From assembly GCA_019801415.1 (NCBI GenBank), contig JAHVJD010000011.1, positions 1 through 64,000 on the forward strand: a stretch of 64,000 nucleotides of DNA, given 5' to 3'. This document shows, in pieces, positions 1-64,000 of the stretch (positions within the stretch are counted from its first letter, which is position 1; every line of letters starts with the position of its first letter). This stretch comes from Nocardioides marinus. Its GTDB lineage: Bacteria > Pseudomonadota > Alphaproteobacteria > Rhodobacterales > Rhodobacteraceae. Both the position numbers and the translations under genes were made by a program. The notes below the pieces were generated by a model. It had not been told where the DNA came from. It did not search any database and saw only the letters and a list, made by a program, of their open reading frames with translations.

Positions 1-63
1 AAGCACATCAACCTGCCGCAGCTTCTGAACTATTTCCTCAGGCTTGTGTCGCTTGTTCGCCAT
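1..63 (-). mobile_element. IS3-family transposase OrfA, N-terminal end of an insertion sequence
   Basis: Read leftward from 63, the 21 visible codons begin MANKRHKPEEIVQKLRQ, the usual opening of OrfA in one group of IS3-family transposases (the DNA-binding helix-turn-helix protein made with OrfB by frameshifting). The rest of the element lies left of the window. The IS terminus should be at about 90-110, where the reading frame turns into polymerase; I could not fix the inverted repeat or the target duplication. Confidence 0.75.
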
Positions 64-106
64 TCTCAGTCCTCCGTTTCCTAAACATAACGGTGGGCCA
101 ATTCAG

Positions 107-1486
107 ATGGGGCAATCCAGGACGGAGGAATACGCCCCTGCGAAACGGCCGTTCATCGGTTTTGCCAGCAACTGCATCAACGAGCGGCTGAAGCATCCCA
201 AGAAATCCTTGGATAATCTGTTCTGGAAGGAGCTTGTCAATTCGACCTACGGCAAGACCGCCCAGGGCCTGCGGGAGCGCCGCATATACGATTTGCGGGA
301 TGCCGAGACGAAACCGTTGGAGCCAAGCAAGATCACCAACCCGGTCTTTGCTGCATTCATCACAGCCTTTTGCAGGGGCGTCTTGGGGGAAATCATGAAT
401 GCCCTGCCGCCGGAGGTGCAGATCTTCAGTGTCACAACCGACGGCTTTCTGACAACGGCCACAGACAAGCAAATGCGGGCGGCTGCATTCGGGTCTCTTG
501 GGCGCAGGTATCTGGATGCACGCCGTATGCTCGCCGGGGAATGGGGCATCTACGAGATCAAGCACATCATCCGTCAGCCCGTAGGGTGGCGGACACGGGG
601 CCAAGCAACATTGCAGCCTTCGGTTCCCTCCGATTGGGACGGCACTGGAATGGCGCCAAAAGATGACGAGCGCGTTGTGCTGGCCAAGGGTGGCATTAAG
701 CTCGACGGCCTCTTGTCCAAGGCTGAACAGAACGCCAAGATCACCAGTCTGTTTTTAGAGCGCAAACCCACGGACAAGCTGCTGGTCACTATGGGGGCAG
801 GCATACGGGAGATGTATGAACAGGGCATGGATTTCGTTGACAAGACGATGGACCGGCGGCTGTCCATGGAGTTCGACTGGAAACGGCGGCCTGCCCAGGC
901 GGGTGACGTGTCAGCGTCCTACGGCAACGGCAAAACCTGCAAGCATCTGGCGTTCTCGACCGGTCCCTGGGACACCGTGGAGCAGTTCAACACCGTCCGC
1001 GCGATCTGGTCCCAGTACAACAAGGAAGCTCCGCATTGCTTGAAGACCTTACAGGACTACCAAGCCTTCGCTGCCTATTTCGAAGGCAAGCTAGCCGCGC
1101 AGGGGGAGGCTGGAAGATACTTGGCTAAGGCGGGCGGCCCGCTGAAGCGGCTCCGCCGGGATTTGGCGATTGCCCACAAACTGCGGAAGGCTGGCACACA
1201 TGAACTGAAACCGAAGGCCTTCGGGCGGGAGCATCTGGCCAAAGGTTCAAAGCTGAAGGTGAAGGAGCTTGCCGAGTTCCTTGCGGTCGAGCTGGATGTG
1301 CCGTGCACAAAGACCGATCTGGATAATGCCCGCAAGAAGACGGTGTTCACACCGCATCAGGTGCCACGTACTACCGAAACGGTTTCGGTGCTTGAGGCCG
1401 CGCGGCGAGAGCTGTTTCCGCTGCTGGAGATTGAGCAGTTCCTAACGCCGGAGGCCGCGTTCAGCCTGGATGTGGAAAAACGCTGA
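107..1486 (+). pseudogene. Family B DNA polymerase, C-terminal part, cut by the IS element (piPolB-like)
   Basis: The frame holds two diagnostic family B polymerase motifs. Motif B, KELVNSTYG (KxxxNSxYG), is encoded at about 227-253, and a motif C variant, TTDGF, at about 434-448, where most family B enzymes have DTD. About 345 residues follow motif C, room for a thumb and C-terminal extension. Motif A (DxxSLYP) and the exonuclease domain are missing because the IS replaces the 5' part; an upstream ATG at 44 belongs to IS-end sequence and is in frame only by chance. A TTDGF-like motif C and location on an integrated element fit the primer-independent polymerases of pipolins, which replicate or repair their element. 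A protein-primed polymerase of a phage or linear plasmid is the alternative. Without its N-terminal half it cannot be a working polymerase. Confidence 0.7.
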
Positions 1487-1658
1487 CATGACGCTGCATC
1501 GCAGTGCCCCAAGGAGGAACTGGGTTGCATCGTTCAGCGAATGACCCAGGGGCCCATCCGGTCAAATAATAGTAAAAGCACTATATGGGTGAGAGCGCCT
1601 GACAATCACCATTTTTGCCAGTTTCGCTGGGGCATCTTAGACCTTCGCAACTTCCCAT

Positions 1659-2840
1659 CTATACGCTAGGCTGCAATCCATCTGCGAGAGCGACACACCC
1701 AACCATTCGAAGACCACCCAAAAAATTCCGCCGAAAATTAGTTTTGCCCATGAGGTCCTGAACTTGCTGCCGCAAGTCGGCTCTTACCTTGTACAGCTTC
1801 ATTTGCACTTCCAAACGTTCCTCATAAAATTCTGCAAATGTGCGGGTGCTGTTTAAGCGGTAAATCGTTTCAGCGTCGGCCAGCTCTTCTTCGGACAACT
1901 CACTCACAATGTCATTGATGACCTGTTGCTCAATCTGGCGTTCGTGCTGCAGTTCACGGAAGCTCACTCTCGCCAAAAAGTCAGTGCCCAACGCGTCTGT
2001 ATTACGAGGTGGATGAAGGGTATCCCACTTGCCCAACAGAAATTCTGCTTTTTCATTTGTTAAGTGGATGGGTGTGCTGTTGATTCCGACGATCCCTGCC
2101 AACTCACGTGTCTCTTGAATTTTGTCTAGTGCGGCAGTGAAGTTCCGGTTGCTCAGTACATACCGCGCTCGAATGCGGTTCTTTGCCTCTTCGAAATCCG
2201 GAGAGCCCCATTCACTACGCTGTGGCAGGTTGCGAGCTATCTCAAGCAAATCTTGCCGTGAGCAATGTGCAGTCCTAGTTCCTGTTTTCCATTCATCACA
2301 CAGAGAATAGGCACGGTTCTTAAGTTCTCCAAGTATCGTCGACAGGCTGTCGAGGCTTTTATAGATGACCAGAATGTTGGCTAAAGCCTTTTTGTCCATG
2401 CTTTGCTTGCCGTCGCGGTTGGTGTGATAGCGCAATTCCTGACCATCGCTATCGACCTGGGTTAGGCTATCAATGTACGGCCTAAGACGTGTAAGCTGTG
2501 TTCGGAAGCTTTCGTCAGGTATTTGCTTTTCTTCGAGAAAGGACGCATGAGAAGCAATATCATGGTTAGCTTTGTGACCTTCGGTCAAGACGCCGCGATT
2601 CACAAATTCCCTGATGACAAGCTTCAGTGTTAGCTCAATTGCATGGCGTGCGTTGTACAGTATTGGTAGGACGAGTGTGTCGCGCTTTTCATACAGGCTC
2701 TTGTCGATTACGGCTGCGGCGAGCTCCATCGCCGCTTCGATGTATCCGTCTGCATAGTTCTCTTCGTCACCTTGCTTGCCGATGCAAGCGTTCCAATCGC
2801 TATCTTCCGTCAGTGCGAAGAATGGGTCAGTGGTGGTCAT
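1659..2840 (-). CDS. Hypothetical protein with a possible HEPN-like N-terminal helical domain
   Basis: This 393-residue soluble protein has no signal peptide or membrane segment. The ATG at 2840 was chosen because GAGG lies just upstream; an in-frame ATG at 2903 would add 21 residues. Near residue 63 it has a helix reading NARHAIELTLK, then a histidine-rich stretch (HDIASH, about 93-98) and LRYH at about 136-139. This layout recalls HEPN-type proteins, in which an Rx4-6H pair forms an RNase site, but I see no clean motif. The C-terminal half is charged and helical. It lies on the island between a polymerase remnant and a serine recombinase and may belong to the element's defence cargo. Function is unassigned. 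Confidence 0.6.
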   Translation of the reverse strand: MTTTDPFFALTEDSDWNACIGKQGDEENYADGYIEAAMELAAAVIDKSLYEKRDTLVLPILYNARHAIELTLKLVIREFVNRGVLTEGHKANHDIASHASFLEEKQIPDESFRTQLTRLRPYIDSLTQVDSDGQELRYHTNRDGKQSMDKKALANILVIYKSLDSLSTILGELKNRAYSLCDEWKTGTRTAHCSRQDLLEIARNLPQRSEWGSPDFEEAKNRIRARYVLSNRNFTAALDKIQETRELAGIVGINSTPIHLTNEKAEFLLGKWDTLHPPRNTDALGTDFLARVSFRELQHERQIEQQVINDIVSELSEEELADAETIYRLNSTRTFAEFYEERLEVQMKLYKVRADLRQQVQDLMGKTNFRRNFLGGLRMVGCVALADGLQPSV

Positions 2841-2927
2841 ACTGGGTGGCCTCGAAGGGGAACTCTTCTTCAACCTTAAGAAGCAATTTCGGTTTGCTGG
2901 CAAGTGTACGACGTGACTGTTGTACTC

Positions 2928-3581
2928 TTAGGTGTTCTCAGATTTCCCGGACGCGCAGCAGATGACGTAGTTCCTGACGGTTTGTGGATACCACTTCCCG
3001 CCCTTTGGGGTCTTCACGCCACGGTCGTTCAGCAGCCTTGCAGCCCCGGAAAATGATCCTGCGTCGGCAATCGCTCTCTCGAACTCGGGGCGTATCGTCT
3101 CGAAGAATTCCCGCTTCTCTAGCCGCCGTCGGGCTGCCAAGGCTTGGGCGTTCCGGCCAAGCACGGTTCCCCGCTTCTTGGCGGCTCTGAGCGCGGCTCT
3201 GGTGCGTTCTGAAATCTGGCGGCGCTCCTCCTCAGCGAAACAGGCCAGCAGGTGCAGAAAGAAGGTCGAAACGTTCGGGTGTTCGCAGACGGTCAGCTCA
3301 ATGCCCTGGTCGATGATCCCTGATATGAACGACACCTTCCGGGAGAACCTGTCCAGCTTCGGGATCAGCAGCTTGGACCGGGTTTTCTTGACGAGGTTGA
3401 TCGCGTTCCACAGTTCCGCCCGGTCGTCCCGTTTGCCGGATTGGATTTCGGTGAACTCGGCAATCACGTTGTCGGCGGGCTGAAGAAACTGCTCGACCAT
3501 CGCCCGCTGCGCTTCCAGCCCCAGGCCAGACCGCCCCTGCCGTTCCGTCGAAACCCGATAGTAGACAACATATTCCGCCAT
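2928..3581 (-). CDS. Serine recombinase (resolvase/invertase family)
   Basis: The 217-residue protein opens with the resolvase catalytic signature YYRVSTERQG, with the nucleophile at Ser11. It also has the arginine-bearing KLDRFSR segment at about 75-81 and the EEERRQISERTRAAL helix that leads from catalytic to DNA-binding domain. The C-terminal about 50 residues (GSFSGAARLLNDRG) form a small helix-turn-helix. Enzymes of this size resolve or invert DNA between short sites through a Ser-DNA intermediate; they are smaller than the large serine integrases. It probably resolves dimers or rearranges the island, while tRNA integration itself is more typical of a tyrosine integrase. The 5' end is about 270 bases from the divergent SIR2 gene. 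Confidence 0.9.
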   Translation of the reverse strand: MAEYVVYYRVSTERQGRSGLGLEAQRAMVEQFLQPADNVIAEFTEIQSGKRDDRAELWNAINLVKKTRSKLLIPKLDRFSRKVSFISGIIDQGIELTVCEHPNVSTFFLHLLACFAEEERRQISERTRAALRAAKKRGTVLGRNAQALAARRRLEKREFFETIRPEFERAIADAGSFSGAARLLNDRGVKTPKGGKWYPQTVRNYVICCASGKSENT

Positions 3582-3847
3582 TTCGCTCCCTCCGTAGCCG
3601 ACAAACGTTGGTTTGTCGTAGACGGCGTCCGGCAGGTTGGCGAAGATCTCAACGGGACGATGAGGTTTTTAATTTCGGGACTGAGCGCGACAAAGCTCCA
3701 GACCTCACAGCAAGCGTGACCGATCAGAACCTTTCGAGGGGGCTTCTTACGTTAACTTTTTTCATGCTCGTTTTAAGTATTTATCCGCCTTTTCAACCGC
3801 TTACGGATGTGCTCTACTGCGGGAAAATCACAACGAAAGGTCCCCCT

Positions 3848-5149
3848 ATGAGCGAGTATTTCGAAATCGCTTACGCTGCTGCTTCGAAGCGATTGTGTCT
3901 TTTTACGGGAACCGGGTTTTCGATGGCGCTAACCGAAAACGAGATGCCTGGCTGGCAAGAGCTGCTTGAAGAAGTCTGCGACAAACACTTCAAAGACAGT
4001 GAAATTAAAGACACGCTTTTTCCTGATGAAGAGAACAACCCCCTTCAATTGGAAGAGGCCGCTGAGGTGATTGGCCTTGAGCTTGAAAGAAATGAAAAAA
4101 ACATACACGAAGAAATATCAAAGATTGTCGGTGACGTGAAGGTCGCCGGCAGCATTGAGAATGTGTCAGAGTTTTTTAAAAAGCGCTCTTTTCGTGTTGT
4201 CACCACTAACTACGATAAAATCTCCGAAGAGCTTTCTGGGTCGGACTGTCAATCATTAAGCCCCGGGCTTCCAGTTCCGAGATCTAACAGTCGGGTCAAA
4301 GTTTTCCACGTTCACGGCTCCATTGATTATCCATCTCGTATGGTGGTAACATCAAGCGACTATTTTGAATTTATGGGCGGTGACTCTTATTTCTCTCAGA
4401 AGCTAAGTACTATTCTCCATGAAAACACTGTGGTGATCCTTGGTTACTCCCTGGGTGATACAAACCTGAAAACGATATTGAACAACTATAGTGGCTTTAT
4501 GAAGAGCCACAATGTTAGCAGCAGTATTTTCTTTGTTTCCAGGAAGGCTGTTCCTCAGCCAATTGCCGACTATTATGCTGCTTGCTACGGCATACGGGTT
4601 ATTGGAAAAACTGAAGTTGATGAGTTCTTTCGAAAGGTGGAGAATAAGTACGCATCTGCTGAGAAAGTCATCGACAGGTCGATTAAGGGCATTAAGAAGG
4701 TTCTTCATGAGGGCGCCACCTTCAAGGACACATTTTTGCAGCAGGATTATTCATTTTACCAAGTCATATCCGCAATTGGCGCCATAGGAGAAAGCTTGGA
4801 GAGTGGACCGGTCGTCGAAATGTTTGGACATATTATCGACACGAAGAAAAAGCTATGCAAGGCGGATGGGGCTTGGGAGCAGTATGTTCAACTTGCTTCC
4901 TGGCTTACTCATTTGGGATCTCTCATCGAAATTAAAGGCAGGTCAATCGAGGACAACTACCTCAGCGCAGTCAAGTTTTCGATGGAAACAATGACCAGCA
5001 CTCGGCTTCTCGGGTATTCTTGGCATGCTTATTCTAAATGGGATAGGCGTTGGAGGAACATCACCGGCAAAAACCGTGCAATGATCAAAGGTCACATTGA
5101 AGCTATATCAAAAGATCCTGACGCTTTGAAAATCGTATCCAGGGGTTAA
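3848..5149 (+). CDS. SIR2-domain protein, candidate anti-phage NADase
   Basis: The 433-residue protein has an N-terminal SIR2-like Rossmann domain. FTGTGFS at 19-25 is the NAD-binding GAGxS-type loop, TTNYD at 119-123 carries the catalytic Asn, HVHGSID at 154-160 has the catalytic His, and GYSLGD at 199-204 closes the fold. No zinc-binding cysteine quartet of protein deacetylases is visible, which matches the SIR2 domains of bacterial defence systems that destroy NAD on infection. The C-terminal about 170 residues are helical and unrecognised and may be the sensor. The ATG at 3848 has AAAGG upstream. The gene is AT-rich for this genome and rich in lysine, a sign of transfer. Defence function is inferred from family and location. 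Confidence 0.8.
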   Translation: MSEYFEIAYAAASKRLCLFTGTGFSMALTENEMPGWQELLEEVCDKHFKDSEIKDTLFPDEENNPLQLEEAAEVIGLELERNEKNIHEEISKIVGDVKVAGSIENVSEFFKKRSFRVVTTNYDKISEELSGSDCQSLSPGLPVPRSNSRVKVFHVHGSIDYPSRMVVTSSDYFEFMGGDSYFSQKLSTILHENTVVILGYSLGDTNLKTILNNYSGFMKSHNVSSSIFFVSRKAVPQPIADYYAACYGIRVIGKTEVDEFFRKVENKYASAEKVIDRSIKGIKKVLHEGATFKDTFLQQDYSFYQVISAIGAIGESLESGPVVEMFGHIIDTKKKLCKADGAWEQYVQLASWLTHLGSLIEIKGRSIEDNYLSAVKFSMETMTSTRLLGYSWHAYSKWDRRWRNITGKNRAMIKGHIEAISKDPDALKIVSRG

Positions 5150-5235
5150 GCAGGCCTTCGAAATAAATCACTAGCTACAATTGCTTTGGTGATCCGCTCT
5201 GCCACTAGAATGGTTTTTGGGGTTGGTGATCATCT

Positions 5236-5347
5236 TTAGGAGGCAGGGTTCGGAGCGATGGTCGCCACCGGAAATAGGTCAAAGTCACTCCGGAAGACCT
5301 TATACAGCAAGATCTGGTTCTGGTCGAGTATGTCCGTCCCGGCCTAG
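5236..5347 (-). pseudogene. Decayed 3' fragment of a second copy of the lipoprotein gene at 6357-6728
   Basis: Translated leftward, the fragment reads DILDQNQILLYKVFRSDFD and ends ATIAPNPAS before a stop at 5236-5238. The C-terminus of the intact gene at 6357-6728 reads DILGQDQCLMYKVFWSDFD and ends GTIAPNPIS. Similarity runs back to about 5347, where a TAG replaces the parental Glu codon. No 5' part is present. This is the only coding trace in the 300-base gap 5150-5449. Confidence 0.8.
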
Positions 5348-5449
5348 TCTTTTCAGACTGTATTGCCTCCAGCCGTCTTTGAGCTAGTAGATTTCAGCTA
5401 TCAAAAAAATTGGGATTCGTCAGAGTCTCATAAGGTGAAGTGAAAACTA

Positions 5450-6226
5450 ATGAATTTCAATGAGACAGGGGTAAGTTTAGCTCCGGATGAACTTGCCTTT
5501 TACTTTGCTTGTGTCGATGGCGTTGAAGCCAGCGCGCTAGGCTCATTTCTGAGTCGGGCGTCGACAGTTGCAAAGAGAAAGGGCGCGGATCTTCATATTA
5601 CTGCTACTCACAATGGTAGCCTTGTAGTTGTTGCGCGAGCTGCAAAGAGGGGCGGCAGTACCGTTGGAAAGGAGTTCGCCTCGAGTCCAATGCAAACTGC
5701 AGCTGCAACTACAGTCGTCGTTGGAATTGTTGTTGCTGGCATCAACAACGCTGTAAGCTCAGACAACAAGGAGATTTCCCCCCTTGCGAAAGCTTGTATT
5801 GCGCTAATTGAAGAGCACGAGATTGAGAAAATTCAGCTGGTTACGGCTGAAACCACTACTCTCTTAATGGACAAAGAAAAGGCTTCCCTTATTGCTCCCA
5901 ATTCAAGGAGTTCCATGTTCGAAATCGCTGACGAGCTTCCTAGGACGGTCCTTTTCCCTACCGCAACGGATGTTGATCTTAAGCTCCGAACCCTATTTCA
6001 GAAGGGTCTCAGCGGCGACCTCACTGGTATAGCGATATATGCAGGCCCTGATCTGCACTTTAGGCCTGATGGCCACAGATATTTGGTACCGGTGGAGTAC
6101 AGCTCTAACTATGACGGTGTTAAGTTGTCTCCCAGCAAACACTATCGGGTGCGTGGCGCTATCAAGTTTCACGATGGGGTACCTGAGCGAATTGAAGTTG
6201 AGGCTGCTGAACCTGAAGGACGTTAG
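5450..6226 (+). CDS. Hypothetical protein with one hydrophobic segment, downstream of the SIR2 gene
   Basis: I do not recognise this 258-residue protein. A hydrophobic stretch at about 83-103 (AAATTVVVGIVVAGINNAV) could be one membrane helix between an N-terminal domain of about 80 residues and a C-terminal domain of about 150. The end is acidic (EVEAAEPEGR). GGTGAAG lies ahead of the ATG. It is co-directional with the SIR2 gene but 300 bases away, with a pseudogene fragment between, so shared transcription is uncertain. Low GC marks it as accessory. It could be a membrane partner of the SIR2 protein or an unrelated cargo gene. Confidence 0.6.
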   Translation: MNFNETGVSLAPDELAFYFACVDGVEASALGSFLSRASTVAKRKGADLHITATHNGSLVVVARAAKRGGSTVGKEFASSPMQTAAATTVVVGIVVAGINNAVSSDNKEISPLAKACIALIEEHEIEKIQLVTAETTTLLMDKEKASLIAPNSRSSMFEIADELPRTVLFPTATDVDLKLRTLFQKGLSGDLTGIAIYAGPDLHFRPDGHRYLVPVEYSSNYDGVKLSPSKHYRVRGAIKFHDGVPERIEVEAAEPEGR

Positions 6227-6331
6227 AGCCGGTTGGTGAACTGGACCAATGGCTCAATTGTAGGTGCATTGATGAGATTTCCTCATCCTGTCTGCGAACC
6301 GGACACCCTCAAGATTTGATCTTGAGAGTTT

Positions 6332-6351
6332 GGCTGCCAGTTTTGGCAGCC
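6332..6351. terminator. Hairpin terminator between convergent genes
   Basis: GGCTGCCA and TGGCAGCC pair perfectly around a four-base loop. The hairpin is placed to end the rightward gene at 5450-6226 and the leftward lipoprotein gene. The T-tract is weak in both directions. Confidence 0.6.
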
Positions 6352-6356
6352 GTTCC

Positions 6357-6728
6357 TTAAGAAATAGGGTTCGGAGCGATGGTACCCTCCGGAAACAGGT
6401 CAAAGTCGCTCCAGAAGACCTTATACATGAGGCACTGGTCCTGGCCGAGTATGTCCTTGCCAGCTTCGATGCACTCAGCTCGTACGCGCTCACCGGTCTC
6501 AAAGCGGAACCCAATATCGCCTAGATTGTCGTCAAACTGGTACTGCGCTTTGCCGAAGTAGTTGACGTCATCGATCACCAGAAGGTCGGGTAGCATTTCG
6601 CCGCCCGGGTAAAACCATACCATCAACGCCTCTCCATCAGCGTTTCTGATAGGGACCGATGCCGGGATACATGCCTGTGTCGTCAGGAGCGTTGCTGTTG
6701 CCGCGGCGAGTTTGAAAAACCTTGTCAT
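6357..6728 (-). CDS. Small lipoprotein of unknown function
   Basis: The 123-residue precursor starts MTRFFKLAAATATLLTTQAC: a charged n-region, a hydrophobic core and a lipobox ending at Cys20, so it should be lipidated and anchored facing the periplasm. The mature part is acidic, with two further cysteines in the second half (RAECIEAG and DQCLMY) that could form a disulfide. It lies 42 bases downstream of the GYF_2-domain membrane protein in the same direction, so the two probably share a transcript. A degraded copy of its 3' end lies at 5236-5347. I see no known domain. Confidence 0.7.
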   Translation of the reverse strand: MTRFFKLAAATATLLTTQACIPASVPIRNADGEALMVWFYPGGEMLPDLLVIDDVNYFGKAQYQFDDNLGDIGFRFETGERVRAECIEAGKDILGQDQCLMYKVFWSDFDLFPEGTIAPNPIS

Positions 6729-6770
6729 TGCTAGATGCTTTCCTGGTTTGAAATCTGGGAGGCCGGGTGC

Positions 6771-7604
6771 CTAGAAGCCATCGAAACGCACGTGGAAATA
6801 GTACTGACCGTCCTGCTCGGAGATCGTGAGAGCGATTGGTGTGTCGATGCCGCTGGTGTTGGTCACTACGGCCCGGCACTTTCGCTGTCTGGAAGCTTCC
6901 GAATATGAAACCTGCTCGACGTCAGTGATGCTGACCGCCTTCGCCTTGCCGAAATTGATTGGGATATCAGGGTAGAGGTCCTCAACCATGTTCAAGGACG
7001 TTTTGCTGTCGCATTTCGGCAGGCCCGCCCCGGCATAGACACCTCCTGGCCATGCCGCTGTGATGAAGCCACCAAGCACCAAGGCAACAATCCAGGCGAC
7101 CAACGGCCCGCTGCCTAGACCTGTCCGCTTCGAACGCAAGTAGATGTATGCTGGGACGAGCAACAGAATCCAAAGCAGCAAGCCGTTCACGGCATCCCTG
7201 CGGCCACTCCGTTCAACAGCGTTCTGGTCGAGCAGCGCACAGATCGTGTTGGCAAAGAAGAACAGCAGGAACGACAGTCCAGGCAGGCCAGCCATGTTGA
7301 GGGATTCTGTGCCGTGCCTCAGCAATATGACCTCGGCAAATGACATCACCAATGGCACCGAGATCAGCATGTACAGCCAATGGTTCTGTATCTCGGTTGT
7401 CGGCACCAGAGGCGGTTCACTCGCCTCTCGCATTCCCGGAACCTCGGCAGCCCTCTTCCACTCGTCGGCAAAACCCTTGGTCCAGACAAGCGTTTTCTCT
7501 GTCAGCTCGCCGGTCTCGTATCGAGCCTTCAGATCAGGGAAAGTGACCGGCCCCAGACGCTCGCCGCCGATGATGTAAAACCATTCTGTATTCGCTTCAG
7601 TCAC
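6771..7604 (-). CDS. GYF_2-domain multi-pass membrane protein
   Basis: I place the start at the GTG at 7604 because GGAGG lies six bases upstream, giving 277 residues. Residues 5-60 form a GYF_2 domain (EWFYIIGGERLGPVTFPDL, then TLVWTKGF and DEWKRAAEV), a peptide-binding module found next to membrane segments in many bacterial proteins. About four hydrophobic segments follow (roughly 75-95, 105-130, 140-155, 165-185), then a C-terminal domain of about 85 residues with two cysteines (PKCDSKTS and RKCRAVV). Its job is unknown; the downstream lipoprotein may be its partner. Confidence 0.7.
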   Translation of the reverse strand: MTEANTEWFYIIGGERLGPVTFPDLKARYETGELTEKTLVWTKGFADEWKRAAEVPGMREASEPPLVPTTEIQNHWLYMLISVPLVMSFAEVILLRHGTESLNMAGLPGLSFLLFFFANTICALLDQNAVERSGRRDAVNGLLLWILLLVPAYIYLRSKRTGLGSGPLVAWIVALVLGGFITAAWPGGVYAGAGLPKCDSKTSLNMVEDLYPDIPINFGKAKAVSITDVEQVSYSEASRQRKCRAVVTNTSGIDTPIALTISEQDGQYYFHVRFDGF

Positions 7605-8475
7605 ACAGGACCTCCGTATTCGCTCGATTGCCAAAAATCAGCTTGCCAAATTGCAAATGCCTCCTTGGACAGCACTGCTCCTTGGCCCCAGAAGGCGATC
7701 CCTCGTGAGCGGCTGGAGGCCAACAGGTCAAAATGTGCTGTGGTCGGAAAAATTGGGACGGCTGCGCAGCACAGATCACTGTCACGCCGATCCGCATTGC
7801 AGCTCCGCGCGTCGTTCACCTGGTTCGGACTCGGTGTGCTTGGCTTCATGCGGCCCCGATCAGCGAGCGCCCTCGCGGTTGACTGGTGATCGGGGTGTTG
7901 GAAATCCGCTCTGACACGGACCCTGTGCCTTTAGCCGGAGCCTGTTGTATAACACAGGCACCCCGACCATAGGTCAAAGGTGTTCAGCCGAGTTTACGGC
8001 CTAGTCAGAGAAGGGGTTTCCACGCCCCAACATGGCCGCGTCTGCCATGTCGAGAGCAGTCGTAGCAGCTAACTTACTGGAGCAAAAGCCTTCTGTTTGG
8101 CCTTGAAGGAATGCTGGCGGCTATTGGTCAGCCCGGCGAATTGCCGACATTGGCTTCACATGCAACAATCGGCAGCTGAAATCCTCCACATCATTGCAAA
8201 CCGGATTGTGTGCTGCATGCGCTCGGGGTCAGGCGAAGCCCTGAGCAGACCTGTCACGGAGCTGTTCTTGCAGAGGGGGGGCGTATTCGACAGGCTGGCG
8301 GGCTTCGGACATACGCTGCACTTAGAATCAACGTTCGCCAACCACTTCCAACTGAAAAAGCGGGAGGTTGATGCACCGTTGGGGTCTAACACGGCGGCCC
8401 TGAGGCTGAACCGAGTTCGATCTGCCGGGAAGCCAGCCCTTTAACCCAAGAGGGGCAAAAAATTAACCTCGAAGG
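7605..8475. other. Long intergenic stretch without a supportable gene
   Basis: Open frames exist on both strands (for example 7601-7849 leftward and 8097-8444 rightward), but none has a convincing ribosome site or a recognisable product, and they overlap one another. Composition is close to that of the neighbouring genes, so the stretch may be the remains of decayed genes. Confidence 0.5.
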
Positions 8476-8507
8476 TTGACAGCCGGAGGAAGCTACCACA
8501 TATTGTG
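8476..8507 (+). promoter_or_regulatory. Promoter and possible autoregulatory operator of the XRE gene
   Basis: TTGACA at 8476-8481 is a perfect -35 element. With a 17-base spacer the -10 element is CATATT at 8499-8504. A short palindrome, CACA-TAT-TGTG at 8497-8507, overlaps the -10 and is a natural operator for the XRE repressor encoded 24 bases downstream. Repressor binding is inferred. Confidence 0.55.
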
Positions 8508-8530
8508 TTGTGACCCCAAGGAGACCCACC

Positions 8531-8887
8531 ATGACCACAGAAATCGGGAAGGAGCTGCGGAAACTGCGAATTGATGAGGATGAGCGACTGTTGGATATGG
8601 CCGCAAGGCTTGAGAAGTCCTCCGCGTTCATCTCCGCCGTGGAGCGGGGCACCAAGACCCCGCCCGAAGGCTTCGTTGAGCTTGTGATCAAGGCCTACAG
8701 GCTGGCAGAGGATGCCGCAGCATCCCTCCGCCGGGCCGCCGATAGATCACGCAAAAACTTCACTTTGGAGGCTGACAGCCTCCTTGCGAGGGACACCGCT
8801 GGACTGATGGCACGCCGGATAAATTCGCTGTCTGAGGAGGAGCTCAACAACATCTTCCAAATCCTCAGCAAGAAGGACGCGAAATGA
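8531..8887 (+). CDS. XRE-family helix-turn-helix regulator
   Basis: The 118-residue protein has a Cro/CI-type helix-turn-helix over about residues 5-60 (IGKELRKLRIDEDERLLDMAARL, then SSAFISAVERGTKTPP), followed by a helical tail. The ATG at 8531 follows AAGGAG. Its last codons overlap the start of the ImmA-type protease gene by four bases (ATGA), so the pair is co-translated. In integrative elements such a repressor/protease pair keeps the element silent until the protease cleaves the repressor after DNA damage; that role here is inferred. Confidence 0.85.
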   Translation: MTTEIGKELRKLRIDEDERLLDMAARLEKSSAFISAVERGTKTPPEGFVELVIKAYRLAEDAAASLRRAADRSRKNFTLEADSLLARDTAGLMARRINSLSEEELNNIFQILSKKDAK

Positions 8888-9423
8888 CTGAAGCAAGTGA
8901 CTTTATCGTGCCCCCCCGACGCTGGTCGGAAATCGGCGGCATTGCCGACAACCTCCGTCACCAGCTCGGACAGGCAGAGACGCCAAGGGTGCCGGTGATC
9001 GAAATCATCGAGCGTGTGCTGGATCAGCGGCTCGGGCTCCTCAACTTCGAGGTCGGCAGCCATGAGGAGATGGGCCGCGCAGAGGGCTACACATGCCCCA
9101 AGGGAGAATTCATCATGCTCCGCGAGGATGTGTACGAGGGTGTATGGGCGGGCGAAGGCCGAGCCCGGTTTACTACCGCTCACGAGCTGGGCCATTGGGC
9201 TATGCACACCAACATCCCGCTCGCCAGGGCGCGGAGGGGGGATGGCACTCCTTCCTACCGCCTGGCAGAGCCGCAGGCAAACCAGTTCGCTGCAGAATTC
9301 CTGATGCCTGAGTACTTCATCAACGCCTTTGACGATGAGGATGACTTGATGCTGCGCTTCGGCGTCTCCTGGGAGGCGGCGCGCAACCGGCTGCGCTATC
9401 TCCATAAGAACAGGAGACTTTAA
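8884..9423 (+). CDS. ImmA/IrrE-type zinc metallopeptidase
   Basis: The 179-residue protein carries the gluzincin motif HELGHW at 100-105, with a downstream helix EPQANQFAAEFLMP at about 129-142 that supplies the third zinc ligand. This is the hallmark of COG2856 proteases, which cleave partner XRE repressors. Its gene overlaps the XRE gene by four bases. The product may trigger excision or expression of the island, or act as the toxin-like half of a regulatory pair. Confidence 0.9.
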   Translation: MTEASDFIVPPRRWSEIGGIADNLRHQLGQAETPRVPVIEIIERVLDQRLGLLNFEVGSHEEMGRAEGYTCPKGEFIMLREDVYEGVWAGEGRARFTTAHELGHWAMHTNIPLARARRGDGTPSYRLAEPQANQFAAEFLMPEYFINAFDDEDDLMLRFGVSWEAARNRLRYLHKNRRL

Positions 9424-9430
9424 CGAAAGA

Positions 9431-9454
9431 AGGCTCAGGTTGGCGCCCGAGCCT
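9431..9454 (+). terminator. Possible terminator after the XRE/ImmA pair
   Basis: AGGCTC and GAGCCT form a six-pair stem seven bases after the ImmA stop codon. The stem is short and followed only by a mixed pyrimidine run, so the call is weak. Confidence 0.35.
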
Positions 9455-9592
9455 CCTCACAGATTTCTTCATCGTGCGTCAGGGGCTTGACGATGCAGAG
9501 CCTCCCAGAAGCGCAAATCAGTCTCCTAAGCAGGACTGGATTTAGCGCATTTTGGGCCAAAAGGCAACATACGCCCCGAAGTGGAGAGTGTG

Positions 9593-9730
9593 ATGACCAA
9601 GCGTTGCACCCCCCCTCCGCCGGGATACCGGTATGTCTTCCGCCCTTGGCGGACATGCCCGAAGACCGGCACCCGGCTCTACGCGAAAGCGTTCGGGCTG
9701 CGGGCGTGGCCTATTCTGATCCCGGAATAG
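9593..9730 (+). CDS. Small conserved-looking basic protein (45 residues)
   Basis: The frame starts at ATG 9593 with GGAGAG just upstream and ends at TAG 9728-9730. The product opens MTKRCTPPPPGYRYVFRPW and ends RAWPILIPE, with an aromatic- and arginine-rich centre. From memory, short proteins with a YRYVFRPW-like segment occur in other alphaproteobacterial islands and prophages, which would support it being real. Function is unknown. Confidence 0.55.
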   Translation: MTKRCTPPPPGYRYVFRPWRTCPKTGTRLYAKAFGLRAWPILIPE

Positions 9731-9803
9731 CCACCCACCCAGATCGAAGGGAGGCGCGGTGAGCGCGCCCCCCACCCTAAATGCATAAGTGAAAGATCGA
9801 AAA

Positions 9804-9920
9804 ATGAAATCGAAAACGTTTAAAATTGGCCGCAGCGCAAAGACCGGCCGCTTCACCACAGTCAAAAAGGCAACGCAGCGCAAGTCCACCCACGTGGTGG
9901 AGACCATCAAGAAAAAATAG
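9804..9920 (+). CDS. Very small basic protein (38 residues)
   Basis: ATG 9804 to TAG 9918-9920 encodes a 38-residue protein starting MKSKTFKIGRSAKTGRF and ending HVVETIKKK. About 12 of the 38 residues are Lys or Arg. The GRSAxTGRF / STxxVExIK pattern is one I recall from tiny hypothetical proteins scattered in proteobacterial genomes. No clear ribosome site precedes it. It could bind nucleic acid, but that is a guess from charge. Confidence 0.5.
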   Translation: MKSKTFKIGRSAKTGRFTTVKKATQRKSTHVVETIKKK

Positions 9921-9992
9921 TGCGCACCACTTGAGATCGTCGTGTCCTGTTCGAGGGGCACGGCGGCTCACGCCAACCTACACGAGAGCAAT

Positions 9993-10397
9993 ATGGTAGA
10001 ATACATTGACCTGCCGCCCGAGGCGGCTGAGCTGATTCAGCACCAGCATGATACCGACCGTGCCGCCGCTGGGCCGAAAGCCCCAGTGTCCGGCTTCACC
10101 TACCGGGGCGTCCAGATCGAGAGCCGCTGGGCGGTGCTGGCTGAACTGGATACGATGCGCCGGATCATCGATACAATGCCTGAACTCTTGGCTCGCCGCC
10201 TTGAGGACATCTGGTGCGACTCAAATGCCGGGGCTTGCTACACGGTGACTGTGCGATCCGGCCTCTGGGTGCCCGAACTGCGCTGGGCTATCTCTGACGC
10301 CGTGATGGAGGCAGGGGGTGGCCACAACGGCATCATGGTCGAGGCTGACGGCGGCAACGGCTTTGACGTCGACCCAAACTGGGGCGAGCAATTTTGA
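9993..10397 (+). CDS. Hypothetical acidic protein
   Basis: From ATG 9993 the product is 134 residues, acidic, without signal peptide or membrane segment. The central part is helical (RWAVLAELDTMRRIIDTM and ELLARRLEDIW) and the C-terminal third is Gly/Asp-rich (AGGGHNGIMVEADGGNG). I recognise no domain. An in-frame ATG at 9942 is possible but has no better ribosome site. It is the last gene before the island's right end. Confidence 0.5.
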   Translation: MVEYIDLPPEAAELIQHQHDTDRAAAGPKAPVSGFTYRGVQIESRWAVLAELDTMRRIIDTMPELLARRLEDIWCDSNAGACYTVTVRSGLWVPELRWAISDAVMEAGGGHNGIMVEADGGNGFDVDPNWGEQF

Positions 10398-10517
10398 AAC
10401 GGCAGTACAGGCTTGAATGTCTGTTGGGGGTGGCTACGAGCCTTTGGCACACCGACTATGGATGTCTGGCTTAGGCCACATCCCAGCTCAACTAGAGCTT
10501 ATGTTGGCTTCGGCTTT

Positions 10518-10664
10518 GCAAAGGTCATTCCCTGCACTTGCTCCAAAGAGTTCTGACACTCTCCGGCTGGCAATTACTCCAAAATATTCATTCATTTTCA
10601 ATACATTAGGCAATCTCCTGAGGTGGTCTGAAGAAAAGTTACACACTGACCTTTGCAATACATT
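10518..10664. repeat. Short inverted and direct repeats next to the attachment site
   Basis: GCAAAGGTC at 10518-10526 and GACCTTTGC at 10648-10656 are perfect inverted copies. CAATACATT occurs at 10599-10607 and 10656-10664. The AT-rich, repeat-bearing stretch between the last island gene and the tRNA-Phe fragment resembles the arm-site region of an integrase attachment site. No gene is seen in 10398-10692. Confidence 0.4.
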
Positions 10665-10692
10665 GTAACCACTTGAAATCACAATTGGTAAT

Positions 10693-10741
10693 GTGATTGA
10701 AAATCCTCGTGTCGGTGGTTCGATTCCGCCCCCGGGCACCA
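10693..10741 (+). other. Attachment site scar: 3' part of tRNA-Phe (GAA)
   Basis: The sequence covers the anticodon loop (GATTGAAAATC), variable loop, T-arm (GGTTCGATTCC) and acceptor 3' strand (CCCCCGGGCACCA) of tRNA-Phe. The 5' half is absent: upstream sequence does not form the D-arm or the matching anticodon stem. Such a truncated 3' copy is what remains at the distal end when an element inserts into a tRNA gene and restores its 3' end on the other side. Identity starts at the anticodon region, so the crossover probably lay there. Confidence 0.85.
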
Positions 10742-10808
10742 TTTATTCAGATCATAAATTGTACTTTCTGCATATTCTGGCGCGTGCAATGGGCCGTAGG
10801 CCATGTAA

Positions 10809-11520
10809 GAGACCGTTTCGCCCGCGTTCATCCCTGTGAAGGGTGGCGTTTTCTACTTCAGCTGCCGCATCCCCAAAGACTTGAAGGGGCGCTACACCTC
10901 ATCTCGGATCGCCTACTCATTGAGAACGCGGTTTGCGCGCATCGCCGAAGCGTGGGCCAAATGAGCCGCTGATCGGTTGGGTGAATGTTGGTGTCACACC
11001 CGCTCAAGGGATGTGGAGCTGCCGGGAAGGCATATGCTGAGAATGCGAATAGAGGGGCGCGCTGTGTCCAGCAAAGAAGCTCCCGAGATCTCCTCTTCAT
11101 CTGTACTTATGTCCGAAGCTGTTGGCGTCTGCCAGCGCCTGAAAGGGGGGTAGGACTAGAGGAATCCCATCGCGAAGCGGAGCGCTCTTTCAGTTATGTC
11201 ATCGACACCTGCGGTGGCAAATACCTCGATGCCTTCGTCAAGGTCGATGTCAACAAGTCCGGTGGGGGCGCTCATCGAACATGAATTGGCTGGCAGCAGT
11301 TTAGCACGCGTGTTCGGGACCGTTCACCTGGTCACAAAGTTTGTGGCCAGCGAGCTTGGTTAGCCCCTGACAAATCCTTTGAGCGGGGTCTGCTACGATC
11401 GGGAGGCCGACGGAAGTGATCGTGACCCAATCCCAGCGGATGAACTCAAGATGATTCAGGATCAGTGTCGCTAGCTGGCTGATGATGACCTCCTTGCAGA
11501 TATGTTAAAGGGAGATCGGT
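10809..11520 (+). pseudogene. Decayed tyrosine-recombinase integrase
   Basis: Three frame-shifted pieces spell out the N-terminal and central parts of a phage-type integrase. At 10809-10964 the reading GVFYFSCRIPKDLKGRY...SLRTRFARIAEAWAK ends in TGA. At about 11065-11275 come EAVGVCQRLKG, a stop, then EAERSFSYVIDTCGGKYLDAF. At about 11275-11520 LAGSSLARVFGTVHLVTKF is followed by IPADELKMIQDQC, with further stops. This order matches DUF6538-type alphaproteobacterial integrases up to the start of the catalytic domain. The catalytic Arg/His/Tyr part is not recognisable. It begins about 70 bases after the tRNA-Phe 3' end, the usual place for such an int gene. Confidence 0.8.
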
Positions 11521-11750
11521 CTATTTCTGTGTAATGGAAAAGAACTTAGGGTTGCTAAGGGCTCTCCAGAAATCCGTCGCCCGCTGCGAGAGGTTTCTGC
11601 GGTCTTTCGTCTGATGAGAAAATCCGCTTATGGAGTTGGGCGGGGTTCAGTGGTCGATCAATCTTGCGACACTGCACCACCTCGAAAGGGCTTCCGCAGA
11701 ATGGTCACCACCCCATCGGAAGATATTTTCCAAAGATATTGTTGGAAGGG
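11521..11750. other. Intergenic stretch between the integrase remnant and tRNA-Met
   Basis: No open frame or RNA motif can be supported. It may contain the unrecognisable end of the decayed integrase. Confidence 0.4.
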
Positions 11751-11827
11751 TGGTAGCGGAGGAGGGACTTGAACCCCCGACACGCGGATTATGATTCCGC
11801 TGCTCTAACCAACTGAGCTACTCCGCC
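11751..11827 (-). tRNA. tRNA-Met (CAT), elongator type
   Basis: The reverse strand folds as a full 77-base tRNA including an encoded CCA: acceptor GGCGGAG/CTCCGCT with one terminal mismatch, D-arm AGCTCAGTTGGTTAGAGC, anticodon stem GCGGA/TCCGC around ATCATAA, and T-arm GGGGGTTCAAGTCCCTC. The CAT anticodon with a standard first acceptor pair argues for elongator tRNA-Met rather than initiator. A lysidine-modified tRNA-Ile (CAT) cannot be excluded by eye. Confidence 0.93.
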
Positions 11828-11985
11828 GCTCGCTGTGTGGAGGCGATTTACGGAATGGCGGGGGGCGGGTCAAGCGGAAAAATCCGAAAAATCCAAAACT
11901 CGGTAGAGTTTTTTGCATTCACCGGCAGGAGCGGGAAAATACCACGTCAGGCGCAGGTCGTGTGCCCTGTCAGGGCGGCTGTGTA

Positions 11986-12786
11986 TCAGCCCTCGGCGAC
12001 GTCCAGGGCGGCCAGCGGCGGGCGCGGCAGCTGGTCCAGCAGCTCGAACACCAGGGCGCGGCAATGCTCGCCCACCCAGTCGGACGGATGAAAGTATGGG
12101 GGCAGGTCAGGGTGCCGCAGGACCACACGCCGCCAGCGGTGCACGATCAAGGTGCGCAGTGTGCCCAGCTGTTCTGGATTGAGAGTGCCCGGGGGCGGCG
12201 GCACAAGGGATAGGTCGCCGTGCAGCGTGGCGCAGGCCTGCCGCAGGTGTTCAGGGTAGAGACGCGTCTTGAGCCACTGCGGGACGGCAATGGACTTGAC
12301 CTCCACCGCCAGAACCCCCTCCAGATTGCGGGGCATCGGCCCGTGGCCCAACGCCGTGCTGCGGTTTACGGGCACGTAGTTCGGCAGCACCAGCACCTCG
12401 TCGAGGCCGTCCGGGTTCGCGCCGTCCTCGCAGATCAGCAGGTGCCAGTCCTGCGGCGCCGAGACGGTGCGCTCATAGATCCGCGGGGTGACCGCGGCGG
12501 ATTGGTTGCGACCGTATTCGGTAAGGTAGTGGATCGAGGCGCGGCCGGAGCGGGCGCTCTCGATCCAGCCGTCCTTGCGCAGGCGGTGCAGAGCGACGCG
12601 GATGGCCTCGGGCTTGATTCCCATCGGCGTGATGATCCGGGTCAGGGCGCTGCCGCTGATCTGCGCGCCCTTGTCCTGGGCCAGATCCCCGAACAGCGAA
12701 ACGATCACCGACCAGACCCGCTGATTCTGCGGGTCGTTCAGCTGCTGGACCGCGCTTTCGAACCAGATGTCATTGCTGTCGCTCAT
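11986..12786 (-). CDS. paaX: PaaX-family transcriptional repressor of phenylacetate degradation
   Basis: The 266-residue protein has a winged-helix N-terminus (SALTRIITPMGIKPEAIRVALHRLRKDGWI), a linker with the family's SGRASIHYLTEYGR wing, and the PaaX effector domain after residue 100. PaaX proteins repress paa genes until phenylacetyl-CoA, made by PaaK, binds them. It lies 55 bases downstream of paaZ in the same direction and is probably co-transcribed with it. ATGs at 12798 and 12786 are both possible and neither has a good ribosome site; I chose the shorter form. Confidence 0.88.
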   Translation of the reverse strand: MSDSNDIWFESAVQQLNDPQNQRVWSVIVSLFGDLAQDKGAQISGSALTRIITPMGIKPEAIRVALHRLRKDGWIESARSGRASIHYLTEYGRNQSAAVTPRIYERTVSAPQDWHLLICEDGANPDGLDEVLVLPNYVPVNRSTALGHGPMPRNLEGVLAVEVKSIAVPQWLKTRLYPEHLRQACATLHGDLSLVPPPPGTLNPEQLGTLRTLIVHRWRRVVLRHPDLPPYFHPSDWVGEHCRALVFELLDQLPRPPLAALDVAEG

Positions 12787-12802
12787 AAGTTTCAACATAG
12801 AT

Positions 12803-12831
12803 CGCCCGGACGGGTTAGACCAGTCCGGGCG
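12803..12831 (-). terminator. Hairpin between paaZ and paaX
   Basis: CGCCCGGAC and GTCCGGGCG form a nine-pair stem with an 11-base loop just after paaZ. No U-tract follows, so it may lower read-through or protect the paaZ 3' end rather than stop transcription. Confidence 0.4.
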
Positions 12832-12841
12832 GTTTGCGGCC

Positions 12842-14872
12842 TTAGTAGGCGTTCATGGTCAGCAGCTCATACTCCGCGGCAATGTCGCCGTCCTGATTGG
12901 TCAGCGTCACATGCCAGCGGACTTCGCCGTATTCGTCGTTGCGCGGGGTCTTTTTCTTGACGGTCAGGCGCACCTGGATGCTGTCACCGGCCGAGACCGG
13001 TTTCATGAAGCGCAGGTTGTCCAGTCCGGTGTTGGCCAGCACAGGGCCTTCGTCCGGCTGCACGAACATACCCGCGGCGAAGGACAGCAGCAGGTAGCCA
13101 TGCGCGACCCGGCCCGGGAAGAACGGGTTCCGCTTGGCGGCTTCTTCGTCCATGTGGGCATAGAAGGTGTCGCCGGTGAAATGGGCGAAGGTCTCGATGT
13201 CCTCCAGCGTGACGGTGCGCGGCGCGGTGTGCAGGGTTTCACCGATCGCCAGCTCGCCGAACCTGCGGGTGAAGGGGTGGGCCGGGCCTTTGATCTCGGT
13301 GCCGCCGGGGACCCATTTCTCACCGATGGCCGACAGGATGTCGGGTGAGCCCTGGATGGCGGTGCGCTGCATGTAGTGTTTGACGCCGCGCACGCCGCCC
13401 ATCTCCTCGCCGCCGCCGGCGCGGCCCGGGCCGCCATGCACCATGTGCGGCAGCGGAGAGCCGTGGCCGGTTGATTCCTTCATCGAGTCGCGGTTGTTGA
13501 AGTAGAGGCGGCCATGGTAGGCGCCCGCCCCAATGGCGACCTCGCGCGCGACGACCGGATCATGGGTGATGACCGAGGCCACCAGCGAGCCCTGGCCGCG
13601 GTTGGCCAGATCGATGGCGTGGTCGAGGTCGCGGTAGCCCATGATGGTGGAGACGGGGCCGAAGGCCTCTGTGTCATGCACGCGCTGCGCCTTGTCCGGG
13701 TCGGCGCAGTGGAGCAGCATCGGCGGAACAAAGGCGCCTTTGTCGGCGTCGGCACCGTCGACGGAGAAGTTGTCCGGGTCGCCAAAGACGCGCTCAGCCT
13801 CCTGGCCGATGATTGCGGCCTTCTCCAGAACGTCGCGTTTCTGACCGTTCGAGACCAGCGCGCCCATGCGGGTGGTCTCCAGCCGCGGATCGCCGATTTG
13901 GGTTTTCGCAAGCCGCGCCGACAGCGCTTCGATCACCGCATCGACCTGTGCTTGCGGTGCGATGATGCGGCGGATCGCGGTGCATTTCTGGCCCGCCTTG
14001 GTGGTCATCTCGCGTTGCACTTCCTTCACAAACAGGTCGAACTCCGGCGTGCCGGGCTGCGCGTCGGGGCCAAGGATCGAGGCGTTGAGGCTGTCCTGTT
14101 CGGCCACGAACCGCACCGAGTTCTTCAGGATCACAGGGTTTGCGCGCAGCTTCAGCGCGGTGTCGGCGGAGCCGGTGAAGCTGACCACGTCCTGCATGGT
14201 CAGATGGTCCAGCATGTCGCCCAAGCCGCCAGAGACCAGCTGTAGCGCGCCTTCGGGGAGGATGCCGCTGTCGAGCATCAGCTTCACTGCCAGCTCGGTC
14301 ACGTAGCAGCTGTTGGTGGCCGGTTTCACGATGGCGGGAACACCGGCGAGCAGGGTGGGGGCCAGCTTCTCCAGCATGCCCCAGACCGGGAAGTTGAAGG
14401 CGTTGATATGCACCGCGACGCCGCGCAGCGGGGTGCAGATGTGCTGGCCCAGGAAAGTGCCGTTGCGGGAGAGCTGCTCGACATCGCCATCAAGATAGAC
14501 ATGCGCATCCGGCATCTCGCGGCGCCCCTTGGAGGCAAAGACGAACATGGTGCCGATGCCGCCGTCGATGTCGATCATGTGGTCGGACTGGGTGGCGCCG
14601 GTGTTGAACGACAGATCGTAAAGCGCCTGCTTGTGCTGGTTCAGGTGGCCCGCCAGCGCCTTCAGCATCCGGGCGCGGTCGTGGAAGGTCAGCTTGCGCA
14701 AGGCGGGGCCGCCCACGGTGCGGGCGTAGTCGAGCATTCCTTGCACGTCGAGCGCGTCATTGCCTGCGCTGGCGATCACCTCGCCGGTGATGGCGCTGGC
14801 GATGTTGCGGGCACCTGCGCCCGGTGCGACCCATTGACCCGCCGCAAAGCTGGAAATCTCAAGAAGGCTCAT
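12842..14872 (-). CDS. paaZ: PaaZ, bifunctional oxepin-CoA hydrolase / semialdehyde dehydrogenase
   Basis: The 676-residue protein is a fusion typical of PaaZ. Residues 1 to about 520 are an aldehyde dehydrogenase with the catalytic cysteine in [10 protein letters not shown] and a conserved FNFPVWG cofactor loop. Residues from about 540 to the end are a MaoC-type hotdog hydratase ([20 protein letters not shown] in similar form, then [12 protein letters not shown]). The hydratase domain opens the oxepin-CoA ring and the dehydrogenase oxidises the aldehyde to 3-oxo-5,6-dehydrosuberyl-CoA, keeping a toxic aldehyde channelled. It diverges from paaG across a 127-base promoter region. Confidence 0.95.
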
Positions 14873-14938
14873 GATGCTGTCCTTTTCGTCAGGCCGACAC
14901 AGGGCCGGCTGTCTGGAAACCGATGCTGAGATATATTG

Positions 14939-14952
14939 ACCGTCCGGTCGGT
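14939..14952. promoter_or_regulatory. TetR-type operator in the paaZ/paaG divergent promoter
   Basis: ACCGTCCGGTCGGT is palindromic at six of seven positions and sits midway between paaZ and paaG. It resembles operators of TetR regulators that control acyl-CoA and aromatic-CoA catabolism. The TetR gene at the end of the paaGIK operon is the obvious candidate; PaaX may bind nearby. Confidence 0.6.
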
Positions 14953-14999
14953 TTATGCAAGGAATTTGTCAAAGGCACCGCTGACAAGGTGAGGGAGCG

Positions 15000-15785
15000 A
15001 TGAGCGATACGATTCTGGTGGAGGATCACGGCACCTGGGTGGAGATCACCCTGAACCGTCCGGACCGGCTGAACAGTTTCAATGAGGAGATGCACAACGC
15101 GTTGCGCGCAGCACTTGAGGCAGCGCGGGACGGCGGAGCCCGTGCGGTGCTGCTGACCGGTGCCGGGCGCGGCTTTTGCGCGGGCCAGGATCTGGGCGAC
15201 CGCGACCCGCGCAAGCTGGACGGGCCGCCGGACCTTGGCAAGACCGTGCGCAGCTTCTACGCGCCGCTGGTGCGGCTGATCCGCTCGCTGGATTTCCCGG
15301 TGATCTGCGCCGTCAACGGCGTGGCGGCGGGGGCCGGGGCCAATCTGGCACTGGCCTGCGACATGGTGCTGGCGGCGGAAAGCGCCAAGTTCATCCAGTC
15401 GTTCTCCAAGGTCGGCCTGATCCCCGACACTGGCGGCAGCTGGCATCTGCCCCGGCTGCTGGGCGAGGCCCGTGCCAAGGGGTTGGCGCTGACGGCCGAG
15501 CCGTTGCCTGCGAAGAAGGCCGAGGACTGGGGGCTGATCTGGAAGGCGCTGCCGGACGGCGACCTGATGACAGAGGCCCGTGCCATGGCCGAGAAATTCG
15601 CAAACGGTCCGACGCTGGGCCTAGGGCTGACCAAGCAGTGCATTCAGGCGGCTGCGGTCAATACCCTGTCCGATCAGCTGGAACTGGAAGCGGATGCGAT
15701 GAAGACCTGTGGCGAAAGCGCCGATTATGCCGAGGGCGTTGCCAGCTTCCTGGAAAAGCGCGCCCCTGAGTTCAAGGGCAGATGA
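15000..15785 (+). CDS. paaG: PaaG, ring-1,2-epoxyphenylacetyl-CoA isomerase
   Basis: The 261-residue crotonase-fold protein has the CoA-binding and oxyanion segments GRGFCAGQDLGDRD at about 57-70 and VNGVAAGAGANLALACD at about 102-118. FIQSFSKVGLIPDTGGSW at about 128-145 carries the Asp typical of PaaG, where simple hydratases have Glu. PaaG isomerises the epoxide to oxepin-CoA, the substrate opened by PaaZ. GTGAGGGAGCG precedes the ATG. Its stop overlaps the paaI start, giving translational coupling. Confidence 0.93.
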   Translation: MSDTILVEDHGTWVEITLNRPDRLNSFNEEMHNALRAALEAARDGGARAVLLTGAGRGFCAGQDLGDRDPRKLDGPPDLGKTVRSFYAPLVRLIRSLDFPVICAVNGVAAGAGANLALACDMVLAAESAKFIQSFSKVGLIPDTGGSWHLPRLLGEARAKGLALTAEPLPAKKAEDWGLIWKALPDGDLMTEARAMAEKFANGPTLGLGLTKQCIQAAAVNTLSDQLELEADAMKTCGESADYAEGVASFLEKRAPEFKGR

Positions 15786-16213
15786 CCATGACCCCGAAAG
15801 AACGCGCCGAGAAATCCGCGGCTGCCATGTGGGCGGACGACCATGCCTCCAAATGGGCGGGCATGGAGATCACCCATGTGGATGAGGGCGAGGCCACGCT
15901 GGAGCTGACGGTGGCGCAACACCATTGCAACGGCCACGGCATCTGCCACGGCGGCGTGACCTTCATGCTGGCTGACAGCGCCTTTGCCTTTGCCTGCAAC
16001 AGCCGCAACCAGGCAACGGTGGCGCAGCACAACGTGATCAGCTTCACCGCGCCGGGTCGGCTGGGCGACCGGCTGATCGCCACTGCTCGCGAGGTTTCGC
16101 TGACCGGGCGCAGCGGTATTTACGACGTGACAGTGACCAATCAGGACGGCCAGCAGATCGCGGAGTTCCGGGGCTTTTCCCGCGCGATCAAAGGCCAGTT
16201 GTTCGACGAATAA
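15782..16213 (+). CDS. paaI: PaaI, hydroxyphenylacetyl-CoA thioesterase
   Basis: This 143-residue protein is a hotdog thioesterase of the PaaI type, with the signature HGICHGGVTFMLADSAFAFA at about 56-75 containing the catalytic Asp of the HGG loop. It releases CoA from dead-end ring-hydroxylated CoA esters so that phenylacetate breakdown does not trap CoA. Its ATG at 15782 overlaps the paaG stop (ATGA); a second ATG at 15788 is possible. Confidence 0.93.
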   Translation: MTMTPKERAEKSAAAMWADDHASKWAGMEITHVDEGEATLELTVAQHHCNGHGICHGGVTFMLADSAFAFACNSRNQATVAQHNVISFTAPGRLGDRLIATAREVSLTGRSGIYDVTVTNQDGQQIAEFRGFSRAIKGQLFDE

Positions 16214-16228
16214 GGTGTGGAGGACGCC

Positions 16229-17539
16229 ATGGAAGATCTGAGCCCCAAGAAGGGTGAACTGGACCCGATCGAGATTGCCTCGATCGACGAGATTCGTGCA
16301 CTTCAGCTGCAGCGTCTGCAGTGGTCGCTGCGCCACGCCTATGACAACGTGCCGATGTACAAGCAGCGCTTCGATGACGCGGGCGTGCACCCAGACGATC
16401 TGCAGCAGCTGTCGGACCTGGCCAAGTTCCCCTTCACCTACAAGAATGACCTGCGCGACAACTACCCGTTCGGCCTGTTCGCGGTCCCGCGCGAGCAGAT
16501 CCTCCGCCTGCATGCCTCCTCAGGCACCACGGGCAAGCCGACGGTGGTGGGCTACACCGCGAATGACATCTCGAACTGGGCCGACCTGGTGGCGCGGTCC
16601 CTGCGCGCGGCCGGTCTGCGCAAGGGCGACATGGTGCACAACGCCTATGGCTACGGGCTGTTCACCGGCGGTCTGGGTGCGCATTACGGGATCGAGCGTC
16701 TTGGTGCGACCGTGGTGCCGATGTCGGGCGGGCAGACCGAAAAACAGGTCGGGCTGATCACCGACTTCCGGCCCGACGGGATCATGGTGACCCCGTCCTA
16801 CATGCTGAATATCCTTGAGCAGTTCCACAAGGCTGGACTGGACCCGCAAGACAGCTCGCTGAAGGTCGGTATCTTTGGCGCCGAACCCTGGACCGACGCG
16901 ATGCGCCGCGAGGTCGAGGAGGCGTTCGACATGCATGCGGTCGACATCTACGGCCTCTCCGAAATAATGGGGCCGGGTGTCGCCAGCGAATGCGTCGAGA
17001 CCAAGGACGGCCCGGTGATCTGGGAGGATCACTTCCTGCCCGAGATCATCGATCCCGAAACTGGTGAGGTGCTGCCGGACGGTGAGCTGGGCGAGCTGGC
17101 CTTCACCACGCTGACCAAGGAAGGCCTGCCGATGGTGCGCTACCGCACCCGTGACCTGACCCGGCTGCTGCCCGGCACCGCACGCAGCATGCGGCGGATG
17201 GAAAAGATCACCGGCCGCAGCGACGACATGATCATCCTGCGCGGCGTCAATGTCTTCCCCAGTCAGGTCGAGGAACAGCTGCTGGCCACCGGCGGCCTGG
17301 CACCCTATTACCAGATCGAACTGTACAAATCGGGTCGTATGGATGCGATGCGGGTGCATGTCGAGGCAACCCCGGATGCTGCTGACGAGCTGAGCCGCAC
17401 AGCGGCGGCGCGTATGTTGACCAAGCGCATCAAGGACATGATCGGCGTGTCCAGCGAGGTCATAGTCGGCGATCCCGGATCGGTCGAGCGCAGCCAGGGC
17501 AAGGCCAAGCGCGTGACCGACAACCGCAACCCGACCTGA
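16229..17539 (+). CDS. paaK: PaaK, phenylacetate-CoA ligase
   Basis: The 436-residue enzyme activates phenylacetate with ATP and CoA, the entry step of the pathway. It has the adenylate-forming P-loop LHASSGTTGKPTVVGYT at about 92-108, the A5-like YGLSEIMGPGV at about 238-248 and the hinge region ITGRSDDMIILRGVNVFPSQ at about 325-344. The start at ATG 16229 is set by GGAGG five bases upstream; a GTG at 16217 lacks such a site. It lies 15 bases after paaI. Confidence 0.96.
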   Translation: MEDLSPKKGELDPIEIASIDEIRALQLQRLQWSLRHAYDNVPMYKQRFDDAGVHPDDLQQLSDLAKFPFTYKNDLRDNYPFGLFAVPREQILRLHASSGTTGKPTVVGYTANDISNWADLVARSLRAAGLRKGDMVHNAYGYGLFTGGLGAHYGIERLGATVVPMSGGQTEKQVGLITDFRPDGIMVTPSYMLNILEQFHKAGLDPQDSSLKVGIFGAEPWTDAMRREVEEAFDMHAVDIYGLSEIMGPGVASECVETKDGPVIWEDHFLPEIIDPETGEVLPDGELGELAFTTLTKEGLPMVRYRTRDLTRLLPGTARSMRRMEKITGRSDDMIILRGVNVFPSQVEEQLLATGGLAPYYQIELYKSGRMDAMRVHVEATPDAADELSRTAAARMLTKRIKDMIGVSSEVIVGDPGSVERSQGKAKRVTDNRNPT

Positions 17540-17557
17540 ACAAAAGAGAGGTGAGCC

Positions 17558-18154
17558 TTGGCCCGCACGATCGCAAAAGACCATGACCAAAAACGCGCCC
17601 AGATCCTGAAATCCGCCGCCAAGGTGTTTGCGGTTTCAGGCTATGACCGCGCGTCGATGACCCAGCTGGCGCGAGAGTGCGGGATTTCCAAGGCCAACAT
17701 CTACCACTACTACGACAGCAAGGAAGCGGTGCTGTTCGCGGTGCTGGACACCTATCTGCGGGATCTGCGCGACCGGGTCTGCACGATTGATCTGGATGGC
17801 TGCGGTCCCGAAGACCGCCTGCGTCGCATCATCAACGAGATCCTGCTGGCCTACCAGGGCGCCGACCATGAGCACCAGGTGCAGATCGGTGCGATGGGAG
17901 CTCTGGCAGAGGAACAGCAGGAACATCTGCGCAGCTATCAACGCGAGTTGGTGCAATTTGTCAGCCAGGCCATCAAGGCGGTTGCCCCCGATGCCTTTGA
18001 CGGGGATGCGGCGCGGCTGCGGGGGACCACGATGTCGGTCTTTGGCATGCTCAACTGGTATTACATGTGGAATTCCGGCGCGGGTGCGGCCGCAAGGTCC
18101 CAGTATGCCGAGCTGGCAGCCGATCTCATCCTCAAGGGTATCAAGGGGCTGTAA
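17558..18154 (+). CDS. paaR: TetR-family regulator of the paa operon
   Basis: The 198-residue protein begins at a TTG preceded by GAGAGGTGAG. Residues 10-60 form a TetR helix-turn-helix (AAKVFAVSGYDRASMTQLARECGISKANIYHYYDSKE). The rest is a helical ligand domain ending LNWYYMWN, as in TetR regulators of phenylacetate clusters. It is the last gene of paaG-I-K-R, 18 bases after paaK. The palindrome at 14939-14952 is its likely operator, with an aromatic acyl-CoA as likely ligand. Use of the name PaaR follows beta-proteobacterial clusters and is an inference. Confidence 0.85.
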   Translation: MARTIAKDHDQKRAQILKSAAKVFAVSGYDRASMTQLARECGISKANIYHYYDSKEAVLFAVLDTYLRDLRDRVCTIDLDGCGPEDRLRRIINEILLAYQGADHEHQVQIGAMGALAEEQQEHLRSYQRELVQFVSQAIKAVAPDAFDGDAARLRGTTMSVFGMLNWYYMWNSGAGAAARSQYAELAADLILKGIKGL

Positions 18155-18209
18155 GGTCGATGGTCGCAGCGCCGGATGGCGGCTGCGACCTCGTATTCCC
18201 AGTCTGCGC

Positions 18210-19625
18210 CTAGAAGTCCTGCCAGCCGCCGGTGCCCGTCATGCGCGTCGGTTGTGGGGCAGCGGGCTTTTCGACTTCAACAGGGCGTATCTGCACGTGT
18301 GCCGCTGATCCCGCGTCTGCCGTGGTCCGGAAGCTGGCGACTTGCTCAGCCAATGCGCGGGCATCGTTGGCCAGACGCTGGCTGGCCGCAGTGGATTCCT
18401 CCACCATCGCGGCGTTATGCTGGGTCACGCCATCCAGTTCCCCCATACCACTGTTGATCTCTTCCAGAGTGACGGACTGTTCTTCGGCGCCGCGGGCGAT
18501 ATCAACGATGTGGTCGGAAATGGTCGAGACGCTCTCGACGATGGCCTTCAGTTCGTCGCCGGTGCGGCCAACAAGCTTTACGCCGTCCGCGACCTGTGCC
18601 GAGCTTTCGGTAATCAACTGCTTGATTTCACCGGCCGCGTCGGATGACCGCTGGGCCAGCGCCCGGACTTCCGATGCGACGACCGCGAAACCGCGCCCCG
18701 CCTCGCCGGCGCGCGCGGCTTCGACCCCGGCATTCAGGGCGAGAAGGTTGGTTTGAAAGGCAATGTCGTCAATGACGGAAATAATGGTGGAGATCTTGCC
18801 GGCGGAGGTTTCGATCTGATCCATGGCCCGAATAGCATCGGAAACCACCTGGCTGCTGGTTTCGGCTGTCTTGCGCGCACGGGTCACGATGGTCGCCACC
18901 TCCTTGGCGCCGTCGGCGGCGGCCTTGACCGTTGCCGTCAGCTCTTCCATCGCGGCGGCCGTCTGTTCCAGCGTTGCGGCCTGGGTTTCTGTCCGCTGGG
19001 AAAATTCGCCCGATGACTGGTTCAGCTCATCCGCCGTGGACGCCACGGTTGCGGCGACGGCTTTGACCGTGCCGACGGTTTCATTCAGCTGCCGCAGCGC
19101 GGAATTGAAGGCCGCGCCCAACTCGGCAAGCTCGTCCACCTCCGACACGGGCACCTGGCAGCCGAGGTTTCCGGCGCTCAATTGGCGCAGCCCATCGGTG
19201 ATGTCTTCGACCACCTGCTTGCGCTCGGCGGCGTCTGTGACGTCGGTGGCATATTTCACAACCTTGCTGACGCTTCCGTCGGGCCCCAGGACCGGCGCAT
19301 AGGTGGCCTGGATCCAGACCGTGCTGCGATCCTTGGCCAAACGCTGAAACATGCCGGTAAAATGCTCACCCTCGGCCAGCCTTGACCAGAATTGCCCATA
19401 TTCAGGCGACGACGCATAACTCTTGGCGACAAACATGGAATGATGCTTGCCGGCAATTTCCTGCAGACTGTACCCCATGGTGCTGAGGAAATTGGAATTG
19501 GCCTGAAGGATGGTGCCGTCCGGTTTGAATTCGATGACAGCCTGAGTGCGATCGAGGGCATCCAGAACTGCCTTGGCCTCGTTCAGCTTCTGGGCCGTGC
19601 TCGGTGTCTTCCGTCGTAGGAACAT
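18210..19625 (-). CDS. Soluble methyl-accepting chemotaxis protein with PAS domain and C-terminal tether
   Basis: From ATG 19625 (GGAG upstream) the protein has 471 residues and no transmembrane segment, so it senses in the cytoplasm. A PAS domain with PAC motif spans about 20-125 ([22 protein letters not shown]). A HAMP-like unit follows at about 130-180, and then the kinase-control hairpin with the conserved tip [20 protein letters not shown]. Glu/Gln-rich helices offer methylation sites. The protein ends GGWQDF, matching the xWxxF tether that recruits CheR and CheB. The PAS domain may bind haem or flavin as an oxygen or redox sensor, which I cannot confirm. No che genes are nearby. Confidence 0.93.
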
Positions 19626-19857
19626 TGGCGTTCTCCGCATGGGAAATTTGGTAACAAGGTAAAGTACAAACTGCGGCCACGCTGGACGGCCGATCTGGGT
19701 TAAGCATGCGGGGCAACCGTTTCCAGGTTGTTAAAAATAGAAATTCAATCAACCAAAGCGTGCTATTTCACTCGTATGGTGATCGGTTTTGACGCAACAC
19801 TCTGCCTGTTGCTTTGTGCGGGGAATAAATTTCCACCTTGTTTCAGGTGGCTGAATG

Positions 19858-19892
19858 AAAATACCCGCGCCTGTGGTAGGCGCGGGTATTTA
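19858..19892 (-). terminator. Strong terminator after trpS
   Basis: ATACCCGCGCC and GGCGCGGGTAT form an 11-pair GC-rich stem, flanked on the leftward side by TTTTCATT. It lies 29 bases beyond the trpS stop codon. Confidence 0.85.
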
Positions 19893-19920
19893 TCTTTCGC
19901 TCCGAAAGTCGAGGCTGTTA

Positions 19921-20949
19921 TTAGATTTCGACGGGGGCAACCATGCCGACGATATCGTAAGTTTTGCGCAAAATCGGTGCGGTGATCGCGCGGGCGCGCT
20001 CTGCACCCCGTGCCAGGATCCGGTCGATTTCGTCTTGCTCGTTCATCAGGCGGGCCATTTCCGTCGAGATCGGAGCCAGTTTTTCCACGGCGAGTTCCGC
20101 CAGCATCGGCTTGAATTCCGAGAACTGTTTTCCGCCCACCTCTGCCAGCACCTGGTCGACGCTTTGATCGCTCAGCGCGGCGTAGATGTTGACCAGGTTG
20201 CGCGCCTCGGGGCGGTCCTCCAGCCCCTTGGCCTCTGAGGGCAGGGCATCGGGGTCGGTCTTGGCCTTGCGGATCTTCTTGGCCAGGGTGTCGGCATCAT
20301 CGGTCATGTTGATGCGGCTGGCGTCGGAGGGATCCGATTTCGACATCTTCTTGGAGCCGTCGCGCAGGGACATCACACGGGTCGCGGCGCCTTCGATCAC
20401 CGGTTCGGTAATCGGGAAGAAATCGACGCCATAGTCGTGGTTGAACTTGGTGGCGATGTCGCGGGTCAGCTCCAGGTGCTGCTTCTGGTCCTCGCCCACC
20501 GGCACATGGGTGGCGTGGTAGACCAGGATGTCGGCTGCCATCAGCGACGGGTAGGCCAACAGCCCGAGAGAGGCGTTCTGGGCGTTCTTGCCTGCCTTGT
20601 CCTTGAACTGCGTCATGCGCTGCATCCAGCCCATGCGGGCGACGCAGTTGAAGACCCAGGCCAGCTGCGCGTGCTCGGGCACCTGGCTTTGATTGATCAG
20701 GATCGATTTCTCCGGATCAAGGCCCGCGGCGATGAAGCCCGCGCAAAGTTCGCGTGTGGACCGGCGCAGATCCGCGGGGTCCTGCCAGACGGTGATCGCG
20801 TGCAGGTCGACCATGCAATAGACGGTTTCCACGTCATTGGCCTGCCAGTCGACGAAACGTTTCAGCGCCCCCAAGTAATTGCCGAGGTGAAGGTTGCCCG
20901 AGGGTTGAATCCCCGAGAACACGCGCGGGGTGAAAGTGGTTTCGCTCAT
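19921..20949 (-). CDS. trpS: Tryptophanyl-tRNA synthetase
   Basis: The 342-residue class I synthetase has the ATP-binding HIGH-type motif [13 protein letters not shown] at about 13-25 and [10 protein letters not shown] at about 200-209, together with the TrpRS segment [13 protein letters not shown]. It charges tRNA-Trp. I place the start at ATG 20949 because the family normally begins a few residues before [11 protein letters not shown] longer frame to 21027 is open but atypical. The divergent neighbour is the rhomboid-fold gene. Confidence 0.96.
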
Positions 20950-21041
20950 ATGGGCGTAACTCCCGTCTGGAAATAGCAGCCCCGGTGGCTTACCCATGGG
21001 GCCAAGATACGTCAACAGGCGCGTCACGCGCAGGAGAGCAG

Positions 21042-21728
21042 ATGAGCAGCCCGAACAATACCGCCCCCATCAACTCGCTGCCCGCCGCCGTGGTGGCGCT
21101 GGTGATCGTCATCATGGGGGTTGAGGCGGTCTTCTCTCTCGGCGCGCGCGGCATCCTGGGCGGGCCCGAAGCGATTGGCTGGCGACTTGAGGCGCTGAAC
21201 GCCTATGCCTTCTCGCCCGAGATCTTCTGGTGGATGCAGGACAGCGGCCGCTGGCTGCCGGAGCATCTGCTGCGGTTCGTGTCCTACGGCTTTGTGCATG
21301 GGGCCTTCACCCAGGCGCTGTTCGTCTGCGTCTTCGTGCTGGCGATGGGCAAGATGGTGGGCGAGGTCATGGGCGATCTGGCGATGGTGGTGATATTCCT
21401 GCTCTCCGGCGCCGGGGGCGCGCTGGGCTACGCGGTGCTGATCCCGGGCGGCGCCCCGCTGGTCGGCGGCTTTCCCGCGGTCTACGGGCTGATCGGGGCC
21501 TTCACCTTCTTGCTGTGGCGTTCGCTGGCGTCGGTCGGGGCCCAGCAGAGCCGGGCGTTCTCGCTGATCGCCTTTCTGATGGGGATCCAGCTGTTGTTCG
21601 GACTGCTGTTCGGCGGTCAGAAGGACTGGGTTGCGGATCTGTCGGGCTTTGCCACCGGCTTTGGGCTGTCGTTCTTCCTGGCACCGGGCGGCTGGGCGCG
21701 GATCCGCGACCGCGTGCGCCGCGACTGA
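21042..21728 (+). CDS. Rhomboid-fold membrane protein lacking the catalytic dyad
   Basis: The 229-residue protein has about six membrane helices and the rhomboid layout. The helix-2 histidine is present (FVHGAF, His86). The active-site segment reads [13 protein letters not shown] at 142-154, where active rhomboids have GxSGAVFGLLGAF, so Phe/Pro replace Ser/Gly. The last helix has DLSGFATG at about 199-206, where HLGG with the catalytic His is expected. Both catalytic residues are therefore gone. The fold is kept, so it probably acts as a binding or quality-control protein like eukaryotic inactive rhomboids. AGGAGAG precedes the ATG. Confidence 0.85.
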
Positions 21729-21752
21729 GGCCGCCGGAGCGCCGCGGCGGTA

Positions 21753-21874
21753 CTCCCGCCCGCTGTCAAAGCCCCTTGCGGGGCATTTCCAGCCGTTGGG
21801 CCGGGCCGCGCTGGCGCGCGGCAGAGGGGAAGATGCTGAGAGGCGCTTCAGGGGCAGGCCTGCCCTGAAGGCGC
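21753..21874. repeat. Structured intergenic repeat, copy A
   Basis: In order this contains the box CTCCCGCCCGC (21753-21763), a hairpin (21771-21784), the box GTTGGGCCGGGC (21795-21806), a hairpin GCCGCGC/GCGCGGC (21805-21822) and a long hairpin around CAGGCCTG (21843-21874). The same boxes at almost the same spacing recur at 62605-62759. It lies between the convergent rhomboid and murJ genes; nothing else is seen in that 245-base gap. Confidence 0.65.
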
Positions 21875-21973
21875 GGTCTCCAGTGTCTGTTCGCCACACC
21901 GCGCCTCAAGGGTGAACCGCGCCTGCAGCGCGGCCGCTGGCGCGGCCCTTGACCCGCAGTGCGGCGGTCGGCG

Positions 21974-23524
21974 CTAGGCCTGTTTGCGGCGGCTGAGGGC
22001 GGTGCGGAATTCCGACAGGCGGAAGGCCCCGAGGAGCTGGCCCACGGTGAAGTAAAGTACGCCGCCCAGCACAACCAGGCCCAGCAGCGCAAGATAGCGC
22101 CAGTAGTCCAGCTGAAACAGCCAGCTGCCCCAGCTGGCGGCAGCGTAGAGCCCGCCGCCCATCACGGCAGACGCCACCAGGATGCGCCAGGCGCGGCGAC
22201 GGAAGCGGGGGTCGAACTGCGCCTCGGGCCCCATGCGGCGGGCACCAAAAGCCAGCAGCGCCACCATTGCCCAGCCCGCGGCGGATGCGGCCACAGCGGG
22301 CGCGATCCAGCCCAGCACCGGCTTCAGCCCAAAGGCCAGGCCCGCGTTCACCACCATTGCCACCAGCGCATAATGGAACGGTGTCCGGGTGTCCTCTCGG
22401 GCGAAATACAGCGGCTGCAGCACTTTTTGCAGCATGAAAGCGGGCAGGCCGGCACCGTAGACGGCAACCGCCAGCGCGATGGCGGCGACGTCCTCGGGTC
22501 CGGTGGCACCGCGCTCATACAGCACGGATACCAGCGGCAGCGGCACAGTCAGGAAAGCCACGGCGGAGGGCACTGCCAGCAGCAGCGAGAACTCGGCGGC
22601 GCGCGACAGGGCGTCCTGCGAGCCGGCGCTGTCGCCCGCGCGCAGGCGGCGCGACAGGGCGGGCAGCAGCACGATGCCGACGGCAATGCCAACTACTCCA
22701 AGCGGCAGCTGGTACAGCCGGTCGGCGATGAACAGCCAGCTGGCCGCTTTTTCGATGTCGGAGGCCACGTACTGGCCGATCACGAGGTTGATTTGCGTGA
22801 CACCCATGGCCAGCGCCGCGGGCAGGGCCACAGCGGTGAGGCGGCGCATCTCCGGGGTCCAGCGCGGCAGACCCGGGCGCAGAACGATGCCTGCCCGCGC
22901 CGCCGCCGCCCAGACCAGCGCCAGCTGCGCGACGCCCGCTACCGGGATGGTCCAGACCAGCCAGGTGATCACCTCGCCGCCCAGGATGGCGGCCACGGCC
23001 ATCGCAAAGCAGGTAAAGATGTTTAGCAGCACCGGCGCGGCTGCGGCGGCGGCAAAGCGCCCGGTGGCGTTCAGCACGCCGGAGAACAGCGCCGCAAGCG
23101 ACATGAACAGGATATAGGGAAAGACGATGTGGCCGTAGCCCACCGCCATGTCAAAACGCGCATCACCCACGAACCCCCCGGCTGTGAGCCAGACCAGGCC
23201 GGGCATGAACAGCATGCCAAGCCCCACCAGCGTCAGCACCGCCGCCGCCAGCAGGTTGAAGGCCTGCTGGGCGAAAGCGCGGGCGTCCTCGCCCGCCTCG
23301 TAGCGTTTGGCGAAAGCGGGGACGAAGGCCGCGTTGAAGGCGCCTTCGGCAAAGAAGCGACGGAACAGGTTGGGCAGGCGGAATGCCACGATGAAGGCAT
23401 CCAGCACCGGCCCCGGCCCGATGAAGGCGGCAATGAGGATCTCGCGCGCAAAGCCCAGCACACGGCTGGCCAGCGTCCAGAACCCGACGGTCAGGAAGCC
23501 CGAAAGCAGTTTGATGGGTTTCAT
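21974..23524 (-). CDS. murJ: MurJ, lipid II flippase
   Basis: The 516-residue protein is an MviN/MurJ-type MOP transporter with about 14 membrane helices. It has the conserved opening GFWTLASRVLGFAREILIAA at about 13-32 and the segment FRLPNLFRRFFAEGAFNAAF at about 47-66, which bears cavity arginines. It flips lipid II to the periplasmic side for peptidoglycan synthesis. Its start overlaps the glnD stop by four bases (ATGA), so the two are co-translated. Confidence 0.95.
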   Translation of the reverse strand: MKPIKLLSGFLTVGFWTLASRVLGFAREILIAAFIGPGPVLDAFIVAFRLPNLFRRFFAEGAFNAAFVPAFAKRYEAGEDARAFAQQAFNLLAAAVLTLVGLGMLFMPGLVWLTAGGFVGDARFDMAVGYGHIVFPYILFMSLAALFSGVLNATGRFAAAAAAPVLLNIFTCFAMAVAAILGGEVITWLVWTIPVAGVAQLALVWAAAARAGIVLRPGLPRWTPEMRRLTAVALPAALAMGVTQINLVIGQYVASDIEKAASWLFIADRLYQLPLGVVGIAVGIVLLPALSRRLRAGDSAGSQDALSRAAEFSLLLAVPSAVAFLTVPLPLVSVLYERGATGPEDVAAIALAVAVYGAGLPAFMLQKVLQPLYFAREDTRTPFHYALVAMVVNAGLAFGLKPVLGWIAPAVAASAAGWAMVALLAFGARRMGPEAQFDPRFRRRAWRILVASAVMGGGLYAAASWGSWLFQLDYWRYLALLGLVVLGGVLYFTVGQLLGAFRLSEFRTALSRRKQA

Positions 23525-26361
23525 GTGTCCGCTCGTTTGGCCCCTTCGGAGATCGCCTCTCGCAGCTTCTTCTCCAACATGCGCTGTTTGGATGCCGTGT
23601 GGTACTTCAGGCCGAACATGTCCTTGACGTAGAAAGCATCCACGACCTGTTCGCCATAGGTCGCGATCACCGCATTGGCAACGTAGACATTGGCCGAAGC
23701 CAGCGCGCGGGCCAGGTCATAGAGCAGGCCGGGCCGGTCGCGGGTGTCCACCTCGATGATGGTGTAGATCTCGGAGCCTTCGTTGTCGAAGGTGATGTGG
23801 GTCGGCACCTTGAAGGCCCGCTCGCGTTTCTTGATCTTGTCGCGCGACTTCAGTGCTTCGCCGGCGATGACCTCTCCCTTGAGGGTCTTTTCGATCATCT
23901 GTTTCATCCGGTGCAGGCGCGAGGGGTCGAAGGGGTGCCCGTCGGCGTCCTGGATCCAGAAGGCATCGGTGACGTAACCGTCCTTGGTGGTGTAGGAGCG
24001 CGCGTCCACGACGTTGGCCCCGACCAGCGCCAGCGCTCCGGCGATGCGGGCGAAGATGCCGGGATGGTCCTCCATCACGAATGTGGCGCGGGTCGCATCG
24101 CGGTCCTCGTCCGGGTAGAGGCGGATCATCACCTCGTCCGGGCTGCCGCGACTGACGAACTCGCGCAGCATCTCGGCGAAATCCACATGCGCCGTGACAT
24201 GCAGACCGTGCCAGTACGGTGGGTAGTGGCGGGCGGTTTCTTTCTTGAGGTCGGCCTTGGACCAGTCCGGCAGAGCTTTACGCAGCGCCTTCTTCGCGGC
24301 GGCGCCGCGGTGCTCGCGATTCAGCGCTTCCATGCCCCCCTCAAGCGCAGCACGGGTCTGGCCGTAAAGCGCCCGCAGCAACGCCGCCTTCCAGTTGTTC
24401 CAGGTGTCCGGGCCGACGCCACGAATATCGCAGACGGTCAGCAACAGCAGCAGGTCCAGCCGCTTCACCGTCTGTACCGCCTTGGCAAAATCGCGCACCG
24501 TGCGCGGGTCGGCGATGTCGCGTTTCTGCGCCATGTCCGACATCAGCAGGTGATAGCGCACCAGCCATTCCACGGTTTCGCACTCCGAGGGCTTCAGCCC
24601 CAGCCGCGGCGCCACCTTGCGCGCGATCTGGGCACCCAGAATGGAATGGTCCTGCGCCCGGCCCTTGCCGATATCGTGCAGCAACATGGCGACCATCAGA
24701 ACCTTGCGGTTAAGCCCCTTGCGCAGCACTTCAGACGAAAGCGGCAGCTCCTCCTCCAGTTCGCCGCGCTCAATGGCGGCGAAGTTGGCGATCACCTGAA
24801 TGGTGTGTTCGTCCACCGTGTAGGAGTGGTACATGTTGAACTGCATCATCGCCACGATCGGCTCGAACTCGGGCAGGAACGCGGACAGCACGCCCAGCTC
24901 GTTCATCCGGCGCAGCGCGCGTTCCGGGTTGCCGTGCTTCAGCAGCAGGTCAAGGAAGATCCGCCGGGCTTCCTTGTCGTTGCGCATCTCGTCGTCGATC
25001 AGGTGCAGGTTCGCGGTGACCAGCCGCATGGCGTCTGGATGGATCAGCATGCCGGTGCGCAGCGCCTCTTCAAACAGGCGCAGAAGGTTGACCTTGTCGG
25101 CCAGGAATTCCTCGGGGTTGGCGACGTCCAGGCGGTTGCGCACCACGCGGTAACCCGGCTTGACGCGGCGGCGGCGGCGAAAGATCCGCTCCAGTAATGG
25201 CTCGCTCTTCTGGTGGCTTTCCTCCAGCTTGGACAGGAAGATCCGGGTCAGATCCCCGACACGGGTCGCATGGCGGAAATACTCCTGCATGAAGATTTCC
25301 ACGCCGCGCCGTCCGGCTTTGTCCTCGTACCCCATGCGCGCCGCGACTTCGACCTGCATGTCGAAGGTCAGTTGTTCGCTGGCGCGGCCGGTGGCCAGAT
25401 GCAGATGCGCCCGCACCGCCCACAGGAAATTGGCGGCTTTGGCGAACAGTTCCATCTCCTCGGGGTGGAACAAACCCAGTGGCACCAGGTCTTCCGCGTC
25501 CTGCACCTGGTAGAGGTACTTGGCGATCCAGAACAGGGACTGCAGATCCCGCAGCCCGCCCTTGCCCTCCTTGACGTTGGGCTCAACCATGTACCGCTGG
25601 CCCTGCTTCAGGTGACGCGCGTCGCGTTCGGCCAGTTTCGCTTCGACGAATTCGCGGGTGTCGCGGGAGAACAGCTCCGCCTTCAACCGCGCGTCCAGCT
25701 CCTCGGCGAGGGGCGCATGGCCGGCCAGAAAGCGGTTTTCCAGCATGGCGGTGCGGATGGTGTAGTCTTCGCCGCCCAGACGCAGGCAGTCCTTGATGGT
25801 GCGGCTGGAATGGCCGACCTTCAGGCGCAGGTCCCACAGGATATAGAGCATGGATTCGATCACGCTCTCGGCCCAGGCGGTGATCTTGTAAGGGGTCAGG
25901 AACAGCAGGTCGACATCCGAGGCCGGTGCCATTTCCCCCCGCCCGTAGCCTCCCACGGCAATGACCGCGATCCTCTCGCCGCGGGTCGGTGTGGCCAGCG
26001 GGTGCAACAGGGTGCTGGCCACGAACATGGCAGTGGTCACCAGCCCATCGGTCAGAAATGTGTAAGAGCGGGTCAGTTCGCGCGCCGAAAAGGGGGCCGC
26101 GGCAAAGGCGTCCGCAATCGCGGCGCGGCCGGACTTATTGGCCTCCCGCAGGATCTTCACGGCGGCGGTGCGCAGCTCCGTCGGCGGGACGTTTTCGGCC
26201 TCGGCGCGAATCTTCTGGCGCACCGCGACCGCGTCGAAGATATCCGCCGGATCGCAGATCAGCGGCCCCCGCGGGGCGGGGAAGCCGCTTTCGGTCTGCC
26301 CTGCGGTTACGAGGGCCGGATCAGAATCCGGCACCGGCGAAGCTGCTTGGGGCTGGGTCAA
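23521..26361 (-). CDS. glnD: GlnD, PII uridylyltransferase/uridylyl-removing enzyme
   Basis: The 946-residue protein has the four GlnD parts in order. These are a nucleotidyltransferase domain (GGYGRGEMAPASDVDLLFL, about 125-143), a PII-UTase linker, an HD domain for deuridylylation (LLHDIGKGRAQDHS, about 565-578) and two C-terminal ACT domains that sense glutamine. It modifies PII and so links nitrogen status to GlnA and the Ntr system. The start is uncertain: TTG 26361 and GTG 26334 both lie inside the 3' end of the upstream lipoprotein gene, so the genes overlap and are translationally coupled. Confidence 0.95.
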   Translation of the reverse strand: MTQPQAASPVPDSDPALVTAGQTESGFPAPRGPLICDPADIFDAVAVRQKIRAEAENVPPTELRTAAVKILREANKSGRAAIADAFAAAPFSARELTRSYTFLTDGLVTTAMFVASTLLHPLATPTRGERIAVIAVGGYGRGEMAPASDVDLLFLTPYKITAWAESVIESMLYILWDLRLKVGHSSRTIKDCLRLGGEDYTIRTAMLENRFLAGHAPLAEELDARLKAELFSRDTREFVEAKLAERDARHLKQGQRYMVEPNVKEGKGGLRDLQSLFWIAKYLYQVQDAEDLVPLGLFHPEEMELFAKAANFLWAVRAHLHLATGRASEQLTFDMQVEVAARMGYEDKAGRRGVEIFMQEYFRHATRVGDLTRIFLSKLEESHQKSEPLLERIFRRRRRVKPGYRVVRNRLDVANPEEFLADKVNLLRLFEEALRTGMLIHPDAMRLVTANLHLIDDEMRNDKEARRIFLDLLLKHGNPERALRRMNELGVLSAFLPEFEPIVAMMQFNMYHSYTVDEHTIQVIANFAAIERGELEEELPLSSEVLRKGLNRKVLMVAMLLHDIGKGRAQDHSILGAQIARKVAPRLGLKPSECETVEWLVRYHLLMSDMAQKRDIADPRTVRDFAKAVQTVKRLDLLLLLTVCDIRGVGPDTWNNWKAALLRALYGQTRAALEGGMEALNREHRGAAAKKALRKALPDWSKADLKKETARHYPPYWHGLHVTAHVDFAEMLREFVSRGSPDEVMIRLYPDEDRDATRATFVMEDHPGIFARIAGALALVGANVVDARSYTTKDGYVTDAFWIQDADGHPFDPSRLHRMKQMIEKTLKGEVIAGEALKSRDKIKKRERAFKVPTHITFDNEGSEIYTIIEVDTRDRPGLLYDLARALASANVYVANAVIATYGEQVVDAFYVKDMFGLKYHTASKQRMLEKKLREAISEGAKRADT

Positions 26362-27487
26362 TGACTACGACCTTCTGTTCCTGGATAGTGGCGACGGCCA
26401 ATCCGCGCTCGTTGGTGCCGTCCGGGCGCAGCCGGAAGATGCCGCCAGCGCCCTGGAAGCCGGCGCCCTGGGTCAGCGCCGCTGTGGTCAACGCGTCGGA
26501 TTTGCCTGCGGCCACCAGCGCCCCGATTGCGGCGATGCCGTCATAGGCAAGGCTGCCGATGGTGTGCGGAGCATTGCCGTAGGTCGCCTGATAGCGGGTG
26601 CTGAATTGCTGAACTTTGCTTTGGTCGGGCAGGGCAAACCAGCCACCCTGAACGCCCGGCAGCGACAGGGTTTGCGACGGGATGTCCCAACGGGTCAGAC
26701 CGATATACTGCTTCTCGGCCGGGTCGACGCCCGCTTCCGGCATCAGCTGCGCCAGGAGCGGCAGGGCTCCGGCAGTGGTGGAGGTCAGGAACACCGCGTC
26801 CGCCTTGGCGGCCTCGCTGCGGATGGTCGGGATGGCGTTGATCACACCCTGCTGAGACAGCTCATACCCGACGCTACCGGTGATCGTGGCACCGCTTTCT
26901 GCCGCGGCCTGCTGGATGGCGGTCCGCCCGGCCACGCCTGCGGCGTCATTGCCGCCGACGATCAGGATGTTGCGCTTGCCATTGCGGGCGGCGAATTTCG
27001 TCAGACGCCGCGCGGTGTTGTCAAAGGTCGGTCCCAGAATGAAGACATTGCCGCCAGCGATCGCCGTGTTGTTGGAGAAGGCCAGTACGTTCACGCCGCG
27101 CTGCCGCGCCGCGATCCCGGCGGCATTGGCCGCTTCTGCATAAACGGGGCCAAGGATGATCCGGGCCCCGTCATTCAGGGCTTGCTGCGCCGCGCTCGAG
27201 GCCACCTCGGGAGTGCCCGCGGTATCATAGACACGCAGGTCGATCTGCACGCCGTCGAGGTCTGCAATGGCAAGGCGCGCCGCGTTTTCCAGGCTCTTTG
27301 CCAGCACGCTGTCACCCTGCTGGGCAGACCCGCGCGGCACCAGCAGCGCGACCGGAACCGGCTTGGAGGTGTTGATGGTCGGGCCGCTGCCGATGGTTGC
27401 AGGGTCGCAGGCGGCCAGGGTCAGGGCAGACAGGGCTGCGGCGGCAGCAAGTGTTGCCTTGCGGGCCCGTTTGAAAACAGCAAACAT
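26321..27487 (-). CDS. LppC/LpoA-family lipoprotein (penicillin-binding protein activator)
   Basis: The 388-residue precursor has a lipoprotein signal ending in LTLAAC at about 22-27. The rest is a type I periplasmic-binding fold (VPVALLVPRG, then AAQQALNDGARIILGPVYAE), the C-terminal domain of LpoA. In Alphaproteobacteria these LppC proteins stand divergent from rsmI, as here. By analogy it binds or activates a class A penicillin-binding protein; a solute-binding role cannot be excluded since no transporter genes are near. It overlaps glnD at its 3' end. Confidence 0.85.
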   Translation of the reverse strand: MFAVFKRARKATLAAAAALSALTLAACDPATIGSGPTINTSKPVPVALLVPRGSAQQGDSVLAKSLENAARLAIADLDGVQIDLRVYDTAGTPEVASSAAQQALNDGARIILGPVYAEAANAAGIAARQRGVNVLAFSNNTAIAGGNVFILGPTFDNTARRLTKFAARNGKRNILIVGGNDAAGVAGRTAIQQAAAESGATITGSVGYELSQQGVINAIPTIRSEAAKADAVFLTSTTAGALPLLAQLMPEAGVDPAEKQYIGLTRWDIPSQTLSLPGVQGGWFALPDQSKVQQFSTRYQATYGNAPHTIGSLAYDGIAAIGALVAAGKSDALTTAALTQGAGFQGAGGIFRLRPDGTNERGLAVATIQEQKVVVIDPAPSSFAGAGF

Positions 27488-27574
27488 AATGGCTTGAAAC
27501 TCCGTTCTCCCGGCGCCAGAGCACCGTGTGAATTTAAGGACGGATCATAAACGACCAAAAAGGCGGGTCCAGCG

Positions 27575-28432
27575 TTGAATCATCTGAATGTCAAATTGGC
27601 TCCCGGGCTGTACTTTGTTGCCACGCCGATCGGCACTGCGCGCGACATCACTTTGCGGGCGCTGGACGTGCTGGCCTCGGCAGACGTGCTTGCGGCAGAG
27701 GATACGCGCTCTTTGCGCAAGCTGATGGAGATCCATGGCGTGCCGCTGGCGGGGCGGCGGATCATCGCCTATCACGACCACAGTGGCGGCGGTGCGCAGG
27801 CCAAGCTGCTGGAAGAGGTCGCCGCGGGCAAATCCGTGGCCTACGCCTCGGAGGCGGGGATGCCGCTGATCGCCGATCCCGGATTCGAGCTGAGCCGCGC
27901 CGCCGCCGAAGCCGGCCACATGGTCACCTGCGCGCCCGGACCCGTCGCCGCCGCCACCGCGCTGACGCTGGCGGGGCTGCCGACGGATGCGTTCTTCTTT
28001 GCCGGTTTCCTGCCGAATGCCTCGGCCGCGCGCAAGCGGCGGCTGGAGGAGCTGCGCGAGATCCCCGGCACCCTGATTTTCTATGAATCACCGAAGCGGG
28101 TGGCCGCCTCGCTGGCGGATATGGCCGCCGTGCTGGGCAACCGCCCGGCCGCACTGTGCCGCGAGCTGACCAAGAAATTCGAGGAAGTCCGTCGCGCACC
28201 GCTGGCGGATCTGGCGGCTAACCTCGCCGAACATCCGGTGAAGGGCGAGATCGTGCTGCTGGTCGACCGCGCCCAGGCGGCCGAGGTCAGCGAGCGCGAT
28301 CTGCAAAGCGATCTGCAGGCCGCGCTGCAGGACAATTCGGTCAAGGACGCCGCCGCCATCGTGGCGGAACTGCACGGGCTGCCACGGCGCAAGGTCTACC
28401 AGCTGGCGCTGCAGCATACCAAGGAGGGCTGA
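27575..28432 (+). CDS. rsmI: RsmI, 16S rRNA C1402 2'-O-methyltransferase
   Basis: The 285-residue protein is a tetrapyrrole-methylase-fold enzyme with the RsmI signatures LYFVATPIGTARDITLRAL at about 12-30 and IFYESPKRV at about 170-178. It methylates the ribose of C1402 in the ribosomal P site using SAM. A TTG at 27575 gives the family-typical N-terminus. It diverges from the LppC gene and is followed after three bases by yraN. Confidence 0.95.
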   Translation: MNHLNVKLAPGLYFVATPIGTARDITLRALDVLASADVLAAEDTRSLRKLMEIHGVPLAGRRIIAYHDHSGGGAQAKLLEEVAAGKSVAYASEAGMPLIADPGFELSRAAAEAGHMVTCAPGPVAAATALTLAGLPTDAFFFAGFLPNASAARKRRLEELREIPGTLIFYESPKRVAASLADMAAVLGNRPAALCRELTKKFEEVRRAPLADLAANLAEHPVKGEIVLLVDRAQAAEVSERDLQSDLQAALQDNSVKDAAAIVAELHGLPRRKVYQLALQHTKEG

Positions 28433-28435
28433 GCG

Positions 28436-28810
28436 GTGACGCGCGCCCGCCAGCATCGCGGCGCCCGCGCCCACCATGCGGGCGAGGCGGCAGAGGACAT
28501 CGTGGCGCGCCATTATGCAAACCTCGGCTACCGCGTGGCAGAGCGCCGCTGGCGCGGGGCGGGCGGCGAAATTGACCTGATCCTCAAGGGGCCGGACGGG
28601 CTGGTTTTCGTCGAGGTAAAGCACAGCAGAACCAGCGCCGCCGCCGCCCTGCGGATCACGCCGCGGCAGATCGAACGCATTTATGCCAGCGCCGGGCAAT
28701 ATCTGGATACCCAGCCGCAGGGCCAGCTGACGCCGGTCCGCTTTGATGCCGCGCTTGTGAACGGCAACGGCGCGGTCGAGGTGATCGAAAACGCCTTTGG
28801 CATGGGCTGA
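28436..28810 (+). CDS. yraN: YraN/UPF0102 family nuclease-like protein
   Basis: The 124-residue protein starts at GTG 28436, three bases after rsmI. It has the UPF0102 core: GEAAEDIVARHYANLGYRV, then RRWRGAGGEIDLILKGPDGLVFVEVKHS. The E-x-D...E-x-K residues match a Holliday-junction-resolvase-like PD-(D/E)xK site. Biochemical role in the family is not settled. The rsmI-yraN-gshB order is common in Rhodobacterales. Confidence 0.92.
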   Translation: MTRARQHRGARAHHAGEAAEDIVARHYANLGYRVAERRWRGAGGEIDLILKGPDGLVFVEVKHSRTSAAAALRITPRQIERIYASAGQYLDTQPQGQLTPVRFDAALVNGNGAVEVIENAFGMG

Positions 28811-28882
28811 CGCATCGCTGCCCCATTGAACATGCGGCCCCGCTGGGCCATGTATCTGACCAGTTTATAAGGGATACTGCCA

Positions 28883-29818
28883 ATGAAAATCGCCTTTCAG
28901 ATGGACCCGGTCATGGGCGTGGACATCAACGCCGACAGCAGCTTCCGCCTGGCCGAGGAAGCCCAGGCGCGCGGTCATGAGCTGTTTTACTACGCCCCCG
29001 ACCAGCTGGCCTATCAGGAAGGCCGTATCACCGCACGTGGCCACGACATGACGGTGCAGCGGGTGGCGGGCGCCCCCGCGGTGCTGGGCGAAGAGCGCGA
29101 AGTGGATCTGGCGGAGTTCGACGTGGTCTGGCTGCGCCAGGATCCGCCGTTCGACATGCACTACATCACCTCGACGCACCTTCTGGACATGCTGAAGGGC
29201 AAGGCGCTGGTGGTGAATGATCCCTTCTGGGTGCGCAACTACCCGGAAAAACTGCTGGTGCTGAACTTCCCTGACCTGACGCCGCCGACCACCATCGCCC
29301 GCGATCTGCAGACCATCAAGGCGTTCAAGGAAAAGCACGGCGACGTGATCCTGAAGCCGCTCTATGGCAACGGCGGCGCGGGCGTGTTCCGGCTTGATGC
29401 CAATGACCGCAACCTGACCTCGCTGCACGAGCTGTTCACCGGCTTCAGCCGCGAGCCGCTGATCGTGCAGAAATTCCTGCCCGACGTCAGCAATGGCGAC
29501 AAGCGGGTGATCCTGGTCGACGGCGAGGCGGTCGGCGCGATCAACCGGGTGCCGGCAGCGGGCGAGACGCGCTCCAACATGCACGTCGGCGGCCGCCCAG
29601 AAAAGATCGGGCTGAGCGAGCGGGATCTGGAGATCTGCGCCGCCATCGGTCCCCTGCTGCGGGAAAAGGGTCAGGTCTTCGTCGGCATCGACGTGATCGG
29701 CCACTACCTGACCGAGATCAACGTGACCTCGCCCACCGGCATTCAGGAACTGGAGCGGTTTGACGGCGTCAACATCGCCGAGAAGGTCTGGCAGGCGATC
29801 GAAGCCAAGATCAGCTGA
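28883..29818 (+). CDS. gshB: Glutathione synthetase
   Basis: The 311-residue ATP-grasp enzyme joins gamma-glutamylcysteine and glycine. It opens KIAFQMDPVMGVDINADSSF, the prokaryotic GSH synthetase N-domain, and carries the ATP-binding VILKPLYGNGGAGVFRL at about 154-170 and the metal-binding ending ITEINVTSPTGIQELE (LTEINV in this protein). A ribosome site AAGGGA precedes the ATG. Its TGA overlaps the next ATG (ATGA-type by one base). Confidence 0.96.
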   Translation: MKIAFQMDPVMGVDINADSSFRLAEEAQARGHELFYYAPDQLAYQEGRITARGHDMTVQRVAGAPAVLGEEREVDLAEFDVVWLRQDPPFDMHYITSTHLLDMLKGKALVVNDPFWVRNYPEKLLVLNFPDLTPPTTIARDLQTIKAFKEKHGDVILKPLYGNGGAGVFRLDANDRNLTSLHELFTGFSREPLIVQKFLPDVSNGDKRVILVDGEAVGAINRVPAAGETRSNMHVGGRPEKIGLSERDLEICAAIGPLLREKGQVFVGIDVIGHYLTEINVTSPTGIQELERFDGVNIAEKVWQAIEAKIS

Positions 29819-30720
29819 TGAGCTGGCAGCGCCGGACCATCAACGCGTGGATGCGTCATGGCATGAAACCGGTGCTGCGGCGCGCCAGCAGCCCTGAACT
29901 GGCGCGGCGCGTGTTCGAATTTGCCGCGCCGCGTCTCTACCCGGCGCTGCCCTTTTCCCGCCTGCTGCCGCTGCGCGCGCCGGTGCCGATGACGCTGGTC
30001 AGCTGCGGCAGCCCGCGCGTGGGGCAGATCATCCTGTTTTTGCACGGCGGCGCCTATCTGGCGGGCAGCGCGCGGGCCTATCAGGGCATGCTGTCGCGGC
30101 TGTCCCAGGCCGCCGGTCTCGAGATTGCGGTGCCGGACTACCGGCTGTTGCAACAGGCCCCGTTCCCCGCCGCCTACGAGGACGCCCTGCTGGCCTGGCA
30201 GCACTTGCGCCAGCGCGGCTATGCGCCGGGCCGGATCCTGCTGGCCGGGGACAGTGCGGGCGGCGGGCTGGCGCTGGCGCTGCTGGCGGGCCTTCTAGCA
30301 GAGGGAGAGCGCCCGGCCGGGCTGATCGCCTTTTCGCCCTGGTGCGACCTGACGCTGTCGGGGGCCAGCCTGCACGACAACCGGGCCTGCGATGTTCTCA
30401 TCCCGACGGGGCGGATGCCGGAGGTTGTGGAGCAATATCTGGCCGGGGCCGACCCAGCCGATCCGCGGGCCTCGCCCCTGTTTGCCGATTTCCCCGGCCC
30501 GCCGCCGGTGCTGATCCAGGTGTCCGACAGCGAGGTGCTGCGCTCGGACGCCGAGCGCATGGCGGCCCGGCTGCAGGCCGCCGGCAGCGCGGTGCAGCTC
30601 CGCCTGTGGCACGGGCTGCCGCATGTCTGGCAATTCATGGCAGGTCACCTGCCGGAGGGGCAGGCGGCGCTCGAAGACGCCGCGGTATTTGCCCGTGCGG
30701 TGCTGGACGGCGGCACCTAG
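29818..30720 (+). CDS. Alpha/beta hydrolase of the hormone-sensitive lipase family
   Basis: The 300-residue protein has the HSL oxyanion motif HGGAYLAGSA at about 76-85, the nucleophile elbow GDSAGGGLAL at about 143-152 (Ser145), and a likely Asp and His near VSDSEVL and WHGLPHVWQF at the end. Such esterases cut short acyl esters. The start overlaps the gshB stop, so it is co-translated with gshB, although the link in function is unknown. It ends immediately before the convergent comM gene. Confidence 0.88.
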   Translation: MSWQRRTINAWMRHGMKPVLRRASSPELARRVFEFAAPRLYPALPFSRLLPLRAPVPMTLVSCGSPRVGQIILFLHGGAYLAGSARAYQGMLSRLSQAAGLEIAVPDYRLLQQAPFPAAYEDALLAWQHLRQRGYAPGRILLAGDSAGGGLALALLAGLLAEGERPAGLIAFSPWCDLTLSGASLHDNRACDVLIPTGRMPEVVEQYLAGADPADPRASPLFADFPGPPPVLIQVSDSEVLRSDAERMAARLQAAGSAVQLRLWHGLPHVWQFMAGHLPEGQAALEDAAVFARAVLDGGT

Positions 30721-32229
30721 TTACCGGGCTGCGGGCAGGCGGAAGCTCAGCGCCTCGGCGAAATGGTGGCGTTGCACGCGCTCTTCGCGGGCCAGATCGG
30801 CGATGGTGCGGGCCACGCGCAGCACCCGGTGATAGCCTCTTGCGCTGAGACCGAACCGCTCGGCAGCTCGGCTCAAGAGGTCGCGGCTGTCGGGGCCGGG
30901 GGCCGCGGCGTCTTCCAGCAGCTGCCCCTCAGCGTCGGCATTCTGCTCTATGCCGGGATGGTTTGCATAGCGGGCCTGTTGCAGCTCGCGGGCGCAAGCC
31001 ACCCGCTGTGCGACCTCGGCCGAGCCTTCGGCACAGGGCGGCAGATCCAGATCCGCAATGTCGACGGGCGGAACGTCCAGATGCAGGTCAAACCGGTCCA
31101 ACAAGGGGCCAGAGATACGGCCAAGATAGTCTGCGCTGCACCCCGGCGCGCGGGCGCACGCCCGGTTTGCATCAGCCAGGTAGCCGCATTTGCAGGGATT
31201 GGCCGCGGCCACCAGCATGAAGCGGCTGGGATATTTCACATGCGCATTGGCGCGCGCCACCATGACTTCGCCGGTTTCCAGCGGCTGGCGAAGGGTTTCC
31301 AGAACCGGACGTGCGAATTCCGGCAGCTCATCGAGGAACAGAACCCCGTTGTGGGCAAGACTGATCTCGCCGGGCTGCGCCCGTCGTCCGCCCCCGACAA
31401 TGGCCGCCATCGAGGCGGTGTGATGCGGTTCGCGGAACGGGCGGACGCGGCTGATGCCACCATCCTTGATCAGCCCAGCCAAGGAGTGGATCATCGAGGT
31501 TTCCAGTGCCTCCCTTGGTGTCAGCGGCGGCAACAGGGAGGGCAGGCGCGCCGCCAGCATCGATTTGCCGGAGCCGGGTGGTCCGACCATAAGCAGGTGA
31601 TGGCGCCCGGCGGCTGCGATCTCCAGCGCGCGCTTTGCCTGCTCCTGCCCCTTCACGTCGCGCAGATCCTTGGTTGCTGGGGCGTTGCCGACCTCGCCCG
31701 GCGTGGCGGGTTCGATCAGGCGCTGGCCGGTGAAATGCTGAACGGCTTCGGCCAGCGTGGTGACGCCGAAAACCTGCGCCGCATCCACCCAGGCCGCCTC
31801 GGCGCCGGAATCCTTGGGGCATATCAGCATCCGTGCCTGTTCAGCCGCGGTGACGGCTGCGGGCAGGGCGCCCACCACCGGCATCAGCTGTCCGTCCAGT
31901 GACAGCTCGCCCAGGGCGATGGTGTCCTCGGCCTTTTCAGCAGGGATGATCCCGATCGCGGCGAGAAGCGCCAAGGCAATCGGCAAGTCGAAATGGCTGC
32001 CTTCCTTGGGCAGATCGGCAGGCGACAGGTTTACGGTGATCCGGCGCGAGGGCAGGGCAATCGACATCGCGGCAAAGGCGGCGCGGACCCGTTCGCGCGC
32101 CTCGCTCACCGCCTTGTCGGGCAGACCAACCACCGAAAAGGCCGGAAGCCCTGGCGCGACGGCGCATTGCACTTCGACCAGGCGTGCATCGACCCCCTGA
32201 AAGGCCACGGTGTAACAGCGTGTGGTCAT
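30721..32229 (-). CDS. comM: ComM/YifB family AAA+ ATPase
   Basis: From ATG 32229 the protein has 502 residues. It has the N-terminal ChlI-type domain (AFQGVDARLVEVQCAVAPGLP), a Walker A GPPGSGKSMLAARLPSLLPP at about 218-237, a Walker B LFLDELPEF, an arginine finger region and the Mg-chelatase C-terminal domain (SARGYHRVLRVARTIADL). ComM is a hexameric helicase that extends heteroduplex during natural transformation. The gene end abuts that of the convergent hydrolase gene. Confidence 0.92.
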   Translation of the reverse strand: MTTRCYTVAFQGVDARLVEVQCAVAPGLPAFSVVGLPDKAVSEARERVRAAFAAMSIALPSRRITVNLSPADLPKEGSHFDLPIALALLAAIGIIPAEKAEDTIALGELSLDGQLMPVVGALPAAVTAAEQARMLICPKDSGAEAAWVDAAQVFGVTTLAEAVQHFTGQRLIEPATPGEVGNAPATKDLRDVKGQEQAKRALEIAAAGRHHLLMVGPPGSGKSMLAARLPSLLPPLTPREALETSMIHSLAGLIKDGGISRVRPFREPHHTASMAAIVGGGRRAQPGEISLAHNGVLFLDELPEFARPVLETLRQPLETGEVMVARANAHVKYPSRFMLVAAANPCKCGYLADANRACARAPGCSADYLGRISGPLLDRFDLHLDVPPVDIADLDLPPCAEGSAEVAQRVACARELQQARYANHPGIEQNADAEGQLLEDAAAPGPDSRDLLSRAAERFGLSARGYHRVLRVARTIADLAREERVQRHHFAEALSFRLPAAR

Positions 32230-32353
32230 CTCTCCCCGTCCCGTTCTGGTCGGAAAGAGGCTTGGCAATCATGGTTTCCGAATGGTTAACGCGGGGCGGG
32301 TCGCGCTTGGAATTCACGCAAAATTGGCGCTGGTCGCCCCGCCCCGGCACCCG

Positions 32354-33037
32354 TCAGTCCAGCGACCAAGCACGCTTTGGCAAATCCACCGGGTAGGGCT
32401 CCGGGTCGTAGGTGACCTCCTGCGCCTGCTGTTGCCAGCTCTGAACCGTTGGGTCGGAGAGCAGCAGCTTGCAATAGGCGCGGGTTTCGGCGCTGACGGG
32501 CAAGTCATAGCCGATGATGCGGGCAGCGACCGGCGTGTAGAACGTATCAGCCAGAGAGTAGGCCCCGAACAAGTGACCCGTCGCGGCGCCGGACACGAGG
32601 CGGGCGTGGGCAAACAGCGTTTCGATACGCGCGAGGTCGGTCCTGACCGCCTCGGATGGGGCAAAGCCCTCGTAAATGCCGCCCAGCTGCATCGGGCAGT
32701 CGCCGCGCAAGGCGGAAAAACCGCAGGCCATTTCGGTCACCAGCCAGCGCGCAGTGGCGCGATGTGCCGGATCGGTCGGCCACAGCCCGGCCTTCGGGTG
32801 CCGTTCGGCCAGGGTTTCCGCGATTGCCAGGCTTTCGCCGACCACGGTGCCGTCCGGCAGTCGCAACACCGGCACCAGCCGCGCCGGGGCGAGATGCGCC
32901 AAATCCGCCGCCATGCGCCCGGAGTACAGCCCGACCATGTGGACGGTGTGGGGCAGATTGAATTTCTCGAGCATGAGCCAGCCGCGCAATGACCAGCTGG
33001 AATACATGCGGTCGCCAATATAGAGTTCATATGTCAT
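32354..33037 (-). CDS. Glutathione S-transferase family protein
   Basis: The 227-residue protein has a thioredoxin-fold N-domain (YELYIGDRMYSSWSLRGWLML, then VPVLRLPDGTVVGESLAIAETLAE, whose ES motif binds glutathione) and an all-helical C-domain. A serine pair (YSSW) sits where the activating residue lies. The substrate is unknown. It is a single gene between comM and the cobU pair. Confidence 0.9.
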   Translation of the reverse strand: MTYELYIGDRMYSSWSLRGWLMLEKFNLPHTVHMVGLYSGRMAADLAHLAPARLVPVLRLPDGTVVGESLAIAETLAERHPKAGLWPTDPAHRATARWLVTEMACGFSALRGDCPMQLGGIYEGFAPSEAVRTDLARIETLFAHARLVSGAATGHLFGAYSLADTFYTPVAARIIGYDLPVSAETRAYCKLLLSDPTVQSWQQQAQEVTYDPEPYPVDLPKRAWSLD

Positions 33038-33095
33038 AAGGCGAGGGTAGCCGCGGTGAAAATATTCTCAAATGGAATGTTTGTGATAGAGATTA

Positions 33096-33677
33096 TCACG
33101 GATTGTGATTAATCTTGCCGGCGATCCAGCCGTCCGGACCGACAGACACCTGACTGACGGAAAGGTTGTCGATCTTGTGCCCAAAGGCCTCCAGCGCGGT
33201 GAGGCGTGCAGCGCGCTGGATCTGGCTGAGAATCTGTCCGAAATGCCCCACCACGATCAGGTCGCCGCCCTCGTGCGCGGCCACCAGCCCGTCGATCGCA
33301 GCATTCACGCGGGCGCAGAGCTGGTTCCAGCTTTCGCCCCCCGGCGGCGTGCTGTCCCCCGGCGTATCCCAATAGGCGCGGATTCGGTCCGGGTCTTCGG
33401 CGTCGACCTCGGCCCAGCTGCGCAGCTCCCAGGCGCCAAAGTGGATTTCGCGCAGCCCCGGCAGATGCGGCAACCGCTGTCGGTTGCCTTGGATGGCATC
33501 CGCGGTGGTCACCGCCCGCGACAGGTCCGAAGACACAACCAGCGCGTCGGCGGGCAGATGCGCCGACAGGCGGGCCAGCGCGGCCGAATCAGAAAGATCC
33601 GCGGGCAGGTCTGACCAACCGACCATACATTTGGCGTGAGTCGGCCCGTGCCGAACCAGGAACAGGCGGGTGGTCAC
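33096..33677 (-). CDS. Histidine phosphatase family protein, possibly alpha-ribazole phosphatase
   Basis: From GTG 33677, overlapping the cobU stop as GTGA, the protein has 193 residues. LFLVRHGPTHAK at about 5-16 is the RHG catalytic site, VVSSDLSRAVTTA (about 50-62) and LREIHFGAWELRSW (about 75-88) follow, and IVVGHFGQI near residue 150 carries the second histidine. Coupling to cobU suggests a CobC-like alpha-ribazole-5'-phosphate phosphatase in cobalamin assembly. A general phosphoglycerate mutase-like enzyme is the alternative. Confidence 0.82.
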   Translation of the reverse strand: MTTRLFLVRHGPTHAKCMVGWSDLPADLSDSAALARLSAHLPADALVVSSDLSRAVTTADAIQGNRQRLPHLPGLREIHFGAWELRSWAEVDAEDPDRIRAYWDTPGDSTPPGGESWNQLCARVNAAIDGLVAAHEGGDLIVVGHFGQILSQIQRAARLTALEAFGHKIDNLSVSQVSVGPDGWIAGKINHNP

Positions 33678-34192
33678 AGGCTGCCTTTCAGGACCAGGGG
33701 CAGCCCGGCGGTGACTTGCACCACCCGGTCGGCGCGCGCGGCCAGAGCGATGTTCAGCCGCCCCTGAGCCTCCCGGAACCTCCGGGCCAGCGCGTTTTCG
33801 GGCACGATGCCCAGTCCGGTCTCGTTGGACACGATCACCAGATCCGCCGCGCAGGTGTCGATGGCGGACATCAGTTCCGACTCGGCGGCGGCAAGATCGT
33901 GTTCGGCCAGCAAATGGTTGGTCAGCCACATGGTGGCGCAGTCCATCAGGCAGATTTGCCCGGATGTCAGCCCCGGCAAGACTCGCCCGGCTGTTTCCGG
34001 CTCTTCTACAGTGCTCCAGCCAGCCCCTCTTTGTGCGAGATGGCGGGACACTTTTTCGCGCATTTCGGCGTCAAAAATTTGTGCAGTTGCCCAGTAAACT
34101 CTGTCTTTTGTGCTGTTTACGCACAGGCCTTCGGCAAATGCCGACTTTCCTGAGGCCGCGCCCCCAAGAATTAAAGTTACATTTGCAGGCAT
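33674..34192 (-). CDS. cobU: CobU/CobP, adenosylcobinamide kinase / guanylyltransferase
   Basis: The 172-residue protein has the P-loop LILGGAASGKSAFAE at about 6-20, YWATAQIFDAEMREKVSRHLAQRG at about 34-57 containing the guanylylated histidine, and the conserved VSNETGLGIVPEN at about 121-133. It phosphorylates adenosylcobinamide and transfers GMP to it in cobalamin assembly and salvage. No cobalamin riboswitch is visible upstream. Confidence 0.94.
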   Translation of the reverse strand: MPANVTLILGGAASGKSAFAEGLCVNSTKDRVYWATAQIFDAEMREKVSRHLAQRGAGWSTVEEPETAGRVLPGLTSGQICLMDCATMWLTNHLLAEHDLAAAESELMSAIDTCAADLVIVSNETGLGIVPENALARRFREAQGRLNIALAARADRVVQVTAGLPLVLKGSL

Positions 34193-34468
34193 TTTTTGCT
34201 AACCTGTATGTACGAAGCCGTTCCTGTGGGTAACTGCAGGGCCCGGTAAAGACAAGAGACCGCAGCGCCCGGGGTTCCAATGTTTCCAAACCGGGGAGGC
34301 TGCGCAGGGGCCAAATTACTTTTTACGTTTCCCGTTTGGCCTGTGGATGTGGCGAAAGTTGCACCCGATGCGCTGTTGCTGTTGGCCCAAGGGCGATCCG
34401 GGCCCCCAATTGTTCCAAGTTAAGTCCCCAGACGGCAGTTTGTTAATTAGTTTCCGGGGGGAAATCTT
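34193..34468. other. Divergent intergenic region between cobU and rpoH2
   Basis: The 276 bases hold no gene. TTCCAATGTTTCCAA near 34276-34290 is a repeated TTCCAA-type sequence, and GTTAATTAG lies just upstream of rpoH2. I cannot assign a promoter class from these. Confidence 0.4.
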
Positions 34469-35347
34469 ATGGCACTAGATCACACACATGAAAACCCATT
34501 GCCGAAACAGGCCATGCGGGCAGAGCTGCTGGATGCAGAGACCGAGCTGCGCCTGGCCTATGCCTGGCGGGATGAACGGGACGTGCAATCACTGCACCGC
34601 CTGATCAACGCCTATATGCGGTTGGCAATCTCCATGGCGGCAAAATTCAAACGCTATGGGGCGCCGATGAACGACCTGATCCAGGAAGCTGGGCTGGGTT
34701 TGATGAAGGCGGCCGACAAGTTCGACCCGGATCGCGGTGTGCGGTTCTCGACCTATGCGGTGTGGTGGATCAAGGCATCGATTCAGGATTACGTGATGCG
34801 CAACTGGTCCATGGTGCGCACCGGCTCGACCTCTTCGCAAAAGTCGCTGTTCTTCAACATGCGCCGGGTTCAGGCGCAGCTGGAGCGCGAGGCCCGAGCG
34901 CAGGGGGCGCGGTTGGATCAGCATCAGCTGCACCAGAAGATTGCCACCGAGATCGGTGTGCCGCTGCGCGATGTGCAGATGATGGATGGGCGTCTTTCGG
35001 GGGCCGATTTCTCCCTCAACGCGGTGCAGTCGACGGAGGATGAGGGGCGCGAATGGATCGACGCGCTTGAGGATGACACCACCCAGGCAGAAGAGCTGGT
35101 TCAGCAGCGTCACGACCGCCGCCAGCTGCGCAAATGGCTGGTCGGCGCCTTGCAGGCCTTGAACGACCGCGAGCGGTTCATCATCACCGAGCGCAAACTG
35201 CGCGAACGGCCGCGCACGCTGGAAAGCCTGGGCACGGAACTGGGCCTGTCCAAGGAACGCGTGCGCCAGCTCGAAGCCGGGGCCTTCCAGAAGATGCGAA
35301 AATGCCTTGAAAACAAGTCGCGCGAGGTTCACAGGCTCCTGTCCTGA
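34469..35347 (+). CDS. rpoH2: RNA polymerase sigma factor of the RpoH2 (RpoHII) type
   Basis: The 292-residue sigma-32-type factor has region 2 (DLIQEAGLGLMKAADKFDPDRGVRFSTYAVWWIKASIQDYVMRN in sequence, about 70-113), an RpoH box of the form QKSLFFNMRR at about 123-132, and region 4 with the helix-turn-helix TLESLGTELGLSKERVRQLE. Rhodobacterales carry two RpoH proteins; RpoHII acts in the singlet-oxygen and oxidative stress response downstream of RpoE, while RpoHI serves heat shock. I call type II from overall divergence from the canonical RpoH, which a tree would confirm. Confidence 0.88.
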   Translation: MALDHTHENPLPKQAMRAELLDAETELRLAYAWRDERDVQSLHRLINAYMRLAISMAAKFKRYGAPMNDLIQEAGLGLMKAADKFDPDRGVRFSTYAVWWIKASIQDYVMRNWSMVRTGSTSSQKSLFFNMRRVQAQLEREARAQGARLDQHQLHQKIATEIGVPLRDVQMMDGRLSGADFSLNAVQSTEDEGREWIDALEDDTTQAEELVQQRHDRRQLRKWLVGALQALNDRERFIITERKLRERPRTLESLGTELGLSKERVRQLEAGAFQKMRKCLENKSREVHRLLS

Positions 35348-35375
35348 CCAACCCGACGGGCCATAGTGTCTGGTG

Positions 35376-35403
35376 AAGCGCCGCCATTTCGGTGGCGCTT
35401 TGC
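35376..35403 (+). terminator. Terminator after rpoH2
   Basis: AAGCGCCGCC and GGTGGCGCTT form a ten-pair stem (one G-T pair) followed by a short TTT-type tail, 29 bases after the stop codon. Confidence 0.65.
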
Positions 35404-35581
35404 CGTTGGATCCGGGCGCAGGTGATACACGCGCGCTGACGGCTGCCTTGGCATCCTTCGTTGCGGGCGAACGCCGGCTATTCAGCCCGCCCGCGTCATG
35501 CGGCCCCGCTTGCGGGAAAAGCGTTTCACACTTCTGGCGCTGCACAGTACAGTCGCCCTGAAGGTGGCAGAGGACCCGCAA

Positions 35582-36778
35582 ATGCTGGCTGGCAAACATA
35601 TTCTTCTGATTATCGGTGGCGGAATCGCGGCTTACAAATCGCTGGAGCTGATCCGGCGCCTGCAGGATCAGGGCGCGCGCGTGACCCCCGTCCTGACGAA
35701 AGCGGGCGCCGAGTTCGTCACGCCGCTGTCGGTTTCGGCCCTGGCAGGGACACCGGTGCATCAGCAACTGTTTGATCTGACCTCCGAAGCCGAGATGGGC
35801 CATATCCAGCTGTCACGCAGCGCCGACCTGCTGGTGGTGGCGCCCGCGACGGCGGACCTGATGGCCAAGATGGCGCAAGGCCTCGCCAATGATCTGGCCT
35901 CGACGCTGCTGCTGGCCACCGACACGCCGGTGCTGCTGGCGCCCGCCATGAACGTGCGCATGTGGGAACACCCCGCTACCCAGCGCAACATCGCCCAGCT
36001 GAAGGCGGATGGCGCGGACTTTGTCGGTCCCAATGATGGCAGCATGGCCTGCGGTGAATTCGGCCCCGGCCGCATGGCCGAACCGGACGAGATCGTGGCC
36101 GCCATCACAGCCAAACTGTCCGACGGGCCGCTGCGGGGCAAACGAATCGTGGTGACCTCCGGCCCCACGCATGAGCCGATCGACCCGGTGCGTTATATCG
36201 CCAACCGCTCCTCCGGGGCGCAGGGCACGGCACTGGCGCGGGCCTTGCGTGACCGCGGTGCCGAGGTGGTGTTCATCACCGGCCCCGCCGAGGTGCCACC
36301 GCCCGAGGGCGTGCAGGTGGTGCCGGTCCAGAGCGCGCGTGACATGGCCGCCGCGGTAGAGGCCGCCTTGCCCGCCGATGCCGGTGTCTTTGCCGCCGCG
36401 GTGGCGGATTGGCGGGTGGCGAGCGCCTCGGACCGCAAGCTGAAGAAATCCAAGGACGGCCTGCCGGTGCTGGAATTCGCCGAAAATCCCGACATCCTGA
36501 AGGGGGTTGCCCAGATGACGTCGGGACGCCCGGCGCTGGTGGTCGGCTTTGCCGCCGAGACCAACGACGTGGTCGACAACGCCACCGCCAAGCGCGAGCG
36601 CAAGGGGTGCGACTGGATCGTCGCCAATGACGTCTCGCCCGCGACCGGCATCATGGGCGGCAGCGAAAACGCGGTGACTCTGATTTCGGAAGACGGCGCG
36701 GAAAGCTGGCCGCGCATGGGCAAGGACGAGGTCGCCGCGCGTCTCGCCGACCGGATCGCCGCGGCGCTGGCCGGGTGA
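35582..36778 (+). CDS. coaBC: CoaBC, phosphopantothenoylcysteine synthetase / decarboxylase
   Basis: From ATG 35582 (GAGG upstream) the protein has 398 residues. The N-terminal flavin-binding CoaC half has [16 protein letters not shown] at about 11-26, the [16 protein letters not shown] loop and the catalytic cysteine in [13 protein letters not shown]. The CoaB half starts near 190 ([25 protein letters not shown], spread over about 188-212). It makes 4'-phosphopantetheine in CoA synthesis. dut and a MoeB-like gene follow closely, in line with the dfp-dut pairing seen in many bacteria. Confidence 0.96.
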
Positions 36779-36815
36779 CAATGAGTATTTTCAGAAAGAT
36801 GAAGGGGCAGCGGGG

Positions 36816-37271
36816 ATGGTGACGATCCGTGTGATCCATGACGAGGGCGCGGACCGGGATGTGCCGCTGCCCTCTTATGAAACGGCGGGGGCGGCGGGGG
36901 CCGACATCCGCGCCAATCTGCCGGACCGCGGCTGCCTGCAGCTGGCGCCGGGTGAGCGGGCGCTGGTGCCGACCGGGCTGCGCATCGAAATCCCCGCAGG
37001 CTACGAGGTGCAGATCCGTCCGCGCTCCGGCCTGGCGTTGAAGCATGGCATCACCCTGCCCAACACCCCCGGCACCATCGACAGCGATTACCGCGGCCCG
37101 TTGGGGGTCATCGTGATGAACGCAGGCCAGGAGCAGTTCGAGATCGCCCACGGTGACCGCATCGCCCAGATGGTGGTGGCGCCGGTGCTGCAGGCCCGCT
37201 TCGAGCTGGCCGATGCCCTCAGCAGTTCCGCGCGCGGCGCGGGCGGCTTTGGCTCCACCGGGAGAGGCTGA
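36816..37271 (+). CDS. dut: dUTP diphosphatase
   Basis: The 151-residue trimeric dUTPase has its motifs in order: AGAADIRANL-type motif 1 at about 25-35, [10 protein letters not shown] at about 69-78, [14 protein letters not shown] at about 82-95 with the uracil-binding hairpin and catalytic Asp, [12 protein letters not shown] at about 112-123, and the C-terminal arm [11 protein letters not shown]. It hydrolyses dUTP to dUMP. The stop overlaps the next start by one base. Confidence 0.96.
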
Positions 37272-38314
37272 TGCTGCGGATCCTGTTCCTTGCGGCGCTT
37301 ATCTGGTGGGGCGGGCGGTTTCTGGGCTTGCCGCGCAACCTGCGCATTGCGGTTCTGGCGGTGCTGTTTGCCGCGGTGCTGGCGGTGCAGCTGACGCTGC
37401 CGGTCGGGCATCCCCTGCGCGAGGGCACCGGCGGCTCTGCCGGGGCCTGGCTGCTGCTGGGCGGTGTTGCGCTTGTGGCTGGCTTCTATGCCCGCATCGT
37501 TGCTGCCCTGAAATCCCGCGCCCAGCCGCAGGATACAGCCGCACTGCAGCCCGCGGGCCGTTTTTCCGACAGCGAGCTGGACCGCTACGCCCGCCATATC
37601 GTGCTGCGCGAGGTCGGCGGCGCGGGCCAGAAGAAGCTGAAACAGGCGCGGGTTCTGGTGATCGGTGCCGGCGGTCTGGGCGCGCCCGTGCTGCAGTATC
37701 TGGCCGCGGCCGGGGTGGGTACCATCGGGGTGATCGACGATGACGTGGTCGATAACGCCAACCTGCAGCGACAGGTCATCCACCAGGACGAGGATATCGG
37801 CAAGCCCAAGGTTTTCTCGGCCGCGGCGGCGATGCGCGCGCAGAACCCTTATGTAGAGGTGCGCCCCTACAACCGCCGTCTGACCGATGACATCGCGGCG
37901 GATCTGTTCGCGGACTACGACCTGATCCTCGACGGCACCGACAATTTTGACACCCGCTACCTGGCCAACCGCCACGCCGTGGCGCTGGGCAAGCCGCTGA
38001 TCTCCGGCGCGCTGTCGCAGTGGGAGGGGCAGATCAGCCTGTTCCATCCGGCCAAGGGCGGCCCCTGCTATCAGTGCATCTTTCCCGAAGCCCCGGCTGC
38101 GGGGCTGGCGCCCAGCTGTGCCGAGGCAGGGGTGATCGGCCCCTTGCCGGGGGTCATCGGCGCGATGATGGCACAGGAGGCGGTCAAGCAGATCACCGGT
38201 GCGGGCCAGGTGCTGCGCGGCGAGATGCTGATCTATGACGGGCTTTATGGCGAAACCCGCAAGATCCGCCTGTCCCCGCGCGCCGATTGCCCGGTTTGCG
38301 GCTCCGGCCACTAG
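37271..38314 (+). CDS. MoeB/ThiF-family adenylyltransferase with N-terminal membrane segments
   Basis: The 347-residue protein begins with two hydrophobic segments (about 1-40 and 55-75), unusual for the family. The E1-like domain starts near residue 100 (RYARHIVLREVGGAGQKKL), with the ATP site VIGAGGLGAPVLQYLAAAGVG, a zinc site formed by PCYQC and the final CPVC, and the reactive loop PSCAEAGVIGPLPG. It adenylates the C-terminus of a sulfur-carrier protein such as MoaD or ThiS. Which carrier is served cannot be told from the context. Confidence 0.9.
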   Translation: MLRILFLAALIWWGGRFLGLPRNLRIAVLAVLFAAVLAVQLTLPVGHPLREGTGGSAGAWLLLGGVALVAGFYARIVAALKSRAQPQDTAALQPAGRFSDSELDRYARHIVLREVGGAGQKKLKQARVLVIGAGGLGAPVLQYLAAAGVGTIGVIDDDVVDNANLQRQVIHQDEDIGKPKVFSAAAAMRAQNPYVEVRPYNRRLTDDIAADLFADYDLILDGTDNFDTRYLANRHAVALGKPLISGALSQWEGQISLFHPAKGGPCYQCIFPEAPAAGLAPSCAEAGVIGPLPGVIGAMMAQEAVKQITGAGQVLRGEMLIYDGLYGETRKIRLSPRADCPVCGSGH

Positions 38315-38334
38315 GAAACCGGAAGCCCCCTGAT

Positions 38335-38697
38335 TTGAACGAGGCCTTCTTCATCTCTGCGCTGTGCGGTGCGCTGTTCGGCGGCAGCGCGGAAACCGTG
38401 CATGAGTTTTCCTACCCCGGCGGCGCCGCGTCGATCCGCACCGATTGCGAGAACTCGCGGCGGGTGGTGGAGTTCGGTCTCGACAAGCGCAGCAGCCTCG
38501 ACAGCATCCAGCAGGCGCTGTTTGCCGCTGAGATCACCGGCAAGGAGGCGGTGGCGGTGCTGATCGATACCGACGGGCGCTTTGGCCGCTATGAATGGCG
38601 CATCGCGCGCGCGGCCAATATCGCAGGCGTGCCGATCCGCATCATCCCGGCGGCGCTGGTTGCGGATAGCGACAGCGTGCTGGGGGCGGGCGGCTAG
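38335..38697 (+). CDS. Hypothetical protein, uncharacterised
   Basis: From TTG 38335 the product is 120 residues and starts with a short hydrophobic stretch (FFISALCGALFGGSAE) that could be a weak signal. It contains a central SIRTDCENSRRVVEFGLDKR and the pattern AVAVLIDTDGRFGRYEWRIARAA. The mix of D, E and K in the middle third faintly recalls PD-(D/E)xK folds, but I would not assign one. It sits 20 bases after the MoeB-like gene and 57 before the M3 peptidase. Confidence 0.6.
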   Translation: MNEAFFISALCGALFGGSAETVHEFSYPGGAASIRTDCENSRRVVEFGLDKRSSLDSIQQALFAAEITGKEAVAVLIDTDGRFGRYEWRIARAANIAGVPIRIIPAALVADSDSVLGAGG

Positions 38698-38754
38698 GGC
38701 CGATTGCAGCCGCCCGGCTTTGCCGCTAGCGTCGCGGACAAAGGAGATCCGTCC

Positions 38755-40770
38755 ATGTCCAACCCGCTTTTGTCCAACTGGGACACACCGTTTGAAATCG
38801 CCCCCTTCGCCGAAATCTCGGACGAGGATTTTGCCCCTGCGCTGGAACAGGCATTGGCCGATCACGCGGCGCAGATCGAGCAGATCGCGACCAATTCCGA
38901 GCCGCCAAGCTTTGCCAATGTGATCGAAGCGCTGGAAACACCGTGCCGCGCGCTGGAGCAGGTTCTGGGCGTCTTTTTCACCGTGGCAGGCGCGGACAGC
39001 AATCCGCGGCGGGAGGAGCTGCAGCGGGAGTTCTCGCCGAAACTGGCGGCGCATTTTTCGGCCATCACCGCGAACAAGGCGCTGTATGCGCGGGTCAAGG
39101 CGGTCTGGGATCGGCGCGACGCGCTGGATCTGACACCGGAGCAGCAGCGCGTGCTGATGCTGACCCATCGCGGCTTTGTGCGTGGCGGTGCGGCGCTGGA
39201 GGGGGCTGCCGATCTGCGGATGCAGGAAATCAAGGCACGGCTTGCGACCCTGGGCACCCAGTTCACCCAGAACCTGCTGGCAGATGAGCGCAGCTGGTTC
39301 CTGGAACTCTCGGAAGAGGATCTGGAGGGGCTGCCCGCCTTTGTGGTGGATGCGGCCCGCGCGGCCGGTGCGGAGAAAGGCTGCGATGGCCCGGTGGTCA
39401 CCCTGTCGCGTTCGCTGATTACGCCGTTCCTGCAGTTCTCGCCTCGCCGCGAGCTGCGCGAGAAGGCTTTCAGGGCCTGGGCCGCCCGCGGCGCCAATGG
39501 CGGCGACACCGACAACCTGGCGATCGCTGCCGAGATCCTGGCGCTGCGCCAGGAACGCGCGCGGCTGTTGGGCTATGACAGCTTTGCCGCCTACAAGCTG
39601 GAAACCGAGATGGCGGGCACGCCCGAGGCGGTTCGCAAGCTGCTGATGGACGTCTGGGGGCCCGCCAAGGCGCAGGCAGATGCCGATGCCGAGGTGCTGA
39701 CCCAGATGATGCGGGCCGACGGCATCAACGGCGATCTGCAGCCTTGGGACTGGCGCTACTACGCCGCCAAGCGCCGCCAGGCCGAGCATGACCTGGATGA
39801 GGCCGCGCTGAAGCCCTATCTGCAGCTGGACCGGATGATCGAGGCGGCCTTTGCCTGCGCCAACCGCCTGTTCGGGCTGGAATTCGCACCGCTGGATGTG
39901 CCGCTGTACCACCCGGATTGCCGCGCCTGGGAGGTGACCCGCAACGGCGCGCATGTGGCGGTCTTCATCGGCGACTATTTCGCCCGCGGCTCCAAACGCT
40001 CCGGTGCCTGGTGTTCGGCGATGCGCCAGCAGGCCAGGTTCCCGGAAAAACAGACGCCTGTGGTCATCAACGTCTGCAACTTTGCCAAGGGCGATCCGGC
40101 GCTGCTGTCTTGGGATGACGCCCGCACCCTGTTCCATGAATTCGGTCACGCGCTGCACCAGATGCTGTCGGACGTGACCTACGAGAGCATCTCGGGCACC
40201 TCCGTCGCGCGCGACTTTGTCGAGCTGCCGAGCCAGCTCTACGAACACTGGCTGGAAGTGCCCGAAGTGCTGCAGGAATTCGCCACCCATGCGGAAACGG
40301 GCGCGCCGATGCCGCAGGAGATGCTCGACAAGGTGCTGGGGGCCGCGAATTTCGACATGGGTTTCCAGACGGTGGAATATGTCGCCTCGGCGCTGGTGGA
40401 TCTTGCCTTCCACGACGGTGCTGCCCCGGCAGATCCGATGGTGAAACAGGCCGAGGTTCTGGCCGAGATCGGCATGCCGGATGCCATCACCATGCGCCAC
40501 GCCACGCCGCATTTCGCGCATGTCTTTGCGGGCGACGGCTACTCCTCGGGCTATTACAGCTACATGTGGTCCGAGGTGATGGACGCGGACGCCTTCGCAG
40601 CGTTCGAGGAGGCAAGCGGCGCCTTTGACCCCGAACGCGCCAAGGCGCTGGAGGAGCATATCCTGTCCACCGGCGGCTCGGCTGACCCGGCAGAGCTCTA
40701 CACCGCGTTCCGCGGTCGCCTGCCGGGGGTCGAGGCGCTGCTGAAAGGGCGCGGGCTGGCCGCAGAATAG
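38755..40770 (+). CDS. M3-family oligopeptidase (Dcp/OpdA-like)
   Basis: From ATG 38755 (AAGGAG upstream) the enzyme has 671 residues, the usual length of oligopeptidase A or dipeptidyl carboxypeptidase. The thimet-type zinc motif FHEFGHALHQML is at about 459-470, with the third ligand in ELPSQLYEHW about 25 residues on. It lacks a signal peptide, so it degrades peptides in the cytoplasm. The end is 18 bases from the convergent ghrA stop. Confidence 0.94.
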   Translation: MSNPLLSNWDTPFEIAPFAEISDEDFAPALEQALADHAAQIEQIATNSEPPSFANVIEALETPCRALEQVLGVFFTVAGADSNPRREELQREFSPKLAAHFSAITANKALYARVKAVWDRRDALDLTPEQQRVLMLTHRGFVRGGAALEGAADLRMQEIKARLATLGTQFTQNLLADERSWFLELSEEDLEGLPAFVVDAARAAGAEKGCDGPVVTLSRSLITPFLQFSPRRELREKAFRAWAARGANGGDTDNLAIAAEILALRQERARLLGYDSFAAYKLETEMAGTPEAVRKLLMDVWGPAKAQADADAEVLTQMMRADGINGDLQPWDWRYYAAKRRQAEHDLDEAALKPYLQLDRMIEAAFACANRLFGLEFAPLDVPLYHPDCRAWEVTRNGAHVAVFIGDYFARGSKRSGAWCSAMRQQARFPEKQTPVVINVCNFAKGDPALLSWDDARTLFHEFGHALHQMLSDVTYESISGTSVARDFVELPSQLYEHWLEVPEVLQEFATHAETGAPMPQEMLDKVLGAANFDMGFQTVEYVASALVDLAFHDGAAPADPMVKQAEVLAEIGMPDAITMRHATPHFAHVFAGDGYSSGYYSYMWSEVMDADAFAAFEEASGAFDPERAKALEEHILSTGGSADPAELYTAFRGRLPGVEALLKGRGLAAE

Positions 40771-40788
40771 GCCCCGCCGCGCCTGCCC

Positions 40789-41721
40789 CTAGTAGCCGAG
40801 GCTGCGGTCGACCAAATGCAGCATCGGCTCACCTGCCTCGCAGCGGCGGATGTTTTCGGCTATCACCTCGGCGGCGGTGCTTTCGCGGGTCTCCGAGGCG
40901 ATATGCGGCGTCACCGTCACGTTTGGATGTGCCCAGTAGGGGTGCTCCGGCGGCAGCGGCTCCACCCGGAAGACATCCAGCGTGGCATGGCCGACCTGGC
41001 CGCTGTCCAGTGCTGCCAGCAGCGCGTCGTCATCGATCAGCGGTCCGCGCCCCGGATTGATGATGCGGGCGCCGCGGGGCAGCATCGCCAGCGTTTCGGC
41101 ATTCAGGATGTTGGTCGTGGCGGGCGTGTCCGGCAGCAGAAGCACCACGATTTCCGCCTGCTCCAGCGCCCGGCGCAGCCCATCTTCGCCTGCGTGGCAG
41201 GTGACGCCGTCCAGCTGTTTCTGCGTGCGGCTCCAGCCGGTTACCGCAAAGCCCAATGCCGCCAGCGTCTCGGCGACGGCGCGGCCCAGGGCTCCAAGGC
41301 CCAGAATGGTGACCTTGCGGTCGCGCGCCAGCGGTGGCACCTTCGGCTCCCACCTTCCGGTCTGGCCCTGGATATGCGCGTCCATCCCCAGGTGATAGCG
41401 CAGCGTGTGCCCGGCCACCCATTCGCGCATGCCCAGCTCCAGCCCGGCATCCACCATCCGGGTCAGCGGTGCGGTCAGGGTGGTGTTGGGCACGATCTTC
41501 TCGACCCCGGCCCAGAGGCTCAGCACCGCTTTCAGCCGGGTGAAGGGGGTGAAATCGCTGACGGGGCCGGTCGGCGCATAGATGATGTAGTCCACCTCCT
41601 GCGGGGCAAACTCGCAGCCGAGGTTCACAGTCAGCCCAAGCGCATCAAAGGCGCGTTTCAACTCGGGTTCGTAGGCGGGCCAGCTGGCCGCACGGCCGGC
41701 AAAGAGAACGTTGACTGTCAT
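40789..41721 (-). CDS. ghrA: Glyoxylate/hydroxypyruvate reductase A
   Basis: The 310-residue protein is a D-2-hydroxyacid dehydrogenase with an NAD(P) site VTILGLGALGRAVAETLAALG at about 133-153 followed by WSRTQK, whose Arg favours NADPH. It also has the substrate and catalytic segments INPGRGPLIDDDAL and EPLPPEHPYWAHPNVTVTPHIA with the catalytic His. It reduces glyoxylate and hydroxypyruvate. It starts only 14 bases after rodA in the same direction, so it is probably read through from the cell-shape operon. Confidence 0.93.
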   Translation of the reverse strand: MTVNVLFAGRAASWPAYEPELKRAFDALGLTVNLGCEFAPQEVDYIIYAPTGPVSDFTPFTRLKAVLSLWAGVEKIVPNTTLTAPLTRMVDAGLELGMREWVAGHTLRYHLGMDAHIQGQTGRWEPKVPPLARDRKVTILGLGALGRAVAETLAALGFAVTGWSRTQKQLDGVTCHAGEDGLRRALEQAEIVVLLLPDTPATTNILNAETLAMLPRGARIINPGRGPLIDDDALLAALDSGQVGHATLDVFRVEPLPPEHPYWAHPNVTVTPHIASETRESTAAEVIAENIRRCEAGEPMLHLVDRSLGY

Positions 41722-41735
41722 GGGAACTCCGAAAT

Positions 41736-42887
41736 TCAGCGTGTTGAATGGCGCGGCCGGTGGATGTGGGCGCTCTGCACGATGCCGAAGGCGCCCAGCA
41801 GCACCAGCATCGCCGAGCCGCCATAGGACACCATCGGCAGCGGCACGCCCACCACGGGCGCCAACCCCATCACCATCGACATGTTGACCGCGAAGAACAA
41901 AAAGAAGTTGAGGCCGATGCCCATGATGACCAGCGACGAAAACCGGTCCTTGGTGGCAATGGCCGAGGCGATGCAGAACAGGATGATCAGCATGTAGATG
42001 AACAGCAGGGTCACGCCACCGATAAAGCCGAACTCCTCCGCCAGGGTGGTGAAGATGAAGTCGGTGTGCTTCTCCGGCAGGAAGTTCAGCCGTGACTGGG
42101 TGCCCTGCATGAAGCCGCGCCCGGACCAGCCGCCGGACCCCAGCGCGATCTTCGACTGGGTGATGTGATAACCGGCGCCCAGGGGATCTTGCGAAGGATC
42201 AAGGAAGGTGTCGATGCGGCGGAACTGGTAGTCCTTCAGCAGCTGCCAGTCGGTGCCGCGGCTTTGGAACACCGCGCTGACCAGCCCCACGCCGGAGGCG
42301 ATGACGGCGACGAAGTAGGCCCAGTGCACGCCTGCCAGAAACATCACCCCGCCGCCTGCCGCCATCAGCAGGATCGAGGTGCCGAGGTCCGGCTGTTTCA
42401 GCACCAGCGCCACCGGCAGCAGGATCAGCGCCACGGGCAGCATAACCCACAGAGGCCGCGAGGTTTTCTCCGGCGGCAGCCAGTCGTAATAGGCGGCCAG
42501 CAGCATCACCAGCGAGATCTTTGTGACCTCGGATGGCTGCAGCCGCATGAAGCCCAGATCAATCCAGCGCTGCGCCCCCATGCCGACGGAGCCGAACAGC
42601 TCCACCGCCACCAGGAGGGCGAGAGAGCCGAGATAGGCCAACACCGACACGTTGCGCCAAAACCAGATCGGGACCATGGCCACCACGAACAGCAACACCA
42701 GGCCCAGGGCAAAACGTTTGACCTGCGGCTCGACCCACGGCGTGAAGGAACCGCCGGCAACAGAATAGAGCATCAGGAAACCGACGCAGGCCACCGTCAC
42801 CAGCAGCAGCAGCAGACCCCAGTTCAGGTAGAGGATCTTGCGAAACCCGGAGGGCATCGATTTGGCGTGGTATTCCAGATAGCTCAT
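41736..42887 (-). CDS. rodA: RodA, peptidoglycan glycosyltransferase of the elongasome
   Basis: The 383-residue SEDS protein has about ten membrane helices and the conserved LKQPDLGTSILLMAAGGGVMF and FAVNMSMVMGLAPVVGVPLPMVSYGGSA segments, the latter being the family signature near the C-terminus. With its partner PBP2, encoded immediately upstream, it polymerises lipid II into glycan strands for side-wall growth. The start overlaps the mrdA stop as ATGA. Confidence 0.96.
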   Translation of the reverse strand: MSYLEYHAKSMPSGFRKILYLNWGLLLLLVTVACVGFLMLYSVAGGSFTPWVEPQVKRFALGLVLLFVVAMVPIWFWRNVSVLAYLGSLALLVAVELFGSVGMGAQRWIDLGFMRLQPSEVTKISLVMLLAAYYDWLPPEKTSRPLWVMLPVALILLPVALVLKQPDLGTSILLMAAGGGVMFLAGVHWAYFVAVIASGVGLVSAVFQSRGTDWQLLKDYQFRRIDTFLDPSQDPLGAGYHITQSKIALGSGGWSGRGFMQGTQSRLNFLPEKHTDFIFTTLAEEFGFIGGVTLLFIYMLIILFCIASAIATKDRFSSLVIMGIGLNFFLFFAVNMSMVMGLAPVVGVPLPMVSYGGSAMLVLLGAFGIVQSAHIHRPRHSTR

Positions 42888-44830
42888 GCCTTGCTGCTCC
42901 GGCTGCCCAGGGGGCGTTTGACGCGTTCGCGCTCCAATCGTTCCTGCTGTGCCTTGATGCGGCTGCGATCGGCCTTCGGGTAGGCTTCCAGCGGCGGGGT
43001 GCCATCGTAGAGCGCCTGCAGCAGCACGTCGCGGGCGATCGGCGCCGCCGCCTTGGAGCCGCCGCCGCCGTGTTCCACCACCACCGCAACCGCGTATTTC
43101 GGGTTGTCGTAGGGCGCGTAGCAGACATAGAGCGCGTGGTCGCGACGCTCCCACGGAAGGTCCTCGTTGCGGATCACCCCGGCGGCGCGTTCGGCGGCGG
43201 TGATGTTGCGCACCTGGCTGGTGCCACTCTTGCCGGCCATGCGGATTCCGTCGCCGATGATGCGCGAGCGGTAACCGGTGCCGCGGCGGTCGTTGCTGAC
43301 CGAGTACATTCCCTTACGCACGGTGCGCAGGTTGTTTTCCGCGACATCCAGCGGTTCGCCCGCGCCGCTGGGCTGCTCGACCCCGTCGATGGATTTCAAC
43401 AGCCGCGGCGTGACACTGCGCCCGGTGGCGATACGCGCCGTCATCACCGCCAGTTGCAGGGGCGATGCCAGCATGAAGCCCTGACCGATCGACGCGTTCG
43501 CGGTATCCCCGATCAGCCAGTCCTTGCCATAGGAGCGCAGCTTCCACTCCTTGGTCGGGGTGATCCCCTGCGCGACCGCGGACATCGGCAGGTCATGTTT
43601 GACACCGAGGCCGAACTTGTTGGCCATCGCCGAGATCTTGTCGATGCCGGTCTTGATCGCGATGTCGTAGTAGTAGACGTCGCAGGACCGTTTCAGCGAG
43701 TTGTTCAGGTCCACATGCCCGTGGCCGGCCCGCTTCCAACAGTGGAAACGACGTCCCGCGACGGTCAGATGGCCGGGGCACCAGACGGTTTCCTCCGGTC
43801 CCACCACGCCTTCTTCAAGCGCTGCAAGCGCGGTGATCATCTTGAAGGTGGAGCCGGGCGGATAGGTGCCTTGCACCGTCTTGTTGGACAGGGGGCGGTA
43901 ATTGTCCTCGGTCAGCATGCGGTAATCGGCGACCGAAATGCCGCGCACGAAAAGGTTGGGATCAAAGCTGGGAGAGGAGCAAATGGCACGAATGTCGCCC
44001 TCCTCGCAGTCGATCACCACCGCGGCGGCACTTTCGCGACCGAGCCGCGCCTGCACGTAGTTCTGCAAGGCGGCATCGACGGTCAGCTGCATGTCCGCCC
44101 CCGAGATGCCCTCGCGGCGGTCCAGCTCACGCATGACGCGGCCGGTTGCATTGACCTCGACCCGTTTCGCGCCGGCCTTGCCGCGCAGCATGTCTTCGCG
44201 CTTGGCCTCGAAGCCGACCTTGCCGATCTGGAAGCGGGGGATCATCAGCACCGGCTCGGGGTCGTCCATCTTGCTCAGGTCGTAATCCGAGACCGGTCCG
44301 ACATAGCCCACCACATGGGCAAAATCCTCTTGCTGGGGATAGACCCGGGTCAAACCGACCTCGGGGGTCACGCCTGGCAGCGCCGGGGCATTGACCGCGA
44401 CCTTGGAAATGTCCTCCCAGCCGATCCGATCCGCAAGGGTGATCGGAAGAAATGGGGGCGAGCGGCGCATCTCGGCACGGGCGCGCTCCAGGTCCTCGGG
44501 GTCCAGCGGCAGCAGGTTCGACAGTTTGGCGATGACCGCCTCGACGTCGCCCGCGTCCTCCGGCACCAGGGTAATCCGGTAGGAGGGGGAGTTCTGCGCA
44601 ATGATCTGCCCGTTGCGGTCAAAGATCTCTCCGCGGGCCGGGGGCAGCAGGCGGATGTTGATACGGTTTTCTTCGGCCAGCAGGCGGAACTCATCGGCCT
44701 GATCGACCTGCAGAAACCGCATCCGGGCCGCCAGCCCGCCGGCAAAGGCCAGTTGAAGCCCGCCCAGGAACAGGGCCCGGCGGGTCATCTTGCCATGTGT
44801 GGCATCAAGATCCTTGGAGGAGCGTTTCAT
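42884..44830 (-). CDS. mrdA: PBP2 (MrdA), elongation-specific transpeptidase
   Basis: The 648-residue class B penicillin-binding protein has one N-terminal membrane helix (about 17-38) and a pedestal domain with the RGEIFDRNG motif at about 66-74. The transpeptidase domain holds SxxK as STFK at 327-330, SxN as SCD (KRSCDVYY) and KSGTSQ as the KTG-type motif. It cross-links side-wall peptidoglycan together with RodA. Both ends overlap neighbours by four bases (mreD upstream, rodA downstream). Confidence 0.96.
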   Translation of the reverse strand: MKRSSKDLDATHGKMTRRALFLGGLQLAFAGGLAARMRFLQVDQADEFRLLAEENRINIRLLPPARGEIFDRNGQIIAQNSPSYRITLVPEDAGDVEAVIAKLSNLLPLDPEDLERARAEMRRSPPFLPITLADRIGWEDISKVAVNAPALPGVTPEVGLTRVYPQQEDFAHVVGYVGPVSDYDLSKMDDPEPVLMIPRFQIGKVGFEAKREDMLRGKAGAKRVEVNATGRVMRELDRREGISGADMQLTVDAALQNYVQARLGRESAAAVVIDCEEGDIRAICSSPSFDPNLFVRGISVADYRMLTEDNYRPLSNKTVQGTYPPGSTFKMITALAALEEGVVGPEETVWCPGHLTVAGRRFHCWKRAGHGHVDLNNSLKRSCDVYYYDIAIKTGIDKISAMANKFGLGVKHDLPMSAVAQGITPTKEWKLRSYGKDWLIGDTANASIGQGFMLASPLQLAVMTARIATGRSVTPRLLKSIDGVEQPSGAGEPLDVAENNLRTVRKGMYSVSNDRRGTGYRSRIIGDGIRMAGKSGTSQVRNITAAERAAGVIRNEDLPWERRDHALYVCYAPYDNPKYAVAVVVEHGGGGSKAAAPIARDVLLQALYDGTPPLEAYPKADRSRIKAQQERLERERVKRPLGSRSSKA

Positions 44831-45366
44831 CGGCGGTGTACCAGGGTTTCGGCTTCGGCCGGAGACAATTTGCGTACGCCCAGAATAGTCTGGCTGAGCC
44901 AGACGACCAGAGGGTAGGCGAGAATGGTCATCACGACCTGGATCACGGTCAACCCCAGGGGCGCCTGCTCGACCGCGAACAGCGCCAGCGTCAGCCGGTT
45001 GAGGGCGGCAATCACGGTCAGCACCGCAGCGATGGCCAGCCAGTCGCTGACAAAGGTGCTTTCGCGGTGGGGGGCGGCACGGGCCTTCAGGACGCCACAT
45101 CCCAACACCGCCAGCAGCGCCATCAAGCCGGGCGGGCGCAACAGCAGCAGGTCTTCCAGCAGGATGACAAGGGCAATCGAAATCGGCGGCACGAATTCCG
45201 GACGCCGCATCGACCAGGTCAGCGCGATCAGCAGCAACAGGTCCGGCGGCGCCCAGAAACGCGGCTCGGTATCCAGCGGCAGCAGGTGGAAGAACATGAT
45301 CAGCACGGCCAGCGCCGGAAAGGCCGCGCGCATGGTCCAGATCCGGGCGGTCGAGGTGCTAGCCAT
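44827..45366 (-). CDS. mreD: MreD, rod-shape membrane protein
   Basis: The 179-residue protein has about five membrane helices (for instance AAFPALAVLIMFFHLLPL and VPPISIALVILLEDLLLL) and the short basic tail of MreD. It links MreC to RodA/PBP2 in the inner membrane. ATG 45366 overlaps the last eight bases of mreC, which fixes the start over an in-frame ATG at 45387. Confidence 0.9.
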   Translation of the reverse strand: MASTSTARIWTMRAAFPALAVLIMFFHLLPLDTEPRFWAPPDLLLLIALTWSMRRPEFVPPISIALVILLEDLLLLRPPGLMALLAVLGCGVLKARAAPHRESTFVSDWLAIAAVLTVIAALNRLTLALFAVEQAPLGLTVIQVVMTILAYPLVVWLSQTILGVRKLSPAEAETLVHRR

Positions 45367-46300
45367 TCTCCGCCCCGGCTGAAACACTCGCGTCGTCCCC
45401 GCCCAGGTCCTGCGGACGGGGTTGCGGCATCGGATCGCCGGGTTTTGCGCCGACCAATGCGCCCGGCGTGTCGATGACCTCGGTGCCGTGATGGCGCAGC
45501 ACCCGCAGGAACTCCAGCCGGCTGTAGTCGGCCGACAGCCGCACCCGCATGCGCCCCGAACGGTCCTTGGCGACCTGGCCGATCAGCAACCCGGCCGGGA
45601 AAACCGATCCATCGCCCGAGGAGATGACCCGGTCACCAGGGCGCACCAGATCGGGGTTTTCCAGGAAGCTCAGCAAGGGGGCTGCGCTGTTGTCGCCAGT
45701 CACCAGGGCGGTCTGGCCCGAAGGCTGGATGGTGGCGGGAACCGCGCTGGCGGCATCCGTCAGCAGGATCACCCGCGCGGTGTTGCGACCGGTGCCGGAG
45801 ATCCGCCCGACAAGCCCGATCCCGTCCATCGCGGCCCAACCATCGTGCACGCCGTCACGGCTGCCGACGTTCAGCAAAACCGACTGCCGAAAGGGGGAGC
45901 CGCTGTCCGCCATCACCACGCCGGTGATATAGGTCAGCTGCGGGTCCAGCCGCACGTTGTTGAGGTCCAGCAGCCGGGCGTTTTCCTGCTCCAGCTGCAA
46001 GGCGGCTTCCTTCCAGGCGCGCATCTGGCGCAGCTCGCTGCGCAATTCGCGGTTCTGTTCGGCCAGCCGCTGGTAACTCTGGAAGTCGCGCAGCAGGTTG
46101 ATCGTGGCCGTCACCGGCACCATGGCCCAGTCCATGCTGGGCACGACCCGGTCGACCACCTGGGCGCGGAAGCGTTCCACCCGTGGACTGTCGATGCGCC
46201 AGACGATGAAAATGGCCGCCAGGCACAGGCACAGCACCACGGTCAGCAGGCGCCGCAGCGGGGTGGCGTAATCATCGCGCTGTGACTTGTCCTTTGCCAC
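45359..46300 (-). CDS. mreC: MreC, rod-shape scaffold protein
   Basis: The 313-residue protein has one membrane helix at about 15-35, a coiled coil at about 63-100 (FQSYQRLAEQNRELRSELRQM) and two periplasmic beta domains with the family segment SRDGVHDGWAAMDGIGLVGRI. The C-terminal about 30 residues are Pro/Asp-rich and disordered. It joins MreB filaments to PBP2. It begins 59 bases after mreB. Confidence 0.94.
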   Translation of the reverse strand: MAKDKSQRDDYATPLRRLLTVVLCLCLAAIFIVWRIDSPRVERFRAQVVDRVVPSMDWAMVPVTATINLLRDFQSYQRLAEQNRELRSELRQMRAWKEAALQLEQENARLLDLNNVRLDPQLTYITGVVMADSGSPFRQSVLLNVGSRDGVHDGWAAMDGIGLVGRISGTGRNTARVILLTDAASAVPATIQPSGQTALVTGDNSAAPLLSFLENPDLVRPGDRVISSGDGSVFPAGLLIGQVAKDRSGRMRVRLSADYSRLEFLRVLRHHGTEVIDTPGALVGAKPGDPMPQPRPQDLGGDDASVSAGAENG

Positions 46301-46359
46301 GTGTCTCCTTCCTGCCTGCAGGCCGATGCCCTGTCAGGTGCGGCCCGATGGCAGAGGTA

Positions 46360-47511
<1,152 letters not shown>

Positions 47512-47648
47512 TTATGGTGAAACAGCGCCTTTCCGCCAAGACCGGCCGCCAAAGGCTGTTTCAGCAGGCAAAGGGCACAGCAGTGCCGCCGCGTCGCGGT
47601 GCTGACCGGCAGCGGGGTGCGGTGACGGGACGGCCGACAGGCCCCTGA

Positions 47649-48437
47649 TCAGCCGGGGAAAATCCGTGCCATCTCGGACTTGAAATGGGCATAGGTCAGG
47701 CTGGCGCTGTTGCCGGCATACCCTTCGTAGTAGGATTTGCCACTTGCCACCGGCAACCCGGCCCAGATCTTGGCAAGGTTCAGCATGAAGGTCTTGCGGG
47801 GCATCTCGGATGCAAGGAAGGCGCTGTAGCCCGCTTCTTCGATCAGCTGATGCGCCAGCTGGTCCTGCAGTTCGGGCGAGAAGCGCGCCTGCGGTTTCAC
47901 CCCCTGGTGGCGGACGAGCCGCCGCAGGGTTGCCGGAATGAACTGATAGCGACCGATGGCATGGGGCTGGCCGGGGGTGGCATCGATCCAGGCGTTGATT
48001 TCGGCAATCGTCATCTGGGTCGGCTTTTTGGGCGGCTTGCGTCTGGCACCGTATTGCACCGCGTCATACTGCGCTTTGCCGGCCTCGGCGCTGGCAATCA
48101 GGTCCAGCAGACGCTTGATGCTGGGCGGTGCCCGCAGGATCGGCGCGAACAGCCCGCCGCCACTGCGGCCGCGGAACAGGCTGGACGCCCCCGGGTTCAG
48201 GGACACCGCGCCGCGGCCGGTGTCCGCCCCGGGCAGCGTGTCCGGCAGCAGGCTGGCCACGGCCTGCGGTGCAGGCGCGGCGGCAGGTGCCGAGCCCGGC
48301 ATCGGCGCCGAGGCCTTCTTCATGAAGAACTGGTTGTTGATCAGCGAATAACCCTGCGCGCTGACAACGGTCGGGCCGCACGTCAGCGCAGCCAGAAAGG
48401 TCAAAGCCAGGGCAAGGGCACTCGTTCTGAGGGGCAT
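47649..48437 (-). CDS. Secreted lysozyme-like glycan hydrolase, lambda endolysin fold (GH104-like)
   Basis: The 262-residue precursor has a signal peptide ending near VVSAQG (about 28). A Pro/Ala-rich linker reaches about 105. The catalytic domain then reads LLDLIASAEAGKAQYDAV, with the likely catalytic Glu in SAEAG, then TIAEINAWI, AIGRYQFIPATLRRL and LAKIWAGLP. This order and the IWAGLP segment match the lambda R-type transglycosylase family, usually found in phages, here on an exported host protein. It probably trims peptidoglycan in the periplasm; its position beside mreB suggests a wall-growth role, which is inference. Confidence 0.8.
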   Translation of the reverse strand: MPLRTSALALALTFLAALTCGPTVVSAQGYSLINNQFFMKKASAPMPGSAPAAAPAPQAVASLLPDTLPGADTGRGAVSLNPGASSLFRGRSGGGLFAPILRAPPSIKRLLDLIASAEAGKAQYDAVQYGARRKPPKKPTQMTIAEINAWIDATPGQPHAIGRYQFIPATLRRLVRHQGVKPQARFSPELQDQLAHQLIEEAGYSAFLASEMPRKTFMLNLAKIWAGLPVASGKSYYEGYAGNSASLTYAHFKSEMARIFPG

Positions 48438-48557
48438 GGGAACCTGCGTTCTGCGGCATCACTACAGCGGGCAGTCTGCCGCAGCGGGGTTGAGATTCCG
48501 TTTACCCGCCGTACGCCGCCCCTTCCGCCGTCGCGCAATTGTCGCTACAGGAAACAG

Positions 48558-49352
48558 ATGCTCTCGTATCAGCACATATACCACGCCGGAAACCTGGCCG
48601 ATGTCCAGAAGCACGCGCTGCTGGCCTGGATGCTGGCGTATCTCACCCGCAAGGACAAACCGCTGAGCTATATCGAGACCCACGCGGGTCGCGGGCTGTA
48701 CCAGCTCGACGCGCCAGAGGCGGTCAAGACCGGCGAGGCGGAGCAGGGGATCACCCGCATTCTGGCAGGGCAGGCGCTGGCTGCGGATCATCCGCTGCAT
48801 CACGCCATTTCCGAGACCCGCAAGCAGCACGGGGAGGCGGCCTATCCCGGCTCGCCGTTGATCGCGGCCTCGCTGCTGCGCCCTGCTGACAGCCTGCATT
48901 TTGCCGAGCTTCATCCGCAGGAAAACGCCGCGCTGCGGGCAGCACTTGCCCCTTGGCGGGCGAATGTGCACCAGCAGGACGGGTTCGAACTGGCCCAGTC
49001 TCTGGCGCCGCCAACACCCCGGCGGGGGCTGTTGCTGATCGATCCCAGCTACGAGATCAAGGCCGACTATGCCCGCATTCCGGGCATCATCGCCAAGCTG
49101 CACCGCAAGTGGAATGTCGGCATCATCGCCCTGTGGTACCCGATCCTGAAGGATGGCAGCCACAAGACGATGCTGACCGCGCTGGAGGCCCAGGAACTGC
49201 CCGGTGCCCTGCGCCACGAGGTGTCCTTTCCGCCGGTGCGCGAAGGCCACCGGATGGTCGGCAGCGGCATGTTCGTGGTCAATGCGCCCTTCGGGGCCGA
49301 GGAAGAGGCCGCACGGATATCGGCCCTGTTCATTGCCGCCGCCGGTCGCTGA
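48558..49352 (+). CDS. rlmJ: RlmJ, 23S rRNA A2030 N6-methyltransferase
   Basis: The 264-residue protein opens MLSYQHIYHAGNLADVQKH, the RlmJ signature, followed by YIETHAGRGLYQL at about 38-50 (SAM site) and the catalytic DPSYE at about 162-166, a variant of the common DPPYE. The ATG at 48558 follows ACAGGAAAC. RlmJ methylates A2030 in naked 23S rRNA. The gene diverges from the lysozyme-like gene. Confidence 0.95.
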   Translation: MLSYQHIYHAGNLADVQKHALLAWMLAYLTRKDKPLSYIETHAGRGLYQLDAPEAVKTGEAEQGITRILAGQALAADHPLHHAISETRKQHGEAAYPGSPLIAASLLRPADSLHFAELHPQENAALRAALAPWRANVHQQDGFELAQSLAPPTPRRGLLLIDPSYEIKADYARIPGIIAKLHRKWNVGIIALWYPILKDGSHKTMLTALEAQELPGALRHEVSFPPVREGHRMVGSGMFVVNAPFGAEEEAARISALFIAAAGR

Positions 49353-49400
49353 CGCGCCGCCTCTCCGCGGCAAAGGCACGCCACCCTGTCAGGGAACCTG

Positions 49401-49440
49401 AAAAAGGGCACCGCAGCGGGTGCCCTTTGTTGTGTTTGGA
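49401..49440 (+). terminator. Terminator after rlmJ
   Basis: AAAGGGCACC and GGTGCCCTTT form a ten-pair stem around GCAGCG-type loop bases, followed by GTTGTGTTT. It lies between the convergent rlmJ and leuA genes and can act for both. Confidence 0.75.
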
Positions 49441-49477
49441 TGTTGTGTGCCGAGCGGTGATTGGCTCAGCGCGTGGC

Positions 49478-51064
<1,587 letters not shown>

Positions 51065-51119
51065 GTTGGTATCTCTTGTCTCTGTCCTAGGCCCGGTTGC
51101 GGGCGGAATAGCCTTGTTT

Positions 51120-51173
51120 GGCGCGCATGCGGCAATCCTCTGAGCGGGCGCGCCGGAAGGGCACGCTCAGAGG
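51120..51173 (-). promoter_or_regulatory. Alternative RNA hairpins of a leuA attenuator
   Basis: CCTCTGAGCG and CGCTCAGAGG (51137-51146 and 51164-51173) make a perfect ten-pair stem that includes the leader stop codon. Its loop carries GGCGCGC (within 51147-51154), which can instead pair perfectly with GCGCGCC encoded at 51120-51126. These mutually competing structures fit attenuation, but no U-tract follows either stem, so Rho-dependent or translational control is as likely as intrinsic termination. Confidence 0.6.
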
Positions 51174-51253
51174 CGGGCTAGGATCAGTAGGGCGCGCAGC
51201 GACGCACCGCGGAAGGCGGCATCGGCGTGGGGGATATCTGCGCAGAAGTTCAT
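51167..51253 (-). CDS. Leucine leader peptide upstream of leuA (28 residues)
   Basis: ATG 51253 to TGA at 51167-51169 encodes 28 residues starting MNFCADIPHADAAF and ending LRALLILARL. Five of the last ten residues are Leu and two use CTA, a rare codon in this GC-rich genome. The stop codon sits in the left arm of a perfect hairpin. A ribosome slowed on these codons when leucyl-tRNA is scarce would keep that hairpin from forming. No ribosome site precedes the ATG. Confidence 0.7.
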   Translation of the reverse strand: MNFCADIPHADAAFRGASLRALLILARL

Positions 51254-51261
51254 GGGAAGGA

Positions 51262-51267
51262 TTTATA
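51262..51267 (-). promoter_or_regulatory. -10 element of the leuA leader transcript
   Basis: TATAAA ends eight bases before the leader ATG, so transcription should begin at or within a base or two of that ATG. The leader would then be translated from a leaderless mRNA. No good -35 is visible 16-18 bases upstream. Confidence 0.5.
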
Positions 51268-51299
51268 CAGAGGCAATTCTAAATGAAAAGCCCATCGGT

Positions 51300-52721
51300 T
51301 CAGAAAATCGCGCCCTCTGCCCGCCCGCTTGCTTCGATGATTTTCTGCAGCCGGGCAATCTGCTGGGGGAGGTCCTCCGCCGTGCCCTGGCAGAAGCCGA
51401 TCAGCAGCCCGTTCGTCCGGCGCTCCGGGTCATGCGGTGACAGCGGGCGCAGGGCAAAGCCCTCGCTGGCGGCGGTTTTGCAGATGTCCTTATCCGCAGG
51501 GCCTGCGGCCAGGTGAAAGGCGATCTGCATCCCCGCGTTGTGCCGCTCGAACCGTCCCAGCGCGGCGGGCCAGCGGGCCAGCGCATCCGCCGCCGCCGCG
51601 TAGCGCTCGGCATACAACCGGCGGGCGCGGCGGATGTGGCGGTCGTATTGGCCAGAGGCCATGAATTCCGCCAGCGGCCGCTGCGCGGTGATGGCGGCCC
51701 CGGCGCTGGGGTGCTGGAACAGGGCGCGGAAAGGTTCCACCAGCGCGGGGGGCAGAATCGCATAGCCCAGCCGCAGCGCATGCGAGAACGTCTTTGAAAA
51801 TGTGCCGACGTAGATGCAGCGTCCGTCGCCATCCAGCGCCGCCATGGCCGGAACCGGCAGGCCGGCGTAACGGAATTCGCTGTCGAAATCATCCTCGATG
51901 ATCCAGCCATCGCGCTCCCTGGCCGCCTGCAGGAAGGCCTGCCGCTGCGGCACTGGCAGGGTGCCGCCCAGGGGGAACTGGTGCGACGGCGTCAGCAGCG
52001 TGACCTTGGCCATCTGCCGCGGCACCTCGGCACCGCGCGCACCGGCGCGCAGCCAGCGCACCGGCCAGCCTCGGGCGCTGGCAAAACGCTGGGTCGGAAT
52101 GAAGCCGGGGGCCTCCAGCGCGATGTCCTCGCCTTGCACCAGGAAATCCATCGCCAGTTCCAGCGCCTCGCGCGCGCCGCTGGTCACCAGAACCTGTTCG
52201 CCGCTGCAGGTTATGCCGCGCCAGCGCCCCACATAGGCGGCGATCTCATGGCGCAGCCGGGGGTCGCCAAACGGGTCTTCCTGGTGGCTGAGGCTGTGGG
52301 GATCGATGCGTGCCACACGTGAAACACACCGGGCCCAGGAACGCGCCGGGAAGACTGCCGGATCGGGCGCGCCGGGCAGCAGCGCGCCGGGTTTCGGTGG
52401 CGGCGGCGGTGCGGTGGAGGCGGGCGGCACCTGAGGCGTCCGGATCGGCGCCACGTCGCAGACAAACAATCCCGCGCCGCGCCGCGCCTCGGCATAGCCC
52501 TCGGCGATCAGCTGATCATAAGCGGTGACAACGGTGGCGCGGGATACGCCCAGGTCCTGGGCAAGCGCCCGGCTGGACGGCAAACGGCTGCCAATCGCCA
52601 GCGCACCGCTGCTGATCTGCTGGCGCAGGGCAGTGACAATCTGGCGGTAGCGCGGCTCCTTGCCGGGGGTGACGATCAGCTTGTCCAAATTGGTATGCTC
52701 ATTATTTCGGAAAGTGGACAT
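51300..52721 (-). CDS. MocR-type regulator (GntR DNA-binding domain fused to aminotransferase fold)
   Basis: The 473-residue protein has an N-terminal GntR winged helix (PRYRQIVTALRQQISSGALAIGSRLPSSRALAQDLGVSRATV, about 23-65), a Pro-rich linker at about 95-115, and a class I aminotransferase-like domain with the PLP lysine in YVGTFSKTFSHALRLGY. MocR proteins such as PdxR and GabR sense PLP or amino-PLP adducts. It diverges from a PNPOx-like flavoprotein gene with 72 bases between the starts, so that gene is its likely target. Confidence 0.92.
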   Translation of the reverse strand: MSTFRNNEHTNLDKLIVTPGKEPRYRQIVTALRQQISSGALAIGSRLPSSRALAQDLGVSRATVVTAYDQLIAEGYAEARRGAGLFVCDVAPIRTPQVPPASTAPPPPPKPGALLPGAPDPAVFPARSWARCVSRVARIDPHSLSHQEDPFGDPRLRHEIAAYVGRWRGITCSGEQVLVTSGAREALELAMDFLVQGEDIALEAPGFIPTQRFASARGWPVRWLRAGARGAEVPRQMAKVTLLTPSHQFPLGGTLPVPQRQAFLQAARERDGWIIEDDFDSEFRYAGLPVPAMAALDGDGRCIYVGTFSKTFSHALRLGYAILPPALVEPFRALFQHPSAGAAITAQRPLAEFMASGQYDRHIRRARRLYAERYAAAADALARWPAALGRFERHNAGMQIAFHLAAGPADKDICKTAASEGFALRPLSPHDPERRTNGLLIGFCQGTAEDLPQQIARLQKIIEASGRAEGAIF

Positions 52722-52732
52722 TTATTATGGAC
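52715..52732. promoter_or_regulatory. Possible MocR binding repeats
   Basis: TGGAC occurs at 52715-52719 and 52728-52732 as direct repeats 13 bases apart in the divergent promoter, overlapping the regulator's start codon. MocR proteins often bind direct repeats; the assignment is tentative. Confidence 0.35.
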
Positions 52733-52793
52733 CAGTTTGCGCATAGCCATCAGCCGGAGACAAGACGCAACACCCAGAACAAGAGGTCAGCCA

Positions 52794-53474
52794 ATGAGCC
52801 AACCCGAGACCAGCCGCCCCGATGACGCCGCCGAACTGAAGACCAACCGCAGCCGCCTGCGCCGCGCGCATGAGCGCGGGCTCTATGACCGCGAAACCGT
52901 CTACCGCGTGCTGGACGCAATGCCGCTGGGCCATATCGGCTACCAGATCGACGGGGCGCCCTCGGTGCTGCCGACGCTGCAATGGCGCGAAGGGGATCAT
53001 GTCTACTGGCACGGCTCGGCCGCCAGCCGGGCGCTGCGCGCGATGGACGGGGCCGAGGTCTGCCTCACCGTGACCTGCATGGACGGCTACGTGCTGGCGC
53101 GTTCGGCCTTTCACCATTCGGTCAACTTCCGCTCGGCAATGTTGTTCGGCACGGCGGAACGGGTCACGGATGCGGATGCCAAGGCCGCCAGCCTGCAGGC
53201 GATGGTCGAGCATATCTTCCCCGGACGGTGGGAGACCCTGCGCCCGATGACCGAGCAGGAAGTGAAGGCAACGGCGCTGATGCGGATGCCGATCACGGAA
53301 GGCGCGGCCAAGATCCGCACCGGCCCGCCAAAGGATGACGAGGAAGACTATGCCTTGCCGATCTGGGCCGGCGTGGTGCCGATGGCGATGGAGCTGCAGG
53401 CGCCGGTCCCCGATCCCGCCAACCTCGAAGCTGTGGCGATGCCCGATCACCTCAGCCGTATCCGCATCGGCTGA
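52794..53474 (+). CDS. Pyridoxamine 5'-phosphate oxidase family flavoprotein
   Basis: From ATG 52794 (AGAGG upstream) the protein has 226 residues. It shows the split-barrel FMN-binding pattern of the PNPOx-like group (TVYRVLDAMPLGHIGYQIDG, VLPTLQWREGDHVYWHGSAASR, then HHSVNFRSAMLFGTAERV). It is not a canonical PdxH, which has a different substrate motif. Divergence from a MocR regulator suggests a link to vitamin B6 or amine chemistry. The substrate is unknown. Confidence 0.85.
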   Translation: MSQPETSRPDDAAELKTNRSRLRRAHERGLYDRETVYRVLDAMPLGHIGYQIDGAPSVLPTLQWREGDHVYWHGSAASRALRAMDGAEVCLTVTCMDGYVLARSAFHHSVNFRSAMLFGTAERVTDADAKAASLQAMVEHIFPGRWETLRPMTEQEVKATALMRMPITEGAAKIRTGPPKDDEEDYALPIWAGVVPMAMELQAPVPDPANLEAVAMPDHLSRIRIG

Positions 53475-53520
53475 GCCGTGGGGGGGGCGTCAGCAGGATC
53501 GAGATCACAGGTAAAGGCAG

Positions 53521-53543
53521 GAGCGCGCGCAGAAGGCGCGCTC
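53521..53543. terminator. Hairpin between convergent genes
   Basis: GAGCGCGC and GCGCGCTC form an eight-pair stem 46 bases after the flavoprotein gene. It is followed by TTGCCCG rightward, a weak tail. Confidence 0.5.
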
Positions 53544-53580
53544 TTGCCCGCGTTGTGCGATCCCGTCGACCGTAAATGTC

Positions 53581-54981
53581 TTATTCGGTGTCGTTGACCA
53601 GGGCACCGTTCTCCCAGGTGCCTTCCGCCTGCTCGCCGCTGGCGTATTTCATCGTGCCGGGGCCCTGGCGCTTGCCGTTGACGAACTCGCCCTCGTAGAC
53701 GTCACCATTGGCATATGTCGCCACGCCCTTGCCGAAGATCTTGCCGTCCTGCCAGCTGCCTTCATAGGTAAACCCGTCGGGCATCACGATCTTGCCCTGC
53801 CCGTGGCGCTGGCTGTTGGCGAACTCCCCGGTGTAGACCGATCCGTCCGCGTAGGTCACCTTGGCCTGGCCGTGGCGCTGGCCATCCTGCCAGCCCCCCT
53901 CGTAGCGGTAGCCATCGGCGTAGGTCATCACCCCGTGGCCGTGGTTCTTGGCGTTCTTGAACCCGCCCGTATAGGTGATGCCGCTGGGGTAGGTGGCGGT
54001 GCCTTCTCCCTCGATCACGCCTGCGACCCAGTCCCCTTCGTAGGTGGAGCCATCGGGGTAGGTGATCTTGCCCTTGCCTTCGGGCAGGTCGTCGCGGAAG
54101 GCGCCCTCGTATACCGAGCCATCGGGGTAGGTCATCTTGCCGATGCCCTCGATCTGGCCGTGCGCCCATTCGCCGGTATAAGTGTAGCCGTCCTTTTCGG
54201 TGATGGTGCCGGTGCCGTGGCGCTGGTCGTCCTCGAAGGAGCCGACGTACACGTCGCCGTTGGCATAGGTCATCTTGCCGTGTCCGTGGCGCCGGGTCTC
54301 TTTCAGCTCACCCTCGTACACATCGCCGTTGGGGTGAACCTGCCGCCCGGTGCCATTCATCTGGCTGTTGGACCATTCGCCCTCGTAGATCAGCCCGTCC
54401 GGAGTCTCCAACCGGCCCTGGCCCTGCAACTGGCCGTCAACCACCTCGCCTTCGTAGACGGTCCCATCGGCATAGACGATCCTGGCGTTGCCTTCCTGGC
54501 GCCCCTCGACCCAATCGCCGTCGTAGCTGTAGCCATCGGGGGAGGTCATCACACCGCGCCCGTCGCGTTTGCCGTGGGCGAAACTGCCCTCGTAGCGCAC
54601 GCCGCTGGCATAGACAGACAGGCCGTCACCGTGGATCTGCCCCTCCTGCCAGCCGCCCTCGTAGGTGCTGCCGTCGGCGCGGGTCAGCTTGCCCTGCCCG
54701 TGGGGTTTGCCCTGTGCGAACTCACCCTCATAGACGGACCCGTCGGGAAAGCGTGCAACGCCCTGGCCGCGGACCTCGCCATCGACCCATTCGCCGGTGT
54801 ATTCATAGCCGTTGGGCAGCTTGTAGGTGCCGGTGCCATGCTGCAATCCGTTGCGGAAGGTGCCCTCGTAGACGCCCCCGATCTCATCCTGCGTGGTGAT
54901 GACCTCGCCCTCCTGGGCCAATGCCGGTGTAGCCAGCGCCAGGATGGTGGAAAACGCGAGTGCGGTGCCGAAACGGGTCAT
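53581..54981 (-). CDS. Exported MORN-repeat protein
   Basis: The 466-residue precursor has a signal peptide (MTRFGTALAFSTILALATPALA, 22 residues as a cleavable leader) and then almost nothing but MORN repeats. I count 18 full 23-residue units from about residue 38 and one partial unit at the C-terminus, each of the form YxGxWxxGxxxGxGxxxxxDGxx. MORN arrays form long beta-hairpin ladders that bind lipids or proteins. An exported array could sit in the periplasm or outside. The cellular role is unknown; the very regular DNA makes length changes by slippage likely. Confidence 0.9.
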   Translation of the reverse strand: MTRFGTALAFSTILALATPALAQEGEVITTQDEIGGVYEGTFRNGLQHGTGTYKLPNGYEYTGEWVDGEVRGQGVARFPDGSVYEGEFAQGKPHGQGKLTRADGSTYEGGWQEGQIHGDGLSVYASGVRYEGSFAHGKRDGRGVMTSPDGYSYDGDWVEGRQEGNARIVYADGTVYEGEVVDGQLQGQGRLETPDGLIYEGEWSNSQMNGTGRQVHPNGDVYEGELKETRRHGHGKMTYANGDVYVGSFEDDQRHGTGTITEKDGYTYTGEWAHGQIEGIGKMTYPDGSVYEGAFRDDLPEGKGKITYPDGSTYEGDWVAGVIEGEGTATYPSGITYTGGFKNAKNHGHGVMTYADGYRYEGGWQDGQRHGQAKVTYADGSVYTGEFANSQRHGQGKIVMPDGFTYEGSWQDGKIFGKGVATYANGDVYEGEFVNGKRQGPGTMKYASGEQAEGTWENGALVNDTE

Positions 54982-55164
54982 TCAAAACCTCTGCCTGCCC
55001 AGGGAAAACGGTGCTGCTGCCATTTTGGGTTGCTCGCCCGGAAACTAAGCTACCGCAACCCGGGCCGCAATGTCTTTTCCCCGGCGGCGGCCCGGGGCTC
55101 TTTTCCTTGGGCGGTAATCTGGATAGATGGCTGGGGTAAGGAACTTGCAGAAGGCCCAAGCAGC

Positions 55165-56823
55165 ATGGCAGACCGTTTCCGCGTGACACTGGCGCAGCTG
55201 AATCCCACCGTCGGCGACCTGGCAGGCAATGCCGCCAAGGCCCGCGAAGCCTGGGAAGAGGGGCGCAAGGCGGGCGCCGACCTGGTGGCGCTGCCCGAGA
55301 TGTTCATCACGGGGTACAACGCCCAGGATCTGGTGATGAAACCGGCCTTCCACACTGCCGCCATCGCCGCGGTGGAAAAGCTGGCGGCGGACTGCGCCGA
55401 CGGTCCCGCGTTGGCGATCGGCAGCCCATGGGTCGAAGGCACGGAGCTGTTCAACGCCTATCTGATCCTGAAGGACGGCAAGATCGCCGCGCGCAACCTC
55501 AAGCACCATCTGCCGAACGAGACCGTCTTTGACGAGGTGCGGATCTTTGATGCCGGACCGCTGGGCGGCCCCTACTCGGTGAATGACACCCGCATCGGGT
55601 CTCCCATCTGCGAGGACGGCTGGCACGAGGACGTGGCGGAAACCATGGCGGAATCCGGTGCCGAGTTCCTGCTGATCCCCAACGGCTCACCCTACTACCG
55701 CGGCAAGCTGGAGGTGCGCTTCAATCACATGGTGGCGCGCGCGGTGGAGACGCAACTGCCGGTGATCTACCTCAACATGGTGGGCGGCCAGGATGACCAG
55801 GTGTTCGACGGCGGCTCCTTCGTGCTGAACCCGGGCGGCGCGCTGGCGCTGCAGATGCCGGTCTTCGACGAGGCCTATGCACATCTGGATCTGGAGCGTA
55901 CCGACGACGGCTGGCGCGCCATTGAAGGCGAAAAGGCGCATCTGCCGGATGCCTGGGAGCAGGACTATCGCGTGATGGTCGAATCCCTGCGCGACTACCT
56001 CGGCAAAAGCGGCTTCAGGAAAGTGCTGCTGGGCCTGTCCGGTGGGGTCGACTCGGCCATCGTGGCGGCGATTGCCGTCGATGCGATCGGCGCGGAGAAT
56101 GTTCGCTGCGTGATGCTGCCTTCGGAATACACCAGTCAGGAATCCCTTGATGATGCCGAGGCCGTCGCCAAGGCGCTGGGCGTGCATTACGACTATGTGC
56201 CGATTTCCGAAGCCCGCGCCGCGGTCACCAACACCCTTGCGCCGCTGTTTGCCGGTCGCGACGCCGACGTGACCGAGGAAAACATCCAGTCCCGCCTGCG
56301 CGGCCTGCTGCTGATGGCGATGTCCAACAAGTTCGGAGAGATGCTGCTGACGACCGGCAACAAGTCCGAGGTCGCGGTCGGCTATGCCACCATCTATGGC
56401 GACATGAATGGCGGCTACAACCCGATCAAGGATCTCTACAAGACCCGCGTGTTCGAGACCTGCCGCTGGCGCAACGCCAACCACCGCCCCTGGATGAAAG
56501 GCCCGGCGGGCGAGGTGATCCGCCCCAACGTGATCGACAAGCCGCCCACAGCGGAACTGCGCGAGGATCAGAAGGACAGCGACAGCCTGCCCGACTACCC
56601 CGAGCTGGATGCCATCCTCGAGATCCTGGTCGACCGGGATGGTTCAATCGCTGATTGTGTTGCGGCAGGGTTTGATCGCGACGTGGCCAAGCGGATCGAG
56701 CATCTGCTTTACATCAGCGAATACAAACGCTTCCAGTCCGCACCGGGCGCTCGGCTGACGCCGCGGGCGTTCTGGCTGGACCGGCGCTATCCGATTGTGA
56801 ACCGCTGGCGCGACCCCTCCTGA
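55165..56823 (+). CDS. nadE: Glutamine-dependent NAD synthetase
   Basis: From ATG 55165 the enzyme has 552 residues. The N-terminal nitrilase-type glutaminase has the Glu-Lys-Cys triad in LPEMFITGYN (about 44), RNLKHHLPNE (about 113) and SPICEDGWHED (about 150). The C-terminal synthetase domain has the PP-loop LLGLSGGVDSAIVAA at about 289-303 and GNKSEVAVGYATIYGDMNGGYNP. It makes NAD from deamido-NAD using ammonia from glutamine. It diverges from the MORN gene. Confidence 0.96.
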   Translation: MADRFRVTLAQLNPTVGDLAGNAAKAREAWEEGRKAGADLVALPEMFITGYNAQDLVMKPAFHTAAIAAVEKLAADCADGPALAIGSPWVEGTELFNAYLILKDGKIAARNLKHHLPNETVFDEVRIFDAGPLGGPYSVNDTRIGSPICEDGWHEDVAETMAESGAEFLLIPNGSPYYRGKLEVRFNHMVARAVETQLPVIYLNMVGGQDDQVFDGGSFVLNPGGALALQMPVFDEAYAHLDLERTDDGWRAIEGEKAHLPDAWEQDYRVMVESLRDYLGKSGFRKVLLGLSGGVDSAIVAAIAVDAIGAENVRCVMLPSEYTSQESLDDAEAVAKALGVHYDYVPISEARAAVTNTLAPLFAGRDADVTEENIQSRLRGLLLMAMSNKFGEMLLTTGNKSEVAVGYATIYGDMNGGYNPIKDLYKTRVFETCRWRNANHRPWMKGPAGEVIRPNVIDKPPTAELREDQKDSDSLPDYPELDAILEILVDRDGSIADCVAAGFDRDVAKRIEHLLYISEYKRFQSAPGARLTPRAFWLDRRYPIVNRWRDPS

Positions 56824-56860
56824 CGCGGGCGTTAACCCTTTGGAGGGGCTCCATTTTTGA

Positions 56861-56886
56861 CCCGCGCCGGTCAGTTTCGGCGCGGG
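56861..56886 (+). terminator. Hairpin after nadE
   Basis: CCCGCGCCG and CGGCGCGGG form a nine-pair stem 38 bases after the nadE stop. The following GGCGTTTCC is not a good T-tract. Confidence 0.5.
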
Positions 56887-57001
56887 GGCGTTTCCGATAA
56901 CGGCCTGATATGCGGCGGAAAAATCACAATGCGCCGGTTGACGTCAGGCTGCGTCATCCGGGCGCTGGACGCGTGTCTTCCCAGCGGGCATAGATGCCTT
57001 C

Positions 57002-58333
57002 ATGCCCGGACCCCGACTGCCCCATTTCCAATCTGATCTGGCCCTGCCAAAATCTGTCGACGCCGTGGTGATCGGCGGTGGCATCATCGGTGCGGCCACT
57101 GCGCTGGAACTGGCAGAGCGCGGCCATTCGGTGCTGCTGTGCGAAAAGGGGCAGATTGCCGGAGAGCAAAGCTCGCGCAACTGGGGGTGGGTGCGGATCT
57201 CCTGTCGCGACCCGCGGGAAATCCCGCTGATGGCGCGGGCGCTGACCCTGTGGGAGGGGCTGAACGAACGCACCGGGCGAGATACCGGATATCATCGCTC
57301 GGGCATCCTGTTCACGGCCGAAAGCGCCAAGAAGGAAGCCCGGCTGGAACGTTGGCTGCGCAACCTGGACGGTTTGGGGCAGCAGGCGCATATGGTGCGC
57401 GGCACCTCGCTTGCAGCCTTGGTGCCGGGGCATCCGGCCAGGGTCCGGGCCGGGCTCTACACGCCGCTGGACGGGCGGGCGGAACCGCAGTTCGCGACCC
57501 ATGCCATCGCCGCGGCGGCGCAGGCGGCCGGTGCCAAGGTGATGACCGAATGCGCCGTGCGCAGCGTCGAGACCTCCGCCGGTCGCATCAGCGGGGTGAT
57601 GACGGAACGCGGCCGCGTGGCCTGTTCGGCGGTGGTGGTGGCGGGCGGCGCCTGGTCGCGGCTGTTTCTGGGCAATGCCGGCATCGACCTGCCGCAGCTC
57701 AAGGTGCTCAGCTCGGTGCTGCGGACCTCGGCGGTGCAGGGCGGGCCAGGGCCGGCGCTTTATACCGACAAGCTGGGGCTGCGCAAACGGGCCGACGGGG
57801 GCTACACCATTGCCGATGCGGATGAAAACGTCGTGGACCTGGTGCCGGACAGTTTCCGGCTGGGCTGGAAATTCCTGCCCAGCTTGCGGCAGGAATGGCG
57901 CAGCCTGCGGTTCCGCCTGTCACACCGCTGGCGCGAGGAGGCCGCGCAGGAGCGCCGCTGGCAACCACATCAGACCACCCCGTTCGAACGCTGCCGGGTG
58001 CTCGATCCGGCCCCGTCGCAAACGGCCTTGAAACGCGGCTGGGCGGCGGCGCAGGCGGATTTCCCGGTTCTGCGCAGCGCCGATGTGGTGCAAAGCTGGG
58101 CCGGGATGATCGACGTCACCCCCGACGCGATCCCGGTGATCTCGCAGGCCGATGATCTGCCGGGGCTGTTTGTTGCCACCGGGTTTTCCGGCCATGGTTT
58201 CGGCATCGGCCCGGCGGCGGGTCAGCTGGCCGCGGATCTGGTCACCGGGGATGCGCCGGTTGTCGATCCGCATCCGTTCCGGCTGTCGCGGTTTTCCGAC
58301 GGTACGCGCTACGGCCCGCAGCCCGGCTGCTGA
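57002..58333 (+). CDS. FAD-dependent amino acid/amine oxidoreductase (DadA-like)
   Basis: The 443-residue protein has the dinucleotide motif AVVIGGGIIGAATALELAERG at about 21-41, followed by the Glu-containing LLCEKG. A mid-protein VVVAGGAWSR and the C-terminal FAD motif LFVATGFSGHGFGIGPAAGQLAADL are those of the DAO/DadA family. Likely substrates are D-amino acids, N-methylated amino acids or gamma-glutamylputrescine; the context does not choose. Its last 25 bases overlap the 3' end of the convergent diguanylate cyclase gene. Confidence 0.9.
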   Translation: MPGPRLPHFQSDLALPKSVDAVVIGGGIIGAATALELAERGHSVLLCEKGQIAGEQSSRNWGWVRISCRDPREIPLMARALTLWEGLNERTGRDTGYHRSGILFTAESAKKEARLERWLRNLDGLGQQAHMVRGTSLAALVPGHPARVRAGLYTPLDGRAEPQFATHAIAAAAQAAGAKVMTECAVRSVETSAGRISGVMTERGRVACSAVVVAGGAWSRLFLGNAGIDLPQLKVLSSVLRTSAVQGGPGPALYTDKLGLRKRADGGYTIADADENVVDLVPDSFRLGWKFLPSLRQEWRSLRFRLSHRWREEAAQERRWQPHQTTPFERCRVLDPAPSQTALKRGWAAAQADFPVLRSADVVQSWAGMIDVTPDAIPVISQADDLPGLFVATGFSGHGFGIGPAAGQLAADLVTGDAPVVDPHPFRLSRFSDGTRYGPQPGC

Positions 58334-59883
58334 GCACTGCAGTCGGCGGCGTCGCGTATGCAGTTGCGCCCGCCCGCCTTGGCGGCATAGACTGCCCGAT
58401 CGGCGGCGTTCAGCAGATCCTGCGGCGTGCTGCCATCCTCGGGGAAGCTGGCAACGCCCACCGACACGGTGACCCGCGGCAGCGTGCCTGCCCCGTAGCG
58501 CAGCCTCAGACTCTCGATGGCCTGCCGCAATGCCTCCGCCGCGTGCAAGGCCTGCTCCTTGTCGGTGTCGGGCAGAAAGACCGAAAACTCCTCGCCGCCG
58601 AAGCGGCTGCAGATCTCGCCATGGGTGAACAACCCATGCAGCCCGTCGCCAATGGCCCGCAAGACGGTATCACCGGCATCGTGGCCATGGTTGTCGTTGA
58701 ACAGCTTGAAGCGGTCGACATCAAAGCTGAGCACTGCAGCCTGTCCCATCTGCCGTTCTGCCATCATCAAACCACCGCGCAGAGCGTTCAGCAGGTGGCG
58801 TCGATTGTACAGACCGGTCAGCGGATCGCGGGTGGACTGGTCGTGCAATTCGTCGCGCAGTTTCACGTTCGCGATCGCCAGCGAAATATGCTCGCAGCAT
58901 TGCAGGGCCAGCCGGTGACTGGCGTCGCGGCGCTCGGCGCTGTCATCGGGAGCGAACTTGACATGCATCAGCCCCACCGTGTTGCCATGGGCGACGATCG
59001 GCACGCAGCCGTATTCCTCTGGCGTCTGGGGCAGTCTCTGATCCTGGACATGCGCGCAGGCAAAGGATATCCGGTCCTGACGGTATCGGTACTGTCGCCC
59101 GCGCCGCAGCGACCAGCAGCTGTCCGGCAGGATATGGTCGCGCATGGGGGTGCTGCCCCAGCTGCACACCCCGTCCAGAACATCGCGGGAATTGGCGTAG
59201 ATATAGATTTCCCCGGCCGAGCCGGGCAGGATCTGGGCCATGAAGGTGGCGGTGATCTTGTACAGCTCTTCCAGCGACTTGCAGCTTTGCAACCACTCGT
59301 CCAGCTCCGACAGCAGCCGGGCTTCCTTGCGCCAGGCCTGTTCCGCCGCCAGCGCCCGCAAGGCCGTCAATTCAGCCTCCTCGGCCTTCTGCTTGGCCTT
59401 CGTCAGCTCCTCCGCATCGCGGCGATACTGAGTGACGTCCGTGTAGCTGGTGACATGGCCGCCGTCGGGCAGGCGGCGTGTCTCGATCGACAGGATGCGC
59501 CCCGATGCCATGCGGCGATCGGCGCTGAAGCGATCCTTGCCCGAGTGGAAATCGATCCGGGCCTGGGCTGCGCTGGCCGCGGTGACGTCCCCGCGTGCCA
59601 CCGCCGCGGTGAAGAAGTCCTCCCGCGACAACCCGATGCGCAGGTCAGTCTCGTGCAATTCCAGCACTTCCAGCACGCGCTGGTTGAACAATTCGCAGCG
59701 GCCATCCGCGGACCAGACAACAATGCCTTGCGACAGCCGGTCAACAATATCGCGAAAACGGTCCAGCGAGGGCTGGACCGGGTCGGCGACATGCCGTGGC
59801 GCGTCCGGCGCAGAGGCGCCGGATGACTGTCGTTGGGTGAAGGTCGATTGATCGTTCACGGGCAACCCTGGGCTAACTGGCAT
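58309..59883 (-). CDS. PAS-GAF-like diguanylate cyclase
   Basis: The 524-residue soluble protein begins with a PAS_7-type domain (LSQGIVVWSADGRCELFNQRVLEVL, about 50-75), then a coiled coil at about 165-195 and a GAF-like sensor at about 210-335. The C-terminal GGDEF domain has the active signature SRFGGEEFSVFLP at about 430-442 and DHDKFK-type metal residues (FDVDRFKLFNDNHGHDAGD). The RxxD inhibitory site is absent, so product inhibition should be weak. It makes c-di-GMP in response to an unknown signal. The gene overlaps the convergent oxidoreductase gene by 25 bases. Confidence 0.93.
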   Translation of the reverse strand: MPVSPGLPVNDQSTFTQRQSSGASAPDAPRHVADPVQPSLDRFRDIVDRLSQGIVVWSADGRCELFNQRVLEVLELHETDLRIGLSREDFFTAAVARGDVTAASAAQARIDFHSGKDRFSADRRMASGRILSIETRRLPDGGHVTSYTDVTQYRRDAEELTKAKQKAEEAELTALRALAAEQAWRKEARLLSELDEWLQSCKSLEELYKITATFMAQILPGSAGEIYIYANSRDVLDGVCSWGSTPMRDHILPDSCWSLRRGRQYRYRQDRISFACAHVQDQRLPQTPEEYGCVPIVAHGNTVGLMHVKFAPDDSAERRDASHRLALQCCEHISLAIANVKLRDELHDQSTRDPLTGLYNRRHLLNALRGGLMMAERQMGQAAVLSFDVDRFKLFNDNHGHDAGDTVLRAIGDGLHGLFTHGEICSRFGGEEFSVFLPDTDKEQALHAAEALRQAIESLRLRYGAGTLPRVTVSVGVASFPEDGSTPQDLLNAADRAVYAAKAGGRNCIRDAADCSAQQPGCGP

Positions 59884-59970
59884 TCAGTCGCCTCAGGGTA
59901 GCAAAGGGGGTGTGCCCTTTCTAAATGGCACCCGGCGATCTGCTTGAAATTTGACTCAAGCGGTAGGGGT

Positions 59971-60912
59971 CTACCCCATCAGTTGATAGCTGACCGGCAC
60001 ATAGCGGAACCCGTCTCCGCGGGTCTCGACGAAACCGGCGGCGGGGAAGGGCATGTGGTAGCCAATCATCGGCACCCGATCCGCGGCCAGCATGCGCAAC
60101 ACCTGCCGCCGCGACTGGGTGGCGGCGGGTTTGTCGGCGTCAAAGCTCACCGCCCAGTCCGGATGCGCAAAGCTCCAGACATAGTGGTTGGCCAGGTCCG
60201 CGGTCAGCATCAGTTGCCGCCCGCCGCTGTCCAGCATGAAGCACATGTGCCCCGGCGTGTGGCCGTGGCTTGCCACGGCAGTGATGCCGGAGGCGACACG
60301 GGCACCATCCTCGATGAAGGTGGTGCGTTCCGTCAGTGGCGTGACATTCTGCGCCACGAGATCGCCGACGCGGTGGCCGGGGTCCATCGCCGACCAAAAA
60401 TTGTACTCGGTCGCCCCCATGACGTATCGGGCATTGGGGAAGGTCGGCGCGCCATCCGTCATCAGCCCGCCGATATGGTCGGGATGCATGTGGGTAATCA
60501 CCACCACGTCGATGGCCTCGGGTGTCACCCCCGCGGCTGCCAGGGCGCGCGGCAGCCCCCCCTGGCCGAGGCCGGTGTCAAACAGCACCAGCTCGCCGCC
60601 AGTTTCCACCAGCGTGGGCGTGAAATAAAATTGTGCGGCCTCAGACGAGATGAAGTTCTCCTCGGACACCTTGCGGAACTCCTCTTCGCTGACATTGCCG
60701 CCAAAAATCTCCTTCGGGCCTTCGCGCAGGGCCGTGGCGTCCAGCAACGTGGTGACCGGCATCTCGCCCAGGGTGAAGGTGCGCGCGATCGGCATTGCGG
60801 CACCGGCGTCGTCTTGCGACTCCGAACCCGCCAGGACAGGTGTCGCGGCACCGGCGAGGGGGAGGGTGGCCGCGCCGGTCAGAGCCGCGCGCCGGGTCAT
60901 TGAGACAGTCAT
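59971..60912 (-). CDS. Exported metallo-beta-lactamase-fold hydrolase
   Basis: The 313-residue precursor has a Tat-like signal (SMTRRAALTGAATLPLAGAA) with twin arginines, ending near VLAG at about 29. The MBL domain has the zinc motif THMHPDHIGG at about 140-149, SHGHTPGHMCF at about 215-225 and further metal ligands LTADLANH and GYHMPFP. The product should be a folded, metal-loaded periplasmic hydrolase. Its closest recognisable type is the lactonase/quorum-quenching-like or general MBL hydrolases; the substrate is unknown. Confidence 0.88.
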   Translation of the reverse strand: MTVSMTRRAALTGAATLPLAGAATPVLAGSESQDDAGAAMPIARTFTLGEMPVTTLLDATALREGPKEIFGGNVSEEEFRKVSEENFISSEAAQFYFTPTLVETGGELVLFDTGLGQGGLPRALAAAGVTPEAIDVVVITHMHPDHIGGLMTDGAPTFPNARYVMGATEYNFWSAMDPGHRVGDLVAQNVTPLTERTTFIEDGARVASGITAVASHGHTPGHMCFMLDSGGRQLMLTADLANHYVWSFAHPDWAVSFDADKPAATQSRRQVLRMLAADRVPMIGYHMPFPAAGFVETRGDGFRYVPVSYQLMG

Positions 60913-61196
60913 GGCAGGTCCTCTCTTGTGGGTCGATCGGGCCTATCCTAGGCCAGTTGCCGTGCAATTCTTCAAACATTCGCGTGAACGGCGCGGCGGA
61001 TGCGCCTCCGACGCCGGTCCCGGATTGTGATGCGCTCGGGCCAAAACGGGTGCGACGGCCTCCGGCTGCGTGCGGTCATCCCGACGGGCGGCGCACCACA
61101 GCCTGCCTGGGCTTCTGCGGTGCGGGGGGGGCGCCTTGCGTGAAACTGGACAATTGCCTGCCCATGTGACAAGCCAGCGGCAACAGGAGACATGTG

Positions 61197-62522
61197 ATGA
61201 CCACCACCCGTTTTGCCCCGTCGCCGACCGGCTATATCCACGTCGGCAACCTGCGCACCGCGCTGATGAACTACCTGATCGCCCGCAAGGCCGACGGCAC
61301 CTTCATCCTGCGCATCGACGACACCGACCCCGAGCGGTCGAAGGAAGAATACGTCGATGCCATCAAGGAAGACCTGGAATGGCTGGGTCTGACCTGGGAC
61401 AAGGTGGAGCGCCAGTCCGAACGGCTGGATCGCTACCATGAGGCTGCGGACCGCCTGCGCGAGATCGGCCGCTTCTACGAGGCGTTCGAGACCCCGACCG
61501 AACTCGACCTGAAGCGCAAGAAGCAGCTCAACATGGGCAAGCCGCCGGTCTATGACCGCGCCGCGCTGGCGCTGTCGGACGAAGAAAAGGCCGCCCTGCG
61601 CGCCGAGCGTGGCGACGGCGTCTGGCGCTTCAAGCTCGACCACGAGCGGATCGAATGGACCGACGGCATCCTCGGCGATATCTCGATTGATGCGGCCTCG
61701 GTCTCCGACCCGGTGCTGATCCGGGGCGACGGGCAGTTCCTGTACACGCTGGCGTCGGTCGTCGATGACACCGAGATGGGCGTGACCAACGTGGTGCGTG
61801 GCTCGGACCACGTGACCAACACTGCCACCCAGATCCAGATCATCGAGGCGCTCGGCGGCGCCGTGCCGTCCTTTGCGCACCACTCGCTGCTGACCGGCCC
61901 GCAGGGCGAGGCGTTGTCCAAGCGTCTGGGCACCCTGGCGCTGCGCGACCTGCGCGAGGCGGGTGTGCAGCCGATGGCGCTGTTGTCGCTGATGGCGCGG
62001 CTGGGGTCGTCCGATCCGGTCGAGCTGCGCTCGGACATGGCCGAGCTGATCGAGGGCTTCGACATCACCCGCTTCGGCGCCGCGCCGACCAAGTTCGACG
62101 TCGAGGATCTCTACCCGCTGACCGCCCGCTACCTGCAGTCGCTGCCGCTCGAGGCGGTGCAGTCCCACGTGGATGCGCTGGGCGTGCCGGCAGAGAAACA
62201 GGCGGCCTTCTGGGACATGGCCAAGGAAAACATCACCACGCTGAAGGACCTGGCCGGCTGGTGGCAGCTGTGCCGCGACGGCGCCGAGCCGCTGGTGGCC
62301 GATGAGGACAAGGAGTTCATCGCCGAGGCCATGGCGATGCTGCCCGAAGGCCCCTATGACGCCGACAGCTGGGGCAAGTGGACGGCAGAGGTCAAGGCCG
62401 CGACCGGCCGCAAGGGCAAGGGCCTGTTCATGCCGCTGCGCAAGGCGGTGACCGGCATGGAGCGCGGCCCCGACATGTCGGCGCTGCTGGCGCTGATGGA
62501 GAAGGTCCGCGCTCGCGGCTGA
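61197..62522 (+). CDS. gltX: Glutamyl-tRNA synthetase
   Basis: From ATG 61197, set by AGGAGA six bases upstream, the enzyme has 441 residues. It has the class I HIGH-type motif APSPTGYIHVGNLRTALMN at about 7-25, the RIDDTDPERS segment, and a KMSKS-type motif GEALSKRLG at about 239-247. The C-terminal half is the helical anticodon-binding domain. Alphaproteobacteria often carry two GluRS paralogues, one of which charges tRNA-Gln with Glu; I cannot tell which this is. Confidence 0.95.
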   Translation: MTTTRFAPSPTGYIHVGNLRTALMNYLIARKADGTFILRIDDTDPERSKEEYVDAIKEDLEWLGLTWDKVERQSERLDRYHEAADRLREIGRFYEAFETPTELDLKRKKQLNMGKPPVYDRAALALSDEEKAALRAERGDGVWRFKLDHERIEWTDGILGDISIDAASVSDPVLIRGDGQFLYTLASVVDDTEMGVTNVVRGSDHVTNTATQIQIIEALGGAVPSFAHHSLLTGPQGEALSKRLGTLALRDLREAGVQPMALLSLMARLGSSDPVELRSDMAELIEGFDITRFGAAPTKFDVEDLYPLTARYLQSLPLEAVQSHVDALGVPAEKQAAFWDMAKENITTLKDLAGWWQLCRDGAEPLVADEDKEFIAEAMAMLPEGPYDADSWGKWTAEVKAATGRKGKGLFMPLRKAVTGMERGPDMSALLALMEKVRARG

Positions 62523-62547
62523 ACCGCCAAAGCCATCAAGAGACACA

Positions 62548-62577
62548 GGGGCGGTGCCAGCAGGCGCCGCCCTTTTT
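62548..62577 (+). terminator. Strong intrinsic terminator after gltX
   Basis: GGGCGGTGCC and GGCGCCGCCC form a ten-pair stem with an AGCA loop (one G-T-type mismatch), followed by TTTTT. It lies 26 bases after the stop codon. Confidence 0.88.
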
Positions 62578-62604
62578 CGTGCCGCTGACTGGTGCTGCGG
62601 AGAT

Positions 62605-62759
62605 CTCCCGCCCGCCGCAGCTGCATCAGAGATGCCGCCGCTGCAGTTGGGCCGGGCGCCGCGCTGATGCGCGGCGCGGCACCGCCTCCCCCGCGGGGGA
62701 GGCGGTGCCATGCCCAACGGTGAGGGCGCATGAATTTCATGCGCGCAAGCGGGCGGGAG
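62605..62759. repeat. Structured intergenic repeat, copy B, with nested palindromes
   Basis: It starts with CTCCCGCCCGC (62605-62615), inverted at the far end as GCGGGCGGGAG (62749-62759). Inside are a small hairpin (62623-62635), the box GTTGGGCCGGGC (62646-62657), a nine-pair hairpin GCGCCGCGC/GCGCGGCGC (62656-62677), a perfect 32-base palindrome centred on CCCGCGGG (62678-62709), GCCCAA pairing with TTGGGC, and a perfect palindrome GCGCATGAA/TTCATGCGC (62726-62744). It lies between the convergent gltX and DUF2254 genes. Confidence 0.75.
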
Positions 62760-62792
62760 CGTCTCGCAGCAGCTGCGGGGGGTGGCCGTGGG

Positions 62793-63986
62793 TCAGCCCC
62801 AACGGCCGTCGTGCACCTCCTCGCACATCTTTCTGGCGGCCTTGGCCATTGCCGGGTTGGGATGGCTGGCCAGCGCGTCCAGTGACTTTTCCATCCAGCG
62901 CATCACCGAGGGCGAGTCGCTGCCGCAGCGGGCGATTGGCGGGAAGGCGCAGTGCAGCAGGTGCCCGGCGGTGACCGGCGGCACGCTGACATGGGGATAG
63001 GTCGGCTTGCGGGTGTCGCTGGTCTCATCTGCGGGCATGTTCTCCCACAGCAGCCGCTCCAGTCGGCCCATCACCTCCACCGCGGTGCCGGGATCGTTGA
63101 CGCCGGGCGACAACGCGCGTTGCGCGGTTTCCGCCAGCAGCAGCAGGCCGAACGACGGATCCTGGTCGAAACTGCGCACGTCGCCGATGTCGATGGCAGC
63201 CGAGGCGGCCTTGCAGAACTCATTGTCGCCACCGGTTGCCCAGGCCACGGGCTGGCCGCGCAGGATGTAGTCCCCCGCTGCCCGCGTCAGGGTGATCTCG
63301 ACCCCGCTGTCCTTTGCCAGTTCGTTCAGCCGCGAGAGGCCGATGAAGCGGACAAACCCGCTTTTGGCGGCGGGGATCTCGACCGCGTCTTCCGGTCTGT
63401 CCGCATCTGCGGCGCAGCGCCCGCCGAGGCAGGGCTTGTCCAGCCGGTCGCGCAGGCTGTCGCGGGTGCGGCGTTCGATCAGGCGCAGGGTGTGGTCCAT
63501 GCTGCCAAGACTCGACAGGTGATCGATCCAGCGCAGGATGGCGCCGACGATCAGCACCACCACGATGACGGTCAGGCCAAAGACCACCAGCGCGCCCTCC
63601 GGCGTGAAATACCGCGCGCGGAACAGGATCACCGCGCTGAGCGAATAGATGAAGCCGCTGACGAAGGTCGCCAGCACCCGGTGGGTAACCGTGTCCTCCA
63701 GCAGCAGCCGGTAGACCCGCGGCGTCGCCATCGAGGCGGCGGTGCGGTAGGCGCTGACCATGACGTTGAGCGAAAAGGTGGTCACCGCCAGCATGCCCGA
63801 GGCGAGGATCGTCAGCACCGGCAGCACCGCCTCGCGGCCGAAATCCTCGCTGACGCTGCCGGGCAGCAGCGGTTTTGCCAGGGGGGCAAGGAGCAGCGCC
63901 AGCAGCGAGGCCAGCGAAATCACGACAACCCTGAACCAGAGCTGCCGGGCAATCCGGCCCAGGTGCAAAAGCGCCTTTTCGATCAT
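62793..63986 (-). CDS. DUF2254 membrane protein
   Basis: The 397-residue protein has about four membrane helices in the first 150 residues (VVISLASLLALLLAPLAKPLL, VLTILASGMLAVTTFSLNVMV, a third near 105-125 and VIVVVLIVGAILRWIDHL) and then a soluble domain. The pattern MVSAYRTAASMATPRVYRLLLED and the later LLLAETAQRALSPGVNDPGTA are those of DUF2254. Members occur across Proteobacteria without known function; the late SPGVNDPGTA segment is the most conserved part. The start at 63986 is about 14 bases from the window edge. Confidence 0.88.
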   Translation of the reverse strand: MIEKALLHLGRIARQLWFRVVVISLASLLALLLAPLAKPLLPGSVSEDFGREAVLPVLTILASGMLAVTTFSLNVMVSAYRTAASMATPRVYRLLLEDTVTHRVLATFVSGFIYSLSAVILFRARYFTPEGALVVFGLTVIVVVLIVGAILRWIDHLSSLGSMDHTLRLIERRTRDSLRDRLDKPCLGGRCAADADRPEDAVEIPAAKSGFVRFIGLSRLNELAKDSGVEITLTRAAGDYILRGQPVAWATGGDNEFCKAASAAIDIGDVRSFDQDPSFGLLLLAETAQRALSPGVNDPGTAVEVMGRLERLLWENMPADETSDTRKPTYPHVSVPPVTAGHLLHCAFPPIARCGSDSPSVMRWMEKSLDALASHPNPAMAKAARKMCEEVHDGRWG

Positions 63987-64000
63987 GCCTCCAACGCTAT

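Follow-up and report, generated by a model that had tools for sequence, protein, structure and literature searches.

A tRNA-Phe pipolin of a Leisingera strain with a predicted broken primer-independent DNA polymerase gene at an IS3-family insertion sequence

Pipolins, including alphaproteobacterial ones and copies with truncated primer-independent DNA polymerases (piPolBs), are already in print. In the available text of PMC9710591 they are described from diverse bacterial phyla, the Alphaproteobacteria being named in the legend of Figure 3, with tRNA-linked repeats and with plasmid forms that carry resolvases and have often lost the integrase. The available sections of PMC7385651 report insertion sequences and truncated piPolBs in Escherichia coli pipolins, the truncated ones being counted, and those of PMC7544198 describe piPolBs that lack the first aspartate of motif C and are still active. 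Among the matches listed by our literature search, which fell short of the main pipolin literature and supports no claim of priority, no paper named roseobacter pipolins in its title or the start of its abstract. An earlier note on this DNA had called such elements little known in marine Alphaproteobacteria; the search agrees with that remark as far as roseobacters are concerned, and the legend in PMC9710591 narrows it.

The pipolin of E. coli ETEC H10407 resembles the elements studied here in the motifs GFDTE (exonuclease), KExxNSxYG and VTTDGF of its piPolB, the first of them in comparison with intact copies, as the copy of our strain has no exonuclease. Tyrosine recombinases, att repeats at a tRNA gene and accessory restriction genes, described in the sections of PMC7385651 available, are also alike. 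It differs in its site (tRNA-Leu versus tRNA-Phe here) and in protein sequence, with about 30% identity. A serine recombinase is conserved in our elements, whereas the only one annotated in the H10407 stretch sits in the neighbouring prophage. Staphylococcus epidermidis pSE-12228-03 (NC_005006) likewise combines a piPolB with a small serine recombinase, but it is a circular plasmid with a relaxase and no annotated integrase, and its piPolB is 25–28% identical. The closest system is that of Leisingera sp. ANG-M7 (genome G673, locus L023), of the same genus, with the same tRNA-Phe site, a serine recombinase, a 95–96% identical piPolB and an integrase 99% identical over the part compared. Unlike our element, that of ANG-M7 has an intact piPolB of 926 aa, about 25.7 kb between its att repeats and partly other cargo. 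An integrative pipolin in which the integrase is accompanied by a conserved serine recombinase may be the one less usual point of the present set.

The stretch analysed, hereafter the window, comprises the first 64 kb of contig C11 in a draft genome of 3.89 Mb and 20 contigs, and C11 starts at window position 1. The best explanation of its left part, to which we give a probability of roughly 0.85, is a pipolin of about 15 kb at tRNA-Phe(GAA), with an IS3-family copy where about 2 kb, including the N-terminal half of piPolB, is missing. The features of the element, on C11 and on contig C12 (locus L036), are as follows.

Window 1–10741, no strand: pipolin share of the window; the remainder lies on C12:120-3648, with the tyrosine integrase (L036:2305-3474) and tRNA-Phe.
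Window 1–119, minus strand: end of an IS3-family insertion sequence, orfA side; C11 begins within the IS, and the partner end is C12:1-119 (L036).
Window 120–1486, plus strand: C-terminal half of piPolB, aligned to residues 452–904 of the ANG-M7 protein (926 aa); it retains motifs B and C but has neither the exonuclease nor motif A.
Window 2928–3581, minus strand: small serine recombinase of resolvase/invertase type, 82–96% identical in related tRNA-Phe pipolins.
Window 3608–5149, plus strand: SIR2-domain cargo protein with a likely start near 3848 (phrog_7567, E=2.2e-164).
Window 8510–9423, plus strand: helix-turn-helix (HTH) protein (8510–8887) and M78/ImmA-type metallopeptidase (8884–9423), cargo or regulator.
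Window 10695–10741, plus strand: att repeat of 47 bp with the same sequence as the 3' end of tRNA-Phe(GAA); its counterpart lies within the tRNA gene.
C12:3574-3648 (L036), minus strand: tRNA-Phe(GAA) gene, whose last 47 bp are the att copy.
L036:2305-3474 (contig C12): tyrosine integrase (phrog_1 integrase, E=2.9e-23), frame open.

The 47-bp tRNA-Phe repeats, together with an empty site in another genome of the genus, indicate that the element extends from C12 across the IS as far as window position 10741, over about 15 kb. In that genome (G680) tRNA-Phe passes straight into the right flank of the window over 795 aligned bases. In G664 it passes into the same flank over 168 bases and is followed by a stretch resembling the start of the integrase region, and in G663, which holds part of the right flank, no tRNA-Phe was found beside it within the stretch examined. 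The integrase is 78–99% identical among 10 aligned loci (L023 only in part), and that of our strain ends a few residues earlier than those of its relatives. A piPolB gene, here truncated, att-like direct repeats overlapping a tRNA gene and a tyrosine recombinase were thus all present, and by these testable features the element is classified as a pipolin with a broken piPolB, the mobile pipolin context of the earlier note being borne out.

With regard to cargo, the SIR2-domain protein gave partial matches to the PDC-S25, ThsA and Dsr1 defence models, and the HTH and M78 pair to the CapH (E=2e-4) and CapP (E=6.6e-18) models; from these partial profile matches, a defence role of the SIR2 and M78 peptidase genes is conceivable. 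The gene at window 1659–2903, which lies between those of the polymerase remnant and the serine recombinase, encodes a 414-aa protein; searches of Pfam, PHROG and PADLOC gave no match for it, and the other loci compared contained no relative at E 1e-8. Past the right att site, a tRNA-Met is located at 11751–11827, followed at 11986–16213 by paaX-, paaZ-, paaG- and paaI-like genes, which we take to be of the phenylacetate degradation type.

The break was located by comparison with two intact copies. From base 120 onward the window matches ANG-M7 from L023:10005 onward, and C12, which opens with the other IS end, matches it from its own base 120, from L023:8015 backwards. In the second intact Leisingera copy (genome G669, locus L094) the same flanks meet positions 11007 and 9029. 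The flanks are correctly oriented and the sequence missing between them is 1,989 bp with respect to ANG-M7 or 1,977 bp with respect to G669. In ANG-M7 the equivalent of the lost part takes in 632 bp ahead of the first start codon of the frame and some 452 codons, in which the exonuclease motifs and the aspartate of motif A lie. Exonuclease motifs and the motif A aspartate occur in one protein in the intact relatives and are lacking in the window copy. The joint from C12 through the IS to C11 is inferred from this synteny with the two intact relatives.

At the left edge, within window 1–119, a transposase reading frame starts on the minus strand. This IS end occurs at 7 genomic sites, that of the window included, with 98–100% identity and always no more than about 330 bases from the end of a contig, and a weaker match of 77% was found at one further place in the genome. 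Phaeobacter inhibens plasmid pDOK1-1-2 (L098) carries an element annotated as an IS3 family transposase, which is 93% identical to window 1–119 and, as the opposite IS end, 86% identical to C12:2-113. In pDOK1-1-2 both ends and the transposase gene stand together, whereas beside the pipolin only the ends are assembled; the assignment to the IS3 family combines both ends and a partial orfA read in our genome with the transposase annotation of L098, and the distance between the two ends in L098 is the sole basis for an IS length of about 1.2 kb. An OrfA start of an IS3-family element on the minus strand, proposed in the earlier note, is confirmed.

The census of this IS in the draft genome gave 7 orfA-ends, 6 full opposite ends and one weak match of 27 bp. 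No target duplication was detected, as no match of 2–6 bp exists between the C11 and C12 flanks of the IS, contrary to what had been expected. None of 42 pairings of IS ends across the genome share 3 bp, so the missing duplication says little, is not specific to the pipolin copy and is unable to separate a deletion from shuffled IS copies. The genome (G000) is small, 3.89 Mb compared with 4.5–5.5 Mb in the 20 other genomes of the genus searched. Its size, the IS3-type copies at contig ends and the lack of shared 3-bp duplications make IS-driven genome loss possible.

The event is an IS insertion accompanied by a deletion of about 2 kb, or else by a piece of about 2 kb that was left unassembled. 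The latter alternative, in which two IS copies flank the N-terminal half, the gene is split with nothing deleted and the piece between them was dropped from the assembly, is unlikely. It would fit the absent target duplication, and contigs of this draft often end at IS copies, but an assembly that kept five contigs of 515–2,737 bp should also have recovered a piece of about 2.2 kb. Moreover, the missing N-terminal half was not found in protein and DNA searches of the 3.89-Mb assembly, and the missing stretch is absent from the small contigs C15 to C20 and from the first 5,000 of the 5,968 bases of C14.

The preferred reading is an IS3-family copy where about 2 kb was lost, made up of the upstream region and roughly the initial 452 piPolB codons; the likely origin is a single IS insertion with an adjacent deletion, or two insertions that recombined. 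Against this reading stand the unsequenced joint, the IS at many contig ends, the lack of a target duplication, phage matches in PHROGs and the slightly shorter integrase. Several expectations of the earlier note have to be modified on this basis. The IS joint lies inside the gene, as its phrase of a polymerase beheaded by an IS implies, but insertion alone is insufficient, with about 2 kb lost or unassembled. Reading to the left of the window is prevented by the contig end, and the other IS end opens C12 instead. The exonuclease and motif A region expected beyond the IS is neither there on C12 nor elsewhere in the assembly. That very absence had been named as a refutation of the break; it was observed to the letter, and the IS joint within the gene stands nevertheless.

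Over 456 codons, dN/dS, obtained by a simple counting method, was 0.082 between the window and ANG-M7, 0.088 between the window and G669 and 0.080 between the intact copies of ANG-M7 and G669, more distant rows being saturated or nearly so. The fragment thus gives no sign of relaxed selection, and either the break happened recently or the remnant remains in use; a recent loss of the polymerase is probably the better interpretation. A remnant of 459 residues fused to the IS and retained because it has its own function, such as C-terminal DNA binding, with its start within the IS end, is very unlikely. The frame open over 456 codons, the low dN/dS and an in-frame ATG in the IS end are compatible with it, but a recent break would give the same pattern and the piPolB gene's own upstream region is gone.

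The remaining fragment would be unable to form a two-metal polymerase site, and the element is therefore expected to be without a replicase of its own; as the available part of PMC9710591 describes what piPolB does biologically as unclear, the loss of the replicase, and with it of self-replication, is something we infer. The tyrosine integrase, both att sites and the serine recombinase look whole, and excision and integration may therefore still be possible. The statement in the earlier note that the element is probably immobilised goes beyond this evidence.

The assignment of the fragment to the piPolBs, and not to the phage protein-primed PolBs, agrees on several lines. The open frame 120–1486 contains motif B (KELVNSTYG) and motif C (VTTDGF, residues 109–114 of the fragment). 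A C-terminal family B polymerase had been read from about position 107; motifs and frame hold, but the ATG at 107 sits within the IS end and the polymerase sequence begins at 120. The C-terminal tail of the fragment is about 19 residues shorter than that of ANG-M7 and, judged by eye, in another frame. Genome searches gave 9 confirmed loci from 70 pattern matches, and with the closest, the intact protein of ANG-M7, the fragment shares 95% identity over 453 residues, far beyond chance.

A piPolB profile built from E. coli, Staphylococcus and Fusobacterium, without kin of the window, scored the fragment at 177 bits and ANG-M7 at 385, while a phage protein-primed profile (phi29, Cp-1 and PRD1) gave 7 and 8 bits, both profiles being rough, with three rows each. 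In the reverse check, the phi29, Cp-1 and PRD1 enzymes reached 2–25 bits with the piPolB profile. Pairwise, the E. coli H10407 piPolB matched ANG-M7 with 320 bits (30% over 849 residues) and the window fragment with 162 bits, compared with 21 bits for ANG-M7 against phi29 and 35 bits against PRD1. The E. coli reference is an 866-residue protein of ETEC H10407 (NC_017633, 2121246-2123846), labelled hypothetical in the record; its frame has a tailed-phage prophage nearby and is surrounded by genes for tyrosine recombinases and type I restriction, and it was taken as the H10407 piPolB because this neighbourhood agrees with the available description in PMC7385651, where the H10407 pipolin adjoins a myovirus prophage.

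In a tree of 20 rows, the 17 on the piPolB side were separated from the three protein-primed phage rows with support of 100/100, and the window grouped with ANG-M7 at 100/99; a long-branch warning applies to PRD1, Fusobacterium, Staphylococcus, Cp-1, G132 and phi29, and the root serves for drawing only. Motif C was TDG in 17/17 piPolB-side rows (16 TTDG and one VTDG) and DTDS in all three protein-primed rows, so the window copy, like known piPolBs, lacks the first aspartate. No match at E 1e-3 to the fragment or to the ANG-M7 protein was found among 50,697 phage records. Plasmid records (tblastn) gave 45 matches out of 72,556, all to PolBs of Staphylococcus, Fusobacterium and Pseudosulfitobacter, the last accounting for 30 of them. 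Pfam and NCBIfam contained no family for the fragment itself, the intact ANG-M7 protein matched Pfam DNA_pol_B_2 with 38 bits, and PDB searches returned nothing useful.

A phage protein-primed PolB in a prophage remnant is scarcely credible and was rejected on the profiles, pairwise scores, tree, motif C and phage records, its one argument being that the best PHROGs matches, phrog_11768 for the fragment (38 bits) and phrog_1907 for ANG-M7 (52 bits), are both named DNA polymerase, but these are weak, come from answers that contained no piPolB model and compare with 409–673 bits for the phi29, Cp-1 and PRD1 enzymes with phrog_1907. Window 120–1486 is accordingly annotated as the C-terminal half of a piPolB, the gene being a broken and not a working one. 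The profile comparison proposed in the earlier note decided in favour of its piPolB reading.

Pipolins of the tRNA-Phe type were recognized at 11 loci: the window, L023 (G673), L094 (G669), L020 (G261), L024, L025 (G144) and L026–L030. A homologous integrase is present in all 11 and a serine recombinase in 10, not being found in L030. Both att copies were located in the genome of the window, in L027, L028, L029 and L094, and in L023 through G673. L025 has one copy of 45 bp, L020 a partial left copy, and L024, L026 and L030, within the available stretch, the tRNA copy only. Carriers of piPolB are few: 3 of the 21 genomes of the genus, this broken copy included, and, with this genome counted both times, 5/292 in a sample of the order and 4/398 in a sample of the phylum.

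Among 14 Rhodobacterales loci (the 11 of the tRNA-Phe type together with L011, L021 and L022), piPolB is not whole in four, namely the window, L027 (first 169 residues unmatched), L030 (unmatched after residue 731) and L011. The last of these, at L011:7638-13182 on plasmid P1 of Pseudosulfitobacter pseudonitzschiae (NZ_CP087043), is a distant piPolB beside an integrase, interrupted by IS66 genes. The integrase at L036:2305-3474 shares 99% identity with its counterpart in Roseobacter sp. MED193 (L029:6072-7259), while the piPolBs are about 74% identical, which points to a putative exchange of modules between pipolins of different genera.

Viral contigs of the IMG/VR type were also searched. With the fragment as query, none of 13 pattern matches was confirmed; with the piPolB alignment as query, one of 52 was (L064, IMGVR_UViG_3300048586_000622), a contig of 22 kb filed as viral, with a 43% identical piPolB. 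Of nine frames tested from 13 kb of it, five were unmatched; the matches were to an integrase, a transposase, an M78-type peptidase and a single family whose function is unknown, with no capsid or tail family among the nine. This contig may be a pipolin and not a virus.

It is a tentative idea, with the odds against it, that the roseobacter pipolins at tRNA-Phe are a separate lineage in which an integrative kit, the tyrosine integrase, and a plasmid kit, the serine resolvase, have come together around piPolB; this combination would suit an excised circle that replicates and then needs resolution. Copies without piPolB, such as the present one, could then persist as satellites, mobile by their integrase, defective in replication and dependent on intact relatives. 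With its integrase and att sites kept and its polymerase cut, and with intact elements of its genus occupying the same site, the element offers a clean comparison for the need of piPolB in excision, copy number and transfer, and the set of tRNA-Phe pipolins from roseobacters widens the described range.
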